From: Aquabacterium soli
GTDB lineage: Bacteria; Pseudomonadota; Gammaproteobacteria; Burkholderiales; Burkholderiaceae_C
Length of the DNA stretch: 64,000 nucleotides
Direction: 5' to 3'
Assembly (NCBI RefSeq): GCF_003933735.1
Contig: NZ_RSED01000001.1
Span: 62,001 to 126,000, forward strand
Both the position numbers and the translations under genes were made by a program. Each line of letters opens with the position of its first letter. Positions within the stretch are counted from its first letter, which is position 1. The notes below the pieces were generated by a model, which saw nothing but the letters and a program-made list of their open reading frames with translations, ran no database searches and was not told the DNA's origin. Positions 1-64,000 of the stretch are shown here, in pieces.

Positions 1-1
1 T

Positions 2-973
2 GGCGACCATGTCACGGGCTATCAGCTCAACCGCTTCTGCACCTCGGCACTGGACACGGTCAAGATGGGGCATGCGCTGATCGCGGCCGGCCAGGCCGAT
101 GCCGCGATCGGCGGTGGCGTGGAATCCATGTCGCGCGTGGCCATCGGCAGCGACGGCGGCGCCACCTACACCGATCCCGCGGTGGGCCGGCACCATCCCT
201 ACATCCCCAACGGCGTGGCGGCCGATCTGATGGCCACGCTCGAGGGGCTGACGCGCGAGCAGCTCGACGCCTATGCCTGTGAAAGCCAGCGCCGCGCGGC
301 GGCAGCGCAGGCCGGCGCTTACTTCGATCGGTCCCTGCTGCCGGTGCTTGACGAACTCGGTCGACCGGTGCTGACGCGTGACGAAGCCCTGCGGCCCAGC
401 ACCACGATGGCCGATCTGGCCAAGCTCAAGCCCGTGTTCGCTGGCCTGGGAGAGGAGGGCTTCGACAGCATCGTGCTGCGGCGCTATCCACAGCTGATGG
501 GCGTTGAACACCTGCACACCAGCGGCAACGCCAGCGGCATCGTCGATGGGGCCTGCGCCGTGCTGCTGGGCAACCATGCCTTCGGCCAGCGGGCGGCCCT
601 GCGGCCGCGCGCACGCATCCTGGCCAGCGCCAGTGGCGCCTCCGAACCCCTGCTGAGCCTGGGCGGGCCCATGCCTGTCACCCAGCGGGCGCTGGACCGC
701 TGTGGCATGAGCATCCGTGACATCGACCTGTTCGAGGTCAACGAAGCCTTCGCGGTCGTGCCCCTGGCCTACATGCGCCACTTCGACATCGACCCGGCGC
801 GCGTGAACGTCAATGGCGGTGCCATTGCGCTGGGCCACCCGCTGGGGGCCACCGGCGCCATCCTGCTGGGCACCGTGCTTGACGAGCTCGAACGGCGCGG
901 TGCCTCCACCGGCCTGGTCACCCTGTGCGCGGCGGCCGGGCAGGCCACGGCCCTGATCATCGAACGGACCTGA
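2..973 (+). CDS. acetyl-CoA C-acyltransferase (thiolase), 5' end outside window
   Basis: This is a thiolase II family enzyme that would carry out the CoA-dependent cleavage of a 3-ketoacyl-CoA in the last step of beta-oxidation. The reading frame is open from base 2, so the N-terminal part lies upstream of the window. The nucleophilic cysteine is visible in NRFCTSALDTV (codon 38-40), the substrate-site histidine in GGAIALGHPLGATG (about 814-855), and the second catalytic cysteine in LCAAAG (codon 926-928), so the enzyme looks intact. The sequence NRFCTSALD differs from the usual NRQCGSSQQA of biosynthetic thiolases and of the second thiolase at 6516, which suggests a different chain length or a branched substrate. 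The next gene starts 11 bases after the stop, so the two are probably co-transcribed. The substrate is not known. Confidence 0.9.
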   Translation, partial: GDHVTGYQLNRFCTSALDTVKMGHALIAAGQADAAIGGGVESMSRVAIGSDGGATYTDPAVGRHHPYIPNGVAADLMATLEGLTREQLDAYACESQRRAAAAQAGAYFDRSLLPVLDELGRPVLTRDEALRPSTTMADLAKLKPVFAGLGEEGFDSIVLRRYPQLMGVEHLHTSGNASGIVDGACAVLLGNHAFGQRAALRPRARILASASGASEPLLSLGGPMPVTQRALDRCGMSIRDIDLFEVNEAFAVVPLAYMRHFDIDPARVNVNGGAIALGHPLGATGAILLGTVLDELERRGASTGLVTLCAAAGQATALIIERT

Positions 974-984
974 GGACACGGGCC

Positions 985-3391
<2,407 letters not shown>

Positions 3392-3416
3392 ACCAGGTGA
3401 ACAGGCCCCGCGGATT

Positions 3417-3432
3417 TCGTCACTTTGGACGA
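3417..3432. promoter_or_regulatory. candidate operator TCGTC-N6-GACGA (site 1)
   Basis: The perfect dyad TCGTC-ACTTTG-GACGA lies in the only sizeable gap (114 bases) of the plus-strand beta-oxidation block, about 75 bases before the GTG start at 3506. The same dyad recurs in front of the other operons of the island, so it is probably bound by one shared regulator. Confidence 0.6.
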
Positions 3433-3505
3433 TGGACCCTGGCGGCCCCGGTTTCTACAGTGCATGCAAAGCGTGGCATGAGGCCACTGCAGTCAAGGAG
3501 CGCAT

Positions 3506-5653
3506 GTGTTTCAAGGTGACAGCATCCGCCTGAACAGGCTGGACGAGGGCTTCGTCGAACTGTGTTTCGACGCCCGCAATGAACCGATCAACAAGCTCGA
3601 TGCCCGCACGGTGGACGAGTTCCGCCAGGCCACCGAGCTGCTGGCCCAGGCGGGTGATGTACGCGGCGTGCTGGTGACGAGCGGCAAGGATGTCTTCATC
3701 GTCGGTGCCGACATCAAGGAGTTCGGCGAGATGTTCAAGGACAGCGCCGAGCAGATCGCCAGTGGCGTGCTGGTCAAGAACCAGATCTTCGTGGCCTTCG
3801 AGGACCTGCCCTTCCCGAGCGTGGTGGCCATCAACGGCTTCGCGCTGGGCGGTGGTCTGGAACTGGCGCTGACCGCCAGCCACCGCGTGATGTCCACGGC
3901 CGCGCAGGTGGGCGTGCCCGAGGTCAAGCTGGGCCTGTTCCCGGGTTTCGGTGGCACGGTGCGTCTGTCCCGCGTAGCAGGGGCACAAACCGCGCTGGAA
4001 TGGATCGCCAGCGGCAAGCCTGCCAAGGCCCCGGCTGCCAGGGCGGCAGGCGTGGTCGATGAGGTGGCCGAGCCGGCGGCCCTGCGTGAGGAGGCTTTGG
4101 CCCTGTTGCGCGCCGCGGCCGATGGCCAGGTGGACTGGAAGGCCGCCCAGGCCCGCAAGCGCAACCCCTTGCCGCTGTCGGATGCCGAGCGCCAGGCCCT
4201 GTTCGCCACAGCCGTCGAGAAGATCAAGGCCGGCAGCCCGCCGCATCAGCCTGCGGCCGTGATCGCGGCCGAGATGATGGCCGAGGCCGCCGCCGTCAGC
4301 CGGGCCCAGGCCCTGGCGCTGGAGGCCGAGGCCTTCGGCCGTGTCGCCAAGACCCAGGCTGCCGGTGCGCTGGTGCAGGTCTTCCTCAATGACCAGCTGA
4401 TCAAGAAGGCCTCGCGCAAGCACACGGGGCAGGGCGCCTCCGTCAGGCAGCTGGCCGTGCTGGGCGCCGGCATCATGGGGGGCGGCATCGCCTACACGGC
4501 CGCCCTGCGTGGTACCCCCGTGCTGCTCAAGGACATCGCCAGCGCGCAGCTGGACCTGGGGCTCAACGAGGCCGGAAAGCTGCTGGGCCGCCAGGTCAAG
4601 AACGGCCGGCTCACGCAGGACAAGGCCGACGCCATCCTGAAGTCCATCAAGCCCCAGCTGGACGATCGGGGCTTCGAGTCGGTGGACCTGGTCATCGAGG
4701 CCGTGGTCGAGCGCCTGGACATCAAGCAGCAGGTGCTGGGCGTGCTGGAAGGCTCGATCCGCAACGACGCCGTCATCGCCTCCAACACCTCCAGCCTGCG
4801 CATCGATGACATCGCCCGCCCGCTGCTGCGTCCGGAGAATGTTGTCGGCATGCACTTCTTCAACCCGGTGCCGGTGATGCCGCTGGTCGAGGTGATCCGT
4901 GGCGTGAAGACCAGCGACGCGGCCGTGGGCCTGGCGGTGTCTCAGGCCCTGGCCATGGGCAAGACGCCCATCGTGGTCAAGGATTGCCCGGGCTTCCTGG
5001 TCAATCGCATCGTCACGCCCTATGTGAACGGCTTTCTGCAGCTGCTGGCCGATGGCGCCGACTTCGAAGAGGTCGACCGGGCGATGGAAGCCTTCGGCTG
5101 GCCCATGGGGCCGGCCTACCTGCAGGACGTGGTCGGCATGGACACGGGTTCTCACGTGGGCGATGTGATCTCGGCAGGCTACCCCACACGCATGAAGCCG
5201 GTGGCGCGCAATGCCGTGAAGCTGATGGTTTCGCGCAAGCGCTATGGCCAGAAGACCGGTGAAGGTTTCTACCGCTACGCTCCCGATGCAGGCGGCAAGC
5301 CCCGCAAGACCTCCTCGCCCGAGGCGCACGAACTGGTGCGCAGCCTGCAGACCGAAGGCCAGCGCAGCTTCACGCCCGAAGAGATCGTCGAACGCATGAT
5401 GCTGCCGATGATCATCGAGGCCGCCCATGCGTTGGAAGAAGGCGTGGTGGCCTCGGCCGCCGAGGTGGACATGGCACTGATGCTGGGCCTGGGCCTGCCG
5501 GCCTACCTGGGCGGCGCGCTCAAGTACGCCGACTGGCTGGGGCTGCCCAAGGTGGTGGCCCTGTGCGACCAGCACGCCTCGCTCGGGCCCGCCTATCACG
5601 CCACTGACCGCCTGCGTGCCATGGCGGCCCAGGGTGAGCGCTTCTACCGCTGA
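3506..5653 (+). CDS. FadB-type enoyl-CoA hydratase / 3-hydroxyacyl-CoA dehydrogenase
   Basis: The 715-residue multifunctional beta-oxidation protein hydrates trans-2-enoyl-CoA and oxidises the resulting 3-hydroxyacyl-CoA with NAD. The crotonase domain (about 1-190) has INGFALGGGLELALTASHR and GVPEVKLGLFPGFGGTVRL with both catalytic Glu. The Rossmann domain starts at about residue 315 (VLGAGIMGGGIAY), followed by SNTSSLRIDD and the catalytic His in VGMHFFNPVPVMPLVEV. Two C-terminal 3HCDH domains follow (DCPGFLVNRI, and a second copy near the end). The start is GTG with AAGGAG five bases upstream; the ATG two bases earlier is in another frame. It is the first gene after the operator at 3417, and an SDR follows 38 bases downstream. 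It could be FadB- or FadJ-like; no fadA partner is directly adjacent. Confidence 0.93.
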   Translation: MFQGDSIRLNRLDEGFVELCFDARNEPINKLDARTVDEFRQATELLAQAGDVRGVLVTSGKDVFIVGADIKEFGEMFKDSAEQIASGVLVKNQIFVAFEDLPFPSVVAINGFALGGGLELALTASHRVMSTAAQVGVPEVKLGLFPGFGGTVRLSRVAGAQTALEWIASGKPAKAPAARAAGVVDEVAEPAALREEALALLRAAADGQVDWKAAQARKRNPLPLSDAERQALFATAVEKIKAGSPPHQPAAVIAAEMMAEAAAVSRAQALALEAEAFGRVAKTQAAGALVQVFLNDQLIKKASRKHTGQGASVRQLAVLGAGIMGGGIAYTAALRGTPVLLKDIASAQLDLGLNEAGKLLGRQVKNGRLTQDKADAILKSIKPQLDDRGFESVDLVIEAVVERLDIKQQVLGVLEGSIRNDAVIASNTSSLRIDDIARPLLRPENVVGMHFFNPVPVMPLVEVIRGVKTSDAAVGLAVSQALAMGKTPIVVKDCPGFLVNRIVTPYVNGFLQLLADGADFEEVDRAMEAFGWPMGPAYLQDVVGMDTGSHVGDVISAGYPTRMKPVARNAVKLMVSRKRYGQKTGEGFYRYAPDAGGKPRKTSSPEAHELVRSLQTEGQRSFTPEEIVERMMLPMIIEAAHALEEGVVASAAEVDMALMLGLGLPAYLGGALKYADWLGLPKVVALCDQHASLGPAYHATDRLRAMAAQGERFYR

Positions 5654-5691
5654 CCCGTCCAGATCATTCCTCCACTTTTCCCCTTGATCCC

Positions 5692-6474
5692 ATGAAACTC
5701 GATTCCAGCATCGCCGCCGTCGTGACCGGTGGCGCGTCGGGCCTGGGCGCGGCCACGGCCCGGCGCCTGGCGGCCCAGGGCGTGAAAGTCGCCATCTTCG
5801 ACCTGAATGCCGACCTGGGCGAAAGCCTGGCGCGCGACCTGGGTGGTGTGTTCTGCCAGGTCGATGTCACCTCCGACACCGACGTGGACGCGGCGTTGGC
5901 CCGCGCACGCAGCCGCCATGGCCAGGAGCGCGTGCTGGTCAACTGCGCCGGCATCGGCAACGCCACCAAGACGGCCAGCCGCGACAAGGCCAGCGGCGAG
6001 ATCCGCCACTTCCCGCTGGCCGGCTTCGACCGCATCATCCAGGTCAACCTGGTGGCCACCTTCCGCTGCATCGCCAAATCGGCGGCCGGCATGCTGACCC
6101 TGCCGCCGCTGGCAGACGGCGAGCGTGGCGCCATCGTCAACACGGCCTCGGTGGCTGCGCAGGATGGGCAGATGGGCCAGTCGGCCTACTCGGCCTCCAA
6201 GGCCGGCATCGTGGGCATGACCCTGCCCATCGCGCGCGACCTGATGGGCGAAGGCATCCGCGTCAACACCATCCTGCCCGGCATCTTCAACACACCGTTG
6301 CTGCAGGCCGCGCCCGATCACGTCAAGGCGGCGCTGGCCGAGTCGGTGCCATTCCCGAAGCGTCTGGGCGATCCGGATGAGTACGCGCAACTGGTGGAAG
6401 TGATGATCACCAACGGCTACTTCAACGGCGAGAGCGTGCGCCTGGACGGCGCGATCCGCATGGCGCCGCGCTGA
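5692..6474 (+). CDS. SDR family 3-hydroxyacyl-CoA dehydrogenase (HSD10-like)
   Basis: The 260-residue classical short-chain dehydrogenase has the cofactor motif TGGASGLGAATA near the N terminus, the acidic Asp of IFDLNAD that favours NAD, the NCAG motif, and a catalytic Ser/Tyr/Lys triad with SAYSASKAG. The long insert before FDRIIQVNLVATF and the end SVRLDGAIRMAPR resemble type II 3-hydroxyacyl-CoA dehydrogenase (17-beta-HSD10). That family oxidises short branched 3-hydroxyacyl-CoAs and hydroxysteroids. It sits between the FadB-type gene and a thiolase, so a role in 3-hydroxyacyl-CoA oxidation is likely. With FadB it makes two dehydrogenases for this step, which suggests that the pathway handles more than one kind of intermediate. 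Confidence 0.88.
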   Translation: MKLDSSIAAVVTGGASGLGAATARRLAAQGVKVAIFDLNADLGESLARDLGGVFCQVDVTSDTDVDAALARARSRHGQERVLVNCAGIGNATKTASRDKASGEIRHFPLAGFDRIIQVNLVATFRCIAKSAAGMLTLPPLADGERGAIVNTASVAAQDGQMGQSAYSASKAGIVGMTLPIARDLMGEGIRVNTILPGIFNTPLLQAAPDHVKAALAESVPFPKRLGDPDEYAQLVEVMITNGYFNGESVRLDGAIRMAPR

Positions 6475-6515
6475 GCGCACTGCCCTCATCTCACACTGCA
6501 CAAAGGACCGTTTCC

Positions 6516-7694
6516 ATGTCTGAAGCCTATATCGTTGCCGCCGCCCGCACGGCCGGGGGCCGCCGGGGCGGCCGCCTGTCCGGTTGGCACCCTGCCGACC
6601 TGGCCGCCCAGGTGCTCGACGCACTGGTGCAGCGCAGCGGGGTCGATCCCGCCGCGGTCGACGACGTCATCATGGGCTGCGTCGGCCAGGTGGGCGAGCA
6701 GGCCTGCAACGTGGCGCGCAATGCCATCCTGTCGTCTTCGCTGCCCGAGTCGGTGCCCGGCACCTCGGTGGATCGCCAGTGCGGCTCGTCCCAGCAGGCG
6801 CTGCACTTCGCGGCGCAGGCCGTGATGTCGGGCACGCAGGACATCGTGATCGCTGCGGGTGTCGAGAGCATGAGCCGCGTGCCGATGGGCACGCCCATCA
6901 CGCTGCCGCTCAAGAACGGCCTGGGCATCTATGTCAGCCCGTCGATGAAGAAGCGCTACGACGGCGTGGAGTTCAGCCAGTTCAGCGGCGCCGAAGCCAT
7001 CGCCCGCAAGTACGGCCTGGGCAAGGACCAGCTCGATGCCTTCGCCTTCCTGAGCCACCAGCGCGCCATCGAGGCCACGCGTCTGGGGCGTTTCGAAGAA
7101 GAGATCGTGTCCGTGCAGGTGCGCACCGCCGATGGGGAGACCCACAATGAGCCGCACCTGGTCGACGAAGGCATCCGCTTCGATGCCTCGCTCGAGGGCA
7201 TCGCCGGTGTCAAGCTGATCCAGGAAGGCGGGGCGCTGACGGCGGCCAGTGCCAGCCAGATCTGTGACGGCGCCAGTGGCCTGCTGGTCGTCAACGAGCG
7301 CGGTCTGAAGACCCTGGGCGTCAAGCCGCTGGCCCGCATCCACCACATGACCGTGATCGGCCATGACCCGGTGATCATGCTGGAGGCGCCGATCCCGGCG
7401 ACCCAACTGGCGCTCAAGAGAGCCGGGCTGAGCATCAACGACATCGACCTGTACGAGGTCAACGAGGCGTTCGCGTCCGTGCCGCTGGCCTGGCTGCAGG
7501 CCGTGGGTGCCGATCCGGCCAGGCTGAACGTGCATGGCGGCGCCATCGCGCTGGGCCACCCGCTGGGCGGCTCGGGCACCAAGCTGATGACGACCCTGGT
7601 GCACGCCTTGATCCACCGCCAGGCGCGCTATGGCCTGCAGACCATGTGCGAGGGCGGGGGCCTGGCCAACGTCACCATCGTCGAAAGGCTGTGA
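6516..7694 (+). CDS. acetyl-CoA C-acyltransferase (thiolase)
   Basis: The 392-residue thiolase is complete. The nucleophile is Cys89 in VDRQCGSSQQALHFAAQ, the histidine lies in GGAIALGHPLGGSGTKLM, and the second cysteine is in MCEGGGLANV near the C terminus. ESMSRVPMG is the usual thiolase loop. It would remove acetyl-CoA or propionyl-CoA from 3-ketoacyl-CoA formed by the two preceding genes. It shares the TGATG junction with the next gene, which indicates translational coupling. It differs from the partial thiolase at the window start, so the island encodes at least two distinct thiolytic activities. Confidence 0.93.
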   Translation: MSEAYIVAAARTAGGRRGGRLSGWHPADLAAQVLDALVQRSGVDPAAVDDVIMGCVGQVGEQACNVARNAILSSSLPESVPGTSVDRQCGSSQQALHFAAQAVMSGTQDIVIAAGVESMSRVPMGTPITLPLKNGLGIYVSPSMKKRYDGVEFSQFSGAEAIARKYGLGKDQLDAFAFLSHQRAIEATRLGRFEEEIVSVQVRTADGETHNEPHLVDEGIRFDASLEGIAGVKLIQEGGALTAASASQICDGASGLLVVNERGLKTLGVKPLARIHHMTVIGHDPVIMLEAPIPATQLALKRAGLSINDIDLYEVNEAFASVPLAWLQAVGADPARLNVHGGAIALGHPLGGSGTKLMTTLVHALIHRQARYGLQTMCEGGGLANVTIVERL

Positions 7695-8500
7695 TGGCGT
7701 CAGGCATTCGATACGAGCGAGAAGGGGCCGTCGGGGTCGTGACCCTGGACAACGCCGCCAGGATGAATCCGCTGACCGAAGCGATGCAGCATGCCTTGCT
7801 GGAGGTGCTGTCCAGCGCAGGGCGGGACGCCGAGGTCAGGGCGCTGCTGATCACGGGTGAAGGCCGCGGCTTCTGTGTGGGCGCCGATCTGAGCGCCATG
7901 GTGCCGTCTGCGGGCGACACGCGCAGCCTGGGCACGCGCACGGCCGACACGATGGCCGTGTTGTCCAACAAGCTGGTCTTGGCCCTGCGGGAGGCGCCGT
8001 TCCCGGTGGTCAGTGCGCTCAACGGGGCGGTGGCGGGCGCGGGCGTGGGCCTGGCGCTGGCGGCCGACCTGGTGGTGGCGGCGCGGTCGGCCTATTTCTA
8101 CTTTCCGTTCATGCCCAAGCTGGGCATCGTGCCGGACCTGGGCAGCACATGGTTCCTCGCGAACCTGGTGGGCCGCTCGCGTGCGCTGGGCCTGACCCTG
8201 CTGGGCGACAAGCTGCCGGCCGATCAGGCGCTGGACTGGGGGCTGGTGTGGTCCGTGGTGGACGATGCGGCCCTGCCGGACGAAGGCCGTGCGTTGGCGC
8301 GCCGGCTGGCGGAGCTGCCGGCGCATGGCGCGCTGGAGATGAGGCGTGCGTTCGAAGCGGCGCGGTGCAATGACCTGTCTGCGCAGCTGGCGTATGAGGC
8401 CGAGCGGCAGCGTGAGTTGATCGATCACCCGGATTTCGCGGAGGGGGTCGCGGCGTTCATGGGGCGGCGGATGCCATTGTTCCGGAATCGGTCTGACTGA
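7694..8500 (+). CDS. enoyl-CoA hydratase/isomerase family protein, PaaG-like
   Basis: This 268-residue crotonase-fold protein starts at ATG 7694, which overlaps the TGA of the thiolase. The usual first glutamate of hydratases is missing (GAGVGLALAADLV instead of GGG-C/F-E-LALA). The second catalytic position reads GIVPDLGSTWFLANLVG, with Asp in place of Glu. This Asp context is the signature of PaaG-type 1,2-epoxyphenylacetyl-CoA isomerases and of delta3-delta2-enoyl-CoA isomerases. Isomerisation of a double bond is therefore more likely than hydration. It is the last gene of the plus-strand block and is followed directly by a strong terminator. Confidence 0.85.
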   Translation: MASGIRYEREGAVGVVTLDNAARMNPLTEAMQHALLEVLSSAGRDAEVRALLITGEGRGFCVGADLSAMVPSAGDTRSLGTRTADTMAVLSNKLVLALREAPFPVVSALNGAVAGAGVGLALAADLVVAARSAYFYFPFMPKLGIVPDLGSTWFLANLVGRSRALGLTLLGDKLPADQALDWGLVWSVVDDAALPDEGRALARRLAELPAHGALEMRRAFEAARCNDLSAQLAYEAERQRELIDHPDFAEGVAAFMGRRMPLFRNRSD

Positions 8501-8526
8501 GTTTTCTCCTGCACCACGGTGTGTTT

Positions 8527-8564
8527 GGGGCGGCACGGATTCCGGGGTGTGCCGCCCCTTTTTT
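8527..8564. terminator. rho-independent terminator between convergent operons
   Basis: A perfect 10-bp stem (GGGGCGGCAC at 8527-8536 with GTGCCGCCCC at 8549-8558) around a 12-base loop is followed by six T. It ends the plus-strand block and may also serve the minus-strand gene that ends at 8604. Confidence 0.9.
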
Positions 8565-8603
8565 CAGCGCCCTGCGTCTAGCGAAGGCCGGCCAGTCTGG
8601 TTT

Positions 8604-9380
8604 TCAAAGCGGTGACACCAGGTGCCCGCCGTCCACCGCCAGCACCGCCCCGGTGATGTAGGCGCCAGCCTGAGACGCCAGCAGCAGCAAGGCGCCATCC
8701 AGATCCGATGGCGTGCCGAACCGACGTTGCGGGATCCGCGACATCAGGCGCTGTCCGGCCTCGCTGGCCAGAAAATCCCGGTTCAGCTCCGTCGCGATGT
8801 AGCCGGGCGCCAGGGCGTTCACCCTGATGCCCAGGCGAGCCCATTCCTGGGCCAGGGCCTTGGTCAGATGGATGAGCCCGGCCTTGGATGCGCAGTAGGG
8901 GGCCACGGCGCCCCCCACGCGCTCGCCCAGGATCGACGCCACGTTGATGATGCAGCCTGTCTTGCCGGCAGCCTGTAGCCGACGCGCGGCTTCCGTCGCC
9001 ACCAGCCAGGCCCCTTTCAGGTTGGTGTTCATCACCTGGTCCCATTGAGACTCTGTCTGAGCCAGGGCCGGCGCCGAGGCCGCCACACCGGCATTGTTCA
9101 GCACGATGCCCGGGGGGCCCCAGCGCCCCTCGATGCGGGCGAAGGCATGTACCACCGAACCATCGTCGTTCACGTCCAGCTCCACGGCGTGGGCTTCCAG
9201 CCCCTCGGCATTCAAGGCGGCCACGGCCGACTGAAGCCGGTCCAGCCGGCGGGCGGCCAGCAGCACGCGCGCGCCGGCCTGCCCCAGCACACCTGCCGCG
9301 TGCAAGCCCAGCCCGCTCGATGCACCCGTCACCAGTGCCGTCTGCCCCTTCAGTGAAAAGCGGTCGGCCAGTGTCGTCAT
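8604..9380 (-). CDS. SDR family oxidoreductase
   Basis: The 258-residue classical SDR carries TGASSGLGLHAA near residue 20, a positively charged AARRLDRL after beta-2 that suggests NADP preference, the LNNAGVA motif, and a catalytic Tyr-Lys in VAPYCASKAG. The start ATG (9378-9380) overlaps the stop of the upstream acyl-CoA dehydrogenase by the ATGA junction. A much longer frame extends upstream but contains only low-complexity Arg/Pro-rich shadow sequence. It is the last gene of a four-gene minus operon (12927 to 8604). A hydroxyacyl-CoA or ketone reductase role is likely; in levulinate-type pathways an SDR accompanies the kinase and ACAD, but that link is inference. Confidence 0.88.
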   Translation of the reverse strand: MTTLADRFSLKGQTALVTGASSGLGLHAAGVLGQAGARVLLAARRLDRLQSAVAALNAEGLEAHAVELDVNDDGSVVHAFARIEGRWGPPGIVLNNAGVAASAPALAQTESQWDQVMNTNLKGAWLVATEAARRLQAAGKTGCIINVASILGERVGGAVAPYCASKAGLIHLTKALAQEWARLGIRVNALAPGYIATELNRDFLASEAGQRLMSRIPQRRFGTPSDLDGALLLLASQAGAYITGAVLAVDGGHLVSPL

Positions 9381-10558
9381 CGGGCCACCTCCGCCGGGCG
9401 CGGGCCCCGTGCGATCTGCCGGCCGATGCGCCAGCGGTGCACTTCGCTCGGGCCGTCGTAGATGCGGAAGGCGCGCATGTCGCTGAAGATGCGCGAGACG
9501 ATGCTCAGGTCGGTCACGCCACGGCCACCCAGGATCTGCACGCTGCGGTCTACCACGCGCCATTCGGCCTCGGAGCACAGCACCTTGGCCATGCTCGAGG
9601 CATGGCCAGCTTGGTCGCCTTGGTCCAGCAGCCAGGCGCAGTGCCAGATCACCAGGCGCGCCGTGTGCAGGTCCAGTTCGTTGTCGGCCAGCATGAAGCT
9701 CACGCCTTCGTGTGACGCCAGGCTCTGGCCGAAGGCTTCGCGCTCACGCGCGTAGGCCACGGCGGTGTCATGGGCACGGCGCGCCGCGCCCAGCCAACGC
9801 ATGCAATGGGTGAGGCGCGCGGGGGCCAGCCGCAACTGCGCATGCCGCAGGCCCAGGCCGATCTCGCCCAGGCGATCACCCTCCGGGATGCGCACGCCAT
9901 CGAAGCGCACGAGGGCATGGCCACCGGTGAAGCAAGAGTCCAATGCGTCGAGCTGGCGCTCGATGGTGATGCCAGGACGCTCCATGTCCGTCAGGAACAT
10001 CGTGGCGCTGCCGTCTTCCATGCGCGCCATCACGATGGCGAAGGCCGACCCCACGGCCCCCGTGATGTGGATCTTGGTGCCGTCGATCACGTAGTCGCTG
10101 CCATCGCGGCGCGCGGTGGTCTGCAGCATCGACGGGTCGGATCCTGCTCCGGGAGCCGGCTCGGTCATGCAGAAGCACGAGCGGGTGTGGCCGCCCACCA
10201 GGGGCTTGAGCCACCGTGCCTTTTGCGCGGGCGTGGCCACCAGCTCCATCAGGTGGATGTTGCCTTCATCAGGCGCATGGATGTTCAGGGCGACGGGCCC
10301 CAATGGCGAATAGCCGGCCTCTTCGAAGACGATGGCCTTGTCGACGTGCGACAGGCCCAGGCCGCCCAGCTCGCGCGAGGCGTGCGGGGTGAGCAGGCCG
10401 GCCGAGCGGGCACGGGCGATCAGCTCCTGGCGCAGATCCTCAGTGGGGCCGTGCGGTGTGCAGCGAGGATCGGTTTCGAAAGACATCACCTCGTCGGCGA
10501 TGAAGCGGCGAGTGCGTTGCCGCAGGTCGTCTTGTTCGGGCGTGAGTTGGAAGTCCAT
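9377..10558 (-). CDS. acyl-CoA dehydrogenase, ACAD10/11 (LvaC)-like
   Basis: The 393-residue flavoprotein has the ACAD fold: an N-terminal helical domain (MDFQLTPEQDDLRQRTRRF), FAD/substrate contacts in CFCMTEPAPGAGSDPS and DGTKIHITGA, and the C-terminal VQILGGRGVTD. At the position of the MCAD catalytic glutamate (IYEGTS) it reads IYDGPSEVH. The DGP-EVH signature belongs to the ACAD10/11 group and to bacterial LvaC-like proteins, which act on phosphorylated 4-hydroxyacyl-CoAs. An APH-type kinase of the matching type lies at 14776-15789. A conventional dehydrogenase role is the alternative. It lies six bases downstream of a crotonase gene and overlaps the SDR. Confidence 0.88.
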   Translation of the reverse strand: MDFQLTPEQDDLRQRTRRFIADEVMSFETDPRCTPHGPTEDLRQELIARARSAGLLTPHASRELGGLGLSHVDKAIVFEEAGYSPLGPVALNIHAPDEGNIHLMELVATPAQKARWLKPLVGGHTRSCFCMTEPAPGAGSDPSMLQTTARRDGSDYVIDGTKIHITGAVGSAFAIVMARMEDGSATMFLTDMERPGITIERQLDALDSCFTGGHALVRFDGVRIPEGDRLGEIGLGLRHAQLRLAPARLTHCMRWLGAARRAHDTAVAYAREREAFGQSLASHEGVSFMLADNELDLHTARLVIWHCAWLLDQGDQAGHASSMAKVLCSEAEWRVVDRSVQILGGRGVTDLSIVSRIFSDMRAFRIYDGPSEVHRWRIGRQIARGPRPAEVAR

Positions 10559-10564
10559 GGTTCC

Positions 10565-11365
10565 TCAGCAGCCCCGCCATTGCGGAGCGCGTTTTTCGAT
10601 GAATGCCTGCAGGCCTTCTCGCAGGTCCTCGCTGGCCGCGACCCGGGCCAGGCTTTCTGCGCTCAACTGTTTCAGCGGAGCCTCGTCCAGGTCATGCGCC
10701 TGGCGCGCGATCGCCAGGCTCTCGCGCACGGCCAGCGGTGCGTTGCGCGCGATGCGCTGTGCCAGCGACAAGGCCGTGTCCTGCAGCTCTGGTGCCGCGA
10801 CGAGGTGGTTGATGAGCCCGAACTGATGCGCGCGTGAAGCCTGAAGCGGATCACCCGTGGCCACCAGCTCCAAGGCCACATGCCGGGGCAGGGCGCGTGG
10901 CAGGCGATACAGGCCGCCAGCGCCGGCGATCAGGCCACGCTGCACTTCGGGCAGGCCGAAGGTGGCGGTGTCGGCCGCAACGATCAGGTCGCAAGCCAGC
11001 GCGATCTCGGTGCCGCCGGCCAGCGCAGGGCCGTTGATGGCGGCGATCCAGGGCTTGGTACGGGGCGCATAGACAAAGCCGGCAAAGCCACCGCGCTCGG
11101 TGCGCAACTGCCGCCCGCGTCCCGCCGCCACCTCCTTGAGGTCTGCGCCTGCACAGAAGGCTTCGCGGCCGCTGCCGGTCAGCACGACGGCCCGGACGTC
11201 ATCGTCCTGTTCCGTGGCCAGCAGCGCGGCGTCCAGGGCCGTGGTGATGTCGCCATTGATCGCGTTGCGGGCCAATGGACGGTTCAGCGTGATGCGTGTG
11301 ACGTGGCCGGGCAGGCGCTCGATCAGCAGGACCGGGTCGGCGGGTGTTTGGAGCTGGGCGCTCAT
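10565..11365 (-). CDS. enoyl-CoA hydratase/isomerase family protein
   Basis: The 266-residue crotonase has the CoA-binding AFCAGADLKEV loop, the oxyanion-hole segment INGPALAGGTEIALACDLIV with the first Glu, and TFGLPEVQRGLIAGAGGLYRLPR with the second Glu. Both hydratase glutamates are therefore present. The C-terminal helix ends in FIEKRAPQWRGC, as in many enoyl-CoA hydratases. It overlaps the thiolase-like gene upstream by the ATGA junction and lies six bases before the acyl-CoA dehydrogenase. The operon order (thiolase-like, hydratase, dehydrogenase, SDR) would cover one round of side-chain degradation. Confidence 0.9.
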   Translation of the reverse strand: MSAQLQTPADPVLLIERLPGHVTRITLNRPLARNAINGDITTALDAALLATEQDDDVRAVVLTGSGREAFCAGADLKEVAAGRGRQLRTERGGFAGFVYAPRTKPWIAAINGPALAGGTEIALACDLIVAADTATFGLPEVQRGLIAGAGGLYRLPRALPRHVALELVATGDPLQASRAHQFGLINHLVAAPELQDTALSLAQRIARNAPLAVRESLAIARQAHDLDEAPLKQLSAESLARVAASEDLREGLQAFIEKRAPQWRGC

Positions 11366-12927
11366 GCGGTGAATCTCCAGTGCAGGCGGCCATCATCGTC
11401 AAGCGAGGTCGTGCCGGGTTGCCCCACAGGGCTGCGGTCCAGGGCTGTCAGACGTGCGAGCGTGGCCGTGTCCGTGGCGGTCACCCGCGACATCAGGCGT
11501 TGGCCATCCGGTGTGCGCGCGATGACGATGCCGAAGTCGGGCTGGCCCTCGCGGCCATAGACCACCGTGTGTGTTTCAACGGTGGCAGGGCCTTCGTGCT
11601 GATCTGTCAGCGGTGGCACGGGCCCGCGTCGCTGGTCGGCCTGCACCTGAACGCTGTGGTCCGGACGCAGGCGCCCCGGGGGCGGTGGCTGTGTGGACAG
11701 CACCATGGCGTGGTGCTTCGTGACGAACTCGCCCTGGCCGTAGAGCAGGGCGTGTTGCGGCGCATTCGCGGTGTGTTCAGGGGCTTGCCGAAGCCCTCTC
11801 ACCAACGCAGCAACTGCATGTGTCATGTAGTTGTTCAGTGGCGCACCGAAGAAGCTCAGGCCTCCAGTGGCGCTCACCGGCGCATTGGCCGGCAGGCCCA
11901 GGGTGCGGCGCGCCATCTTGGGCACCACGGGGAAGCAGCTGTACAGCTCCAGCAGATCGAAAGGCTTGCCATCGACCAGGCGTTGAGCTTCCTCCAGCAC
12001 GGCCTCCTGCGCGGGGGCATGACCGTAGTGGTCGCGCGCCAGGTAGTCGCGAGGCTCCTGGGCCGAGGCACCACCCCACACGTGGACCATCCGGTCGGGG
12101 GAGATGCCCAGTTCCAGCGCCATCTCCAGGCTGGTCAGCAGCACGGCCGCGCCCATGTTGACCAGCGGGTTGGCCACCATGCGCAAGGTATAGGGCCAGG
12201 CGATCAGGCGGTTGCGCTCACTGGGTGTGGCGATGTCGTCGGGCCCCAGGGCCTGGCGCTGCCAGGCGTGCGGGTTGCGGGCGGCGGCCTGGCTCATCGA
12301 GGACCACAACAGCGCCGATTCCTGCAGCGCCTGTGCGGGGCTCTGGCCCCAGGCGCTCGCCAGGGCGTTCTCGTAAAAGGGGTACACGTTGACGGGGGCG
12401 ACCACCCCGTGGCGCACGGCCTGAGGATGGCAGATGTCGGCGCCGCGCAGCAGGCGTGCACCGGTGTCCTTCGGTGACCAGGGCAGGGAGAGCCCGGCCT
12501 TGGTGGCAGTGGCCACGGTGTGGCTGGACTCGGCACCGACCACGGCCGCCACCGCGCTCTCGCCCGCTGCGATGCGAAGGGCCGCCTCATGCAGCAGCCG
12601 CACGGGTGATTCGCCGCCGGCCGCGGCATAGGCGCGGTGCCGTGGGCGGATGTGCAGGCGCTCGCACAGCAGGGCGGGCGCATCGGCATAAGGCCAGGAG
12701 TGCTCGCACACCACATCCAGTGCATCGATGCCCTGCAGCAAGGCCGTGCCGGCGTGGGGGCGTGCGCCGGCCAGGGCGTCTTCCTGCGCGGCGCGCAGGG
12801 CCGCTTCCATCAGCGCGATCGGTTCCAGCCCATGGGCCGGGTCCTTGTCTCGCCAGGTGATCTCTCCCACGCCGATGATCAACGGCGTGCGGGCCGGATC
12901 GGTGTGGGTGCGTGTGCGGTGCTCCAT
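11362..12927 (-). CDS. thiolase-like protein with C-terminal OB-type domain (TLP1-like)
   Basis: The 521-residue protein resembles the SCP2-thiolase/thiolase-like protein type 1 group. A thiolase fold (about 1-390) is followed by a C-terminal extension (about 400-521; HTVVYGREGQPDFGIVIART) typical of the extra OB-fold domain. Where thiolases carry the nucleophilic cysteine, this protein reads AAAGGESPVRLLHEAALR, without Cys. A thiolase-type GHP motif is not visible either; instead SATGGLSFFGAPLNNYMTHA is seen. Ordinary thiolysis is therefore doubtful; aldol-type cleavage or CoA-ester binding is possible. It is the first gene of the operon, and two regulatory dyads lie between it and the divergent CoA-transferase gene. 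Confidence 0.82.
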   Translation of the reverse strand: MEHRTRTHTDPARTPLIIGVGEITWRDKDPAHGLEPIALMEAALRAAQEDALAGARPHAGTALLQGIDALDVVCEHSWPYADAPALLCERLHIRPRHRAYAAAGGESPVRLLHEAALRIAAGESAVAAVVGAESSHTVATATKAGLSLPWSPKDTGARLLRGADICHPQAVRHGVVAPVNVYPFYENALASAWGQSPAQALQESALLWSSMSQAAARNPHAWQRQALGPDDIATPSERNRLIAWPYTLRMVANPLVNMGAAVLLTSLEMALELGISPDRMVHVWGGASAQEPRDYLARDHYGHAPAQEAVLEEAQRLVDGKPFDLLELYSCFPVVPKMARRTLGLPANAPVSATGGLSFFGAPLNNYMTHAVAALVRGLRQAPEHTANAPQHALLYGQGEFVTKHHAMVLSTQPPPPGRLRPDHSVQVQADQRRGPVPPLTDQHEGPATVETHTVVYGREGQPDFGIVIARTPDGQRLMSRVTATDTATLARLTALDRSPVGQPGTTSLDDDGRLHWRFTA

Positions 12928-12994
12928 GCGGTGTTCTCGACGGTTCTCGGGGGATGGGATGCGGCAGTGTGGCGAGAAGCGTCGCGGGGTGTGA

Positions 12995-13010
12995 TCGTCT
13001 GAAGCGACGA
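12995..13010. promoter_or_regulatory. candidate operator TCGTC-N6-GACGA (site 2)
   Basis: The perfect dyad TCGTC-TGAAGC-GACGA lies 68 bases upstream of the minus-strand start at 12927, in the divergent region shared with the CoA-transferase gene. A second copy is centred 60 bases away. Confidence 0.6.
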
Positions 13011-13054
13011 AATGAGGGGCTTGGAGGTGTGCTGAACACAGCGGCTGGGTGGCG

Positions 13055-13070
13055 TCGTCCGTTCTGACGA
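13055..13070. promoter_or_regulatory. candidate operator TCGTC-N6-GACGA (site 3)
   Basis: The perfect dyad TCGTC-CGTTCT-GACGA lies 97 bases upstream of the plus-strand CoA-transferase start at 13167. Together with site 2 it could control both divergent operons. Confidence 0.6.
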
Positions 13071-13166
13071 TTGATGTGCCTGCCCTGGCGCCCGAAGATC
13101 CCGGCCGAACGTCATTGCGGGTGCCGCGCTGCCTGCATCCGCGCCCCCTACTTTTCGAAAGCTGTC

Positions 13167-14357
13167 ATGACCGCTTCTCCTTCCATGCTCCAAGGCATCC
13201 GCGTGGCCGACATGAGCACCGTGATCTTTGGCCCGTATGCGACGCAGGTGCTGGCCGACCTGGGCGCCGACGTGGTGAAGGTCGAGCCGACCGGCATGGG
13301 CGATGCCATACGCCTGGTGGGCACGCCACCGAAGACGGCGGGCATGAGCCCCATCCACCTGCGGCTGAACCGTGGCAAGCGATCGGTGGATTGGGACCTG
13401 CGCAGTGAAGCGGGCCGCGCGGCCCTGCACAAGCTGATCGAATCGAGCGACGTGTTCATCCACAACGTGCGCGCCGATGCGATGGAGCGCCTGGGCTTCG
13501 GGTACGAGGCCGTGCGGGCGATCAAACCCGACATCGTCTATGTGCACTGCACCGGTTTCGACCAGCGAGGCCCTTATGCCGGCCTGCAGGCCTATGACGA
13601 CATCATCCAGGCCGCTGCCGGCGTGGCGACCTTGCTGCCGCATGTCGATGGCAACCCGCGCCCCCGCTACCTGCCGATGACGCTGGCCGACAAGGTGTCC
13701 GGGCTGCATGCGGCGTACGCGGTGATGGCCGCGTTGGTGCACCGCTTGCGCTCGGGGCAGGGCCAGTTTGTCGAGGTGCCGATGTTCGAGGCGGTGGCCA
13801 GTTTCAACCTGCTGGAGCATCTGTTCGACCGCACCTTCGTGCCGCCCACGGGCCCGGCCCGCTACACCCGGCAGGTGGACCCGACACGCCAGCCCATGCC
13901 GACCAAGGACGGCTGGATCGCGATCGCGCCCTACCTGGACGATCGGTGGGTGCGCTTCTTCGAGGCGGTGGGGCGGGCCGAGGTACTCAAGGAGGCTCGC
14001 TTCATCGATGGGCCCACGCGTCGGCGCAACATGGGCCAGATGTATGAGCTGATGTTCGAGATCACCCCGTCACGCACGACGGACGAATGGCTGACGCTGC
14101 TGGCGGAGATCAACGTGCCTGCGATGCGGGTGAACGACATCGAGGATCTGCTGGTGGATCCGCAGTTGCAGGCCAGCGGGTTGCTGCATCAGCGGGCTCA
14201 TCCGACGGAGGGCGAGTACATCGAGGTGCGGGCGCCGGTGCGGTTTTCCGCGTGGCCGGATCAGGAACTGGAGCCGGCGGCGACGGTGGGGCAGCACAGT
14301 GAGGCGTTGGCGCGGGAGTTGGGGGTGAGTTTGCCCAAGGTCGCTTCCAAGGCGTGA
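13167..14357 (+). CDS. class III CoA-transferase (CaiB/BaiF family)
   Basis: The 396-residue protein is a family III CoA-transferase, which moves CoA between carboxylic acids through a covalent aspartyl-CoA intermediate. Visible are the N-terminal GIRVADMSTVIFGPYATQ, the ADLGADVVKVEP strand, NRGKRSVDWDL, and the catalytic Asp region in QAYDDIIQAAAG. The C-terminal part (VPAMRVNDIEDLLVDPQ) also fits the family. I chose ATG 13167 because the N-terminal family motif begins soon after; the frame reaches 13071 but that extension looks unrelated and would cover operator site 3. The enzyme could activate the island's carboxylic-acid substrate. Downstream is a 418-base gap. Confidence 0.9.
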   Translation: MTASPSMLQGIRVADMSTVIFGPYATQVLADLGADVVKVEPTGMGDAIRLVGTPPKTAGMSPIHLRLNRGKRSVDWDLRSEAGRAALHKLIESSDVFIHNVRADAMERLGFGYEAVRAIKPDIVYVHCTGFDQRGPYAGLQAYDDIIQAAAGVATLLPHVDGNPRPRYLPMTLADKVSGLHAAYAVMAALVHRLRSGQGQFVEVPMFEAVASFNLLEHLFDRTFVPPTGPARYTRQVDPTRQPMPTKDGWIAIAPYLDDRWVRFFEAVGRAEVLKEARFIDGPTRRRNMGQMYELMFEITPSRTTDEWLTLLAEINVPAMRVNDIEDLLVDPQLQASGLLHQRAHPTEGEYIEVRAPVRFSAWPDQELEPAATVGQHSEALARELGVSLPKVASKA

Positions 14358-14775
14358 TTGACTGATTCTGGCTGTTTGAAGGCTCGTGCGCTTTTTCGTG
14401 AGAGCGCGGGGCACGGGATGTGGTGGCAGCCGTCCGGGCTTCAATGTTGGCGGTTCCGCCTTCGGCGTGACTGCCCTGTGCTGCTCACGTCGAGGTGGCG
14501 CCGCCCAACTCACTGCGCGTCCTGCGGACGCTCCGTTCAAACAAGGGCGGCGAGTCAGTCAACGAAGCGCGCTGCGCGCGCCCCCACCTCGCCGCTGCGC
14601 TGCTCGGCGCCAACAAGGCGCCCGGCCGTCTGCCCCCACATCCCTTTTGTGCCCCGCTGGTGGCGTGCACAGAGGTGGCATGCGGTGAGCGGGGCACCCA
14701 GGCCAGAGTCCCCCTCAGGCCCCGCCCCGCGCGCTCACGACAAAGCGCCAGAACAAACGCAGACAAAGAAGGTCA
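14358..14775. other. 418-base gene-free spacer between convergent operons
   Basis: No open frame here has family similarity that I recognise, and the frames that exist are rich in Arg/Pro/Ala as expected of shadow frames. The central part (14492-14590) folds into a branched set of inverted repeats described separately. The last part (about 14700-14775) is A/C-rich and contains no T-run terminator that I can identify. Confidence 0.6.
14492..14590. repeat. branched inverted-repeat element in spacer (REP-like candidate)
   Basis: An outer pair GAGGTGG (14492-14498) / CCACCTC (14584-14590) encloses two hairpins. The first has CGCCGCCC (14499-14506) pairing with GGGCGGCG (14545-14552), with an inner perfect hairpin GCGTCC-TGC-GGACGC (14517-14531). 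The second is GCGCGC-TGC-GCGCGC (14567-14581). The three-armed layout resembles REP/BIME-like or other dispersed intergenic elements. Only one copy is in this window, so its repeat status is inferred. Confidence 0.4.
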
Positions 14776-15789
14776 TCAGATCAACTCCACGGCAGCCTGG
14801 GCAAACGCAGCCGACTGCCGTCCCACAGCAACGGCATCCTCTGCAAACGCATTCCCGCTCTGCGCCCGCGCACTGATCCCTTCCAGGATCACTGCGAACC
14901 GGAACAGCGAAAACGCCAGGTGGAAGTTCGACACCCCATCGCCCCGCCCACTGCATGCCTGGTAATGCCCCAGGTACTCCGCCTGCGTCGGCAGCCCCAA
15001 GGCCGCCAGATCCAGCCCCCGCAGCCCATCGAAGGCACTGGGCGCCGTGTGCCAGGCCATCGCGCTGTAGGCCGCATCGGCCAAGGGGTGCCCCAGTGTC
15101 GACAGCTCCCAGTCGAGCACGGCGATCACCCTCGGTTCGTTCGGGTGGAACATCAGGTTGCCCAGGCGGAAATCACCATGCGCGATGGTTGTCTCGTCGC
15201 CCGGCGGGGTGTGCGCCGGCAACCACTTGATCAGGCGCTCGATGTTCGCGTCCTCGCGCGTGCGTGAGGCCTGCCACTGCCGTGTCCAGCGGTTGATCTG
15301 CCGGGCGAAGAAATTGCCTGGCTTGCCGTAGTCGGCCAAGCCCAAGGCGGCCCAGTCCACCGCGTGCAGGCGCGCCAGCGTCTCGGCCATGGCCAGCCAG
15401 CAGGCGCGGCGTTGCGCGGGCGGCAGCTCCGGGATGGACTGGCTGGACAGCACACGCCCTTGCAGCCTGTCCATCACATAGAAGGGTGTGCCGATCACGC
15501 CGCGGTCTTCGCAGAAGGCGCGCATGCGCGGCACAGGCACGTCGGTGTCGGCCAGGGCCTGCTGGATGCGGAACTCCCGGTCCACCGCATGCGCCGATGG
15601 CAGCAGCTCGCCCGGCGGCTGCTTGCGCAACACCAGCGCGGCCTCGTCGAAGTTCGCGAAGAAGGTGGGGTTGGATTGCCCGCCATGGATGCGCTCCAGG
15701 CGCATCGGCCCCTGGGCGCCCGGCACATGCTGCGCCAGCCAGGTCTGCAGGCGGCTGGCGTCCTGCGCGTTCAACACGGTGGCAGTCAT
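14776..15789 (-). CDS. APH-family kinase, acyl-CoA phosphotransferase (LvaA/ACAD10-N-like)
   Basis: The 337-residue protein has a protein-kinase-like aminoglycoside phosphotransferase fold. The N lobe has GGQSNPTFF and a Lys in ALVLRKQPPGELL. The catalytic loop is HGDFRLGNLMFHP (His-x-Asp-x5-Asn) and the metal site is VIAVLDWELSTLGHP. The sequence pattern RKQPPGELLPSAHAVDREFR matches kinases fused to or encoded with acyl-CoA dehydrogenases (human ACAD10/11; LvaA of Pseudomonas levulinate catabolism), which phosphorylate 4-hydroxyacyl-CoA. Antibiotic resistance is therefore unlikely. The start at 15789 overlaps the stop of the alcohol dehydrogenase by ATGA. The partner ACAD is probably the gene at 9377. 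The substrate is inferred from family and context. Confidence 0.85.
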   Translation of the reverse strand: MTATVLNAQDASRLQTWLAQHVPGAQGPMRLERIHGGQSNPTFFANFDEAALVLRKQPPGELLPSAHAVDREFRIQQALADTDVPVPRMRAFCEDRGVIGTPFYVMDRLQGRVLSSQSIPELPPAQRRACWLAMAETLARLHAVDWAALGLADYGKPGNFFARQINRWTRQWQASRTREDANIERLIKWLPAHTPPGDETTIAHGDFRLGNLMFHPNEPRVIAVLDWELSTLGHPLADAAYSAMAWHTAPSAFDGLRGLDLAALGLPTQAEYLGHYQACSGRGDGVSNFHLAFSLFRFAVILEGISARAQSGNAFAEDAVAVGRQSAAFAQAAVELI

Positions 15790-16886
15790 GCCGCGTCCAT
15801 GGTGATGATGGGTTTGATGGTGCTGCCGTCCCGGCAATCGCGCACCGCCTCGTTGATGGCGTCCAGCGGGTAGACCTTGCACATGCGCTCGAAGGGCAGT
15901 TGCCCTGTGCGTTGCAGCTCCACCAGTTGCGGGATGAACAGGCCCGGCACGCTGTCGCCTTCGATGGAGGCGCGGATGGTGCGGCCACCCAGCAGCAGGC
16001 CCGCATCCAGCGGCACCTTGACCGTCGGAGGGGGCAGGCCCAGCATCAGGCTGGTGCCCGTGCGGTGCGTGGCGGCCACCGCCTCGGCCATCACGGCAGG
16101 CACGCCGGTGGCATCGACGGCAAAGTCGACGCCGCCGGCCACCAGGGTCTGCACCCGCGCGGCGCTGGAGGTGTCGTCCACCTTGATCAGGTCGGTGGCG
16201 CCGAAGCCGGCGGCCATGTCGAGCCGGGTGCCGTGCAGATCGATCGCGATGATGCGCCCGCACCCCGCCAGGCGCGCGGCCATCACGGCCGACAGTCCGA
16301 CGGCGCCCAGGCCGAACACCGCGATGCTGCTGCCCGCGGAGGGCTTGAGCACGTTGAGCACCCCACCCGCGCCGGTCTGCACGCTGCAGCCCAGCGGCGC
16401 CAGCGCAGCCAGCGGCACGTCGCCGCGCACGCGCACGGCATCGCGCTCTCGCACCAGCGCATGTGAGGCAAAGGACGACTGCCCGAAGAAGCCTGCGGAC
16501 ACGGGCTGACCTGCCGCATGGTGCGCGCAACGCCCGTCGGGACGGCGCACGGCCAGGTTCAGCTGGCGCGCGGTCTGGCAGTAGGCCGGGCGCCCTGCCT
16601 GGCAGGTCGGGCAGTGACCGCACGCCGCGAAGCTCAGCACGACATGGTCGCCTGCGCGCACCCGGCTGGCCTGAGGCCCGACGCGCTCGACCACGCCCAC
16701 CCCCTCATGCCCCAGGATGGCGGGCAGGGGATAGGGCATGTGCTGGTCCAGGGCGACCAGGTCGGTGTGGCACATGCCCGTGGCCACGAGACGCACAAGC
16801 ACCTCATCGGCCAGGGGCTCGTCGAGATCGACCGCTTCGATGCTGAATCGACCGGCTTCGCGGGTGACGGCGGCACGGATCTCCAT
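15786..16886 (-). CDS. zinc-dependent alcohol dehydrogenase (aryl/benzyl type)
   Basis: The 366-residue medium-chain dehydrogenase oxidises an alcohol with NAD(P). Catalytic zinc ligands are in TGMCHTDLVAL and ILGHEGVGVVE. The structural zinc site is CGHCPTCQAGRPAYC. The Rossmann motif is VFGLGAVGLSAVMAARLAG, and the Asp in IIAIDLHGTRL favours NAD. Similarity to the benzyl-alcohol/geraniol-type group is suggested by the long structural zinc lobe. It is the first gene of a two-gene operon with the APH-type kinase. Two regulatory dyads lie in the divergent region with the MpaB-family gene. It may oxidise the primary substrate alcohol or a side-chain hydroxyl. Confidence 0.9.
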   Translation of the reverse strand: MEIRAAVTREAGRFSIEAVDLDEPLADEVLVRLVATGMCHTDLVALDQHMPYPLPAILGHEGVGVVERVGPQASRVRAGDHVVLSFAACGHCPTCQAGRPAYCQTARQLNLAVRRPDGRCAHHAAGQPVSAGFFGQSSFASHALVRERDAVRVRGDVPLAALAPLGCSVQTGAGGVLNVLKPSAGSSIAVFGLGAVGLSAVMAARLAGCGRIIAIDLHGTRLDMAAGFGATDLIKVDDTSSAARVQTLVAGGVDFAVDATGVPAVMAEAVAATHRTGTSLMLGLPPPTVKVPLDAGLLLGGRTIRASIEGDSVPGLFIPQLVELQRTGQLPFERMCKVYPLDAINEAVRDCRDGSTIKPIITMDAA

Positions 16887-16968
16887 GGTGTTTGTCTTCC
16901 TTCTGAGGGCGGTTGCGGGACAGGTGCAGATGTCAGCCGATCCTAGGAAAACAAGGGCCCGACACCCA

Positions 16969-16984
16969 TCGTCGCTTCAGACAA
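16969..16984. promoter_or_regulatory. candidate operator, one mismatch (site 4)
   Basis: TCGTC-GCTTCA-GACAA matches the island dyad at nine of ten arm positions. It is 83 bases upstream of the alcohol dehydrogenase start and 33 bases (about three helical turns) from site 5. Confidence 0.45.
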
Positions 16985-17001
16985 ATGCCGTTCATCCCGA
17001 A

Positions 17002-17017
17002 TCGTCGGAAATGACGA
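17002..17017. promoter_or_regulatory. candidate operator TCGTC-N6-GACGA (site 5)
   Basis: The perfect dyad TCGTC-GGAAAT-GACGA lies in the divergent region between the alcohol dehydrogenase (minus) and the MpaB-family gene (plus), about 87 bases before the latter. Confidence 0.6.
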
Positions 17018-17103
17018 TGGCTGCAAGGGGGCGCGCTCTCTAGCGTGCAGCGACGCTGCCGGTCCGCGGCCAGCGTTTCAGCATGAACACGGAGCACGAC
17101 GAG

Positions 17104-18117
17104 ATGAGCGAGAACCTACCCACCGGCGCCGCAGGCTGCCCTTTTTCAGTGCCTGAGCGCGGGCCCGGTCCCGAGTACCGGCGCTGGCTCGGGCTGTGGC
17201 GCAACCCTGCCGTGCAGCGCGAGATCGAATCGCTCGACGCCAGGCGCGATTGCCAGCGCATCGTCTACCTGCTGACGGCCTACGAGTTCCCGGCCGACAT
17301 GCAGCGCTCGACCGAGCTGGCGCTGTTCCACACCTATGGCAGCCAGACCGTCTCGGCCCTGCTGGACCGCACCAAGCAGTTCAGCAAGCATGGCCAGAAG
17401 CGCTACGACGATACCCGCCTGTTGATCGCGCAGTACATCGAAAGCGGTTGGGAGGCCGACAAGGGCCGGCGCTCCATCGAGCAGATGAACCACATCCACT
17501 CCTTCTACCGCATCGAGAACGAGGACTTCCTGTTCGTGCTGTGGACCTTCCTGGATTTCCCGACCCGCTGGCTGCAGGACTACGGCTGGCGCGCGATGAC
17601 CGCCCATGAGCGCGAGGCCTGGTTCCACTACTGGATCGAGATCGGGCGGCGCATGAACCTCCAGGACATCCCCGCCACCTGGGCCGAGTTCGACGCTTTC
17701 GTGGCCGAGTACGAATCGCGCAAGCTCAAGTACGCGGTGGGCAACGAGCGAGTGGCGCAGGCCACCATCGACATCATGGCGGCCTGGTTGCCCAAGCCCC
17801 TGCGCTTCGCCGTGAAGCCGGCGGTGGCGGCGCTGGTGCCTGACCGGCTGCTGCCCGCCGTGGGGCTGTCAGCGCCGCCTTCGTGGCTGAAGGCCGTGAC
17901 GCATGGCGTGCTCAAGGCCCGCGCCGCCATCAAGCGCTTCGTGCCGTACGAGGGCTATCCCACCTTGCTGTCCGATGGGCTGAACCGCACCTACCCCGGT
18001 CACTGCTACCGCATCGAAGAGCTGGGCCCGGACTTTGCGCACCGCCCCAAAGGCGGCAAGGCCCCGGGTGATCAGCCCGAGGCCCTGCATGAGGAGGCGC
18101 CCGCTCAGCGCGGCTGA
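17104..18117 (+). CDS. MpaB-family oxygenase (DUF2236, Lcp-related)
   Basis: The 337-residue protein belongs to the DUF2236/MpaB family, which includes mycophenolic-acid MpaB (prenyl side-chain oxidative cleavage) and is related to rubber-cleaving latex clearing protein. The family core is visible in RSIEQMNHIHSFYRIENED followed by FLFVLWTFLDFPTRWLQDYG and by AHEREAWFHYWIEIGRRMNL. I prefer ATG 17104 because GGAG lies nine bases upstream; ATG 17083 in the same frame is an alternative. It stands alone between dyads 4/5 and a convergent pump gene whose 3' end it overlaps by 13 bases. Oxidative cleavage of an isoprenoid-like chain would fit the island, but this is inferred. Confidence 0.8.
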   Translation: MSENLPTGAAGCPFSVPERGPGPEYRRWLGLWRNPAVQREIESLDARRDCQRIVYLLTAYEFPADMQRSTELALFHTYGSQTVSALLDRTKQFSKHGQKRYDDTRLLIAQYIESGWEADKGRRSIEQMNHIHSFYRIENEDFLFVLWTFLDFPTRWLQDYGWRAMTAHEREAWFHYWIEIGRRMNLQDIPATWAEFDAFVAEYESRKLKYAVGNERVAQATIDIMAAWLPKPLRFAVKPAVAALVPDRLLPAVGLSAPPSWLKAVTHGVLKARAAIKRFVPYEGYPTLLSDGLNRTYPGHCYRIEELGPDFAHRPKGGKAPGDQPEALHEEAPAQRG

Positions 18118-20513
18118 AACGCCATGCCGCCCTGAGGTGGCGGTGCTGGCTGAGCCGCCCCGGCGGGGGCGGTGGCCGGGCGGCGGCCCAGCCCCATCAC
18201 CCCGGCCAGCGCCGGGATCAGCAGCACGGCGCCCACCATGTTCCACAGGAACATGAAGGTCAGCAGCAGGCCCATGTCGGCCTGGAACTTGATGTCCGAC
18301 ATCACCCAGGTCAGCACGCCGGCCGCCAGCGAGATGCCGGTGAAGGCCACGGCCAGGCCGGTGGTCTTCATGGTCTCCAGGTAGGCCTCGCGCAGCGGCA
18401 GGCCCTGGCGCAGGTAGGTCTCCAGGCGGTTGTACAGGTAGATGCCGTAGTCCACGCCGATGCCCACGCCCAGCGCGATCACTGGCAGGGTGGCCACCTT
18501 CACGCCCAGGCCCATCACCGTCATCACGGCCTCGCACAGCAGCGAGGTGATGACCAAGGGGATCAGCAGGCACAGCGTGACGCGGATGGAGCGGAACTCC
18601 AGCATCAGCAGCGCTGCCACGATGCCGTAGACCAGCAGCAGCATGGGCCGCCAGGCCTTCTCGACCACCTCGTTGGTGGCGGCCTCGATGCCGGCGTTGC
18701 CCGCGGCCATCAGGATCTCGGCGTGCGGGCCGCCGTGGGTCTGGCTGAAGGCCTCGACCGTCTTGATCACGCCCTTGAGCGTGGCCGCCTTGTGGTCGGC
18801 CAGGTAGGCGATCACGGGGATCATCGAGCAGTCGTCGTTGTAGAAGGCCTGCGGGATGCCCTTGTGCGCCGAGTTCGAGATGTAGCGGTTGCGCGAGACG
18901 GTGGACCACTTGAGGTTGCCGCCGTAGCTGCCCGAGATGATCTGCTTCATCCAGTCGAACAGCGACATGGTGCCCTGCACCCCGGCCGTTTCCTCCAGCG
19001 CCCACTGCAGCTGGGTCACGGTGCTGGCCGCCGCATAGGCACCGCACTCGCCAGGCGGTGTCTTGACCATCACCACGAAGGCATCGGCGCTGGTGGCGTA
19101 GTTCCTGGTGAAGAAGGCCACGTCCTGGTTGTAGACCGAGTGGGGGCGCAGCTCCGGCGCGCCCGGGTCCAGGTCGCCGATCTGCAGGTGGCGGCTGACC
19201 ACGAAGCCGGCCACGCCCACCACGGCAGCCACACCCAGCACGCCCCAGGCGCGCCGGCCCGAGGCCAGCGAGGCGATGGCCGAGGCGATGCGGTGCGGGC
19301 CCTGGGCGCGCCGCTGCGCGGCCTTGAGGCCGCCGCGCGAGATGCCCGTGTAGGACATGGCGATGGGAAGCAGGAACATCTTGGTGAAGATGATCACGCC
19401 CACCCCCACGCTGGCGCTGATGGCCAGTTCGCGGATCACGCCGATGTCGATGATCAGCAGTGTCGAAAAGCCCACCACGTCGCACAGCAGGGCGACCGTG
19501 CCGGGCACGAACAGCAGCGAGAAGGTGGCCTTGGCCGCGCCCAGCTTGTTGGCGCCCCGGTGGCTTTCGCTGGCGAAGGTGTTGATGTTCTGCACCGCGT
19601 GCGACACGCCGATGGCGAAGGTGAGGAAGGGCACGAGGATGGAGTACGGGTCCAGCCCGAAGCCCAGCGCGTGCATGATGCCCAGGTGCCACACCACGGC
19701 CAGCAGGCAGCAGCCGATGGTGACCAGCGTGCTGCGCCAGCAGCGCGAGTAGATCCACAGCAGCACGGTGGTCAGCGCCACGGTGAGCGCGAAGAACAGG
19801 CCGATGGCGCCTGCGCCGTGGATCAGGTCACCCACCAGCTTGGCGAAGCCGACGATGTGGATGCGGATGCCGGGGCGCTCGTAGCGCTCGCGCAGCTGGG
19901 TTTCCAGGCGCTCGGAGAACACGGCGTAATCCAGGTGCTCGCCGGTGTCCGGGTCGTTCTCCAGCAGCGGCGCCACGATCACGCTCGATTTGTGGTCGTT
20001 GGACACCAGGCTGCCCACCAGGCCGGCCTTGGCGATGTTCTCGCGCACCACGGCCACGTCGCGCCGGATGCCCAGGCTGCCGAAATCCGCCGGCACCACC
20101 TTGCCGGAACGCAGCCCATCTTCCGTGGCCTCGAACCACAGCGTGTTGGGCGTCCACAGCGAGCGCAGGTTGCCCCGGTCGATGCCGGGGATGTAGAAGA
20201 CCTCGTCGGTGACTTTGCGCACCACCTCCAGGTACTCGCGGTTGTAGATGTCGCCGTCGGTGGCTTCCACCGCGATGCGCACGGTGTTGCCCAGGGGGCG
20301 CAGCTCGTTGACGAAGCGCAGGCTGTTGACGATGAAGGGGTGCGCCGTGGGCACCATCTTCTGGAAGCTGGCGTCAGGACGCAGCAGCGTGGCCTGCCAC
20401 AGTAGCACGGCCGAGGTGATCGCGAAAAAAAGCAGCCACAGTGGCCGCCGCGAGAACAGGGCGCGCTCGGCCGCCGCCTGCAGGCGGACGGCCCAGCCGG
20501 TAGACGCAGTCAT
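18105..20513 (-). CDS. MmpL-type RND family transporter
   Basis: The 802-residue inner-membrane protein has the RND/MmpL layout: one N-terminal membrane segment (LWLLFFAITSAVLLW), a large periplasmic domain, a block of five segments (GAIGLFFALTVALTTVLLW onward), a second periplasmic domain with DPGAPELRPHSVYNQD, and a second membrane block. Conserved in-membrane Asp/Tyr appear in GVGIGVDYGIYLYNRLE. It would use the proton motive force to move lipid-like molecules. It is the last gene of the DUF1302-DUF1329-YCF48-MmpL operon and overlaps the YCF48-like gene by ATGA. Its 3' end overlaps the convergent MpaB-family gene. In this setting import or periplasmic handling of a hydrophobic substrate is as likely as export. 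Confidence 0.92.
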   Translation of the reverse strand: MTASTGWAVRLQAAAERALFSRRPLWLLFFAITSAVLLWQATLLRPDASFQKMVPTAHPFIVNSLRFVNELRPLGNTVRIAVEATDGDIYNREYLEVVRKVTDEVFYIPGIDRGNLRSLWTPNTLWFEATEDGLRSGKVVPADFGSLGIRRDVAVVRENIAKAGLVGSLVSNDHKSSVIVAPLLENDPDTGEHLDYAVFSERLETQLRERYERPGIRIHIVGFAKLVGDLIHGAGAIGLFFALTVALTTVLLWIYSRCWRSTLVTIGCCLLAVVWHLGIMHALGFGLDPYSILVPFLTFAIGVSHAVQNINTFASESHRGANKLGAAKATFSLLFVPGTVALLCDVVGFSTLLIIDIGVIRELAISASVGVGVIIFTKMFLLPIAMSYTGISRGGLKAAQRRAQGPHRIASAIASLASGRRAWGVLGVAAVVGVAGFVVSRHLQIGDLDPGAPELRPHSVYNQDVAFFTRNYATSADAFVVMVKTPPGECGAYAAASTVTQLQWALEETAGVQGTMSLFDWMKQIISGSYGGNLKWSTVSRNRYISNSAHKGIPQAFYNDDCSMIPVIAYLADHKAATLKGVIKTVEAFSQTHGGPHAEILMAAGNAGIEAATNEVVEKAWRPMLLLVYGIVAALLMLEFRSIRVTLCLLIPLVITSLLCEAVMTVMGLGVKVATLPVIALGVGIGVDYGIYLYNRLETYLRQGLPLREAYLETMKTTGLAVAFTGISLAAGVLTWVMSDIKFQADMGLLLTFMFLWNMVGAVLLIPALAGVMGLGRRPATAPAGAAQPAPPPQGGMAFQPR

Positions 20514-21691
20514 GGTGATGTCCTTTTCCAGGGCACGGTGTGCACCGAGGCGCCACCCAGGCCCACGGTGACGATTTCATGGGGCTTGGTGAAGGCCACG
20601 CCACTCAGCCGCTTGACGGGCAGCCGGGCGCCCAGGGCCCGGTACGAGGCCCCGCCGTCCTGGCTGAGCAGCACCTGGCCTTCCTCGTTGAGCAGCAGTG
20701 CGCCGCCCGGGACGGCCTGGGCCGACACGATGGCGCGGGCGCTGTGGCTGTTGACGGGCTTCCAGCTGGTGCCGCCGTCCAGCGAGCGGAACACGTTGCC
20801 ATTGAAGCCATAGGCGGTCAGGCCCGTGCCGGGCAGGGCCAGCACCCCGTACAGGTGGCCGTTGTAGCCGACCTGGGCCTTCGTCCAGCTGCGGCCCTGG
20901 TCGGGCGAGCTGAAGACCGTGCCGTTCTCCGCGGCGATCAGCACCTGCCCGGCCGGGGTCAGCGTGATGCCGTTGAGGTGCAGGCCCTCGGGGTTGTCCA
21001 GCCGGTCGCCGATGTAGGTCCAGTGCCGGCCGGCATCTTCCGTCTGGAAGAGCTGACCGAAGGCCCCGGCGGCCAGACCGCGCTGCGCATCGAAGAAGCG
21101 CACGGCCAGCAGGGGCTTGGACGGCCCGCCCGATATGGCCGCTTCGGCCGCGGCCACGGCATCTTCGGCCTGCAGGCGTTGGGGCGAGGGATCCTCGCCG
21201 TTGCCGGGCGGCAGCTTGTCGAGCTGTGCGCGCGCAGCGGCCAGGATCAGCGGGTCGGCCTGGCGGCCATCGAGCTGGCGTTGCCAGGTGGCCCCGCCAT
21301 CGCGCGTGGCCAGGACCACGCCGTCGTGGCCCACGGCCCAGCCGGCCTGGGCGCTGCCGAAGCTCACGGCGGTCAGCATCACCGAGGTGGGCGTGGGGGC
21401 CTGGCGCCACTGGCGTCCCCCATCGTCGGACAGCAGCACCAGGCCCGATTCGCCCACCGCCACCAGGCGCGAGCCCGCCTGGGCGACGTCCGTGAGCAGC
21501 CGGCGGGCGCCATGGCTGGTGGCGGGAGAGGGACGGGTCAGCAAATCGATGGGCTGGGCGTGGCCGGCCTCGCGCGGCGGCTCGCTGGCCACCACCGTGG
21601 CGCACAGGCCCAGCGCCAGGGCGCCCTGGGCCAGCCTGCGCCCATGCCGTGCGAGCGATGCGGGCAGGGGCCCGGACAGGGGACTGCTCAT
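20510..21691 (-). CDS. YCF48-like beta-propeller protein, exported
   Basis: The 393-residue protein has a signal sequence (residues about 1-36, LAQGALALGLCATVVASEP). It is followed by repeated blades with the D-GG--W pattern (LLSDDGGRQWRQ, LATRDGGATWQR, FQTEDAGRHWTY, FSSPDQGRSWTK, FRSLDGGTSWKP, LLSQDGGASYRA). This is the photosystem-II assembly factor YCF48/sialidase-like propeller fold, found here in a non-photosynthetic context beside an MmpL pump. It is encoded four bases after the DUF1329 gene and overlaps the pump gene by ATGA. It probably acts in the periplasm as an accessory or scaffold of the transporter; no enzymatic residues are evident. Confidence 0.88.
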   Translation of the reverse strand: MSSPLSGPLPASLARHGRRLAQGALALGLCATVVASEPPREAGHAQPIDLLTRPSPATSHGARRLLTDVAQAGSRLVAVGESGLVLLSDDGGRQWRQAPTPTSVMLTAVSFGSAQAGWAVGHDGVVLATRDGGATWQRQLDGRQADPLILAAARAQLDKLPPGNGEDPSPQRLQAEDAVAAAEAAISGGPSKPLLAVRFFDAQRGLAAGAFGQLFQTEDAGRHWTYIGDRLDNPEGLHLNGITLTPAGQVLIAAENGTVFSSPDQGRSWTKAQVGYNGHLYGVLALPGTGLTAYGFNGNVFRSLDGGTSWKPVNSHSARAIVSAQAVPGGALLLNEEGQVLLSQDGGASYRALGARLPVKRLSGVAFTKPHEIVTVGLGGASVHTVPWKRTSP

Positions 21692-21695
21692 GCGC

Positions 21696-23054
21696 TCAGT
21701 TCCCGATGCGGCGCAGCGCGTCCGGCGTGAAGTCGGATGGCTTGAGCGGGACGTTGAACTGGATGGGCTTTTCCTCGTTGGTCAGGCCGCTGGACACGTA
21801 GCGGCGGGCCTGCAGGTCGTACTGGGCCGAGCCGCCGATGAAGAAGGCCGGGGCGTTGTAGTACTGCACGCCGAAGATCTCCAGCACGCGCCACAGTTCG
21901 CCGCGGCCATCGAACAGGTCGCCGTGCGCGATCTGCCAGGAGTCCTCGTCGAGGTAGTAGACGCGTTTGCTGTAGACGTGGCTTTTGCCGGCCTTCAGAG
22001 TGGCCTCGACCACCCACACGCGGTGCAGCTCGTAGCGCACCAGGGACTGGTTGTAGGTGCCAGGCTTGATGATGTCCGTGTACTTCAGGCTCTTGTCGGT
22101 GAGCTTGAAGTTGTTGTAGGGAATGATCATCTCCTTCTTGCCGACCAGCTTCCAGTCGAAGCGGTCGGGTGAGCCGTTGAAGCCGTCGTAGTCGTCCACC
22201 GTGGACAGGCCATCGACGCCATTGCGCGGCGTGTCGTAGGACACCTCGGGCGCGCGCAGCACGCGGCGTGTGCCAGGGTTGTAGACCCAGGCGGCGCGCG
22301 GCTGCTTGACCTGGTCGATGAAGTCGTGCGCCAGCAGCGCATCACCGGCGATGCTGGACGGCGCCTTGTACGTGGTGCGGAAGTAGAACAGCACGTTCGA
22401 GCCGTTCTTCAGGCCGTTGCTGAAGATGGTCTCTTCATGGCGCTTGACCGGCGTGAACGAGCCATTGGTCTGCACCGGGAACTCGGTCTGGTCGCGGATC
22501 AGCGTGTCGCCGCGGTAGCGGAAGGCGTGGTTCCAGATCGCCTCGACACCGGTCTTGGGGATGGGGAAGGGCACGGTGCTGGCGACCTGGTTGAGCACCG
22601 AGTTGCCCTCGTTGGCCGAATCGATCTTGCCGGCCTCGGCCTTCACGGCCTCGTAGGCCGATTCAGGGAAGGCCGCCGAGCGGCGTGTGGGGTACACGTC
22701 GATCTTGTAGCTGGGGTAGCGCTTGAGCAGGGCCAGCTGGCCGGGGGCCAGCTTGTCCTTGTGTTGCTCGGCGTTGGCAGCCGTGATGCTGAACAGCGGC
22801 TTGTCGGCCGCGTAGGGGTCGGCCCAGCCCTTCTTGGCATCGAAGCCGGCCGGCGCCTTGGTCAGGCCGCCTTCCCACTTGGGGATGGAGCCGTCCTTGT
22901 TGCCGGCGCGCTCCGCGCCGATGGGTGTGAGGTCCTTGGACAGGCGTTCGATCTCGGCGGACGAGAGCTTGGCTTGCGCAGTGGTCAGGCCCAGGGCGCA
23001 CAGCGCGGCCAGGGTCAGCGTGGTTCGGACGCGTTGGTTGAAACGTGCTTGCAT
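21696..23054 (-). CDS. DUF1329 family exported protein
   Basis: The 452-residue protein begins with a signal peptide (MQARFNQRVRTTLTLAALCALGLTTAQA would be cleaved after about residue 28). The mature part is a DUF1329 domain with LTPIGAERAGNKDGSIPKWEGG near its start and the conserved RYELHRVWVVEATLK and KRVYYLDEDSWQI segments. DUF1329 proteins are LolB-like periplasmic or outer-membrane-associated proteins that regularly co-occur with DUF1302 porin-like proteins and RND pumps in degraders of hydrophobic compounds. ATG 23054 gives a normal signal peptide; the longer frame to 23123 does not. The gene lies 25 bases downstream of DUF1302. Its ligand is unknown. Confidence 0.9.
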   Translation of the reverse strand: MQARFNQRVRTTLTLAALCALGLTTAQAKLSSAEIERLSKDLTPIGAERAGNKDGSIPKWEGGLTKAPAGFDAKKGWADPYAADKPLFSITAANAEQHKDKLAPGQLALLKRYPSYKIDVYPTRRSAAFPESAYEAVKAEAGKIDSANEGNSVLNQVASTVPFPIPKTGVEAIWNHAFRYRGDTLIRDQTEFPVQTNGSFTPVKRHEETIFSNGLKNGSNVLFYFRTTYKAPSSIAGDALLAHDFIDQVKQPRAAWVYNPGTRRVLRAPEVSYDTPRNGVDGLSTVDDYDGFNGSPDRFDWKLVGKKEMIIPYNNFKLTDKSLKYTDIIKPGTYNQSLVRYELHRVWVVEATLKAGKSHVYSKRVYYLDEDSWQIAHGDLFDGRGELWRVLEIFGVQYYNAPAFFIGGSAQYDLQARRYVSSGLTNEEKPIQFNVPLKPSDFTPDALRRIGN

Positions 23055-23079
23055 GGATGGTGTCTCCGTGTTCTGTGGA

Positions 23080-24945
23080 TCAGAAGCTCGCGCCCAGCAC
23101 CAGCGCGAAGAAGTCGCGGTCATGGAAGCTGTCGAAGCGCGCCTTGTCGTTGAAGGCCGTGTAGCTGATGTCCAGGGTGTAGCGCTTGTCGACGTCGAAC
23201 TTGACGCCGGGGGCGATCACATGGCGGCCCTGGCTGAACACGCCGTCGGCCGACCAGCCCTTGACATCCTTGGAGATGAACAGGCGGGGCTTGACCACGA
23301 CGCTGGAGATCAGGCCGGGGTATTCCAGTTCGAGCAGGGCGCGCACACCCCAGGCGGTGCTGGTGAAGTAGCCGTCCTGCGTGCAGTTGGCCTGGTTGGT
23401 GGCGGCGGCCGGGCAGGCCCCGCCATAGGCGGCGTGCGGGCCGGCGCCGAACTCGAAGCCGCGGCCGTAGCGCACGCCGGTGTAGGGATCGCCGATGCCG
23501 TTCCAGTGCTGGAAGGCGACCTCGCCCAGCACGGTGCCGGACGACGCGCCCAGCACGTTGGACAGCAGCTTCAGGGTCGAGACCTGGATCTGCGTCTTGT
23601 CCTTGAGGTCGTAGCCGCGGTTGTAGGTGCCCGATCCGATCGGCGCGGCGGTGGAGCCCCAGCGCGAAGCCATCGGGCCGATGCCGACGGTGCCGCCGGG
23701 GCCAGGTGCGGCCATGGCGTAGAAGCCATCGACCGAGCTGATCTGCACCGGGAAATCCTGCGTGAAGCTGACTTCACCGGACACCGACCAGCCCTTGACC
23801 ACGGTGGACGCGCTCAGCCCGAAAACCCTGATTTTGTCGGCCGAGTAGTCCCAGAACACCGAGCCCAGCGGGCCGCCCAGGTAGTAGGCCGAGTTGGGCA
23901 CCGTGGTCAGGTCGCGCACGCCCGACAGGTTGGGCACGTGCGTGGTGTAGCTGGTGTAGTAGGCGCCGATCTCGGTGTCGATGGATTCGACCATCTTCTT
24001 GAAGGCCAGGCCGAACTGGTTTTCATCGGCGCCGTCCTTGTCGTCCAGCAGCGAGAAGCGGAAGTTGGGCAGGGCGCCGCCCAGGCCACCGTTCCAGTGG
24101 TCGCGCGAGCTCTGCACGCCGAACACCGTGTCGTTGGCCACCAGCGTGGAGCCGCGCGTGCAGTTCAGCGCCGTGGCGGGCGACCAGTAGGTGCCGCAGC
24201 CGTCGATGCTGGTGCGCTTCCACTTGAACTGGTAATAGCCCTCCAGGGAGTAACCATCGCCCAGGCCCAGGTTGGCCGACAGCTGCGGCACCGGCAGGAT
24301 GGCTTCCTTGAGCAGGGTGCCCGACTGGCGCAGCGCGTTGACATCGAGCACCTGGTACTGGTTGATGCCGGGCACGAACAGGCTCTCGCCGAAGTTCACC
24401 ACGTGCTGGCCCAGGCGCACCTTGAGCTGGGCGGTCTCGCCCAGATCGAAGCTGCCGTAGACGTAGGCATCGAGCAGTTCGACGCCGCGGAAGTTCGACA
24501 GGTTGGTGTCGAACTGCGAATCGTCAAGCCGCTTGTCGGGCTCGTAGTTGTTGCTGGGTGCGCCGAAGGGCACGCTGCTGCCGCTCAGGCGCAGGTTGTC
24601 CCAGGCCTTGGCGCGCAGCATCAGTCCGTAATCGTCCTTGCGCAGGTTGACGTCGCCGATCACGCGCAGCAGGGTGCTGAAGTTCTCGCCCCGCTCGAAG
24701 TTCTTGTTGGCCGATGCGGTATAGGCCGAGCCCGAACCGCCATCGCCCTGGCCGAGCAGTTCCTTGTCGATGCCCTTGGCGCGCCAACCTGCACTGAGCG
24801 AGGTGCTGAGCGACCAGACGGCCTCGGCGCCGTCGCCCAGATCGATGGTGCCGGCATGGGTCGGCATGGTCAGGCCCCATGCCATGCAGGCCATGACATG
24901 AAGCGGGTTCAGGCGAAAGAGCGGCCTATTCATCAGGACTCCCAT
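23080..24945 (-). CDS. DUF1302 family outer-membrane protein
   Basis: The 621-residue DUF1302 protein has a signal peptide (hydrophobic PLHVMACMAWGLTMP, processed near THAG). The mature chain is rich in alternating polar/aromatic strands (VRLGQHVVNFGESLFVPGIN; LEGYYQFKWKRTSIDG) and ends in FFALVLGASF, a typical C-terminal aromatic barrel signal. It is predicted to be an outer-membrane beta-barrel for a hydrophobic substrate. Two starts are possible: ATG 24945 with AGGAG five bases upstream (chosen) and ATG 24933 with GGAG. It is the first gene of the four-gene envelope operon, and the dyad at 25012 lies about 70 bases upstream. Confidence 0.9.
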   Translation of the reverse strand: MGVLMNRPLFRLNPLHVMACMAWGLTMPTHAGTIDLGDGAEAVWSLSTSLSAGWRAKGIDKELLGQGDGGSGSAYTASANKNFERGENFSTLLRVIGDVNLRKDDYGLMLRAKAWDNLRLSGSSVPFGAPSNNYEPDKRLDDSQFDTNLSNFRGVELLDAYVYGSFDLGETAQLKVRLGQHVVNFGESLFVPGINQYQVLDVNALRQSGTLLKEAILPVPQLSANLGLGDGYSLEGYYQFKWKRTSIDGCGTYWSPATALNCTRGSTLVANDTVFGVQSSRDHWNGGLGGALPNFRFSLLDDKDGADENQFGLAFKKMVESIDTEIGAYYTSYTTHVPNLSGVRDLTTVPNSAYYLGGPLGSVFWDYSADKIRVFGLSASTVVKGWSVSGEVSFTQDFPVQISSVDGFYAMAAPGPGGTVGIGPMASRWGSTAAPIGSGTYNRGYDLKDKTQIQVSTLKLLSNVLGASSGTVLGEVAFQHWNGIGDPYTGVRYGRGFEFGAGPHAAYGGACPAAATNQANCTQDGYFTSTAWGVRALLELEYPGLISSVVVKPRLFISKDVKGWSADGVFSQGRHVIAPGVKFDVDKRYTLDISYTAFNDKARFDSFHDRDFFALVLGASF

Positions 24946-25011
24946 ACGGTCTCCTACAGTGCTTGGGTGTAATCGCCTGGGCACTGTATGAAGACGTGTC
25001 CAGCGGCAACA

Positions 25012-25027
25012 TCGTCACTTCGGACGA
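25012..25027. promoter_or_regulatory. candidate operator TCGTC-N6-GACGA (site 6)
   Basis: The perfect dyad TCGTC-ACTTCG-GACGA lies in the 191-base divergent region between the DUF1302 operon and the LuxR/MalT-type regulator gene. It could therefore control both, including the regulator itself. Confidence 0.6.
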
Positions 25028-25136
25028 TTTGGCCGTGGTGTCGCGCAGTGCGTGGAAACCCTCTGACCCCGGCCCCTGGATTCGCTCAAGATGGCCGCTT
25101 CTTCGAGGTCCATGGCCTCGCCAGGAGAGCCGGTTC

Positions 25137-27905
25137 ATGAGTCAGTCCTTCATGCCATCGCCCCCCTCTTCTGCCGCCACGACCGATCCCGGATCGCCCT
25201 GGGCGGCCGTGCTGGCCGGCAAGATCAGCCCCCCCGCCACCAGCCCGAACCAGGTTCGGCGCCGGGCCATCGTCGAGCGAGCCGGCGGTGCGTCGCAGGC
25301 GCGCCTGGTGCTGGTGCGCGCGCCCGCCGGCTACGGCAAGACGACGACGATGGCCCAGTTGCGCGAGCGCCTGTCGGCCTCGGGCGTGGGTACGGCGTGG
25401 CTCACGGTTGATCGCGCCGACAACGACCTGCCGCGTTTCCTGCAGTGCCTGGCCGCCGCCGTGGCGCACCTGGTGGAGGGCGGCCGGGCCCGCGGTCTGC
25501 TGGGCCTGGTGGACCAGCTGTCGGCCTGCGAGCATCCCTTCGTGCTGTTCTTCGACGATGTGGAGTGCCTCCACGAATCCTCGGTGCTGGGCATGATGCG
25601 CGAGCTGATCGAGCACCTGCCGCATGGCGGGCAGGTGGTGGTGGGTTCGCGCAACGTGCCCGAGCTGGGGCTGGGCCGCCTGCGTGTGCATGGACAGCTG
25701 CTGGAGGTCGATGCCGAAGACCTGCGCTTCAGCCTGGACGAGACCGGCCGCTTCTTCGAGCAGCGCGGCAAGGGCCCGCTGCCGGCCGAGGCGCTGCGCC
25801 AGCTGCACAGCAAGACCGAAGGCTGGATCGCGCCCCTGTGGCTGGCCTCTGTGGCGCTGGACCGCCATGGCCTGGACAACGCCTTCATCGCGCAGTTCTC
25901 GGGCTCGAACGTGGCCGTGGCGCACTACCTGGCCGATGCCGTGCTGGCGCGCCAGCCGGATGAGGTGCGGCAGTTCCTGCTGCGCACCAGCGTGCTGGGC
26001 CAGCTCGATGCACCGCTGTGCCATGCCCTGGCACCCCGCGCCGAAGGCCAGACCCTGGCCGACAGCGAGCGCATGCTGCAGCGTCTGGAAGCGGCCGACC
26101 TGTTCATCCGCCCCGTGCTGCCGACGGCGGGCGTCGCGGGGCACACCCCGACGCGGCGCAGCTGGCGGTACCACAGCCTGTTCGCCGATTTTCTGCGGGC
26201 GCAGCTGGCGCGCGAGCAGCCGCACGAGTTCACACGGCTGCACCTGGCCGCCTCGGGCTGGTACGAGGCCAACGGCCGGCCGGTGCCGGCCATCGAGCAC
26301 GCCATCGAAGGCGGCGACATGCCGCATGCGCTGTCCCTGCTGTCGCAGCATGCCCAGCGCTTCCTGGAGCAGGGCCGCATGCGCCTGCTGCACCGCTGGT
26401 TCGGACTGATCCCCGAGGCTGACCTGGCCGGGCACCCGCGCCTGGAGGTCATCGCCCTGTGGGCCACCTGCTTCGTGCACGGCCCGGCCCAGGCCAGCGT
26501 GCAGCTGCGCGACGCCCGCTGCAACCAGTCGGGCGATGCCACCGTGCAGGTCAAGCTGCGCGCCCTGCGCCCCTTGCTGCTGGCCATGACCGACCGCTAC
26601 GACGAGGCGATGGCGGCAGGCCGTGAGGCGCTGGAGCACATGCCCACCGGCTGCCCTTTTTCCGACATCGGCCTGATGAACGTCCTGGCCCACGTGGCCT
26701 GGGTGCTGGGCGATGCACCGACCTCGCACCAGTTGCTGGACCGTGCGCGCCGCACGCCCAACAGCAATGCCTTCACGCGGGCCTACACGGAGTCGGTCGA
26801 GGGCATGCTCGACCTGCACGAGGCGCGCCTGCACCAGGCCATGGCGCGGCTGCGCATGGCCCTGGGCGACAGCGGCATGCCGGGCCACTCATCGCATGGC
26901 AACACCTGGGGCGGCGTGCTCTATGCCAGCACGCTGTACGAGGTCAACCGGCTAGACGATGCCCAGCGCCGCCTGAATGTTTACCTGCCGCATGCCAGCG
27001 AGGCCGGGTTGCCCGACCACATGATCATGGGCCACGCGATGCGTGCGCGCATCGCCCACGCGCGGGGCGATGTGGTGCAGGCCATGGACATGCTGGCCGA
27101 CCTGGACTACCTGGGGCACCAGCGCCGGCTGCCGCGCGCCGTGGCCGCGGCCTGCCTGGAGCGCGCGCGCATCCAGGTCCTGCAAGGGCAGGCACGGGCC
27201 GCGCGCGAGTCGCTGGCCAGCGCGGACCTGCCCGGCCTGTGGGATGAGCCGCTGATCGCCAGGCTGCCCTCGCATGACCTGGAGTACCCCGCGCTGGGCC
27301 AGATGCGCTGGGACCTGGCCTTCGGGGATGCGGCGGCGGCCCTGCCGCGCATCGAAGCCGACCTGGCCATGGCCGAGGTGAGCGGCCGCCAGCGGCGGGC
27401 CATGAAGCTGCGCCTGCTGCTGGCCCTGGCCCAGCACCGCTGCGCGGACATCGCGGCCAGCACCCAGTCCATGGAGCTGGTGCTGCGCCAGGCCTGCCAG
27501 GAGGGCTTCGTGCGCCTGGTGCTGGACGAGGGCAGTGCGATGCTTCCGCTAGTGCAGCGCCTGCAGGCGCGCCTGGACGATGCAGGCATGGCCTGTGGCG
27601 ACGCGGTGTGGGTGGAGTACCTGCAGAGCCTGGCGGCGGCCCTGGAGGCCTTGCCCCGCGCCGTGGGCAAGGCCGAGGTGGAGGCGGCCTCGCCCGCGCA
27701 GGGCAGTGCCGCGGCCATCACGGCCCAGGAGGTCCGCATCCTGCAGTTGCTGGCCGAGGGGCATTCCAACGGGGCCCTGGCCGCGCAACTCAAGGTCTCG
27801 GACAGCACGGTGCGCACGCACCTGCGCAACATCAACGCCAAGCTCAACGCGCACAACCGCATGCAGGCGGTGGCCGCCGCACGGCGTCTGGCCGTGATCC
27901 CCTGA
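25137..27905 (+). CDS. MalT-type large ATP-binding LuxR-family regulator
   Basis: The 922-residue LAL-type transcriptional activator has a Walker A motif RAPAGYGKTTT (about 61-71), a Walker B strand FVLFFDDVE, a STAND-type NTPase region, a long TPR-like helical middle (about 400-830) that usually senses an inducer, and a C-terminal LuxR helix-turn-helix (ITAQEVRILQLLAEGHSN, then VSDSTVRTHLRNINAKLNAH). ATG 25137 is preceded by AGGAG at nine bases; an upstream extension to 24963 would run through the operator at 25012. It is divergent from the DUF1302 operon and convergent with an acyl-CoA dehydrogenase gene only four bases away. It is the only pathway-type regulator within the island, so it is the prime candidate for the TCGTC-N6-GACGA sites. 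Confidence 0.92.
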   Translation: MSQSFMPSPPSSAATTDPGSPWAAVLAGKISPPATSPNQVRRRAIVERAGGASQARLVLVRAPAGYGKTTTMAQLRERLSASGVGTAWLTVDRADNDLPRFLQCLAAAVAHLVEGGRARGLLGLVDQLSACEHPFVLFFDDVECLHESSVLGMMRELIEHLPHGGQVVVGSRNVPELGLGRLRVHGQLLEVDAEDLRFSLDETGRFFEQRGKGPLPAEALRQLHSKTEGWIAPLWLASVALDRHGLDNAFIAQFSGSNVAVAHYLADAVLARQPDEVRQFLLRTSVLGQLDAPLCHALAPRAEGQTLADSERMLQRLEAADLFIRPVLPTAGVAGHTPTRRSWRYHSLFADFLRAQLAREQPHEFTRLHLAASGWYEANGRPVPAIEHAIEGGDMPHALSLLSQHAQRFLEQGRMRLLHRWFGLIPEADLAGHPRLEVIALWATCFVHGPAQASVQLRDARCNQSGDATVQVKLRALRPLLLAMTDRYDEAMAAGREALEHMPTGCPFSDIGLMNVLAHVAWVLGDAPTSHQLLDRARRTPNSNAFTRAYTESVEGMLDLHEARLHQAMARLRMALGDSGMPGHSSHGNTWGGVLYASTLYEVNRLDDAQRRLNVYLPHASEAGLPDHMIMGHAMRARIAHARGDVVQAMDMLADLDYLGHQRRLPRAVAAACLERARIQVLQGQARAARESLASADLPGLWDEPLIARLPSHDLEYPALGQMRWDLAFGDAAAALPRIEADLAMAEVSGRQRRAMKLRLLLALAQHRCADIAASTQSMELVLRQACQEGFVRLVLDEGSAMLPLVQRLQARLDDAGMACGDAVWVEYLQSLAAALEALPRAVGKAEVEAASPAQGSAAAITAQEVRILQLLAEGHSNGALAAQLKVSDSTVRTHLRNINAKLNAHNRMQAVAAARRLAVIP

Positions 27906-27909
27906 TCTG

Positions 27910-29067
27910 TCAGGCGGCGTGCTGCGCGGCGGCCAGTCGGGCGACCCGGTCGATGTGCCAGTCCGCCGGGCCGAAGCGCTGCTCGATCATGGTGGCGCGG
28001 CGGAAGTAGTGGCCAATGGCCAACTCTTCCGTCATGCCCATGCCGCCATGCAGCTGCACCGCACCCTGGCCCACCGTGCGGCAGGCCCGGCTCACGCAGA
28101 CCTTGGCCGACGACACCGCGGCGGCGCGCTGTGCCTCGGGGGCGTCCAGCAGGGCCGCGCTGGCGGCCGTGATCGCGGCGGCCTGCTCCAGTGCCAGGTG
28201 CATGTCGGCCAGACGGTGCTGCAGGGCCTGGAAGCTGGCGATCGGCGCGCCGAACTGGCGGCGCTGCCGCGCGTAGTCCAGCGTGTCGTGCATCAGCCGG
28301 CGCATCACGCCCAGGGCCTCGGCGCAGGTGGCCAGGGTGGCCTCGTCCAGCACGGGCTCCAGCAGGGCATGGGCGCCACCTCGCGGGCCCAGCACCTGGC
28401 CAGGGTTCACGGCCACCTTGTCGAAGAACAGCTCGCTGGCATGGCCGCCATCGATGGTGCGCAGATCGGTGCGGCGGATGCCGGGCGTGCCGGCGGGGAT
28501 GCACAGCAGGGACAGCGCCTGGGCATCGCCATGGGCCTGTGGGTCGCAGGCGGTGACGAGCAGGTCCGTGGCCCAGCGGGCACCGTGCACCACGGTCTTG
28601 TGGCCGTGGAGCACCAGCCCGTCGCCATCCGCGCGGGTCTGCAGGGTGGTGCGCAGGCCCTGCAGGCCATGGCGCGCGGTGGCCTCGGTGTGGGCGAAGG
28701 CGACCAGCGCATGCCCGTCGACGATGCGGCCGATCATCTGCCGCCAGGCGGGATCGGGGCAGCGCTTGAACACGCCGCCCGCGATCACCACGGTGGACAG
28801 GTAGGGCTCGGCGCACAAGGCCTCGCCCAGGGTCTCCATGATCAGCAGGTTCTCCGGCATGCCGCCGCCCAGGCCGCCGTGGTCTTCACCGAAGGCGGCG
28901 CCCAGGATGCCCAGGTCGTGCGCGAAGGCCCGCCACAGCGGTGGGGCGTCGAGCGCCTGGTCGAGCTGGTGCAGGCGTTGCTCCAGGCCGTGCTGATCGG
29001 TCAGGAAGCGGGCCAGGCTGTCGCGCAGCATGCGCTGGGTGTCGTCGAGGTCGAAGGTGGTGCTCAT
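27910..29067 (-). CDS. acyl-CoA dehydrogenase (small-subunit type)
   Basis: The 385-residue ACAD-family protein has FDLDDTQRMLRDSLARFL at the N terminus, the DHGGLGGG turn, the CoA/FAD-contact segment FAHTEATARHGL, and the C-terminal QLHGGMGMTEELAIGHYFRR. These features, and the poorly conserved middle, match the small partner of two-component dehydrogenases (pimeloyl-CoA dehydrogenase small subunit; FadE28/FadE29-type steroid side-chain enzymes). Its neighbour 29 bases upstream is the large-subunit type, so an alpha2beta2 heterotetramer is likely. The stop lies four bases from the stop of the convergent regulator gene. Confidence 0.88.
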   Translation of the reverse strand: MSTTFDLDDTQRMLRDSLARFLTDQHGLEQRLHQLDQALDAPPLWRAFAHDLGILGAAFGEDHGGLGGGMPENLLIMETLGEALCAEPYLSTVVIAGGVFKRCPDPAWRQMIGRIVDGHALVAFAHTEATARHGLQGLRTTLQTRADGDGLVLHGHKTVVHGARWATDLLVTACDPQAHGDAQALSLLCIPAGTPGIRRTDLRTIDGGHASELFFDKVAVNPGQVLGPRGGAHALLEPVLDEATLATCAEALGVMRRLMHDTLDYARQRRQFGAPIASFQALQHRLADMHLALEQAAAITAASAALLDAPEAQRAAAVSSAKVCVSRACRTVGQGAVQLHGGMGMTEELAIGHYFRRATMIEQRFGPADWHIDRVARLAAAQHAA

Positions 29068-29096
29068 GGGCGCTGGGGGTGGGGCAGGGCAGGTGC

Positions 29097-30284
29097 TCAG
29101 CGCGACAGGATGTCGGCCGCGATGAGGTTGCGCTGGATCTCGTTGGTGCCGGCGTAGATGGAGGCGGCGCGGTCGTTGAGGTAGGCCGACATCGAGAAGG
29201 CCGCCTCTTCGGGGACGCCCAGCCCCTCGCAGTCGGGCATGGGCACGCGCAGGTGGCTTTGGTGGGCGGCGATGGCCACGCCCAGCTCGGTCAGGTGCTG
29301 GCGCAGCTCGGTGCCCAGCAGCTTGGTCATTGAGGGGCGGATGCCGGGGGGCTCGCCCCGTTCGTGCGCCTGCAGGGCGCGCATCTCCAGGGCTTCCACG
29401 GCGTCGATGCGGCAATGGGCATCTGCCAGCGCGTGCCTCAAGCGGGTGTGTTCGGCCTCGCCGTGCAGGGCCGGGTCGGCGAAGGCCGCGTCCAGCGCCG
29501 CATGCAGGCGCCGCAGGCGTGAGCGCAGCTGAGGTGCCCAGGGGTTGCCGCGCTCGTGCTGCAGCAGGTACTTCGCGATGGCCCAGCCCTGGTTCTCCTC
29601 GCCGATCAGGCCGCTGGCCGGCACCCGCACGTCGTCGAAGAACACCTGGTTGAGCTCGTGGTCGCCCGAGATGCTGATGATGGGGCGGATGGTGATGCCT
29701 GGCGTGTCCAGGTCGAAGCACAGGAAGCTGATGCCCTGCTGAGGCTTGCCGCCATTGGCCGTGCGCACCAGGCAGAACATCTTGTTGGCGTACTGCGCGT
29801 GGGTGGTCCAGATCTTGGTGCCGTTGATCACGTAGTGATCGCCATCGCGCACGGCCTTGCATTGCAGCGAGGCCAGGTCGGAGCCCGATTGCGGCTCGGA
29901 GTAGCCCTGGGCCCAGTAGTCCTGGCCCGAGAGGATGCCGGGCAGCCAGCGCTGCTGCTGCGCGGGCGTGCCGAACGCGATGATGACCGGGCCGACCATG
30001 CCCGTGCCCATGGGCGCCAGCGGCGGGGCATCGGCCTCGCACAGCTCGCGGTTGAACAGGTAGTGCTGGCGCGGCGTCCAGTCCGTGCCGCCATGGGCCA
30101 CGGGCCAGCGCGGGGCGCTCCATCCCCGCTGCGCCAGGAGGCGGTGCCAGGCGATGCCTTCCGGGTGGTCCGAGAAGATGCCCGAGCAGCGGCGGCCGGC
30201 TTGGCGCAGCTCATCGGTCAAGGCTTCTTGCAGGAAGCGACGCACATCGTCGCGGAAGGCCTTGTCGGCGTCGGTCAGGACCAT
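29097..30284 (-). CDS. acyl-CoA dehydrogenase (large-subunit type)
   Basis: The 395-residue ACAD has the N-terminal DADKAFRDDVRRFLQEAL, the FAD-contact region QGYSEPQSGSDLASLQCKA, INGTKIWTTHAQYANKMF, and the C-terminal SIYAGTNEIQRNLIAADIL. Ala replaces the MCAD-type Glu in the IYEGT position, as usual in the large subunits of heterotetrameric acyl-CoA dehydrogenases, where the base sits elsewhere. It is first in a two-gene operon with the small-subunit-type gene. Two regulatory dyads lie upstream in the divergent region with the GMC oxidoreductase. Substrates of this group are bulky (steroid side chains, dicarboxylic acyl-CoAs). Confidence 0.9.
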   Translation of the reverse strand: MVLTDADKAFRDDVRRFLQEALTDELRQAGRRCSGIFSDHPEGIAWHRLLAQRGWSAPRWPVAHGGTDWTPRQHYLFNRELCEADAPPLAPMGTGMVGPVIIAFGTPAQQQRWLPGILSGQDYWAQGYSEPQSGSDLASLQCKAVRDGDHYVINGTKIWTTHAQYANKMFCLVRTANGGKPQQGISFLCFDLDTPGITIRPIISISGDHELNQVFFDDVRVPASGLIGEENQGWAIAKYLLQHERGNPWAPQLRSRLRRLHAALDAAFADPALHGEAEHTRLRHALADAHCRIDAVEALEMRALQAHERGEPPGIRPSMTKLLGTELRQHLTELGVAIAAHQSHLRVPMPDCEGLGVPEEAAFSMSAYLNDRAASIYAGTNEIQRNLIAADILSR

Positions 30285-30345
30285 CGGGGATCGCTCCAGG
30301 GGCTGGCGGTGGCGCGAGTGTTCCAGGTTCGAGCCCTGGGCCCAA

Positions 30346-30361
30346 TCGTCGAAACTGACGA
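30346..30361. promoter_or_regulatory. candidate operator TCGTC-N6-GACGA (site 7)
   Basis: The perfect dyad TCGTC-GAAACT-GACGA lies 61 bases upstream of the acyl-CoA dehydrogenase start (30284, minus) and 61 bases upstream of the GMC oxidoreductase start (30423, plus), midway between the two divergent genes. Confidence 0.6.
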
Positions 30362-30370
30362 AAGCGCCAA

Positions 30371-30386
30371 CCGTCCGATCCGACGA
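30371..30386. promoter_or_regulatory. candidate operator, one mismatch (site 8)
   Basis: CCGTC-CGATCC-GACGA matches the island dyad at nine of ten arm positions. It is 25 bases downstream of site 7 and 36 bases before the GMC oxidoreductase start. Confidence 0.45.
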
Positions 30387-30422
30387 TGGCGAGGCCACCG
30401 GCGGCGCCCCAGCATCCCGGCC

Positions 30423-32069
30423 ATGAAAACCGTGACCCCTTTCAAGCCGGACGAGGTGTTCGACGTCATCGTCGTGGGCGGTGGCACCGCCGGCAGCGTG
30501 CTGGGCGGGCGATTGAGCGCCGACCCCGGCCTGCGTGTGGCGGTGCTCGAGGCTGGCGGCGCCGGCGACAGCTGGGTCGTGCGCACGCCGGCCGCGGCGG
30601 TGGCCATGCTGCCGACCCGCCTGAACAACTACGCGTTCGAGACCGTGCCGCAGGCCGGGCTGGACGGGCGCCGCGGCTACCAGCCCCGGGGGCGCATGCT
30701 GGGCGGCTGCTCGGGCATGAACGCCATGGTCTACATCCGCGGCCATGCGAGCGACTACGACCAATGGGCCTCGCTGGGCAACCCGGGCTGGTCCTATGCG
30801 GACCTGCTGCCTTATTTCCGGCGCAGCGAGGACAACGACACCTTCGAGGATGCCTTCCACGGCCGCGGCGGCCCGCTGCCGGTGAGCGCCTTGCGCACGG
30901 GCAACCCCTTCCACGCGCACTTCCTGCAGGCGGCGCGCGAGGCCGGCTTCCCGCTCAACGACGATTTCAATGGTGCGACGCAGGAGGGCCTGGGGCCTTA
31001 CCAGGTGATGCAGCGCAACGGCGAACGCTGGAGCGCGGCGCGGTGCTTCCTGCACCCGCACATCGGCCAGCGCCCCAACCTGTCGGTGCGCACGGGCATG
31101 CAGGTGACCGGGCTGTTGTTCGACGAGCGGCGCGTGGTGGGGGTCGAAGCGGTGTACCAGGGCCGCCTGGTGCGCCTGCGCGCCCGGCGCGAGGTGGTGC
31201 TGAGCGCGGGTGTGTTCCTGTCGCCCCAATTGCTGATGCTCTCGGGCATCGGGCCCGGCGAGCAGTTGCAGCGCCTGGGCATCGCCGTGCGCCACCACCT
31301 GCCCGGCGTGGGCGAGAACCTGCAGGACCACCCGGATTTCATCTTCGCCTACCGCGCCCGCAGCCTGGACCTGATGGGCTTCTCGCCAGCGGGCCTGTGG
31401 CGCACCGCGCGCGAGATCGGCCGCTACGTGCGCCATCGCACGGGGGCCATCAGCAGCAACTACGCGGAGGCGGGCGGCTTCCTCAAGACCGACCCGTCAT
31501 TGGCCGTGCCCGACCTGCAGCTGCACTTCGTGGTCAGCATCGCCGAGGACCATGCGCGGCGCCTGCACGGGGCGCATGGCTATTCCTGCCACGTGTGCCT
31601 GCTGCGCCCACGCAGCCGCGGGCGCGTCAGCCTGCGCAATCCCAACGCCCTGGAGGCCCCGGACATCGACCCGGCCTTCTTCAGCCACCCGATGGACCTG
31701 GAGGACATGGTGCGCGGCTACAAGGTCACGCGGCGCCTGATGGATGCACCGGCCCTGGCCTCACGGCGCCAGGCCGACCTGTTCACGCACGGCATTGACA
31801 CCGACGAGCAGATCCGTGCCGTGCTGCGCGCCCGCACGGATTCGGTCTACCACCCCGTGGGCACCTGCCGCATGGGGCCCGATGCCCTGGCCGTGGTCGA
31901 CGCGCAACTGCGCGTGCACGGCATGGAGGGCTTGCGCGTGGTGGACGCCTCCGTGATGCCGACGCTGGTGGGCGGCAACACCCAGGCCGCGGTGGTGGCC
32001 ATCGCCGAAAAGGCGGCCGACCTGATCATGGGCCGTGTGCAGGCGCAGGCCGGCCCCATGGCCGCTTGA
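30423..32069 (+). CDS. GMC-family FAD-dependent alcohol dehydrogenase
   Basis: The 548-residue flavoprotein has the FAD dinucleotide motif VIVVGGGTAGSVLGGRLS near the N terminus and ends its first strand pair with VLEAGG. The GMC signatures follow (RGRMLGGCSGMNAMVYIRG; VLSAGVFLSPQLLMLSGIG). The catalytic His is in SVYHPVGTCRMG and the second active-site Asn in VGGNTQAAVVAIAEKAADL. It resembles choline dehydrogenase/AlkJ-type alcohol dehydrogenases, which oxidise aliphatic or terpene alcohols and pass electrons to the respiratory chain. ATG 30423 directly starts the motif-bearing domain; the much longer frame upstream is antisense to the ACAD genes. It is followed by a strong terminator. Confidence 0.92.
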   Translation: MKTVTPFKPDEVFDVIVVGGGTAGSVLGGRLSADPGLRVAVLEAGGAGDSWVVRTPAAAVAMLPTRLNNYAFETVPQAGLDGRRGYQPRGRMLGGCSGMNAMVYIRGHASDYDQWASLGNPGWSYADLLPYFRRSEDNDTFEDAFHGRGGPLPVSALRTGNPFHAHFLQAAREAGFPLNDDFNGATQEGLGPYQVMQRNGERWSAARCFLHPHIGQRPNLSVRTGMQVTGLLFDERRVVGVEAVYQGRLVRLRARREVVLSAGVFLSPQLLMLSGIGPGEQLQRLGIAVRHHLPGVGENLQDHPDFIFAYRARSLDLMGFSPAGLWRTAREIGRYVRHRTGAISSNYAEAGGFLKTDPSLAVPDLQLHFVVSIAEDHARRLHGAHGYSCHVCLLRPRSRGRVSLRNPNALEAPDIDPAFFSHPMDLEDMVRGYKVTRRLMDAPALASRRQADLFTHGIDTDEQIRAVLRARTDSVYHPVGTCRMGPDALAVVDAQLRVHGMEGLRVVDASVMPTLVGGNTQAAVVAIAEKAADLIMGRVQAQAGPMAA

Positions 32070-32087
32070 GCGGGGGCACACAAGGCA

Positions 32088-32122
32088 AAAGCCCCGGGCA
32101 GCGGCTGTGGCACCGGGGCTTT
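32088..32122. terminator. bidirectional rho-independent terminator
   Basis: AAAGCCCCGG (32088-32097) pairs with CCGGGGCTTT (32113-32122) across a 15-base loop, giving A- and T-tracts on both strands. It separates the convergent GMC oxidoreductase and CocE-type hydrolase genes. A second hairpin, AGCGCCCC-GA-GGGGCGCT (32129-32146), lies directly beside it on the side of the hydrolase stop. Confidence 0.85.
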
Positions 32123-32153
32123 CGCGGAAGCGCCCCGAGGGGCGCTGGGGCGG

Positions 32154-34220
32154 TCAGTTCAGCGCGCTGGTCGGCACCACCGGCAGCACCACGCTGGAGG
32201 GGCGTGCCGCGTCGTTGAAGATGGTGGTGATGCCACCGGCGGCCTGCGCCTGGCTAGGCAGCGGCCACACGCCCATGGCCTGGTTGCTGGCGCTGATCGC
32301 GATGCGCAGCTTCTGGCCCTTGCGGATCACGGCGGCGGCCGGGAACACCTCCACCGGCACCAGCACGGGCTGGCCGGGGACCACGGGCAGGCGGGCGGCC
32401 TCGGTGAACGGGTGCCACGGCTGGATCATCACGCCCTTGATGTAGCGCGAGCGGGTGGTGTCCACCGCGCGGTGGCTGACGGCCTGCAGGCCGGTGGACA
32501 GCGGCGTGGCCTTGCCCAGGATGTCGACCGCGTCGATGCGCACCGACACGGCGGCTTCGCTCCTGGTGGTGGCCACCCAGATGTCGGCCTGGATCGGGCC
32601 GTTGATGTAGAGGTCGCTGGTCTGGTAGGGCGTCTCGTAGATGATGGCGCCCTGCGACTTCTCGACCGTGTTGCTGTTGGTGTAGCAGGCCTTGGGCAGC
32701 AGGCCGGAGATGCCCAGCGACCACTGCACCATGCTGCTGGAGCAATCGCTGCCGTCGTTGATCTCGACCCCGGCGCTCACGGTCTTGCCCGAATCGTTCT
32801 TGGCGTAGGTCACCACGGCAGGCTTGGGCTCCTTGACGAAGCGGGCGGTCTCGCCGCTGGCCGGCTTGGCGGCCGTGAGCGTCTGGTTGCCGCGCAGGTA
32901 CAGGCGCGTGGGTGTGAGCTGCGGGTGCGGCCAGTCGGTGGACTTGGTGTAGCGCGTGCTGCCCAGCAGGCCGTAGCCTTCGACGAACTGCGTGACGTTG
33001 GGCAGGGTGGCCGCGCCGGTGTTGATGCCGCGCAGGTACTGGTCGAACCACTGCAGCATCAGCGAGGCCGAGCCCGGCGCGCCGTTGCCCAGCAGGGTGT
33101 TGGCGCCGCTGGCGGCGGCCAGCACGGCCTCGACGTGCGAGCCCTTGACGATCAGCAGCTTGGCGTTGACGTTCTTCTTGAGTTGCTCATAGATCAGCGG
33201 CTCGTCGCGCTGGAAGATGTCGTTGGACGAGCCGACGATGAAGGTGGGCACCTTGATGCTGCCCGCGCCCTCGACCGGCGAGCGCACGGCCCAGAAGTCG
33301 CCGTCGTCGGTGGCATAGCCGCTCACGCCGGTCATGGCCTGGTCGACGGTGGGCAGGTACCAGCTGTCGATGGAGGCGATGTGCTCCTGGTTGGCGGCCT
33401 CGATCTGCTCGGACCAGGTCGGGAAGTTGATCTTGGCGATGTCGTTCTGCACGCTCAGCGTGTGCGTCAGCGGCAGCCACAGGCTGATGAACTTGGCGTT
33501 GAGCAGGCCGCCGATGCCGACGGTGCCGCGGTACGCATCGCCCATGGGCACCTGCGCGAACACGGCCTTCACGGCGGGGTGCTGCTGGCGCGCGGTCTGC
33601 AGGCTGGTGATGCCCAGGTAGGAGGTGCCGGCCAGGCCCAGCTTGCCGTTGAACCACGGCTGCTGGGTGACCCAGTTGACGGCAGCGGCGTAGCCTTCCT
33701 GCTCTTCGGTGCCCAGCAGGGCGCCTTCGCCGCTGGACATGCCGGTGCCGACCACATCGACGGCCACCGAGACATAGCCGCGGCGCACCATGAATTTGTC
33801 CTGGCCACCGACCAGCAGGGAGTTGCCCGTCTGCACCAAGTAGCCCAGCAGCTGGCCCAGGTCGATGCGGTAGGCGGTCTGCGTGAGGATGGCAGGGAAG
33901 GCGCCGGCCACGGGTTTGCCCTTGGCATCGGCCGGCACGGTCACGCGCACGGCCAGCTTCTTGCCGTCGGCCATGGTGATGAACTGCAGCGGCAGGCTCA
34001 CGGCATCCGCGTAATCCTCTTTGCGGGTGTATTCCTTCCACGTGCTGCCCGCATTGCTGGTGACCGCGGCGTTGTCGCTGGCGGTGGTGCCGCGCGTGCC
34101 CAGGGTGGTGGTCTGGGCGGTGGCGGCGGTGCCGGCGCACAGCGCGATCAGGGCGGCAACGGTGCTGCGCAGCGCGAAGGACTGCGCCGAGCGGCGGGCC
34201 GTGGTGGTGGACGTGGACAT
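32154..34220 (-). CDS. CocE/NonD-type (peptidase S15 family) exported hydrolase
   Basis: The 688-residue protein has a signal peptide (hydrophobic VAALIALCAGTAATA) and an alpha/beta-hydrolase domain of the X-Pro dipeptidyl-peptidase/cocaine-esterase family. The nucleophile is Ser in GLAGTSYLGITS. The acid is probably Asp in VGSSNDIFQRDEP and the base His in VKGSHVEAVL. A C-terminal jelly-roll domain follows (SDLYINGPIQADIWVAT). ATG 34220 has GAGGAGAG about seven bases upstream; a TTG five codons earlier is less likely. It is downstream of, and in the same direction as, an AraC-type regulator and a lipase. It probably cleaves an ester or amide outside the cytoplasm; no island dyad precedes it, so it may belong to a separate regulatory unit. 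Confidence 0.88.
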   Translation of the reverse strand: MSTSTTTARRSAQSFALRSTVAALIALCAGTAATAQTTTLGTRGTTASDNAAVTSNAGSTWKEYTRKEDYADAVSLPLQFITMADGKKLAVRVTVPADAKGKPVAGAFPAILTQTAYRIDLGQLLGYLVQTGNSLLVGGQDKFMVRRGYVSVAVDVVGTGMSSGEGALLGTEEQEGYAAAVNWVTQQPWFNGKLGLAGTSYLGITSLQTARQQHPAVKAVFAQVPMGDAYRGTVGIGGLLNAKFISLWLPLTHTLSVQNDIAKINFPTWSEQIEAANQEHIASIDSWYLPTVDQAMTGVSGYATDDGDFWAVRSPVEGAGSIKVPTFIVGSSNDIFQRDEPLIYEQLKKNVNAKLLIVKGSHVEAVLAAASGANTLLGNGAPGSASLMLQWFDQYLRGINTGAATLPNVTQFVEGYGLLGSTRYTKSTDWPHPQLTPTRLYLRGNQTLTAAKPASGETARFVKEPKPAVVTYAKNDSGKTVSAGVEINDGSDCSSSMVQWSLGISGLLPKACYTNSNTVEKSQGAIIYETPYQTSDLYINGPIQADIWVATTRSEAAVSVRIDAVDILGKATPLSTGLQAVSHRAVDTTRSRYIKGVMIQPWHPFTEAARLPVVPGQPVLVPVEVFPAAAVIRKGQKLRIAISASNQAMGVWPLPSQAQAAGGITTIFNDAARPSSVVLPVVPTSALN

Positions 34221-34364
34221 GCGGTCTCTCCTCAATGGACGGTATGGACGCTTGGATGCTTATGGATCGAGATGCTAGGGGCGAGTGTGCAGCGATCCAA
34301 TGGCCGCAGTGACCAATCTATTTGCCGTGGCGGGCGGGACTTACCCTGCACGCATCCAGGGGGT

Positions 34365-35369
34365 TCAGGGCCTGCGGCCTTCGCGCCAGTCCGACGGCGT
34401 CACGCCCGCCCAGCGGCGGAAGGCCCGGTGGAAGGTGCTGACCGAGGAGAAACCCAGGGTGTCGGCCACCTGCTTGAGCGACAGGGCCGCATCGGCCAGC
34501 AGGCGCTCGGCCACCAGCCGCTGGCACTGCTGGAGCAGGTCGGAGTACGACAGGCCCAGCATCTGCAACTGCCGCCGCAGCCGCCGCTCGCTGATGCCCA
34601 GGCGCGCGGCCGTGTCCTGTACCGAGAGCTGCTCCGGAAAGGCCTTGAGCAGGCATTGGCGCACCTGCTCGGCCAGGTCGTTGCCGCTGGCCTTGGCCGA
34701 CAGGGCCAGCTCGGCGCGGGTGCGCGCCGCCAGGTAGGCGACCGGGTCGTGCGAGGGCTGCACGGCGTCGAGCAGGGCCCGGTTGAAGCCGATGGCGCAC
34801 ACCGGCTGCCCAAAGCTGACGTGGCGCCCGAAGGCCGCCGCATAGCGCGTTGCCTGGCCCTCAGGGCAGGCATAGGGAAACTGGATCTGGTGGATGTCCC
34901 TGGGCTCGGCACCGGCCAGGCGCAGCATCTGCATCGCGCCGCAGGCCACCTGCTCGGTGCGGAAGTGCCCGCTCAAGCCCTGCTGCACCAAGGCGTCGAT
35001 CTTCAGGCGGGCATCGTGTGCCGTCTCTGCCAGTTCGATCTCGCAGCGGTCGAGCGCCAGCGGGCTGAAGTGCAGCAGGTCGGCGAACACCTGGCGCAGG
35101 CTGGGCGCCGACAGGGCCAGCGGGGTGAAGAGCCGGAACTGCATCATGGCGATGCTCTTGCCCACCACCAGGCCGAAGCTGGGGTCGCCGCTGGCTTCCA
35201 CCGCGGCGGCCATGGCCCGGTCGAACACATCGAGGGACACCCAGGTGCCGTGCTGCTCCAGCGCGTCCAGCGAGTCGATGCCGCAGCGCTTCAGAATGAG
35301 GCTGGCGTCGAAGCCCTCCACGTCGAGCGCGGAGGCCAGGATCTTCAGGTGGGTGGGAGAGACACGCAT
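34365..35369 (-). CDS. AraC-family transcriptional regulator (OruR/ArgR-like)
   Basis: The 334-residue regulator has an N-terminal arabinose-binding-like domain of AraC-type regulators (about 18-200) and a C-terminal double helix-turn-helix (SVQDTAARLGISERRLRRQL and SLKQVADTLGFSSVSTFHRA, ending FRRWAGVTPSDWREGR). Regulators of this layout in beta- and gamma-proteobacteria often sit beside lipase, esterase or alkane genes. It lies between the lipase and the CocE-type hydrolase on the same strand, so it probably controls one or both. Its ATG is located inside the arm of a large inverted repeat described separately, and I see no clear Shine-Dalgarno sequence. Confidence 0.9.
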   Translation of the reverse strand: MRVSPTHLKILASALDVEGFDASLILKRCGIDSLDALEQHGTWVSLDVFDRAMAAAVEASGDPSFGLVVGKSIAMMQFRLFTPLALSAPSLRQVFADLLHFSPLALDRCEIELAETAHDARLKIDALVQQGLSGHFRTEQVACGAMQMLRLAGAEPRDIHQIQFPYACPEGQATRYAAAFGRHVSFGQPVCAIGFNRALLDAVQPSHDPVAYLAARTRAELALSAKASGNDLAEQVRQCLLKAFPEQLSVQDTAARLGISERRLRRQLQMLGLSYSDLLQQCQRLVAERLLADAALSLKQVADTLGFSSVSTFHRAFRRWAGVTPSDWREGRRP

Positions 35370-35418
35370 GCGGCCGTCAGTGTCCGGCGTTTTAAACGCG
35401 CACAGGGCGGCCGCATGC
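35366..35418. repeat. nested inverted repeat covering the AraC-family start codon
   Basis: Outer 11-bp arms GCATGCGGCCG (35366-35376) and CGGCCGCATGC (35408-35418) share almost the same centre as an inner 13-bp palindrome GCGTTT-T-AAACGC (35387-35399). The start codon of the AraC-type gene (35367-35369, minus) is within the outer arm. In a transcript reading from the lipase the initiation codon would be paired. Confidence 0.65.
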
Positions 35419-35442
35419 TGCGGGCTTTCCCTAGGGTTGGAG

Positions 35443-36723
35443 TCACTTGCAGCTGGTGCTCGTGATCGCCTTGCCCGCCAGGCGGGCCTCCAGGTAGTCG
35501 AACGCGCCCTGGAAGCCGAGGAACACCGAGGTGATGTGCTCGCCCAGCACCTGGCGGAACGTGGTGGGCACGCCCTGCTGGCAGTAGGTCGTCACGAGGC
35601 CCTTGACGTCATCCACCGGCATCACCTGGTCGAAGAGGCCGTTGTACAGGTAGGTGGGGGCGCCGGGCTTGCGCTGGCCCAGACGGTTCAGGGCCACCAC
35701 CTGCTGCACGGCGGGCACGGCCAGGATGTCGGGCACGGTGGTGTAGCTGGCCATCTTCTTGAAGGCGAAGGAGCCCACCACGTCGGGAGTGCCACCCAGG
35801 AACTGGCCGGCGCACATGTCGCGGATCTTGACCAGCATGGCCTTGCCTTCTTCGTTGGTCAGGGCATCGACATCCACCTCCGGGTAGGCGCGGCCCAGGG
35901 CCGAGACGGCGCCCATGTACAGGCCGGCGAACAGCTTGCCATCGACCTTGCGCGCCACGTTGCCCATGTCCACGGGGACGCCGCCCGCGGCCACGCCGAC
36001 GATGTTGAGCTCGGGCGCGTAGCTGCGGTAAAGCTCGTTGGCCCAGGTGCTGGCGATGGAGCCGCCCGAGTAGCCGGTGAGCACGGCCGGGGTGGCCGCA
36101 CCGCTCAGGCCCAGGGGCAGGAAGCGCTCGGCCGCGCGGATGGCGTCGAGCACGGCCTGGCCGGAGTTGCGGCCCACGGTCCACAGGGATTGCAGGCCTT
36201 CGTAATCCGGTACCACGGCCACCCAGCCCTTGTTCAGGCCACTTTGCACCAGGGCCTGCTCCAGCGCGGTGCCCTTGGCGATCTGATAAGAGGGCGCGCA
36301 GTTCAGCGTGAGCGCGTCGTAGGCCGTGTTGTAGACATAGAGCTTGCGGTTCTTGGCGGGCGCGGTGGAGGGCAGCAGCGCGGCGGTGACGGCGGCCACG
36401 GGGCGGCCCTTGTGGTCGGTGCTGCGGTACATCAGCTGCCAGGCCTGGCCCTTGACCGGGAACAGGTAGTAGGCCTTGGCGCTCATCTCGCGGTAGCGCA
36501 GCACGTCACCAGGCTGGGCAGCCTGCAGTTCGGCCTCTGAAGGCGCGGTGTAGAAGGCGTCGTCACCCGGCTTGGCCACGGGCGATGCCAGCGGGGGCCA
36601 GGCCTGGGCGGCGGCTTGTGCCACGTGGCAGGCCGCCAGCGACAGCAGCGAGGCGCCGATCCAGCGCGCGAGGAAGGCGCCGCCCAGGCGGCGGGCACCA
36701 GCAAAGCCAGGTCGTTCGAGCAT
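35443..36723 (-). CDS. secretory lipase (LIP family)
   Basis: The 426-residue protein has an N-terminal signal region (hydrophobic WIGASLLSLAACHVAQAAA) and an alpha/beta-hydrolase of the secreted lipase LIP family, which also includes fungal lipases and bacterial triacylglycerol lipases. The nucleophile is Ser in LTGYSGGSIASTW, the acid is Asp in NGLFDQVMPVDDV, and the His is in VLGEHITSVFLG. Cys residues (NCAPS; DMCAGQ; TTYCQQG; TSCK) could form disulfides outside the cytoplasm. GGAG lies seven bases before the ATG. A perfect Crp-like palindrome is 63 bases upstream. The cluster order is EAL gene, Crp/Fnr gene, lipase, AraC gene, hydrolase, all on the minus strand. Confidence 0.9.
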   Translation of the reverse strand: MLERPGFAGARRLGGAFLARWIGASLLSLAACHVAQAAAQAWPPLASPVAKPGDDAFYTAPSEAELQAAQPGDVLRYREMSAKAYYLFPVKGQAWQLMYRSTDHKGRPVAAVTAALLPSTAPAKNRKLYVYNTAYDALTLNCAPSYQIAKGTALEQALVQSGLNKGWVAVVPDYEGLQSLWTVGRNSGQAVLDAIRAAERFLPLGLSGAATPAVLTGYSGGSIASTWANELYRSYAPELNIVGVAAGGVPVDMGNVARKVDGKLFAGLYMGAVSALGRAYPEVDVDALTNEEGKAMLVKIRDMCAGQFLGGTPDVVGSFAFKKMASYTTVPDILAVPAVQQVVALNRLGQRKPGAPTYLYNGLFDQVMPVDDVKGLVTTYCQQGVPTTFRQVLGEHITSVFLGFQGAFDYLEARLAGKAITSTSCK

Positions 36724-36785
36724 GTCTTGTCTCCGTGAGGTGGTTGGTCCGGGAGTGGACTGTGCGCATGCCTGACGAAGGACGG

Positions 36786-36801
36786 TGTCGATTTATCGAC
36801 A
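36786..36801. promoter_or_regulatory. Crp/Fnr-like palindrome upstream of lipase gene
   Basis: TGTCGAT-TT-ATCGACA is a perfect 7-2-7 inverted repeat with the spacing of Crp/Fnr-family sites (TGTCG-N6-CGACA). It sits between the Crp/Fnr-type gene and the lipase gene, 63 bases upstream of the lipase ATG, so the neighbouring regulator is the likely binder. Confidence 0.6.
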
Positions 36802-36829
36802 GAGACCGGGAAACCCCGATCAAGGGTTG

Positions 36830-37564
36830 TCACTCGGGTGAGCGGATCAGGGGCAGCCAGTTCTCGAAATGCACCTTGGCCTGCAGGGCGGCCAGGTCGG
36901 TGATCTCGACCTTGTTGTAGGCCAGTTGCAGCAGGCCTTCGGCCTTCAGGCGCTGCAGGGCCTGGTTCACGGTCTGGCGCGACATGCCCAGCATGTCGGC
37001 CACCTCCTGCTGCTGAACGCTCACGCGCTGCTTGGTCTCGCCGGCGCCGGACAGGCTCGATTGCGCGAGCATCAGCAGGATGCGCGCGACGCGCAGATCG
37101 TTGGAATCGACCTTGCGCCCTTCGAGCACGAACAGGGCCAGCCGCAGCTTCTGCGTGAGCAGCAGGGCGAAGTGGAACCAGTGCTCGGGCTGGCGGGCCA
37201 GGTGCTCGCGCAGGATCACGTCGCTGAGCCACAGCACGGTGGCGGGCTGCTCGGCGCGCACATGGTGCACACGGGGCAGGCGGTCGTACAGGCCCATCTC
37301 GCCGAACCAGCTGACGGGCTCGAGGTGCACCTGGATGGATTCGTCGCCGTGCTCGCTGACGTCGAAGGCCGCGAGCCGGCCTTCCAGCGTGGCGTAGATG
37401 CCGTTGGTCGCGTCGCCGCGCGAGAACAGGCGCTGGCCTGCCTGCAGCCGGCGCGGCACGCCGATCTTGAGCAAGGCCTGCTGCAGCGAGGCAGGCAGCT
37501 CCCGGTACCAGGGGTCGGTGGCGAGGATGCCCGCCACGTCGATGCGGCCTGCGCTGTTGTCCAT
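36830..37564 (-). CDS. Crp/Fnr family transcriptional regulator
   Basis: The 244-residue protein has a cyclic-nucleotide-binding-like beta-barrel domain (about 15-130; GQRLFSRGDATNGIYATLEG, then VSWFGEMGLYDRLPRVHHVRAE), a dimerisation helix, and a C-terminal helix-turn-helix (SVQQQEVADMLGMSRQTVNQALQRLKAEGL). No Fnr-type cysteine cluster is present, so oxygen sensing by an Fe-S centre is unlikely. The position of the cAMP phosphate-binding Arg is not obviously conserved. Since the gene lies eight bases downstream of an EAL-domain gene, cyclic-di-GMP is a possible ligand, as in Clp/Bcam1349-type regulators; this is inference. Confidence 0.9.
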   Translation of the reverse strand: MDNSAGRIDVAGILATDPWYRELPASLQQALLKIGVPRRLQAGQRLFSRGDATNGIYATLEGRLAAFDVSEHGDESIQVHLEPVSWFGEMGLYDRLPRVHHVRAEQPATVLWLSDVILREHLARQPEHWFHFALLLTQKLRLALFVLEGRKVDSNDLRVARILLMLAQSSLSGAGETKQRVSVQQQEVADMLGMSRQTVNQALQRLKAEGLLQLAYNKVEITDLAALQAKVHFENWLPLIRSPE

Positions 37565-37572
37565 GGAGGGGC

Positions 37573-38997
37573 TCAGACCACGACAGGCTTGCCGGCGGCG
37601 GGGCGTGGGCGGGGGCCCTGGGCAACTGGCATGGTGGGCGGGGTGGCCACGAGTTTTTCGAACAGGTCGATGGGCAGGGGCTTGCTGAACAGGAAGCCCT
37701 GGTAGGCCGGGCAGCCGTTCTCGCGCAGCCAGGCGAGCTGCTCGGCCGTCTCCACGCCTTCGGCGATCAGCATCAGGTTCAGGCTCTGGCCCAGCGAGAC
37801 CAGCGTGCGCACGATGGCCATGTCGTTGGGATCGTTCAGCAGGTCGCGCACGAAGCTCTGGTCGATCTTGAGCTGGTCGATGGGCAGGCGCTTGAGGTAG
37901 TTCAGCGACGAGTAGCCGGTGCCGAAATCGTCGAGCGACAGGGCCAGGCCGCGGGCGCGCAGCTCGGCCATCTTGCGCACCACCTCGTCCATGTCCTTGA
38001 CCAGCAGGCTTTCGGTGAGCTCGAGCTTGAGTCGCGAGGGATCGATGCCGCTGCGCTGCACGATGTCGAGCACCTGCGGCACGAAATCCGGCTGGCGGAA
38101 CTGCGAGGCGCTGACGTTGACCGACAGCGTGAGCGCGGCGGTGCGCGGATGGCCGGCCCACTCAGCGAGTTGCGTGCAGGCCTTGCGCAGCACCCAGTCG
38201 CCGATGGGCACGATCAGGCCGGTCTCTTCGGCCAGGCTGATGAACTTGCCGGGCAGGATCATGCCGCGCTGCGGGTGGTCCCAGCGCAGCAGCGCCTCGG
38301 CGCCGATGACCTGGCCATGGCCGTGGCCGTCCTCACGGACCTGGGGCTGGTAGTGCAATGTGAAATGCCCCTGCGCCAGGGCCGTGCGCATATCGTCCTC
38401 GATGGCGTTGCGGGCCGTCACGTCGGCCTGCATGATCACCAGCACCATGGCGATGGTGAAGAAGCAGCTGGCGTTGTTGATCCAGACGCTGATCTCGCGC
38501 GCCTCGGGGGGCGGGATGTAGTCGGGGTTGGTGACGCCGAAGTCGCTGCCCGCGTAGAACAGCGCGACAGCGAAGCAGATCAAGGGCAGCACCACGCGCA
38601 GGTAGGTGTTTTCCCTGCGGAACAGCAGGAAGGAGGCCGCAGCCAGTGTGAGCAGGTGCATGTGCGCCGACCGGGGCACCCCGACGTCGGGCACGTCGAA
38701 ATAGCAGATCAGGCTGATCACCACCAGCAGGGCATGTGCCGACAGCAGGGCCGCCAGGCGGGTGCGGTTGGTCAGGGTGCAGGCCAGGGCCGCCATGCCG
38801 ACGCTGGCCAGGGCAGCGTCCATGGCCAGCAGGACCCACTTGGCCTTGAGCAGGTAGTAGGTGCCCCAGCCCAGGCCGAGGGCGATGACGATGCTGCTGC
38901 CGAACAGCAGCAACAAGGTGACCCGCCGGCGGTGCTTGTCGCTGGCGTCCAGGCCCGGCAATGGGCGTGAAAAGAAGGTGGGGCGCCTGACGGGCAT
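37573..38997 (-). CDS. membrane EAL-domain cyclic-di-GMP phosphodiesterase
   Basis: The protein (474 residues from ATG 38997; a GTG at 39054 would add 19) has about five to six N-terminal membrane segments (LLLLFGSSIVIALGLGWGTYY; LLVVISLICYF; VVLPLICFAVALFYAG; FFTIAMVLVIMQ) and a C-terminal EAL domain (about 215-455). The catalytic motifs are intact: EALLRW, LELTES, SLDDFGTGYSSLNYL, KIDQSFV, AEGVET and YQGFLFSKP. No GGDEF domain is present, so it should only hydrolyse cyclic-di-GMP. It is upstream of and co-directional with the Crp/Fnr gene (eight-base gap), which suggests a ligand/regulator pair. Confidence 0.9.
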   Translation of the reverse strand: MPVRRPTFFSRPLPGLDASDKHRRRVTLLLLFGSSIVIALGLGWGTYYLLKAKWVLLAMDAALASVGMAALACTLTNRTRLAALLSAHALLVVISLICYFDVPDVGVPRSAHMHLLTLAAASFLLFRRENTYLRVVLPLICFAVALFYAGSDFGVTNPDYIPPPEAREISVWINNASCFFTIAMVLVIMQADVTARNAIEDDMRTALAQGHFTLHYQPQVREDGHGHGQVIGAEALLRWDHPQRGMILPGKFISLAEETGLIVPIGDWVLRKACTQLAEWAGHPRTAALTLSVNVSASQFRQPDFVPQVLDIVQRSGIDPSRLKLELTESLLVKDMDEVVRKMAELRARGLALSLDDFGTGYSSLNYLKRLPIDQLKIDQSFVRDLLNDPNDMAIVRTLVSLGQSLNLMLIAEGVETAEQLAWLRENGCPAYQGFLFSKPLPIDLFEKLVATPPTMPVAQGPRPRPAAGKPVVV

Positions 38998-39137
38998 GCG
39001 TGAAGGGGACTGCGGTCTGCACCGGACAGCCCGGTACAGGTTCCCGATCCTCACACACGCCCTGACCCTTGGGCATAAGGGAGAGCGAGCGGTCCTGCCA
39101 ACAAAGTCCCGGTTTGCTCGCCCTCGGGCTGGCCGGG

Positions 39138-40427
39138 TCAGCCTTCCAGGAAGGTGCCTTCGAAGACCTTCTTGGTGATCTTGTCGGCGGCCAGGCCGCC
39201 CACCGAGGGCAGGATGCCGGCCAGCGACTCCCCGACCTTGGCGTACTGGCCCGGGTCGGCGAAGGACAGCGCCAGGTCGCTGAACACCAGCACGTTCTCG
39301 AAGACCTTCCAGCCCTTGCCCTTGAGCTTGGCCAGTTCGGCCACGCGTTTTTCGGCCACCGTGATCTTGGGCTCGGCCGTCTTGTAGCGGCTCTGGTACT
39401 CGATCACGGCGCGCAGGGCCGCGTCCACCTTCGAGGTGAAGGGGTCGAGCACGGCGTCCAGGCGCTTTTCGATCTCCTTGCGGTCCGCCGTGGCCTTGGA
39501 GGTGCCGGCCTTCTTGACCTCCTTGTCGACGTCGGCGAAGAACTTCTTGCGCGCTTCGGCGACCTTTTCGAGGATGCTGTGGAGGTTCTTGGCGGCATCG
39601 TGCGAGTTGACCTTCAGGCCCCCGAACTTGCTCTTGATGGTGCCCAGGTCATCGACCGCACCCTTGATGCTCGCCACGACGGCGAAGGGGCCGGAGGTGC
39701 CCAGGAACTGCTCCAGCAGCGCGGCGCCGGCTTCCTGGGACTTGCCCTTCTTGGTGAACTCGCCCTTGGCGTTGACGAAGCGCTGCTCGATGGTCTTGAG
39801 GTTGCCCTCCAGGCGCTTCTGCGCGGTCTCGATCTCCTGGCTGGCCGACACGATCTGCGCGCCGATGGCTGCCGTCGACTTGACCATGCCCACGATGCCG
39901 GGGATGGAGCTGGCGCCGAAGGACACCACGCCACCGGCCAGCAGACCGATGCTCACGGCCAGGCCAGCCAGGCCCGTGGTGATCTTCACGCCGATCTTGA
40001 TCTTGTACTTGGTGTAGTCCTTGCGGGCCTTGACCAGCTCGTCCCAGGCCTTCAGCACGTCCTTCTGCGCACGGTCGACGGCGATCTTGCGGGCCTCTTC
40101 GATGCCCTTGTTGACGACGGTGATCAGCTTCTCGAGCTTGTCGTTCTGGCCCGCATCCTTCAGCGTGACCGCGCCCTTGTCGGTGGCCTGCAGGTTCTTG
40201 CCGATGCGGCTGACCAGGTCTTCGTAGATCTCGTTGGCCTTGTCGACCATGATGGACTGCAGCAGCGGGTCCTTCTCCACGGCCTTGACGATGGCCTTGT
40301 CGACATCGATCTCGATGGCGAAGTTCATGCCCGTGGGCGCCTTCATGACCTTGAGCGGTCCGGCGGCGGAGGCGATCGCCTTGTCCATGATGGACGAGGG
40401 CTGGGTGATGAGCTTGAGAATGGCCAT
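39138..40427 (-). CDS. unrecognised 429-aa helical protein with central hydrophobic hairpin
   Basis: I do not recognise this protein. It has no signal peptide. Residues 35-145 and 195-365 look like long amphipathic, Lys/Ala/Glu-rich helices or coiled coils. A Gly/Ala-rich hydrophobic stretch (about 146-195, TTGLAGLAVSIGLLAGGVVS then SSIPGIVGMV) could form a membrane-inserting helical hairpin. This helical-bundle-plus-hairpin layout is seen in alpha-pore-forming toxins and apolipoprotein-L-like proteins, but no specific family motif supports such a call. AAGGAG lies five bases before ATG 40427. A 6-4-6 palindrome lies 30 bases upstream. It stands alone between a GntP permease and the EAL gene. 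Confidence 0.75.
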   Translation of the reverse strand: MAILKLITQPSSIMDKAIASAAGPLKVMKAPTGMNFAIEIDVDKAIVKAVEKDPLLQSIMVDKANEIYEDLVSRIGKNLQATDKGAVTLKDAGQNDKLEKLITVVNKGIEEARKIAVDRAQKDVLKAWDELVKARKDYTKYKIKIGVKITTGLAGLAVSIGLLAGGVVSFGASSIPGIVGMVKSTAAIGAQIVSASQEIETAQKRLEGNLKTIEQRFVNAKGEFTKKGKSQEAGAALLEQFLGTSGPFAVVASIKGAVDDLGTIKSKFGGLKVNSHDAAKNLHSILEKVAEARKKFFADVDKEVKKAGTSKATADRKEIEKRLDAVLDPFTSKVDAALRAVIEYQSRYKTAEPKITVAEKRVAELAKLKGKGWKVFENVLVFSDLALSFADPGQYAKVGESLAGILPSVGGLAADKITKKVFEGTFLEG

Positions 40428-40456
40428 GGAGACTCCTTGTTCGCGGCGACCATGAA

Positions 40457-40472
40457 CGTAACAGACGTTACG
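40457..40472. promoter_or_regulatory. palindrome upstream of the 429-aa protein gene
   Basis: CGTAAC-AGAC-GTTACG is a perfect 6-4-6 inverted repeat 30-45 bases upstream of the minus-strand ATG at 40427, a position typical of a repressor site near the transcription start. It is unlike the TCGTC-N6-GACGA dyad of the island. Confidence 0.4.
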
Positions 40473-40594
40473 AGGCGGGCGGGCTGTGAGGATCCGCCTG
40501 AACAGGAGGGTCCCTGAAGGGCCGTGGGGCGATGAGCCCCCGGCGGCCACGACAAGTTAGGGGGAACAAGATGGGCCAGGCAGTGTCGGCATGC

Positions 40595-42043
40595 CTAGAA
40601 GCTACCGACGCAGGAGCCCAGCGTGATCACGGCCACCAGCGCCACGATGGGCCCCACCACCGCCACGATGACCAGATCACGGTAGCTCTCGCGGTGGGTG
40701 CAGCCGCACACCGCCAGCAGCGACACGACCGCCCCGTTGTGCGGCAGGCTGTCCAGCGTGCCGGCGCCGATCACGGCCACGCGGTGCAGCAGGGCCGGGT
40801 CGATGCCGTGCAGGCGTGCCAGCTCAAGGTAGGTCGGGCCCAGCGCGTCGAGCGCGATGGTGAGGCCACCCGAGGCCGACCCGGTCAGCGCGGCCAGCAG
40901 GTTGGTGGACAGGGCCAGCGACACCAGGGGGCTGCCGCCCAGCCCCAGCACCCAGTCGCGCACCACCGCGAAGGCCGGCAGCGCGGCCACCACCGCGCCG
41001 AAGCCCACCAGGCTGGCCACCGACAGCACGGGCAGCGCCGCGCCGTTGGCCCCGGCGGCGACGCTGGCCTTGGGGTGGTGCAGGCGGGGCCGCTGCAGCA
41101 CCAGCAGCACGGCGATGCCGGCGGCCAGTGCCAGGATCACCGACCACACGCCGGCCACATGGCTCAGGCCGATGCCACCGAAACGGGCATCGGCCAGGTA
41201 GCTGGTGTCCAGGCGGGGCAGCAGCCACAGGCTGCACAGCAGGTTCACGGCGATGACCACGACCATGGGCAGCAGGGCACGCACGATGCCGGGCAGGTCG
41301 GGCGCGGGCGGGCGGTGCGTGAGTTCGGCCGGATCGAAGTGGGTGGCCGTGCTGCCGCGTTCCCGCACCAGCGGATCGCCCGTCGGAGGTGAGGCCAATG
41401 GGCCCGGGTCATAGCCTTCGCCGGCCTGGCGCGCTGCCCGCTGCACGCGGCCCAGCCACCACAGGCCCCAGCCGAGCATGATGGCCGCGGCCAGCAATCC
41501 CAGGCCTGGGGCCGCGAAACCCGTGGTGCCGAAGAAGGGCATGGGGATGGCGTTCTGGATGGCCGGTGTGCCGGGCAGCGCCGTCATCGTGAAAGTGAAG
41601 GTGCCCAGGGCGATGGCCGCCGGGATCAGCCGCCGCGGCAGATCGGCCACACGGAACACGGCCTGCGCCATGGGCGCCAGCACGAAGAAGGCCACGAACA
41701 GGCTCACGCCGCCGTAGGTGACCAGCGCACCGGCCAGCACCACCGCCAGGATGGCGCGCTGGGAACCCAGTAAATCGGTCAGCCATTGCGCGATGCCATG
41801 CACCGCGCCGCTGTCGTCCATCAGCTTGCCGAAGATGGCCCCTAACAGGAACAGCGGGAAGAACTGCGCCACGAAACCGCCGGCGGAGGTCATGAAGGTC
41901 AGCGTCCAGTGCGCCAGCAAGGGTTCTCCGGACAGCGCGGCCGCCACCAGCGCGCCTGCGGGCGCCAGCACCAGCACGCTCCAGCCGCGGTACGACAGCC
42001 AGACCAGCAGGCCCAGCCCGAGCAGAATGCCCAACAAGCCCAT
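40595..42043 (-). CDS. GntP family permease
   Basis: The 482-residue inner-membrane protein has about 12-14 hydrophobic segments and belongs to the GntP group (gluconate:H+ symporters and related permeases for D-serine, hydroxybutyrate or other hydroxy acids). The start MGLLGILLGLGLLVWLSYRG, the segment FFPLFLLGAIFGKLMDDSGA, and the TALPGTPAIQNAIP and NGAVVSLLAVCGCTH motifs are characteristic. A hydrophilic loop (about 195-250) with many Pro/Asp residues lies in the middle. It is transcribed away from the response-regulator gene. It is isolated from sugar-acid enzymes, so the substrate is open; an organic hydroxy acid is most likely. Confidence 0.88.
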   Translation of the reverse strand: MGLLGILLGLGLLVWLSYRGWSVLVLAPAGALVAAALSGEPLLAHWTLTFMTSAGGFVAQFFPLFLLGAIFGKLMDDSGAVHGIAQWLTDLLGSQRAILAVVLAGALVTYGGVSLFVAFFVLAPMAQAVFRVADLPRRLIPAAIALGTFTFTMTALPGTPAIQNAIPMPFFGTTGFAAPGLGLLAAAIMLGWGLWWLGRVQRAARQAGEGYDPGPLASPPTGDPLVRERGSTATHFDPAELTHRPPAPDLPGIVRALLPMVVVIAVNLLCSLWLLPRLDTSYLADARFGGIGLSHVAGVWSVILALAAGIAVLLVLQRPRLHHPKASVAAGANGAALPVLSVASLVGFGAVVAALPAFAVVRDWVLGLGGSPLVSLALSTNLLAALTGSASGGLTIALDALGPTYLELARLHGIDPALLHRVAVIGAGTLDSLPHNGAVVSLLAVCGCTHRESYRDLVIVAVVGPIVALVAVITLGSCVGSF

Positions 42044-42173
42044 TCAGAGGCCTCCGATCGCGTTCATCTTCATCTGCTTGTGTGGTCGAGGTGTTGCGTT
42101 GCAGCAAAGTCTACGGAGTCTGGCAGGCTTTGGCGAGGGCGTGGGCCGGGCGTGGCGGCCTCCAGGGAGGGGC

Positions 42174-42181
42174 TTGTTAAC
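42174..42181. promoter_or_regulatory. possible response-regulator half-site upstream of its own gene
   Basis: TTGTTAAC differs by one base from the TTGTCAAC unit that is directly repeated upstream of the giant surface protein (46536-46553). It lies 72 bases upstream of the response-regulator ATG. A second unit at ten-base spacing is not visible here. Confidence 0.25.
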
Positions 42182-42252
42182 ATCGCGGCCATGTGGCGAA
42201 ACAAGCAGTCGATCAGCGAGGCGGCGACGGGCAGGGTCGGCGGTGGCTTTCC

Positions 42253-42984
42253 ATGCGCATAGCGGTACTGGATGATGACCGGGATCACCTGGACCTGGTC
42301 TTGCAGATCATCGAGCGTGCAGGGCACGACGGCGTGGCGTTCTCCGAGGGCGCGGCGTTGGTGCGCCAGCTCCAGCGCGATGTGTTCGACCTGCTGATCG
42401 TGGACTGGCAGATGCCGGGGATGTCGGGCGTGGAGGTGGTCCGGTGGGTGCGTGCCCATCTGCAGGATCGCCTGCCCGTTCTCTTCGTGACGCAGCGCGA
42501 CGAAGAGCGGGATGTGGTCGAGGCACTGGGCTGCGGTGCCGACGATTACATGACCAAGCCGGTGCGCGTGCATGAGCTGAATGCCCGCGTGGCCGCACTG
42601 CTGCGCCGCACCTATCCCTCGTCGGCGCTGCCAGCGCTGGTGTTGGGGGGATACCGCCTGGACCTGGTGCGGCGCGAGGTGACCTACCAGGGCGAGGCCA
42701 TCGACCTCAAGCCCCGCGAGTTCGAGCTGGCGCGCTGCCTGTTCATGCAGCCTGGCCGCCTGCTGTCGCGCGATTACCTGTTGCAGACGGTGTGGGGCCT
42801 GGGCGCCCACGTGCCGTCCCGCACGCTGGACACGCACATGTCGTCCCTGCGCGCCAAGCTGGCCTTGCGCAGCGAGCGGGGCATGCGCCTGACGGCGGTG
42901 TACGGCCTGGGTTACCGGCTCGAAGAGGCCGTGGCCGACGATCCTCGCGGGCAACCCGGCTCCGAGGAGGCCCGATGCGCATGA
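42253..42984 (+). CDS. OmpR-family two-component response regulator
   Basis: The 243-residue regulator has a receiver domain (MRIAVLDDDRDHLDLV; phosphoacceptor Asp51 in LLIVDWQMPGMSG; Thr/Lys in VTQRD and YMTKPVRV) and a C-terminal winged-helix OmpR/PhoB DNA-binding domain (LKPREFELARCLFMQPGRLL, then DTHMSSLRAKL and YGLGYRLE). It is the first gene of a three-gene regulatory operon and overlaps the LysM/FecR gene by ten bases. The CHASE2 histidine kinase two genes downstream is its probable partner. Direct repeats suited to OmpR-type dimers lie upstream of the surface-protein genes. I chose ATG 42253 because the receiver strand begins there. Confidence 0.93.
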   Translation: MRIAVLDDDRDHLDLVLQIIERAGHDGVAFSEGAALVRQLQRDVFDLLIVDWQMPGMSGVEVVRWVRAHLQDRLPVLFVTQRDEERDVVEALGCGADDYMTKPVRVHELNARVAALLRRTYPSSALPALVLGGYRLDLVRREVTYQGEAIDLKPREFELARCLFMQPGRLLSRDYLLQTVWGLGAHVPSRTLDTHMSSLRAKLALRSERGMRLTAVYGLGYRLEEAVADDPRGQPGSEEARCA

Positions 42985-44666
42985 CCGGCCGCCGACAGGC
43001 TTTGGCCGCCGCCCTGGTGCTGGGGTGCCTGTGGCACCCGGTGGCTGCCGAGGACATGGTGACGCACGAGGTCCAGCCGGGCGACACGCTCATCGGCTTG
43101 TCTGATCGGCTGCTGGAGAGTCCTTCTCAATGGCCTGTGGTGGCCCGCCTGAACGCGGTGGTCCAGCCCCGGCGGCTCCAGCCTGGCAAGCGCCTTCGCA
43201 TCCCGGTGTCCCTGCTCAAGGGCCAGGCCCGCCCGGCCACGGTGCTGTATGTGCGGGGGCAGGTGCTCCGTGGACTGGGCCAGGCGCCCGGGCGCCCCGT
43301 GGGCATCGGCGACCAGCTCGATGAGGGCGAGGTGCTGAGTGTGGGCCCTGACAGCTATGCCAGCCTGCGCCTGCATGACGGCTCGCAGGTGCACGTGCAG
43401 GCCGGTACGCGGGTGGCACTGGACCGCCTGCGCCAGGTGACCGAATCGGGCCGGTCCAGCACCTCGCTGGAGCTGCAGCGCGGGCGGGTGGACACGCAGG
43501 TGACGCCCCAGCGTGGCGGCTCCCGTTTCGATGTGCGCACGCCGCTGGCCGTGGCCGGTGTGCGCGGTACACGCTTCGGTGTCACGGTGGATGCCGAGGG
43601 TGCGCTGACCTTGTCCGATGTCGTGCAGGGGCAGGTGGCGGTTCAGGCCCTGGGTGGCCGCACGGCGGCTGCGCCGGTGTCTGCAGGGCAGGGCGCCGTG
43701 GTCCGGCGGGCGATGGGGGGCGCGGCCGTGCGGCCCCTGCTGCCTGCCGCCGAGGTGTCCGCGCTGCCCGCCTTGGTGCAGCGTCTGCCCTGGACGCTGG
43801 CGTGGCCCTCCGTGGCAGGTGCCCGGGCCTACCGCGTGCAGATCGCCGAGGACGAAACCCTCACCCGCGTGCTGCTGAGCCGAGAGGTGGCGCAGCCCTC
43901 CGTCGTGGCGCCTGAACTGCCCGAGGGCGAGCATGTGCTCAACATCCGCGCCATCGACCCGGATGGGCTGGTGGGCCGCGAAGCGACCCGGCGCGTGCGC
44001 GTGAAGACGCAGCCCGTGCCACCACTGGCCCAGTCGCCCGGCCCTGACGAGGCCGTGCCCACGGGAGCGGTGGCCCTGGCCTGCACCGAGGTGCCTGAAG
44101 CCGCGGCCTACCGGTGGGAGTGGCAGAGGGGTGACGGCGCCTGGCCCGAGCCGGGTGCCCCGGCACGCCCCGGCGTGCAGGAGCGGACGGCGGCCGGCCC
44201 CTGTGCGTGGACGCTCGATGCCACCGAACCAGGGCGCTACCGCTGGCGCGTGGCCACACAGTGGCGGCGCGCGGATGGTTCGATCGACGAAGGGCCCTTC
44301 GGCGACGAGGCGCGCTTTGTGGCCGTGGTGCGGCCCGAGGCCCCCGAGCCGCTCATCGAGGTGGGCGAGCAGGTTCGCGTGCATTGGCAGGGCGCACCGG
44401 GCACCCGCTTCGACATCGAGCTGTCGCCCGACCCCACGTTTGCGCGCGACGTGCAGAAGCGCTCGGTGGGCTCGCCGGAGGTGCAATGGCCCATGCCCTC
44501 CTGGTGCCGTCCCTACTATCTGCGGCTGAGGGCCGTGTCGCCAGAGGGCATGGCTTCGGCCTTCTCACCGCCCCGGCTGCTGCATGGCGAAGCCGGTGTG
44601 TGCAGTGGTGATGGTCAGCCCGTGTCGACCGGACACGGCCTTCGCCTGGGGCACGGGAGGCCCTGA
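42975..44666 (+). CDS. exported LysM/FecR-domain protein
   Basis: The 563-residue protein has a signal peptide (RQALAAALVLGCLWHPVAAED), a LysM-like peptidoglycan-binding segment (about 27-80; HEVQPGDTLIGLSDRLLESP), then a FecR domain (about 120-230; YASLRLHDGSQVHVQAGTRV and FDVRTPLAVAGVRGTRFGV). The C-terminal half (about 260-540) contains two or three fibronectin-like beta modules (LPWTLAWPSVAGARAYRVQI; AAAYRWEWQRG; IEVGEQVRVHWQGAPGTRF). It probably sits in the periplasm, holding the peptidoglycan and sensing or transmitting a signal to the CHASE2 kinase whose TTG start follows its stop directly. GAGGAGG precedes ATG 42975. FecR proteins of this type are common next to CHASE2 proteins, but their signal is unknown. 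Confidence 0.87.
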   Translation: MRMTGRRQALAAALVLGCLWHPVAAEDMVTHEVQPGDTLIGLSDRLLESPSQWPVVARLNAVVQPRRLQPGKRLRIPVSLLKGQARPATVLYVRGQVLRGLGQAPGRPVGIGDQLDEGEVLSVGPDSYASLRLHDGSQVHVQAGTRVALDRLRQVTESGRSSTSLELQRGRVDTQVTPQRGGSRFDVRTPLAVAGVRGTRFGVTVDAEGALTLSDVVQGQVAVQALGGRTAAAPVSAGQGAVVRRAMGGAAVRPLLPAAEVSALPALVQRLPWTLAWPSVAGARAYRVQIAEDETLTRVLLSREVAQPSVVAPELPEGEHVLNIRAIDPDGLVGREATRRVRVKTQPVPPLAQSPGPDEAVPTGAVALACTEVPEAAAYRWEWQRGDGAWPEPGAPARPGVQERTAAGPCAWTLDATEPGRYRWRVATQWRRADGSIDEGPFGDEARFVAVVRPEAPEPLIEVGEQVRVHWQGAPGTRFDIELSPDPTFARDVQKRSVGSPEVQWPMPSWCRPYYLRLRAVSPEGMASAFSPPRLLHGEAGVCSGDGQPVSTGHGLRLGHGRP

Positions 44667-46490
44667 TTGCGCTGGCTCACCGTGCCGCTGCTGGGGGTGG
44701 CCTTGTTGCTGGGCTGGACGGATGGGCGCGGCCGGCTAGAGAGCGCGGCCATCGACCACCTGGCGGCCTTGCATGGTCGTCCGGCACCTGACGACATCCT
44801 GATCGTGGCCATCGACGAGCCCAGCCTGGCCGCGTTGGGCCGATGGCCCTGGCGCCGGACCGTGCATGCCGCCTTGCTGGACCGCCTGGGGCAGTCCGGT
44901 GTGCGCGGCGTTGGCCTGGACGTGATCCTGTCGGAGCCCGACACCGAGCACCCCCAGGACGATGCCTTGCTGGCAGAGGCGATGCGCGGCTCGGTGCCCG
45001 TGGTGCTGCCCTTGATCATGACCGTCGGTCCGGGCGGCCTGCCTCGGCCGGCCGAGCCTGTGCCGCTGCTGGCCGAGGCCGCGAAGGCCCTGGGGCACAT
45101 CCATGTCGAACTGGACGCCGACGGCGTGGCGCGCAGCGTGTTCCTCAAGGAGGGCACGCCAGGCCGATGGTGGAGCCACTTCTCGCTGGCGCTGCTGGGC
45201 ATCGCTGGCCAGGCGCCGCCCGAGGCGTCATTGCCCGGGCAGCGGCGGCCGGGCAATGACGCCTCGGGCGCGGGTTGGCAGCGGGACCACTGGACGCAGA
45301 TTCCCTATGCCGGGCCGCCGGGCCATTTCCAGCGCGTCTCGTATGTGGACGTGCTGGAGGGCCGCGTGCCGCCGCAGGTGCTGCGCGGCAAGCTGGTGCT
45401 GGTGGGCGCGACGGCGGTGGGCCTGGGCGATGCCTACCCCACCCCGATGGCCAGCCACGATGCCTTGATGCCGGGTGTGGAGGTGTCGGCCAACGTGGCC
45501 GATGCCTTGCGGCAGGGGCTGTCGCTGCGCCGGGCCGAACCGTGGGAGAACGCGCTGCTCGCGGTGCTGGTGACGGGGTTGCTGCTGGCCGGTGTGCGTC
45601 GCCTGTCACCCCGGCAGGGGCTGTGTCTGGTCGCGGCGGCCATGGCCGGCACGGCCGGCCTGGCCTGGCTGGCCTTGCGCCTGGGCGGCGTGCAGGTATC
45701 ACCCTTGCCCGTGTTCGGTGCGCTGGCGCTGGCCTATGCGCTGTCGAGCTGGCGGCGGCTGGAAGCGGCACGCCACCAGGAGGCCCTGCGGCGCGAGCAG
45801 GAAGCGGTATGGCGCTTCATCTCTCATGACATGCGTGCGCCGCAGGCCGCCATCCTGGCGTTGGTGCAGCGCTGGCGGGCCTCGGGCGCTGCGCCCGATG
45901 GCGAACTGCTGGGCCGCGTGGAGGCCCACGCCCGGCGCAGCCTGACGCTGGCCGATGACCATGTGCAACTGGCCCGGGCCCGCAGCGGTGGCATGAAGCA
46001 GCCGCTGGACCTGCGCGATGTGCTGGCCGATGCCGTGGACCAGCAATGGGCGCTGGCCGAGGCCCGCAGGATCCGCCTGACCTGCGAGCTGCCCGAGGGC
46101 GAAGCGCTCGTGCAGGGGGACCGCACCCTGCTGGTCCGAGCCTTGGTCAACCTGCTGGGCAACGCGGTCCGCTTCTCGCCCGATGGCGGCTCCGTGCGCT
46201 GCTCGCTGGCACTGCACGCCGGTGCGTGGTGGATGCGGGTGAGTGACGACGGGCCGGGCGTGCCGGCCGAGCTGCGGCCCAGGCTGTTCCAGCCCTTTGC
46301 CCAGGCATTGTCCGTGGATGACGAGGCTCGGCGAGCCACGGCGGACCAGGCGGCCACCGGCACGGGCCTGGGCCTGGTGTTCGTTCGGACGGTGGCCGAG
46401 CGCCATGGCGGCTGGGCCGATCTCGACGAGGGCCAGCGCTCAGACGCCGGCCCCGGGGCCTCGTTCTTCATCCGCCTGCCACGCGGCTGA
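44667..46490 (+). CDS. CHASE2-domain sensor histidine kinase
   Basis: The 607-residue kinase has an N-terminal membrane segment (LTVPLLGVALLLGW), an extracytoplasmic CHASE2 domain (about 22-290; DDILIVAIDEPSLAALGRWP, GVRGVGLDVILSEPD, VLVGATAVGLGDAYPTPM), three membrane segments (about 292-365), then a histidine-kinase core: His387 in WRFISHDMRAPQAA, N box NLLGNAVRFSPDG, G1 DDGPGVP, and G2 GTGLGLVFV. The start is TTG immediately after the TGA of the FecR gene, with GGGAGG upstream. It should phosphorylate the OmpR-type regulator at 42253. A 21-bp perfect inverted repeat (45218-45269) is inserted in frame in its CHASE2 region. Confidence 0.9.
   Translation: MRWLTVPLLGVALLLGWTDGRGRLESAAIDHLAALHGRPAPDDILIVAIDEPSLAALGRWPWRRTVHAALLDRLGQSGVRGVGLDVILSEPDTEHPQDDALLAEAMRGSVPVVLPLIMTVGPGGLPRPAEPVPLLAEAAKALGHIHVELDADGVARSVFLKEGTPGRWWSHFSLALLGIAGQAPPEASLPGQRRPGNDASGAGWQRDHWTQIPYAGPPGHFQRVSYVDVLEGRVPPQVLRGKLVLVGATAVGLGDAYPTPMASHDALMPGVEVSANVADALRQGLSLRRAEPWENALLAVLVTGLLLAGVRRLSPRQGLCLVAAAMAGTAGLAWLALRLGGVQVSPLPVFGALALAYALSSWRRLEAARHQEALRREQEAVWRFISHDMRAPQAAILALVQRWRASGAAPDGELLGRVEAHARRSLTLADDHVQLARARSGGMKQPLDLRDVLADAVDQQWALAEARRIRLTCELPEGEALVQGDRTLLVRALVNLLGNAVRFSPDGGSVRCSLALHAGAWWMRVSDDGPGVPAELRPRLFQPFAQALSVDDEARRATADQAATGTGLGLVFVRTVAERHGGWADLDEGQRSDAGPGASFFIRLPRG
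45218..45269. repeat. 21-bp perfect inverted repeat inside the CHASE2 kinase gene
   Basis: The arms 45218-45238 and 45249-45269 are exact reverse complements over 21 bases, with a 10-base loop (GCAGCGGCGG). The element is in frame and encodes PEASLPGQRRPGNDASGA, a loop-like insertion within the CHASE2 domain. Such a stable hairpin is unusual in coding sequence. Confidence 0.85.
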
Positions 46491-46535
46491 TCCCCCGCAC
46501 GCGCCTGCCGGCCCGCAGCCGGGCGGGGCCCCGCT

Positions 46536-46553
46536 TTGTCAACGATTGTCAAC
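46536..46553. promoter_or_regulatory. direct repeat TTGTCAAC-GA-TTGTCAAC, candidate OmpR-type site
   Basis: Two identical 8-base units are spaced ten bases apart (one helical turn), the arrangement bound by OmpR/PhoB-type dimers. They lie 123 bases upstream of the giant surface-protein ATG. A -10-like TAGAGT (46581-46586) follows, with a weak TGGTGC at -35 distance, which suits an activator-dependent promoter. Confidence 0.55.
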
Positions 46554-46675
46554 TCGCTGGTGCACCGAGCACGACGTCCCTAGAGTCCGCTCCCGGTGAG
46601 GAGGCCGGGTGGACCACACCCATGGAGCGCCATCCCGCCATCGTGATCGACAGCGTTTGACGAAGGTGGCCAGCA

Positions 46676-49600
46676 ATGATCGGCAAGACAGTGCCCGCGG
46701 GTGGGCAAGGCGAGGAACGTCCGTGGGCGGAGCAGCTGGTGCGCCGCGTGGCCGGTGCCGCGTTGCGGTGGATCGGCCCGGCCGCCGTGCTGGTGTCGGC
46801 ACTGGCTTCGTCGCCAGCCTGGTCGGCCCTGATCATCTCGGGCCTGCCTGACACCCCGGACCCGGTGTCCGCCGGTGGCGAGGTGACCTACACGGTGCGT
46901 GTGGCCGAATCGGGCGGCGCCCCGGTGTCCAACGCCTCGGTGTCGTTCGCGGTGCCGGGCGGTGGCGTCTACGCCGGGCATGGCACCTTGCCGGCGGGTG
47001 TGGCCTGCACCGGCATGGCCTCAGGCCAGAACGGTCCGGGCGTGCTCACCTGCAGCGGCTTGAACCTGAGCGCCAACCAGGTCGCCGAACTGCCGCTGCG
47101 CGTGCGGTCGACCGTGCAGGGCAGCCTGACCGTCAGCGCCACGCCCTTGCCGTCGGGCACGCCCCAGTCCCAGACGACCACGGTCAACAACGGCGCGGAC
47201 CTGCGAGTGGGCATCAGCGGCCCCGCCAGCGCTCCGGCCGGCAGTGCGCAGGCCTGGGTGTTCACCGTCACCAACGATGGGCCCGATGCCTCACCCGCCT
47301 CCACGCTGACCTACAACGTGCCGCCCAGCCTGGGCATCCCGTTGCCCCCGGCCGGCTGCTCCCTCGCCGGCAGCCAGCTCACGTGCGCCGTGGGCGCCCT
47401 GGGCGTGGGCGCGAACCGCACCGTGACCGTCAATGCCGTGGTCGGCGCCGGCAATGGCTCGACCCTGGCGCACACGGCGGACGTCACCGCGGGCGGTGGC
47501 GTGGGCGATGGGGTCTCCGGCAACAACGTGGCCACGCTCAACACGGTGGTGTCCGCTGGCAGCAGCCTGGCCATGGCCAAGACCAAGTCCGTGGCCGATC
47601 CGGTGGAGACCGGCCAGGCCTTCGACTTCCTGCTCGATGCGCGCTACAGCGGCGACTACCCCGCAGGCGTGCAGGTCACCGATGCCATGCCGGCCAACTT
47701 CTGCAAGAGCGCCCCGGCCAGCTTCAGCAGTGGCGCCTGGGCGTGCACCGCCTCCAGCGTGTGTCCAGCAGCGGGGCCGGCCATCACCTGCACCCGCAGC
47801 GGTTCGGGCAGTGCGGGCTACAGCCAATCCCTGGGTGTGATCACCGTGCCGGTGCAGGCCCTGACCGCTGGCGTGGGCGTGAACAACACGGCCCGCGCGA
47901 GCGCCCCGGGTGTGGTGAGCGCCGACGGCACCGTGGCGACCACGGTGATCGATCCGCGCTCGGACTTCCGTGCCAACAAGTCCAAGAGCTGGCCGCAAAG
48001 CGCCGTGCCGGTGGGGCAGGCATTCAACTACTCGGTCTCGACCACCAACCTGGGGCCCTCGGCCTTCCCGGCCTCGGGCGTGCTCACGCTGACCGACACC
48101 GTGCCGGCAGGCCTGCAGGTCAACGGCATCACGCCGGCCTCGGGCTTCGTGTGCGTGTCGTCGGGCGGGGCAGGCTTTCCGCAGGCCGGGCCGGTCACCA
48201 TCACCTGCACCAGCAGCGGCGTGGCCGTGGCGCTCAATGCCAGCACGGGCAACAACGTGATCAATGCGCAGGCCACGGCAACGGGCAGCACCCTGACCAA
48301 CAGCATGTGCGTGGGAAGCGCGGGTGGACCGCCGGACGATGTGGCGCCCAACAACTGCGCGTCGGTGGGCATCGAGCCTCAACTGGGCGCCGATCAGGCG
48401 GATGTGTCCACGCTCAAGCGCGTGCTGGGCCTGGGCAATGCCCCGGGCAACCGCCAGCAGGCAGGCGAGGCCGTGACGTGGGAGATCGAGATCGTCAACG
48501 CCGGCCCGTCCACCGCCACCGACGTGGCTGTGACCGACGTGTTCAACAATGTGTTCAATGCCAGTGGGGCCGATTACAGCGTGAGCACCGTCGCCGGTGG
48601 CGCGACCTGGGGCGGCTGCGCTCTGGCGGCGTCCGGCAGCAACGTGTCGCTGAGCGGCTGCACCATCACATCCCTGCCCGTGTGCACGGCCGGAAGCGAT
48701 TGCCCCCGTGTGCAGGTGAGCGTGCGCCACTTCGGCAACGGCAGCAGCGGTTCCGACGCCTTCCAGGTCAGCAACACCGCCTTCGCGCTGGCCCAGAACC
48801 AGGGCGACCCCGTCCTGCTCAACAACAACGCCAACAACAACACGCCGGCCCTGGCCTATTTCGAGGCGCGCACGGACGTGGCGGTGAGCAAGGCCGACAA
48901 CCCAGACCCGGTGCCGGCGGGGCAACTGCTGACCTACACCATCACGGCGCGCAACGTGGCGGCGACCAGTGCCAGCCGGGCCTTCAACGTCGTCGTGACC
49001 GACACCCTGCCGCTGGATGTGGTCTTCTTGTCCGCCACGCCCTCGGGTGGCGGCAACTGCGCCACCACGCCGGCCGCAGGCAGCATCACCACGGGCGGCA
49101 ACCGCTCGCTGGTGTGCGCCTGGGCTCAGATCGATCGCGGTGCGCAGCAGACCGTCACCGTGCGGGTGCGCCCGCTGGTGGCCACCAGTGTGGCGGGTGG
49201 CGGCACGGGCAGCATCTCGAACAGTGTGAGCATCGCGACCGACACGCCCGAAGTGGCGGGTGGCACGGCCAACAACACGGCCAGCCAGCCCACGGCCGTG
49301 AGTTCGCCCACCTATGACCTGATCATCAACAAGGTGGACGATGTCGACCCGGTCGATGTGGGCGACGACGTCACCTACACGCTGACCGTGACCAACAACC
49401 GGCCCTCCACTGCCGAGAACCTGGTGCTCACGGACAGCCTGCCTGCCGGGGCTGGTGCGCCCACCTTCGTCGAGGTGGTGGCGCCCCTGCCCGCCGGCGT
49501 GGCCTGCAACACCGCTGGCGTGTCGCCTGGCGTGGCGGGCGGCAACATCGTCTGCACGATCGCGCAACTGGGCGGCAGTGGCTCGGGCGCCACCGGCGAG

Positions 49601-52600
49601 GCTTCATCGGTGCAGGTGCGCGTGAAGCTGCGTGGCCAGGCCAAGGGCACGTTCAACAACGTGGCCACGGTGGCCTTCGCCAACGTGGCGCTGGATGCGC
49701 TGGATCCGCAAGGCAACAACACCGCGACGGAGCCGAGCACCTTCCGCCTGAAGGCGGACGTGCAGGTGGTGGCCAAGCGCGCGGTGCAGTCCGGCACGGC
49801 CACGACCATCACGCAGGTGCCCTACAACGCCAGCTTCGACTGGTTGGTGGAGCTGCGCAACAACGGCCCGCAGGCGGCCGAGCAGGTGGCCGTGGCGGAC
49901 AACCTGCCTGCCGGCCTGGTGTTGGCGGGCCCGCCATCCCTGGCCGTGACGAGCGGCACCTTTGTGCCGCTGGCGCCCACGTGCACGGGTGTGGCCGGTG
50001 GCTCCAGCGTCGGCTGCGCCATCGACAGCATGCCTGCCAACGGCACAGCCACGCTGCGCGTGCCGGTGCGTTTCAGCGGCACACCGGCCGATGGCACGGT
50101 GGTGAGCAACACGGCCAGCATCGTGACCACAGGCTCGGGCGACACCAATGGCGGCCCTGATCCGGCGGCAGGCAACAACTTCAACAGCGGCAGCGTCACC
50201 GTGCAGACGGCCTTGCTGGCCGGCCTCGTGTACGTGGACACCAATGGCAATGGCGCGCCTGACACAGGCGAGCGCGGCATCGAAGGCGTGCTGCTCACCT
50301 TGACCGGCAGCGCGCAGGACGGCAGCACGGTCAGCCGAACGGCCACCACGGGCGCCGACGGGCGCTACTTCTTCCCCGGCCTGCCGCCCTCCAACGCCAC
50401 GGGCTACACCATCACGCAAAGCCACCCTGCAGCCTATGTCGATGGACAGGACAAGGCTGGTCAGGTCAATGGCACGCCCACGGGGACGGCGGGCAACGAT
50501 GTCATCACGGGCATCGTCTATGCCAACGGCACCGGCACCAACGGCGATGGATTCGACTTCGGCGAGGTGGGCGCCAGCGTGGCCGGCCAGGTCTTCAACG
50601 ATGCGAACACCAATGGCTCGCGCGAGCCGGGCGACCTGCCACTGGCTGGCGTGAGCCTCACGCTCACCGGCACCGATGCCAGTGGCCGTGCCGTGAGCCG
50701 CACCACCCAGACCACGCCCGACGGCCACTACCGCTTCAGCGACCTGCCGGCGGCCGATGCCAGCGGCTACCTGATCACTGAAACCCAGCCGGCCGGCTAT
50801 GACCAGGGTGGCCAGACGCCGGGCTCCATCGGCGGCACCAGCCCTGTGGCCAACCAGCTGCGCGTGCCCTTGACGACCCCTGGCACGCAGGCCACCGGCT
50901 ACGATTTCTTCGAGCGCACGCAGTCGCCATCCTCGCTGTCAGGCCGCATCTGGCGTGACCGCGACCACGACCGTGCCCGGTCGGGCGACGAGTCGCTGGT
51001 GGGCGGCTGGACGGTCGAGCTGCTGGGCTGCCCCGGTGGCACGCCTGGCTGCGCCTTGGATGAGCTGACGGTGCTGGCCGCCACCACCAGCGCTGCCGAT
51101 GGCAGCTACCGCTTCGACCAGCTGGTGCCGGGCGACTACCAGGTGCGCTTCCGCTCACCCGCCGGACAGACGGTAGGCGGAGCCTGGCCCACGGACCCGG
51201 TGCAGAACGCGACCGGCGGCCCCCACCCGACCGTGCCTGGCATGGCGACGCGCGCGCTCGTGCCGGTGAGCGTGGGGGCGGGCGTGGCCATCGTCAACCA
51301 GGACCTGCCGCTGGATCCCAGTGGTGTGGTCTACGACAGCCTGAGCGCGCAGCCCGTGCCCGGCGCCACGGTGACGCTGACCGGCCCCGCCGGCTTCGAT
51401 GCGGCGCAGCACCTGCTGGCCGGCGGCGCTGCCGTCACCACGGGCGCAGACGGCTTCTACCAGTTCTACCTGCTGCCCGGCGCCCCGGCAGGGGCCTACC
51501 GCCTGACGGTGACGCCGCCCGCCGGGTATGGCCTGTCGCTGACCCATCCCGCCGCAACCGGCCCGCTGGACATGCAGACCTGCACCGCGCCTGCTGGCAC
51601 GGTCGACCCCGTGGCCGGCGACCCCTGCCTGGTGAGCGCTGCCTCACAGCCCACGGCGGGCAGCCTGCCGCCGTATTTCATGGACTTCAGCTTCCCGGGC
51701 TCGGCGGCGCAGAACGTGGTCAACAACCACATCCCGCTGGACCCTTCAGGGGGCAACAACGCCATCGAATTGCGCAAGACCACGTCCAAACTGACGGTTC
51801 GCAAGGGCGACCTGGTGCCCTACGTGATCACCGCGGTCAACACCCGCGCGCTGGCGCTGTCGGGCATCGACCTGGTCGACACCCTGCCACCTGGCTTCAA
51901 GTATGTGCAGGGCTCGCTGACCGTGCAGGCCTTGCCCTCGGGCCCGGTGCTCAAGGCAACGCCGACCGTGCAGGGCCGCCGCCTGACCGTGCCGGGCCAG
52001 GCCTTCGCGCCCAACCAGACCTTGCGCCTGGCGATGGTGCTGGGCGTGGGCACTGGCGTGGGCGAAGGAGACTACGTCAACGTGGTGCAGGCCGAGCAGG
52101 GGCAGGGTGGTGAGCGCCTGTCCAACGTGGCCGCGGCCACCGTGCGCGTGGTGCCCGATGCCTTGTTCGATTGCACGGACGTGATCGGCAAGGCCTACGA
52201 CGACCGCAACGCCAACGGTTACCAGGACGAGGGCGAGCCCGGCCTGCCCAACGTGCGACTGGCCACGGTCAACGGGCTGCTGGTCAGCACCGATGCGCAA
52301 GGGCGTTACCACATCGCCTGCGCGATGGTGCCCAAGGAGGGCACGGGCAGCAACTTCGTGCTCAAGCTGGACGAGCGCACCTTGCCCTCGGGCTACCGCG
52401 TGACCACGGACAACCCGGCCAGCGAACGCATGACGCGCGGCAAGCTGGTGAAGGTGAACTTCGGGGCGACGGTGCACCGGGTGGTGCGCCTGGCCCTGCG
52501 CGGCGCGGCGTTCCAGCCTGGACAGGCCGCGCTGCAGGCGGGTTTCGATGCGCAGCTCGGCGAGGCCCTGCGCGAGCTGGCCGAGCGCCCATCGATCCTG

Positions 52601-52774
52601 AGGCTGGCCTACCAGCGCGCGGTCGATGAGGAACCAGGCCTGGCCGAGCGGCGCGTGGCGGCGCTCAAGGCCGAGGTGCTGCGCCGCTGGCGCGCACTGG
52701 GGCATGACCGCGGACAGGCCCTGTTCAACCTGGACATCGAGGTGGAGCTGAACGCGGCTCCGGCGGCCCCATGA
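46676..52774 (+). CDS. giant DUF11/SdrD-B-repeat surface protein
   Basis: The 2032-residue protein has a long signal sequence (about 1-51; WIGPAAVLVSALASSPAWSA). It then has about eight DUF11-type beta modules (about 52-1175), recognised by repeats such as PVPAGQLLTYTITARNVA, DVGDDVTYTLTVTNNRPSTA and VTDTLPLDV. Next are about four SdrD-B/Cna-B-like modules (about 1180-1690; VYVDTNGNGAPDTGERGIEG, VFNDANTNGSREPGDLPLAG), one more DUF11 module (about 1698-1830), and a last SdrD-B module (KAYDDRNANGYQDEGEPGLP). The C-terminal 90 residues (AFQPGQAALQAGFDAQLGEA, then LAERRVAALKAEVLRRW) look like a degenerate OmpA-type domain. No sortase motif is present, as expected in a Gram-negative. It overlaps the outer-membrane protein gene by ATGA. 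Function is probably surface adhesion or structure. Confidence 0.9.
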   Translation: MIGKTVPAGGQGEERPWAEQLVRRVAGAALRWIGPAAVLVSALASSPAWSALIISGLPDTPDPVSAGGEVTYTVRVAESGGAPVSNASVSFAVPGGGVYAGHGTLPAGVACTGMASGQNGPGVLTCSGLNLSANQVAELPLRVRSTVQGSLTVSATPLPSGTPQSQTTTVNNGADLRVGISGPASAPAGSAQAWVFTVTNDGPDASPASTLTYNVPPSLGIPLPPAGCSLAGSQLTCAVGALGVGANRTVTVNAVVGAGNGSTLAHTADVTAGGGVGDGVSGNNVATLNTVVSAGSSLAMAKTKSVADPVETGQAFDFLLDARYSGDYPAGVQVTDAMPANFCKSAPASFSSGAWACTASSVCPAAGPAITCTRSGSGSAGYSQSLGVITVPVQALTAGVGVNNTARASAPGVVSADGTVATTVIDPRSDFRANKSKSWPQSAVPVGQAFNYSVSTTNLGPSAFPASGVLTLTDTVPAGLQVNGITPASGFVCVSSGGAGFPQAGPVTITCTSSGVAVALNASTGNNVINAQATATGSTLTNSMCVGSAGGPPDDVAPNNCASVGIEPQLGADQADVSTLKRVLGLGNAPGNRQQAGEAVTWEIEIVNAGPSTATDVAVTDVFNNVFNASGADYSVSTVAGGATWGGCALAASGSNVSLSGCTITSLPVCTAGSDCPRVQVSVRHFGNGSSGSDAFQVSNTAFALAQNQGDPVLLNNNANNNTPALAYFEARTDVAVSKADNPDPVPAGQLLTYTITARNVAATSASRAFNVVVTDTLPLDVVFLSATPSGGGNCATTPAAGSITTGGNRSLVCAWAQIDRGAQQTVTVRVRPLVATSVAGGGTGSISNSVSIATDTPEVAGGTANNTASQPTAVSSPTYDLIINKVDDVDPVDVGDDVTYTLTVTNNRPSTAENLVLTDSLPAGAGAPTFVEVVAPLPAGVACNTAGVSPGVAGGNIVCTIAQLGGSGSGATGEASSVQVRVKLRGQAKGTFNNVATVAFANVALDALDPQGNNTATEPSTFRLKADVQVVAKRAVQSGTATTITQVPYNASFDWLVELRNNGPQAAEQVAVADNLPAGLVLAGPPSLAVTSGTFVPLAPTCTGVAGGSSVGCAIDSMPANGTATLRVPVRFSGTPADGTVVSNTASIVTTGSGDTNGGPDPAAGNNFNSGSVTVQTALLAGLVYVDTNGNGAPDTGERGIEGVLLTLTGSAQDGSTVSRTATTGADGRYFFPGLPPSNATGYTITQSHPAAYVDGQDKAGQVNGTPTGTAGNDVITGIVYANGTGTNGDGFDFGEVGASVAGQVFNDANTNGSREPGDLPLAGVSLTLTGTDASGRAVSRTTQTTPDGHYRFSDLPAADASGYLITETQPAGYDQGGQTPGSIGGTSPVANQLRVPLTTPGTQATGYDFFERTQSPSSLSGRIWRDRDHDRARSGDESLVGGWTVELLGCPGGTPGCALDELTVLAATTSAADGSYRFDQLVPGDYQVRFRSPAGQTVGGAWPTDPVQNATGGPHPTVPGMATRALVPVSVGAGVAIVNQDLPLDPSGVVYDSLSAQPVPGATVTLTGPAGFDAAQHLLAGGAAVTTGADGFYQFYLLPGAPAGAYRLTVTPPAGYGLSLTHPAATGPLDMQTCTAPAGTVDPVAGDPCLVSAASQPTAGSLPPYFMDFSFPGSAAQNVVNNHIPLDPSGGNNAIELRKTTSKLTVRKGDLVPYVITAVNTRALALSGIDLVDTLPPGFKYVQGSLTVQALPSGPVLKATPTVQGRRLTVPGQAFAPNQTLRLAMVLGVGTGVGEGDYVNVVQAEQGQGGERLSNVAAATVRVVPDALFDCTDVIGKAYDDRNANGYQDEGEPGLPNVRLATVNGLLVSTDAQGRYHIACAMVPKEGTGSNFVLKLDERTLPSGYRVTTDNPASERMTRGKLVKVNFGATVHRVVRLALRGAAFQPGQAALQAGFDAQLGEALRELAERPSILRLAYQRAVDEEPGLAERRVAALKAEVLRRWRALGHDRGQALFNLDIEVELNAAPAAP

Positions 52775-55700
52775 GTGCCTTCGCCGACCACCTCCCGTCA
52801 TCCCCGATCCAGACAACCCGTCCGAGCATCAGCATGAAGCCCATCCGTCCTTCCCGCACCCTGATCGCCCACGCGGTGGTGCTGGCCTGCCTGTCGGCCG
52901 GCGGTGCCCTGGCCCAGGACGCACCATCGCGCGCCGTGGGAGCCGATGCCATCGACTGTGCCCGCAGCGACCGTGGGCGCATGCACGGCCACTGCACCGA
53001 AGATGCGCGTGCGGTGGAGATCACGGGCGCACAGCGCCTGCCCGAAACGGGCGAGCGCGAGCTGCCCAGGTTGACCGTGCTGCTCGGTGACGAACGGGCC
53101 GTGCCGGGCGACCGGGCGCCCTTCACCGCTGCGCCCCAAGGCGCAGCCAGCACGGGCGCTCGCGAGCACCAAGACCGCCATGTGCCGCGCTTCGATTCCG
53201 GCGAGGACCTGCTCAAGCCGCAGGACCGTGCACGGCTGGACGCCATCGTGGCGCAGGTGAAGGGGCAGGCCGGCCTTCGCTTCGAGGTGGTGGGCCACAC
53301 CGATGTGCAGCGCATCAGCCCCGCCCTGCGCCAGCGCTTTCCCGACAACCAGGCCCTGGGCCTGGCCCGCGCGCGCCAGGTGGCCGGCTACCTGGGTGAG
53401 CGCTTGGGCCTGGGGGCTTCGGCCTTCGAGGTCCGATCGAAGGGCCCGGCAGAGCCACTGGCCGCACCCGCCGATGACCGTGCCAACTGGCCCGCCAACC
53501 GCCGCGTGGAAGTGCGTGTGTATTGGCGTGACCCGGCCAGCGCCGTGGTGACGCCGCAGGCCCCGCCTGCCCTCGACCCCGGCGTGTGCGATGCCTTGAG
53601 TCCCCTGGCCATGGACGATGGCCAGCCCTGGCGCCTCACCGTGGACGGGCGATTGCCCGCTGGCGCCATGGCCACGGCCGGCGCCCTCGGCGCCGTGGCC
53701 GCCACCAGCGCAGACCGCCAGCGTTGCACCGATGTGCGGCTCGAGCATCACCAGCTCCGCCTGCAGTACGACAGCCTGTCCCAGCCACGCCGGCTCAACG
53801 GTGCGGCCTGGCCCACCACCGTGTCACCCGGGCAGACCGTGCGCTTCGCCGCGGACAGCAACTACCGCCTGTTCTTCCAGCGTGCCGAACTGCGCCTGTT
53901 CACGGCCAACGAGGCCCTGCAGCCGCAGCTGCTGGCGGTGGTGCCGCTGGATGGTGACCTGCGTGCGCAATGGACCGTGCCCCAGGACATCGCCGACAGC
54001 CTGGCGCAGCCATCACGCCTGTACTGGCGCATCCGCGTGACCGATGCGCAAGGGCGTTTCGATGAGACCGCCGACTTCACCTTGACGCTGGCCGAGCCTT
54101 CGCCGCGCCCCGACGCGGTGCCTGCCCCCGATGCCGAGCAGGCGCTGCGCCGTGCACTGGGGGAATCACGGCTGTCGATCGTCAACATCCCGCTGCAAGG
54201 CGGCACGGTGACCGCCAGCGGACAGGGCATCGCGGCCACGCAGCGCGTGAGGGCGCTGGGCCTGGCCGTGCCGGTGGATGCCCAAGGCCGCTTCGTCGTG
54301 CAGCAGTTGGTGCCACGCCAGGTGCACACGGGCGAGATCGCCGTGATCGAGCCCGATGGCCGTGCTCAGGTCTACCGCCGCGATTTCGAGATCCCGCGCC
54401 GCGACGGCTTCTTCATCGGACAGGCCGACCTGACCGTGGGCCGCAACCAGGTCAGCGGACCGGCCGCCCTGCTCACGCAGGACAGGAACCGCTACAACGG
54501 CGACACCTGGACGGAAGGCCGCATCGCCTTCTACGGCAAGGGGCAGCTCACCGACCGCTGGACCATCACCGGCAGCCTGGACACGCAGGAGCAGCCGCTG
54601 GAGGACCTGCTGCGCCGCCTGGACCGCAAGGACCCGACCTCGCTGCTGCGCCGCATCGACCCGGTGGATTCGTGGGCCACCTTCGGTGACGACTCCACCG
54701 CGATCGAGGACGCGCCCACGCAGGGCAGCCTGTACCTGCGCATCGACGATGGGCGCTCGCACCTGCTGTGGGGCGATTACAAGCTCACGCTCGATGGCAC
54801 CGCGCTGGCGCAGGTCAGCCGTGGCCTGTACGGGCTGCACGGCCGCTACGTGGGCGACGACAGCACCTCCTTTGGCGATGCCCGGCTGCGGCTGGACGTG
54901 TTCGCCGCACAGCCGGGCACCTTGGCCGCACGTGAAGACTTCCGGGGCACGGGCGGCTCGCTCTACTACCTGCGCCACCAGGACATCACGCGGGGCGCCG
55001 AAAAGGTGTTCGTGGAGGTGCGCGACCGCGACTCCAGCCTCGTGATCTCGCGCCGCCAGCTCGTGCCCTCGTCCGACTACGAGGTCGATGCGCTGCAGGG
55101 CCGCGTGCTGCTCAGCGCACCGCTGCCCGGCACCTCCGATGACAGCAGCATCGTGCGCACCGGCGGTTTGGCCGGCCACCCTGTGTACCTGGTGGTCGAT
55201 TACGAATACACGCCGCTGGCGGGCGATTTCGACAGCCTGGCCACGGGTGGCCGCGTGGCCTGGTGGGCCACGGACAGCCTGCGGCTGGGCCTGACCACCT
55301 CGCAACAGCAGCAGACCGGCGGCGACCAGCACCTCACCGGTGTCGACGTGACGCTGCGCCGCAGCGAGAACACCTACCTCAAGGCCGAGGCCGCGCGCAG
55401 CAGCGGTCCGGGTACGGGGCAGCTGGAATCGCTCGATGGCGGCTTCAACTTCACGCGCAACAACCCGCTGCCCGACCAGGGCCAGGTGGATGCCGGCGCC
55501 TGGCGCATCGAAGGCCAGCTCGACCTCAAGGAGGCCGGGCTGGCCGACCGAGGGCGCCTGGCCGCCTATGCGCAGCAGCGTGATGCCGGCTACTCGGCCC
55601 CCGGGCAACTGGCCGCGCGTGAATCGCGCCAGGCCGGCGTGAGCGCCACGACGCCACTGGGCGAGCGCGCCGAGTTGCGCCTGAAGGCCGACCAGCGCGA

Positions 55701-57111
55701 CGAAGACGGTGGTGTGGACACCCAGGCCGCCGAGGCGCAGATCGCCTTCAAGCTCGCTCCCCGCTGGTCGCTCACGGTGGGCGCGCGCCAGGATGACAAG
55801 CAGACCGATGCCTTGATCAGCAACCCGCTGGCGCCCGTGCTCAGCAACGTCGAAGGCGAACGCACGGACCTGAGTGCGCAGCTGGATTTCGACAGCCAGG
55901 CTGGTTGGGGCAGCTACGTGTTCCTGCAGGACACGGTGAGCCGCAGCGGCACGCGCCAGGACAACGACCGCGTGGGCCTGGGCGCCCGCTGGCGCGCCAC
56001 CGACAAGCTGGGCCTGCGCGCGGAGGTGTCGGGCGGCGATGGCGGTGCGGCCGGCAAGGCCGGCGTCGACTACCAGTACGACGACCGCTCCAGCGTGTAC
56101 ATGACCTATGCGCTGGACACCGGCCGCACCGACGAGAACAACCTCGGGCGCGGGGGCACGCTGGTGTCGGGCCTGAAGTCGCGCTTGTCCGATGGCCTGA
56201 ACGTCTACACCGAGCAGCGCCACTCCACCGGGCTGCAGGCCGGTCTCACACACGCCTACGGCGTGCAGTACGCGCCCGACACGCGCTGGACCTGGGGTGC
56301 CTCGTTCGAGAATGGCCGCATCGAATCGGAAACCGTGCAGGCCTTGCGCCGCGAGGCCGTGGCCTTCACCGCCGGTTATGCCGATGCGGACGTGCGCTAC
56401 AGCGGTGGCGCCGAGTACCGCTGGGACCGCTCGGCCACCGAGTCGCGCCGCAGCTGGCTGCTCAAGAACGCGCTGAGCGTGAAGGACGGCACCGATGGCC
56501 GCTGGGTGGGCAAGCTCAACGTGGCCGACAGCGACAGCAGCGCCGGGGGCTGGTATGCCGCGCGCTACACCGAGGCCATGGTGGGCTACGCCCTGCGCCC
56601 CGTGCTGGACGACAAGCTCAACGTGCTGTTCAAGGCCACCTGGCTGCATGACCTGTCCTCGCCTGGCCAGGTGGTGGCCACCGACGTGACGCAGGTGGCC
56701 GTGGTCACCGAAGGCATCGACTACCAGCAGCGCAGCCGCGTGCTGGCCGTGGACGCCACCTACGACCTCACGCCGCGCTGGACGGTGGGCGGCAAGCTGG
56801 CCTGGCGCACCGGCGAGCTGCGCGCGGCCCGCAACGACAGCGCCCCCTGGTTCAGCAGCACCGCGACGCTGGCCGTGGCGCGCGTGGACTGGAAGGTGGT
56901 CCGCCACTGGGACTGGCTGCTGGAGCTGCGCAGCCTGGAGGCCCGCGAGCTGGAGGACCGCAAGACCGGCTTCCTGACGGCCGCCTACTACCACGTCAAC
57001 GAGAACCTCAAGGTGGGCCTGGGCCACAACTTCACGGACTTCTCGGACAACCTCACCGACCTCAGCTACCGCAGCCGCGGCTGGTTCCTCAACATGCTGG
57101 GCAAGTTCTGA
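52771..57111 (+). CDS. OmpA-domain outer-membrane beta-barrel protein, 1446 aa
   Basis: The signal peptide is best read from [20 protein letters not shown] (internal ATG 52834), but the frame opens at ATG 52771 in an ATGA overlap with the giant gene; I give the outer limit. An OmpA-like peptidoglycan-binding domain (about 140-252) has [25 protein letters not shown] and [14 protein letters not shown]. After a beta-rich linker (about 455-560; [20 protein letters not shown]) comes a large barrel-like region (about 575-1446) with [37 protein letters not shown] and many alternating aromatic strands. It ends in [11 protein letters not shown], a classical C-terminal Phe barrel signal. It is probably the outer-membrane anchor or export partner of the giant protein; this is inferred from coupling. 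Confidence 0.9.
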
Positions 57112-57158
57112 CAGGCCCGGTCTTCTCTTTCCTTTTTTTGATCGACAGGAGCAACTTC

Positions 57159-57842
57159 ATGAAAGCATATGGCGCCGAATTCATCGGCACGTTCTGGCTG
57201 GTGCTGGGCGGCTGCGGCAGTGCCGTCCTCGCGGCGGCCTTCCCTGGCGTGGGCATCGGTCTGCTGGGGGTGTCTCTGGCCTTCGGCCTCACCGTGCTCA
57301 CGATGGCTTATGCCTTGGGCCATGTCTCGGGGGCGCACTTCAATCCGGCCGTGAGCGTGGGGCTGTGGCTGGCAGGGCGCTTCCCCGCCGGCAAGCTGCT
57401 GCCCTACATCCTGGCGCAGGTGGTCGGCGGTCTCGCAGGGGCCGGGGTGCTGTACCTGGTGGCCTCGGGCAAGGCCGGGTTCGACGTGTCCGCCGGATTC
57501 GCAAGCAATGGCTTCGGCGAGCACTCGCCAGGCGGCTATTCGCTGCTGGCTGCCGCGCTGATCGAAGTGGTCCTGACCGCGGGCTTCCTCATCGTGATCC
57601 TGGGGGCCACATCCACCGCTGCGCCGCAGAACCTGGCGCCCGTGGCCATCGGCCTGGCGCTCACGCTCATCCACCTGATCAGCATCCCGGTGACCAACAC
57701 CTCGGTGAACCCGGCCCGCAGCACGGCCGTGGCGCTGTTCGTGGGCGACTGGGCCGTGTCGCAGCTGTGGCTGTTCTGGGTGGCCCCGATCGCCGGCGCG
57801 GTGGTCGGTGCGCTCATCCACCGAGGCCTGTCGCGGGAGTGA
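57159..57842 (+). CDS. aqpZ: aquaporin Z
   Basis: The 227-residue water channel has six membrane segments and both NPA boxes: [13 protein letters not shown] near residue 64 and [16 protein letters not shown] near residue 187, whose Arg forms part of the selectivity filter. The start [21 protein letters not shown] is typical of AqpZ, and the length matches the family. The short loops and the absence of an Asp in the second NPA region (NPARS rather than NPARD) indicate water rather than glycerol transport. AGGAG lies seven bases before ATG 57159. It is 47 bases downstream of the outer-membrane protein gene; I see no terminator between them, so read-through is possible. Confidence 0.96.
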
Positions 57843-57931
57843 GCCGGCGATTCAGGAGGGCGGGCGATCGAGGGTAAGCCCTTAAAATGCGGGCTTCAAG
57901 GGGCCCGGTCCCCGCCCGCAGTACCCGCCCC

Positions 57932-58318
57932 ATGCTCCAGCTCCCGAACTTCATGCCCGCGCTCACCCAGGCGGGCTTTTTCATGGCGGTGTGGTGGGCA
58001 TGCGATGCGGTGGCGGCGGCCTTGCACCTGGCTCTGCCCGGCGGTGTGATCGGCCTGGTCTCGGTGACGGCATTGCTGCTGGCCGGCTGGCTGCCCGAGG
58101 CCCGCATCGAATCGGGCGCGCGGCTGCTGCTGGGCGAGATGCTGCTGTTCTTCACACCGCCGCTGATGGCGGTGCTGAACCACCCGGAGCTGCTCGGCTG
58201 GACCGGCCTGAAGCTGGCCGCGGTGATCGTGCTCGGCACCCTGGTGGTGATGCTGGCCGTGGCCGCCGTGGTCGAGCGCGCCATCCGCTGGGAAAGCGCC
58301 CGCACCTCGCCGCCATGA
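57932..58318 (+). CDS. CidA/LrgA family holin-like protein
   Basis: The 128-residue membrane protein has about four hydrophobic segments, with the family motif LALPGGVIGLVSVTALLLAGW and the LLLGEMLLFFTPPLMAVLNHPELLG segment that is strongly conserved in LrgA/CidA. The family is linked to control of murein hydrolase activity, programmed lysis and, more recently, pyruvate transport. ATG 57932 begins the conserved N-terminal helix; an in-frame start at 57887 is less likely. The stop overlaps the LrgB-family start by ATGA, which is the standard arrangement. Confidence 0.9.
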   Translation: MLQLPNFMPALTQAGFFMAVWWACDAVAAALHLALPGGVIGLVSVTALLLAGWLPEARIESGARLLLGEMLLFFTPPLMAVLNHPELLGWTGLKLAAVIVLGTLVVMLAVAAVVERAIRWESARTSPP

Positions 58319-59025
58319 GCCGCCCCGATCTCGTGGCCACGCCCTGGTGGGTCGGCCTGGCCTGGCTGTTGACCACGGTGCTGCTGTATGTGGGCTCGAA
58401 GCGGCTGTTCCTGCGCCATCCGCGCATCTGGCTGTCGCCCATCGTGGTGACACCCCTGGTGCTGCTGGCGCTGGTGCTGATCACGGGCACCACCTACGCC
58501 GCCTATTGGTCGCAATCACGTTGGCTGACCTGGCTGCTGGGCCCGGCCACGGTGGCCTTCGCCTTGCCGATCTACCAGCAGCGCCGCGTCATCGCACGCT
58601 ACCCGCTCACGCTGTTGGCGGGGGTGTTCACGGGCGTGGTGGTGGGGGTGGGCAGTTCGTGGCTGCTGTCGCTGTGGCTCGATCTGCCGCGCGAGATGAT
58701 GCTGACCCTGCTGCCGCGTTCGGTGTCCACACCGTTCGCGATGCCGGCCGCCCAGGTGCTGGGCGGTCAGCCCGAGCTGGCGGTGCTGGCCGTGCTCGTG
58801 ACCGGCGTGTTCGGCATGCTGGTGGGCCAGGCCTGGCTGTGGTGGGCGGGCATCCGCCACCCGGTGTCCGAAGGCGCGGCCTTCGGGGCGGGGGCCCATG
58901 GCGTGGGCACCGCCAAGGCCTGGCAGATGGGCCCGCAACAGGGCGCCATTGCCAGCCTGGTGATGATCTTCTCAGGCATCGTGCTGGTGCTGCTGACGCC
59001 CTTGCTGGCGCGGTGGCTGACCTGA
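58315..59025 (+). CDS. LrgB/CidB family protein
   Basis: The 236-residue integral membrane protein belongs to the LrgB family, with about six to eight segments and the conserved stretches LWLDLPREMMLTLLPRSVSTPFAM and HPVSEGAAFGAGAHGVGTAKAW in the C-terminal half (quoted here in order; the HGVGTAKA motif is diagnostic). It forms a pair with the overlapping LrgA-type gene and probably assembles with it in the inner membrane. It is convergent with the Old Yellow Enzyme gene 36 bases away. Confidence 0.94.
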   Translation: MSRPDLVATPWWVGLAWLLTTVLLYVGSKRLFLRHPRIWLSPIVVTPLVLLALVLITGTTYAAYWSQSRWLTWLLGPATVAFALPIYQQRRVIARYPLTLLAGVFTGVVVGVGSSWLLSLWLDLPREMMLTLLPRSVSTPFAMPAAQVLGGQPELAVLAVLVTGVFGMLVGQAWLWWAGIRHPVSEGAAFGAGAHGVGTAKAWQMGPQQGAIASLVMIFSGIVLVLLTPLLARWLT

Positions 59026-59061
59026 ATCGGCGCCACCACCGCGCGCCTCACCGCCCGGGGC

Positions 59062-60168
59062 TTACCCAGCCAGGGCCGGGTAATCGGTGTAGCCGTGCGG
59101 GCCCACACCGCCATACAGGGGCGCGTCCTTGAACAGCTCGTTGAGCGGCGCGTTTTCCTTGAAACGGCGCGGCAGATCGGGGTTGGTGATCATCAGGCGG
59201 CCGAAGGACACCAGATCGGCCTTGCCGCTGGCGATCGCCTCGTTGGCCATGGCCTTGTCGTAGCCGTTGTTGACCATCCAGACACCGCTGTAGAGCTTGC
59301 GGATCGCTTCGTAGTCGAACGGTGCGTTGTCACGCGGGCCGCCGGTGTGGCCTTCGACCACGTGGATGTACACGGGCTTGAGCTTCTCCAGCTCGCGCAC
59401 CACGTGCTCGAACAGCGGCTGCGGGTTGCTCTCGTTCGAGTCGTTGACCGGCGAGACGGGCGACAGGCGCACGCCCACCTTGTCGGCGCCGATCTCGGCG
59501 ATCACGGCGGCCATCACCTCCAGCAGGAAGCGCGAGCGGTTCTCGATGGAGCCGCCGTATTCATCCGTGCGCTTGTTGGAGCCATCACGCAGGAAGGCGT
59601 CCAGCAGGTAGCCGTGGGCGCCGTGGATCTCGACGCCGTCGAAGCCCGCCTCAATGGCGTGGCGTGCCGCGGTGCGGAAGTCATTGACGATGCCGGGGAT
59701 CTCGGCGGTTTCCAGCGCGCGGGGCAGCGAGGTGTCCACATAGCCGGCGCCGGGGATGAAGGTCTTGGCCTGGGCGCGGATGGACGACGGGGCCACGGGC
59801 GCTTCTTCGCCAGGCTGGAAGGCCGTGTGCGACATGCGGCCGGTGTGCCACATCTGCAGGTAGATGTGGCCGCCGCGGGCGTGCACCTCGTCGGTCACCT
59901 TGCGCCAGCCGGCGATCTGCTCGGGCGTGTGCACGCCGGGCGTGGCGTTGTAGCCCTGGGCCTGGGCCGATACCTGGGTGGCCTCGGCGATGATCAGGCC
60001 GACCGAGGCGCGCTGGGCGTAGTACTCGATGGTCATGGCGCCGGGCACGTTGCCGGCTTCGGCGCGGTTGCGCGTCAGCGGGGCCATGGCCATGCGGTTG
60101 GACAAGGTGATGTTGCCGAGCTTGAAGGTCTGGAACAGCGGCTCTTGGGTGTGCTCTTGGTTGGCCAT
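59062..60168 (-). CDS. nemA: Old Yellow Enzyme family alkene reductase (NemA-like)
   Basis: The 368-residue FMN-dependent NADPH oxidoreductase reduces electrophilic alkenes such as enones, maleimides and nitro compounds. FKLGNITLSNRMAMAPLTRNR starts the barrel. The substrate-binding His pair and active-site Tyr are in GVEIHGAHGYLLDAFLRDG, the family signature TDEYGGSIENRSRFLLEV follows, and ADLVSFGRLMITNPDLPRR and GPHGYTDYPAL end the protein. GGAG lies seven bases before ATG 60168. A TetR-type regulator gene lies 138 bases upstream on the same strand, as in nemRA, so induction by reactive electrophiles is likely. Confidence 0.93.
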   Translation of the reverse strand: MANQEHTQEPLFQTFKLGNITLSNRMAMAPLTRNRAEAGNVPGAMTIEYYAQRASVGLIIAEATQVSAQAQGYNATPGVHTPEQIAGWRKVTDEVHARGGHIYLQMWHTGRMSHTAFQPGEEAPVAPSSIRAQAKTFIPGAGYVDTSLPRALETAEIPGIVNDFRTAARHAIEAGFDGVEIHGAHGYLLDAFLRDGSNKRTDEYGGSIENRSRFLLEVMAAVIAEIGADKVGVRLSPVSPVNDSNESNPQPLFEHVVRELEKLKPVYIHVVEGHTGGPRDNAPFDYEAIRKLYSGVWMVNNGYDKAMANEAIASGKADLVSFGRLMITNPDLPRRFKENAPLNELFKDAPLYGGVGPHGYTDYPALAG

Positions 60169-60306
60169 GCGGAACTCCGTGGATGACGAGACAGGTGACA
60201 GGTGAATGAAAGGGCCGCGACAAGGCGGCAGGACGCCAGGCGGCCTCCGGATGGAGACCACCAAGAAATGGTGGAGATGCTGGAAAGGGGGGAGGGTGTT
60301 CTCAGC

Positions 60307-60900
60307 TCACGGCAGGTAGAAGCCGTCCAGCAACAGGCGGAGCACGTCGCGAAGGGGTTGTACGTTGCGCACGATCTTGCTGCGCAGCACGGCGCCTTCC
60401 CATGCGTCCCAGAAGAAATTGGCCAGGGTGCGCGCGTCGATGTCGCGGCGCATCTCGCCGGACCGCTGGGCCTGCTCGATCAGGCCGGCCATGCGCTCGC
60501 GCCAGTCGTCCAGCACGGTGGCCAGCTCGGTGCGGCAAGGCTCGCTGGCCTCGGCCACCTCGGCGGCGAAGTTGCCGACCAGGCAGCCCTGGCAGCCATT
60601 GCCTTCGTGGTGCGCGATGAACTGCGTGAACACATGGCGCAACGTGGCCAGGGGCGAGGCGGGCGCATCCTTCAGGCTGGCGTTCCAGGCCGCGCCCATC
60701 CACTTGCCGTAGTTGCGCAGCACCTGCGCGGCGAAGGCCTCTTTGCTGTCGTAGTGGTTGTAGAACGAGCCCTTGGGCACGCCAGCCTTGTCGGTGATCT
60801 GCTGGATGCCGGTTGCGTTGTAGCCGTTCTGCTGGAACAAGGCATAGCCGGCATCGGCCAGTCGGCGCGGGATGTCGGTGGGGTCGGCGGTGCGGGGCAT
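60307..60900 (-). CDS. TetR/AcrR family regulator (NemR/AcuR-like)
   Basis: The 197-residue repressor has an N-terminal TetR helix-turn-helix (LADAGYALFQQNGYNATGIQ, ITDKAGVPKGSFYNHYDSKEAF) and a C-terminal ligand domain with EGNGCQGCLVGNFAAEVAEASE. The two close cysteines are suggestive of electrophile or redox sensing, as in NemR, but this is inferred. It is upstream of the Old Yellow Enzyme gene on the same strand. ATG 60900 directly precedes the DNA-binding domain; the 45-residue upstream extension has no TetR similarity. A GACC-rich near-palindrome lies just upstream. Confidence 0.9.
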   Translation of the reverse strand: MPRTADPTDIPRRLADAGYALFQQNGYNATGIQQITDKAGVPKGSFYNHYDSKEAFAAQVLRNYGKWMGAAWNASLKDAPASPLATLRHVFTQFIAHHEGNGCQGCLVGNFAAEVAEASEPCRTELATVLDDWRERMAGLIEQAQRSGEMRRDIDARTLANFFWDAWEGAVLRSKIVRNVQPLRDVLRLLLDGFYLP

Positions 60901-60913
60901 GGATGAACTATAT

Positions 60914-60921
60914 GACCAGTC
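60914..60921. promoter_or_regulatory. possible TetR-type operator core
   Basis: GACCAGTC, seven of eight positions symmetric around the centre in the GACC-GGTC style of many TetR/NemR operators, lies 14 bases upstream of the TetR-family ATG beside an AT-rich ACTATATG. It is short, so the call is weak. Confidence 0.3.
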
Positions 60922-61086
60922 GTCTTGGAATGCGGGTGGTGGCAGGAAACCCAAGCGGATTGAAGGGTTAACGGGCGGCGTTTCCAGTCGGCGTAGGCAC
61001 TCGACGACAGCGCTGTGCGACGTCGGCTGATTCACTCAGCAGCGCCGGAGACGGAAGATCAAAGCCCCGCCACATCCGGTCGATCC

Positions 61087-61635
61087 ATGAAGCAGCGCTC
61101 ACACCATCGCCCGTCGCTCCGGCACATCGGCCATGCCCTGGGCTCGATGCCCAGCACCAACAGCCTGACGCACGTGTCGCACTCCGCGGTGCTGTCGGCT
61201 TTCGATCGGTTCGCCTCTGTGGTCACCCGGTGGGCCGGTTCGCCGGTGGTGTTTTCGATGGCCCTGGCCATGGTGCTGACCTGGGCCATCAGCGGCCCGC
61301 TGTTCGGGTTCTCTGAGACCTGGCAGTTGGTGATCAACACGGGCACCACCATCGTCACCTTCCTGATGGTGTTCCTGATCCAGCAAAGCCAGAACAAGGA
61401 CAGCGTGGCCATCCACCTCAAGCTCAACGAACTGCTGGCAGCGCACCGCGAGGCCAGCAACCGCATGATCGGCATCGAGAGCATGTGCGAGCAGGATCTG
61501 CGGGAGCTGGCCGAGTTCTACGCAGGGCTGGCAGAGCGGGCCAAGGCCTCGGGGCCGAACAAGGAGGCGCACTCGATCGATGAGGAGGGCATGCCTGCCG
61601 AACCTCGTTCCAAAGGCCACGCCACCACGGTGTGA
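61087..61635 (+). CDS. low-affinity iron permease family protein
   Basis: The 182-residue protein belongs to the iron permease family related to yeast Fet4 fragments. Two membrane segments are visible (FSMALAMVLTWAISGPLFGF and WQLVINTGTTIVTFLMVFLIQ) with the diagnostic FSETWQLVINTGTTIVTFLM core and the following QNKDSVAIHLKLNELL cytoplasmic motif. ATG 61087 is given; ATG 61147, closer to the conserved part, is possible, and neither has a strong Shine-Dalgarno sequence. The iron-transport role of bacterial members is not well established. It is a single gene between the divergent TetR gene and the GGDEF-EAL gene. Confidence 0.85.
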   Translation: MKQRSHHRPSLRHIGHALGSMPSTNSLTHVSHSAVLSAFDRFASVVTRWAGSPVVFSMALAMVLTWAISGPLFGFSETWQLVINTGTTIVTFLMVFLIQQSQNKDSVAIHLKLNELLAAHREASNRMIGIESMCEQDLRELAEFYAGLAERAKASGPNKEAHSIDEEGMPAEPRSKGHATTV

Positions 61636-61704
61636 TGGCGCAGGGCAGGGCGTCCTGATTCAGGGGGCAGGGGAGATTTGTCGGCTGCAACACCGCCGCA
61701 TGCC

Positions 61705-61731
61705 TTCAAATTGGGCATGCCGTGCCGATAG
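61705..61731 (+). promoter_or_regulatory. sigma-28 (FliA)-like promoter of the GGDEF-EAL gene
   Basis: TTCAAATT (61705-61712), an 11-base spacer, and GCCGATAG (61724-61731) match the FliA consensus TAAAGTTT-N11-GCCGATAA with correct spacing and seven of eight -10 bases. It lies about 100 bases upstream of the TTG start. Confidence 0.5.
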
Positions 61732-61829
61732 GGACGTATGCGCCCGTGTGCGCACGGTGCCGCGCGAGCCTCTGAAAAACAACCGTCACCCGACGCGCAT
61801 CACGCTCCGGCGTGAGGGGGACCCGGGCG

Positions 61830-64000
61830 TTGAGCGTGTACCGATCGATCCGACAGACCCTGCTGGCAGACCACCAGATCCCGATGGACATGCGCCATTG
61901 GCGGGAGCGTCTGCTGTCGGCCATCCTCTCGGTGGCCTTGCTGCTCGGGGTGGTGGCCGCGGTGCCCAGTGCCATCGTGGCGTTCCACCAGGGGCACCCG
62001 TCGGTCGCCGTGATGGACATCGTGGCGCTGGCCTGGGTGGCCTTTGTCTGGCGCCGCCGCAGCCTGGACTATCGCTTGCGAGCGTGGAGCCTGCTGGCGC
62101 TGCTGTACCTGGTCGGTGTGTGGCTGATGCTCACGGTCGGGCCGGTCAGCCAGGTCTATCTGCTGGGGGTGCCCGCCATGGCGGCGCTGCTGCTGGGCAT
62201 GCGCCCGGCCTTGCTGGCGCTGGCGCTCAGTGCACTGACGCTGCTGGTGCTGGGCTGGCTGGTCGATGCGCAGTTCCCCACGCCAGGCTTCGAGCACCAG
62301 CCCCTGGTCAAGTGGTCGGTGGTCACCGTCAACTTCGCGTTCGTGGGCGCGATGGTCACGCTGTCTTGCGCGGCCTTGCTGGCGGGGCTGGAGCGCACGC
62401 TGGACAAGCACCGCGATATCGCGGCTTCCCTGAGCGCGGCCAACGAGGAGCTGCACCTGACCGGGGCGGCCGCCGCCCGCATCAATGACCTGGTGATGAT
62501 CACGGCGCGCGACGCGGACACGCCGCCGCATGCCCGCATCGTCTTCGTCAACGAGGCCTTCCTCACGCGCACGGCCTACGAGCGCGGCCAGGTGATGGGC
62601 CGACCGCACACCTTGCTCTATGGCCCCGATACCGCGGCCGAAGACCGCGCGCGTGTCGACGACGCCCTGCGCTCGGGCTCGGCCCTGCGCATCGAACTGG
62701 TGGCCCATGACCGCCATGGGGGCGCCTTCTGGCTGGAACTGGACATCACCCCCATCCTGGACGAGCACGGCTTTGCGCGCCACGTGGCCTGGGTGGCCCG
62801 CGACATCGGCAGCCGCAAGAAGGCCGAGGCCCTGATCTGGCAGCAGGCCCACTACGACAGCCTGACCGGCCTGCCCAACCGGCAGCTGCTGCGCCAGCGG
62901 CTGGAGCAGGCCCTGGCCGCCAGCGCGCGCGACGGCCACACCGTGGCCTTGCTGTTCATCGACCTGGACCACTTCAAGGAAGTCAACGACACGCTGGGCC
63001 ACGACCTGGGCGACCTGCTGCTGGCGGAGGCGGGCCGCCGCATCCGCCAGTGTGTGGGCGATGCCGACACCGTGGCACGGCTGGGCGGCGACGAGTTCAC
63101 CGTGGTCATGCCCGGCCTGGTCGATGCCGACCGCATCGACCAGGTGGCGCGCGACATCATCGCCAGGCTGGTGCAGCCGTTCCGCCTGCGTGGCGAACGG
63201 GCCTATGTGTCGGCCAGCATCGGCATCACGCAGGCCCCGCGCGACGGCACGGCCATCGAATCCCTCTTCAAGCAGGCCGACCAGGCCTTGTACGCGGCCA
63301 AGGACGCGGGCCGCCGGCGCCTGTGCCATTTCACGGCCGAGATGGAGGCCGCCGCACGCCTGCACCTGCGCGTGGCCACCGAGCTGCGCAGCGCCCTGGA
63401 CGATGGCCAGCTCAGCGTGGTCTACCAGCCCATCGTGGACCTGGCCACGGGCGAGGTCCACAAGGCCGAGGCCCTGCTGCGCTGGCGCCATCCTGTGCTG
63501 GGGCCGATCGGCCCTTCGGTGTTCATCCCCATCGCCGAATCCAGCGGCCAGATCGACGAGATCGGCGACTGGGTCTTCCGCCAGGCGGCGGGGCAGGCCC
63601 TGCGATGGCGCTCGCTTTTCCATGCCGATTTCCAGATCAGCGTCAACAAGTCGCCCGTGCAGTTCCGCGACAGCGGGGCCGCGCGGCTGGACTGGCCCGC
63701 GCACCTGCATGCCATCGGCCTGCCGGGCCATGCCCTGTCGGTGGAGATCACCGAGGGCCTGCTGCTCGATGCCAGCGACGAGGTGATCGAGCGGCTCGGG
63801 CGTTTGCGCACCGCGGGCATGGCCGTGTCGCTCGACGACTTCGGCACGGGGTACTCATCCCTGTCCTACCTGCAGCACTTTCCGTTCGATTTCCTGAAGA
63901 TCGACCAGGCCTTCGTGCGCGACCTCACGCCCGGTTCGACCGCCATGGTGCTGTGCCGGTCCATCGTGGCCATGGCGCACGACCTGGGCATGAGCGTGAT
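61830..64000 (+). CDS. membrane PAS-GGDEF-EAL cyclic-di-GMP protein, 3' end outside window
   Basis: The protein runs off the window end (more than 720 residues). About five to six N-terminal membrane segments (LLSAILSVALLLGVVAAV; LLALLYLVGVWLMLTV; AALLLGMRPALLALALSALT) form a MASE-like sensor. A PAS domain follows (about 225-345; IVFVNEAFLTRTAYERGQVM), then GGDEF (about 347-510; HYDSLTGLPNR, FIDLDHFKEVNDTLGHDLGD, active site ARLGGDEF) and EAL (about 525 on; EALLRWRHP, VEITEG, LDDFGTGYSSLSYL, KIDQAFVRDL). Both catalytic signatures look intact, so it could make and degrade cyclic-di-GMP. TTG 61830 is chosen because AGGGGG precedes it; ATG 61884 in the same frame lacks one. Confidence 0.9.
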   Translation, partial: MSVYRSIRQTLLADHQIPMDMRHWRERLLSAILSVALLLGVVAAVPSAIVAFHQGHPSVAVMDIVALAWVAFVWRRRSLDYRLRAWSLLALLYLVGVWLMLTVGPVSQVYLLGVPAMAALLLGMRPALLALALSALTLLVLGWLVDAQFPTPGFEHQPLVKWSVVTVNFAFVGAMVTLSCAALLAGLERTLDKHRDIAASLSAANEELHLTGAAAARINDLVMITARDADTPPHARIVFVNEAFLTRTAYERGQVMGRPHTLLYGPDTAAEDRARVDDALRSGSALRIELVAHDRHGGAFWLELDITPILDEHGFARHVAWVARDIGSRKKAEALIWQQAHYDSLTGLPNRQLLRQRLEQALAASARDGHTVALLFIDLDHFKEVNDTLGHDLGDLLLAEAGRRIRQCVGDADTVARLGGDEFTVVMPGLVDADRIDQVARDIIARLVQPFRLRGERAYVSASIGITQAPRDGTAIESLFKQADQALYAAKDAGRRRLCHFTAEMEAAARLHLRVATELRSALDDGQLSVVYQPIVDLATGEVHKAEALLRWRHPVLGPIGPSVFIPIAESSGQIDEIGDWVFRQAAGQALRWRSLFHADFQISVNKSPVQFRDSGAARLDWPAHLHAIGLPGHALSVEITEGLLLDASDEVIERLGRLRTAGMAVSLDDFGTGYSSLSYLQHFPFDFLKIDQAFVRDLTPGSTAMVLCRSIVAMAHDLGMSV

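Follow-up and report, generated by a model that had tools for sequence, protein, structure and literature searches.

A DUF11/SdrD_B giant protein and its very large predicted outer-membrane barrel partner beside a BiofilmReg-type operon in Aquabacterium soli

Introduction

How is a very large repeat protein brought to, or held at, the surface of a Gram-negative bacterium, and does a neighboring signalling operon take part in this? Five genes in a 64,000-nucleotide stretch of Aquabacterium soli DNA (the window) raise these questions. The original prediction treated them as a single module of about 15 kb which belongs to no named secretion type. Here we describe them as two blocks: a signalling trio (block 1), and a pair of structural genes encoding a giant surface protein and a barrel protein (block 2), which is the interesting part of the cluster. 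This fibre-and-pore pair recurs in other bacteria. Export or anchoring of the giants by the barrel would account for the display of very large, isopeptide-locked fibres on many Gram-negative bacteria, and a link to the trio would give BiofilmReg-type operons a plausible target.

Results and discussion

Gene organization

All five open reading frames were confirmed at the predicted positions (Table 1), and Pfam recovered the domains claimed for them (LysM, FecR, CHASE2, DUF11, SdrD_B and OmpA). Because 185 bp part the kinase and giant genes, the cluster consists of two blocks and not of a single tight operon. In block 1, the reported ten-base overlap of the regulator and FecR genes agrees with the likely FecR start, which lies within an ORF that mechanically opens at GTG 42,792 (42,792-44,666), and the TGA-TTG junction is found at the FecR/kinase boundary. 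The ATGA overlap in block 2 was borne out only in part: ATG 52,771 is in place but has no clear Shine-Dalgarno sequence, and ATG 52,834 may be the true start, as a signal-peptide-like stretch, judged by eye, directly follows that Met.

Table 1. Features of the five-gene cluster (positions in the window)
Feature	Position	Strand	Basis or remark
OmpR/PhoB-type response regulator (CreB-like), 243 aa	42253..42984	+	Pfam, NCBIfam
LysM + FecR protein, predicted periplasmic	42975..44666	+	Pfam; likely start ATG 42975 inside regulator gene
CHASE2 sensor histidine kinase, 607 aa, TTG start	44667..46490	+	Pfam
Perfect direct repeat TTGTCAACGATTGTCAAC, upstream of giant gene	46536..46553	+	Candidate regulator binding site
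Giant surface protein (P0004), 2,032 aa, DUF11 (CLIPPER) + SdrD_B repeats	46676..52774	+	Pfam, NCBIfam
Conserved C-terminal module of giant, SdrD_B-like, ~109 aa	52169..52495	+	Proposed docking module
C-terminal tail of giant, distantly OmpA-like, without GHTD motif	52496..52771	+	hhalign
OmpA/barrel partner (P0005), 1,446 aa	52771..57111	+	Start ATG 52771 (ATGA overlap) or ATG 52834
OmpA domain with GHTD and RA motifs	53188..53478	+	Pfam OmpA, 4e-9
Predicted outer-membrane barrel of ~900 aa with some 36-38 strands	54406..57108	+	AlphaFold2
Plug-like insert (putative plug), short strands, within barrel	54886..55113	+	DSSP of AlphaFold2 model

The direct repeat lies between the blocks. Its pattern, with up to two mismatches allowed, has one site in genome G000 and one in G016, and the reversed control pattern has none and two, respectively; the alignment of the window with Caldimonas shows no such repeat. 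Since each genome has only a single site, we rejected the idea that the regulator's own promoter carries the same operator.

The signalling block

The regulator matches Response_reg (1.2e-24) and Trans_reg_C (8e-19) in Pfam; in NCBIfam, PhoB ranks first (162 bits) and CreB second (153 bits), both below their curated cut-offs (273 for CreB). The second protein matches FecR (7e-16) and, barely above the cut-off of 20.9, LysM (22.1 bits); a FecR search of its own genome gives six matches, one of which is this locus. The kinase matches CHASE2 (9e-56) and HATPase_c (8e-22), and an H-box (FISHDMRAP) is visible although HisKA (17.2 bits) stays under its cut-off. Among the matches listed, it is the sole CHASE2 protein of its genome.

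Block 1 is a BiofilmReg-type signalling operon, an already known kind. The operon published for Burkholderia contaminans likewise has, on one strand and in the same sequence, genes for a regulator, a LysM/FecR protein and a CHASE2 histidine kinase, with a CreB-like regulator and the FecR start codon within the regulator gene (PMC5192318, as far as the paper was available). It is further characterised by control of biofilm formation, a role that the trio of the window may share. In the window no DUF4136 gene directly follows the trio and the kinase has no PAS match, a domain also missing in two strains of that paper; the available part of its account of the operon makes no mention of a giant/barrel pair. 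The trio is thus not new, and it did not turn up at the majority of the pair's loci.

The giant protein

The giant contains DUF11 in eight stretches (3e-64) and SdrD_B in five (1e-43), preceded by a signal peptide as judged by eye. The Lys/Asp/Asn positions of DUF11 are present in five of nine units by alignment, and in seven of nine if unaligned lysines are counted by eye. Comparison with solved structures yielded staphylococcal SdrD and, weakly, UafA. The C-terminal tail is related to OmpA with an hhalign probability of 77% (E 2e-5). The tandem DUF11 units with their K/D/N positions fit a CLIPPER/DUF11 fibrillar adhesin, for which isopeptide bonds and a surface location are predicted.

The barrel protein

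The G, H, D and R residues of the OmpA domain are invariant across a 17-row alignment, and we take this domain to bind peptidoglycan, as predicted from its family. At E≤1, Pfam finds OmpA and a weak NtrZ match in the protein and nothing else; the ~900 residues of the barrel itself are without a Pfam match, and no Pfam or NCBIfam secretion family matched outside the OmpA domain, in agreement with the claim that the composition corresponds to no named secretion type. Relatives in plasmid records are named 'OmpA family', 'TonB-dependent receptor', 'outer membrane protein transport protein' or 'hypothetical'. A literature search covering titles and abstract openings, with few subscription journals, found nothing on this barrel family or on a pair of a DUF11/SdrD_B protein and an OmpA-barrel protein.

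AlphaFold2 confidently models the barrel (pLDDT 83, pTM 0.82) with roughly 36-38 strands and the plug-like insert, supporting the large barrel originally estimated at some 870 residues; closure, pore width and strand number were read from DSSP alone. In a fold comparison taken from VIA-align rows, and thus covering the families listed there, rmsd values are high; FimD ushers rank first, with only 342 and 322 residues aligned (rmsd 8.3 and 7.3). The 36-strand type IX secretion system (T9SS) translocon SprA ranks lower, and SusC and siderophore receptors are also among the rows. By sequence, the whole protein matched only OmpA-type domains of solved structures. The barrel profile A2 matched the Vibrio porin OmpT (4e-7 over ~200 positions) and profile A1 none; we read the OmpT match as generic barrel similarity and rejected it as a sequence relation.

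Conservation of the pair

Among 300 Burkholderiales genomes the barrel family was found in 40, and among 299 Pseudomonadota genomes in 37; three genomes belong to both samples. A DUF11/SdrD_B partner accompanies it at all 78 loci examined, fused in 34, upstream in 40 and downstream in four; SdrD_B-like matches appeared in two of 40 control stretches. OmpA was not found at 35 of the 78 loci. Conversely, the giant's C-terminal module is present in 42 of the 300 Burkholderiales genomes, among them all 40 with a barrel, leaving just two without a barrel match among the at most three barrel candidates scored per genome. These counts support the two structural genes as a conserved unit, as originally predicted; frequent giants lacking a barrel, which would have spoken against that reading, were not found.

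In fused relatives the module lies ahead of the barrel. The fused or split state requires four changes on the barrel tree, a figure that includes a miscount at locus L147, a fused copy cut by a contig end that the first table and the tree list among the split loci. Two genomes have one barrel match each (among at most three candidates), yet three and five giants. Since few candidates were scored per genome (mostly three for the barrel, up to 17 for the module), additional copies and distant relatives may have escaped the searches; barrel matches in G197, G430, G467, G481, G505 and G516 and at a second place in G475 lie outside the locus set. A scan of genome contigs with the barrel protein gave two loci only. 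Survey ORF starts were mechanical, and overlaps beyond -80 were therefore not accepted as real.

Linkage between the blocks

Co-occurrence of FecR-CHASE2 genes with the pair was seen at a minority of the loci. The five-gene set is compact in CECT 9606 and in an Eleftheria plasmid, partial in Caldimonas and G200, and loose in G103. CHASE2 and FecR were each found in four of 76 fetched barrel regions, a set that includes the region of the window, and in none of 40 controls (mean stretch 17.7 and 19.7 kb, respectively). Only about 1.8 kb downstream was covered, so trios placed like that of G200 would escape this count. Response regulators (18/76 vs 12/40 controls) and kinases (13/76 vs 7/40) show no enrichment, and we rejected the idea that two-component genes of a generic kind belong to the conserved system. 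In a genome-wide test devised after the data had been seen, at least six of the 69 genomes have CHASE2 within 15 kb of a barrel, where 1.5 would be expected (P 0.004; P 0.017 if the two Aquabacterium genomes are counted once); at least four genomes are left without Aquabacterium.

Proposed mechanism and alternatives

On balance, we favor a mechanism in which the FecR-CHASE2 sensor turns on a fibrillar adhesin stabilised by isopeptide bonds, and a giant barrel dedicated to this adhesin serves for its export, its anchoring or both via the shared C-terminal module. The CHASE2 kinase, together with the wall-bound LysM/FecR protein, would sense an envelope or surface cue, leading to phosphorylation of the OmpR-type regulator, which probably acts at the block 2 promoter, where the unique direct repeat is located. 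Block 2 would then provide a fibrillar adhesin of isopeptide-forming DUF11 and SdrD_B domains, together with a very large plugged outer-membrane barrel fixed to peptidoglycan via OmpA. The giant may leave the periplasm through this barrel, or at least be held there, with the conserved module as putative docking element; in fused relatives the module is covalently continuous with the barrel, and in some genomes several giants seem to share a single barrel. More tentatively, and with some doubt, the barrel family might be an unnamed secretion translocon of Pseudomonadota: a single-chain pore at least as large as SprA that lets whole isopeptide-locked Ig-like domains pass, recognizes a C-terminal cargo module of ~100 residues, is braced on peptidoglycan by OmpA and comes as a two-partner, a several-cargo or a fused ('giant autotransporter') version. 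Should the barrel export or anchor the giants, its family would add to SprA a second lineage of single-chain barrels of about that size.

The barrel could instead be an anchor or receptor only, the giant crossing the outer membrane elsewhere before being held at the surface. The OmpA domain, common in cell-wall anchors, fits such a role, for which precedents exist in SprF, which reportedly binds SprB of the T9SS, and in the parallel pair PorP-PG1035 (PMC9143113, in the part available). We nevertheless regard it as rather unlikely, as the predicted barrel appears far bigger than an anchor needs; the lack of a conspicuous exporter next to the pair is a weak counterargument, since the search was for chosen domains. 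An uptake channel of the TonB-receptor or SusC type, for which the giant captures substrate, would agree with the label of several relatives in plasmid records, the plug-like insert and the SusC and siderophore receptor rows, but is quite improbable: the protein has no Pfam match to TonB-receptor or plug domains at E≤1, and fusion with adhesin-type repeats would be odd in an importer. Very improbable, too, is a cell-cell recognition system like TraA/TraB, the outer-membrane exchange pair of myxobacteria consisting of a polymorphic surface protein and an OmpA-barrel partner. The two-part make-up is alike in outline, but several giants per barrel match suggest diversity of cargo over a single receptor.

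As to regulation, trio and pair might be mere neighbors, as the 185-bp gap, a possible own promoter of block 2, the minority of linked loci and the three changes needed for linkage on the barrel tree would suggest. Against this, the linked CHASE2 is the only one (among the matches listed) in G000, G016 and G103, both block orders occur (giant-barrel-regulator-FecR-CHASE2 in G200), and the direct repeat, with a single site in G000 and another in G016, sits between the blocks. We consider a chance neighborhood rather unlikely and retain regulation of the pair by the trio in the favored mechanism.

Comparison with known systems

The likeness to TraA/TraB concerns the general make-up, and the window's giant is built of DUF11 and SdrD_B, which to our knowledge are not the domains of TraA. 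Chaperone-usher systems export polymerised pilins, whereas the window encodes one giant chain. The FimD barrel has 24 strands, fewer than the barrel predicted here, and no Usher match was found by Pfam in the barrel protein or in genome G000, the control being positive in E. coli. Similar to type V secretion, a dedicated barrel goes with a passenger, either in one fused chain or as a separate partner, but the Pfam barrel domains of autotransporters, two-partner secretion (POTRA/ShlB) and intimin are missing from the protein at E≤1.

With the CLIPPER fibrillar adhesins, the giant shares large size, tandem DUF11 repeats with K/D/N positions and SdrD_B domains; the sorting domains named in the available part of that work are Por_secre_tail, CHU_C and LPXTG, and a barrel partner of the present type is not described there (PMC12617251). 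The T9SS differs in that fused cargo-barrel forms occur in the window's family and that Pfam finds no SprA_N in the barrel protein; a genome-wide SprA_N search carries no weight here, as no control genome gave a signal. What the window's pair would have in common with the T9SS, as far as the sources were available, is a giant adhesin with a barrel partner, as in SprB-SprF (PMC9143113), and a very large single-chain barrel, the 36-strand translocon SprA, for several cargos with a recognised C-terminal domain (PMC10994853).

Gene organization of the locus

All five open reading frames were found where the original prediction had placed them and with the domains it had assigned (ORF and domain checks). 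The FecR gene probably starts at an ATG within the regulator gene, in agreement with the proposed ten-base overlap, and the TTG start codon of the kinase gene immediately follows the TGA of the FecR gene. Because the kinase gene is separated from the giant gene by 185 bp, the locus is better viewed as two blocks, a three-gene signalling block (the trio) and, after it, a structural block of two genes (the pair). For the proposed ATGA overlap within the pair, the upstream start of the barrel gene is possible but has no clear Shine-Dalgarno sequence, and an alternative Met codon lies immediately 5' of the apparent signal peptide.

Coordinates of features in the window and in compared records
Feature	Record	Position
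Signalling trio	window	42253-46490
Probable FecR start (ATG)	window	42975
DUF11/SdrD_B giant gene	window	46676-52774
OmpA/barrel gene	window	52771-57111
Alternative barrel start (Met)	window	52834
MASE11-PAS-GGDEF-EAL protein	window	61812-63998
Five-gene stretch (numbering of L236)	NZ_CP106953	1-18292
Giant/CHASE2 stretch (numbering of L145)	G421	1-18561
Giant CDS (L238)	Sulfitobacter sp. S223 plasmid	68909-88285

A perfect direct repeat, TTGTCAACGATTGTCAAC, is located about 120 bp upstream of the giant gene. A scan allowing up to two mismatches finds a single copy in each of two closely related genomes, between which the repeat is kept, as are its surroundings; it was not seen in Caldimonas. 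The cluster is flanked upstream by a weakly GntP-like permease gene on the opposite strand and downstream by an aquaporin-type and an LrgB-type gene, all of which look unrelated to it. The MASE11-PAS-GGDEF-EAL protein is encoded ca. 5 kb downstream and reaches the end of the window. Among 36 other same-genus genomes (G001-G036, some incomplete), only G016, treated as Aquabacterium sp. CECT 9606, encodes a full-length barrel protein, and the cluster therefore looks accessory within its genus.

Conservation of the giant and barrel genes

The main substance of the finding is the structural pair: giant and barrel are constant partners in the loci examined, fused or split by lineage. Close relatives of the barrel protein occur in CECT 9606 (87%) and Caldimonas mangrovi (65%), and another in genome G041 (43%, starting at residue 140). 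A profile (A1) built from eight barrels gave matches in 40 of 300 genomes sampled from the order and in 37 of 299 sampled from the phylum, which together make 74 different genomes. The locus survey covered 78 loci: L037, L038 and 76 stretches taken from 68 genomes, among them the window's own. A DUF11/SdrD_B partner was present at every one, either fused to the barrel (33 ORFs and one more that is truncated at a contig end), directly upstream (40 loci, 20 of them with a 4-base gene overlap) or downstream (four loci), which makes the two genes a conserved unit. In 40 control stretches drawn from these genomes, no barrel or DUF11 match occurred; two of them contained SdrD_B-like matches. On a quick tree of the 78 barrels, the fused and split states need four changes, one owed to the cut locus L147. 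Small DUF11 ORFs (ca. 150-480 amino acids), often two or three, lie upstream of many fused genes (L165-L172 and others).

Both parts also occur on plasmids of Eleftheria, Nitratireductor, Sulfitobacter, Acinetobacter haemolyticus (fused) and Vibrio campbellii and, at a lower barrel score, in a record from the cyanobacterium Kovacikia; these examples come from six of the matching plasmid records. The Sulfitobacter giant CDS beside the barrel measures 19,377 bp (ca. 6,458 amino acids).

An SdrD_B-like module of ca. 100 amino acids sits close to the end of split giants; fused forms have it ahead of the barrel. Its model was made from 39 barrel loci, and giants with a different end would escape it. 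The module was detected in 42 genomes, apparently of the same 300, including all 40 barrel genomes. The other two, G192 and G051 (the latter with weak repeats), had the module and no barrel match among the at most three candidates scored per genome. In split giants of the window's type the tail behind the module is distantly OmpA-like (21-row profile), and at four loci an OmpA domain can be recognised at this position. One barrel apparently serves as the counterpart of several giants, with five paralogous giants and one barrel match in G313 and three and one in G170 (L222, L228-L232). Between these genomes the giants are 42-58% identical over the C-terminal 750-800 residues and 37-44% in the preceding parts. 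At a contig end of G200 (C19, L234), a second giant C-terminus is followed by an OmpA ORF overlapping a kinase-like ORF in another frame; this stretch gave no barrel match and is apparently a partial copy.

Association with the signalling genes

All five genes form one compact run in the window, in CECT 9606 and on the Eleftheria terrae plasmid NZ_CP106953 (L236). This plasmid is typed as mobilizable, and an aminoglycoside adenylyltransferase gene is annotated ca. 0.8 kb downstream of the set. In Caldimonas the kinase is visible at the edge of the surveyed stretch. G200 has the order giant, barrel, regulator, LysM/FecR, CHASE2, the contig end cutting the CHASE2 gene and leaving its kinase part out of view. 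In G103 the LysM/FecR and CHASE2 kinase genes precede the pair and a response regulator gene lies ca. 2 kb further upstream, so the trio is not compact. Upstream of the pair in G038, a regulator and a CHASE2 kinase are encoded on the opposite strand. In the gammaproteobacterium G421 the giant and barrel genes are surrounded by LysM/FecR and by three CHASE2 ORFs; one of these three also has an EAL domain (CHASE2-EAL, c-di-GMP type).

With G197 left out, at least 6 of 69 genomes have CHASE2 within 15 kb of a barrel, where 1.5 would be expected (P 0.004, post hoc and with the window included; P = 0.017 with Aquabacterium counted once). Neither response regulators (18 of 76 stretches, 12 of 40 controls) nor kinases (13 of 76, 7 of 40) were enriched near the barrel. 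Most stretches reach 15 kb upstream of the barrel and 1.8 kb beyond it on the other side, so that downstream trios would escape detection. Trio presence needs three changes on the same tree.

Comparison with known systems

The locus is real and worthwhile, but the proposed five-gene module merged a known signalling operon with an uncharacterised pair as if both were equally new. DUF11 now bears the name CLIPPER, following a solved isopeptide bond in a Gram-negative adhesin (PMC12617251). The Lys/Asp/Asn positions align in five of the nine DUF11 units in the window, or seven if lysines outside the alignment are added by eye; these positions are absent from the first two units. The barrel is predicted to be of a size comparable to the type 9 translocon, and export or anchoring of the giant are its candidate roles.

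Block 1 is a known type of signalling operon, BiofilmReg. As described by Voronina et al. 2016 for B. contaminans, this operon encodes a mostly CreB-type regulator, a LysM/FecR protein with its start inside the regulator gene and a CHASE2 kinase, the same layout as in the window; biofilm was lost in a mutant carrying a plasposon in the regulator. In Burkholderia the operon also includes a DUF4136 gene (PMC5192318), whereas none adjoins the window trio. FecR and CHASE2 proteins co-occur in Campylobacterota as well, where the CHASE2 partners are adenylate cyclases (PMC9239204).
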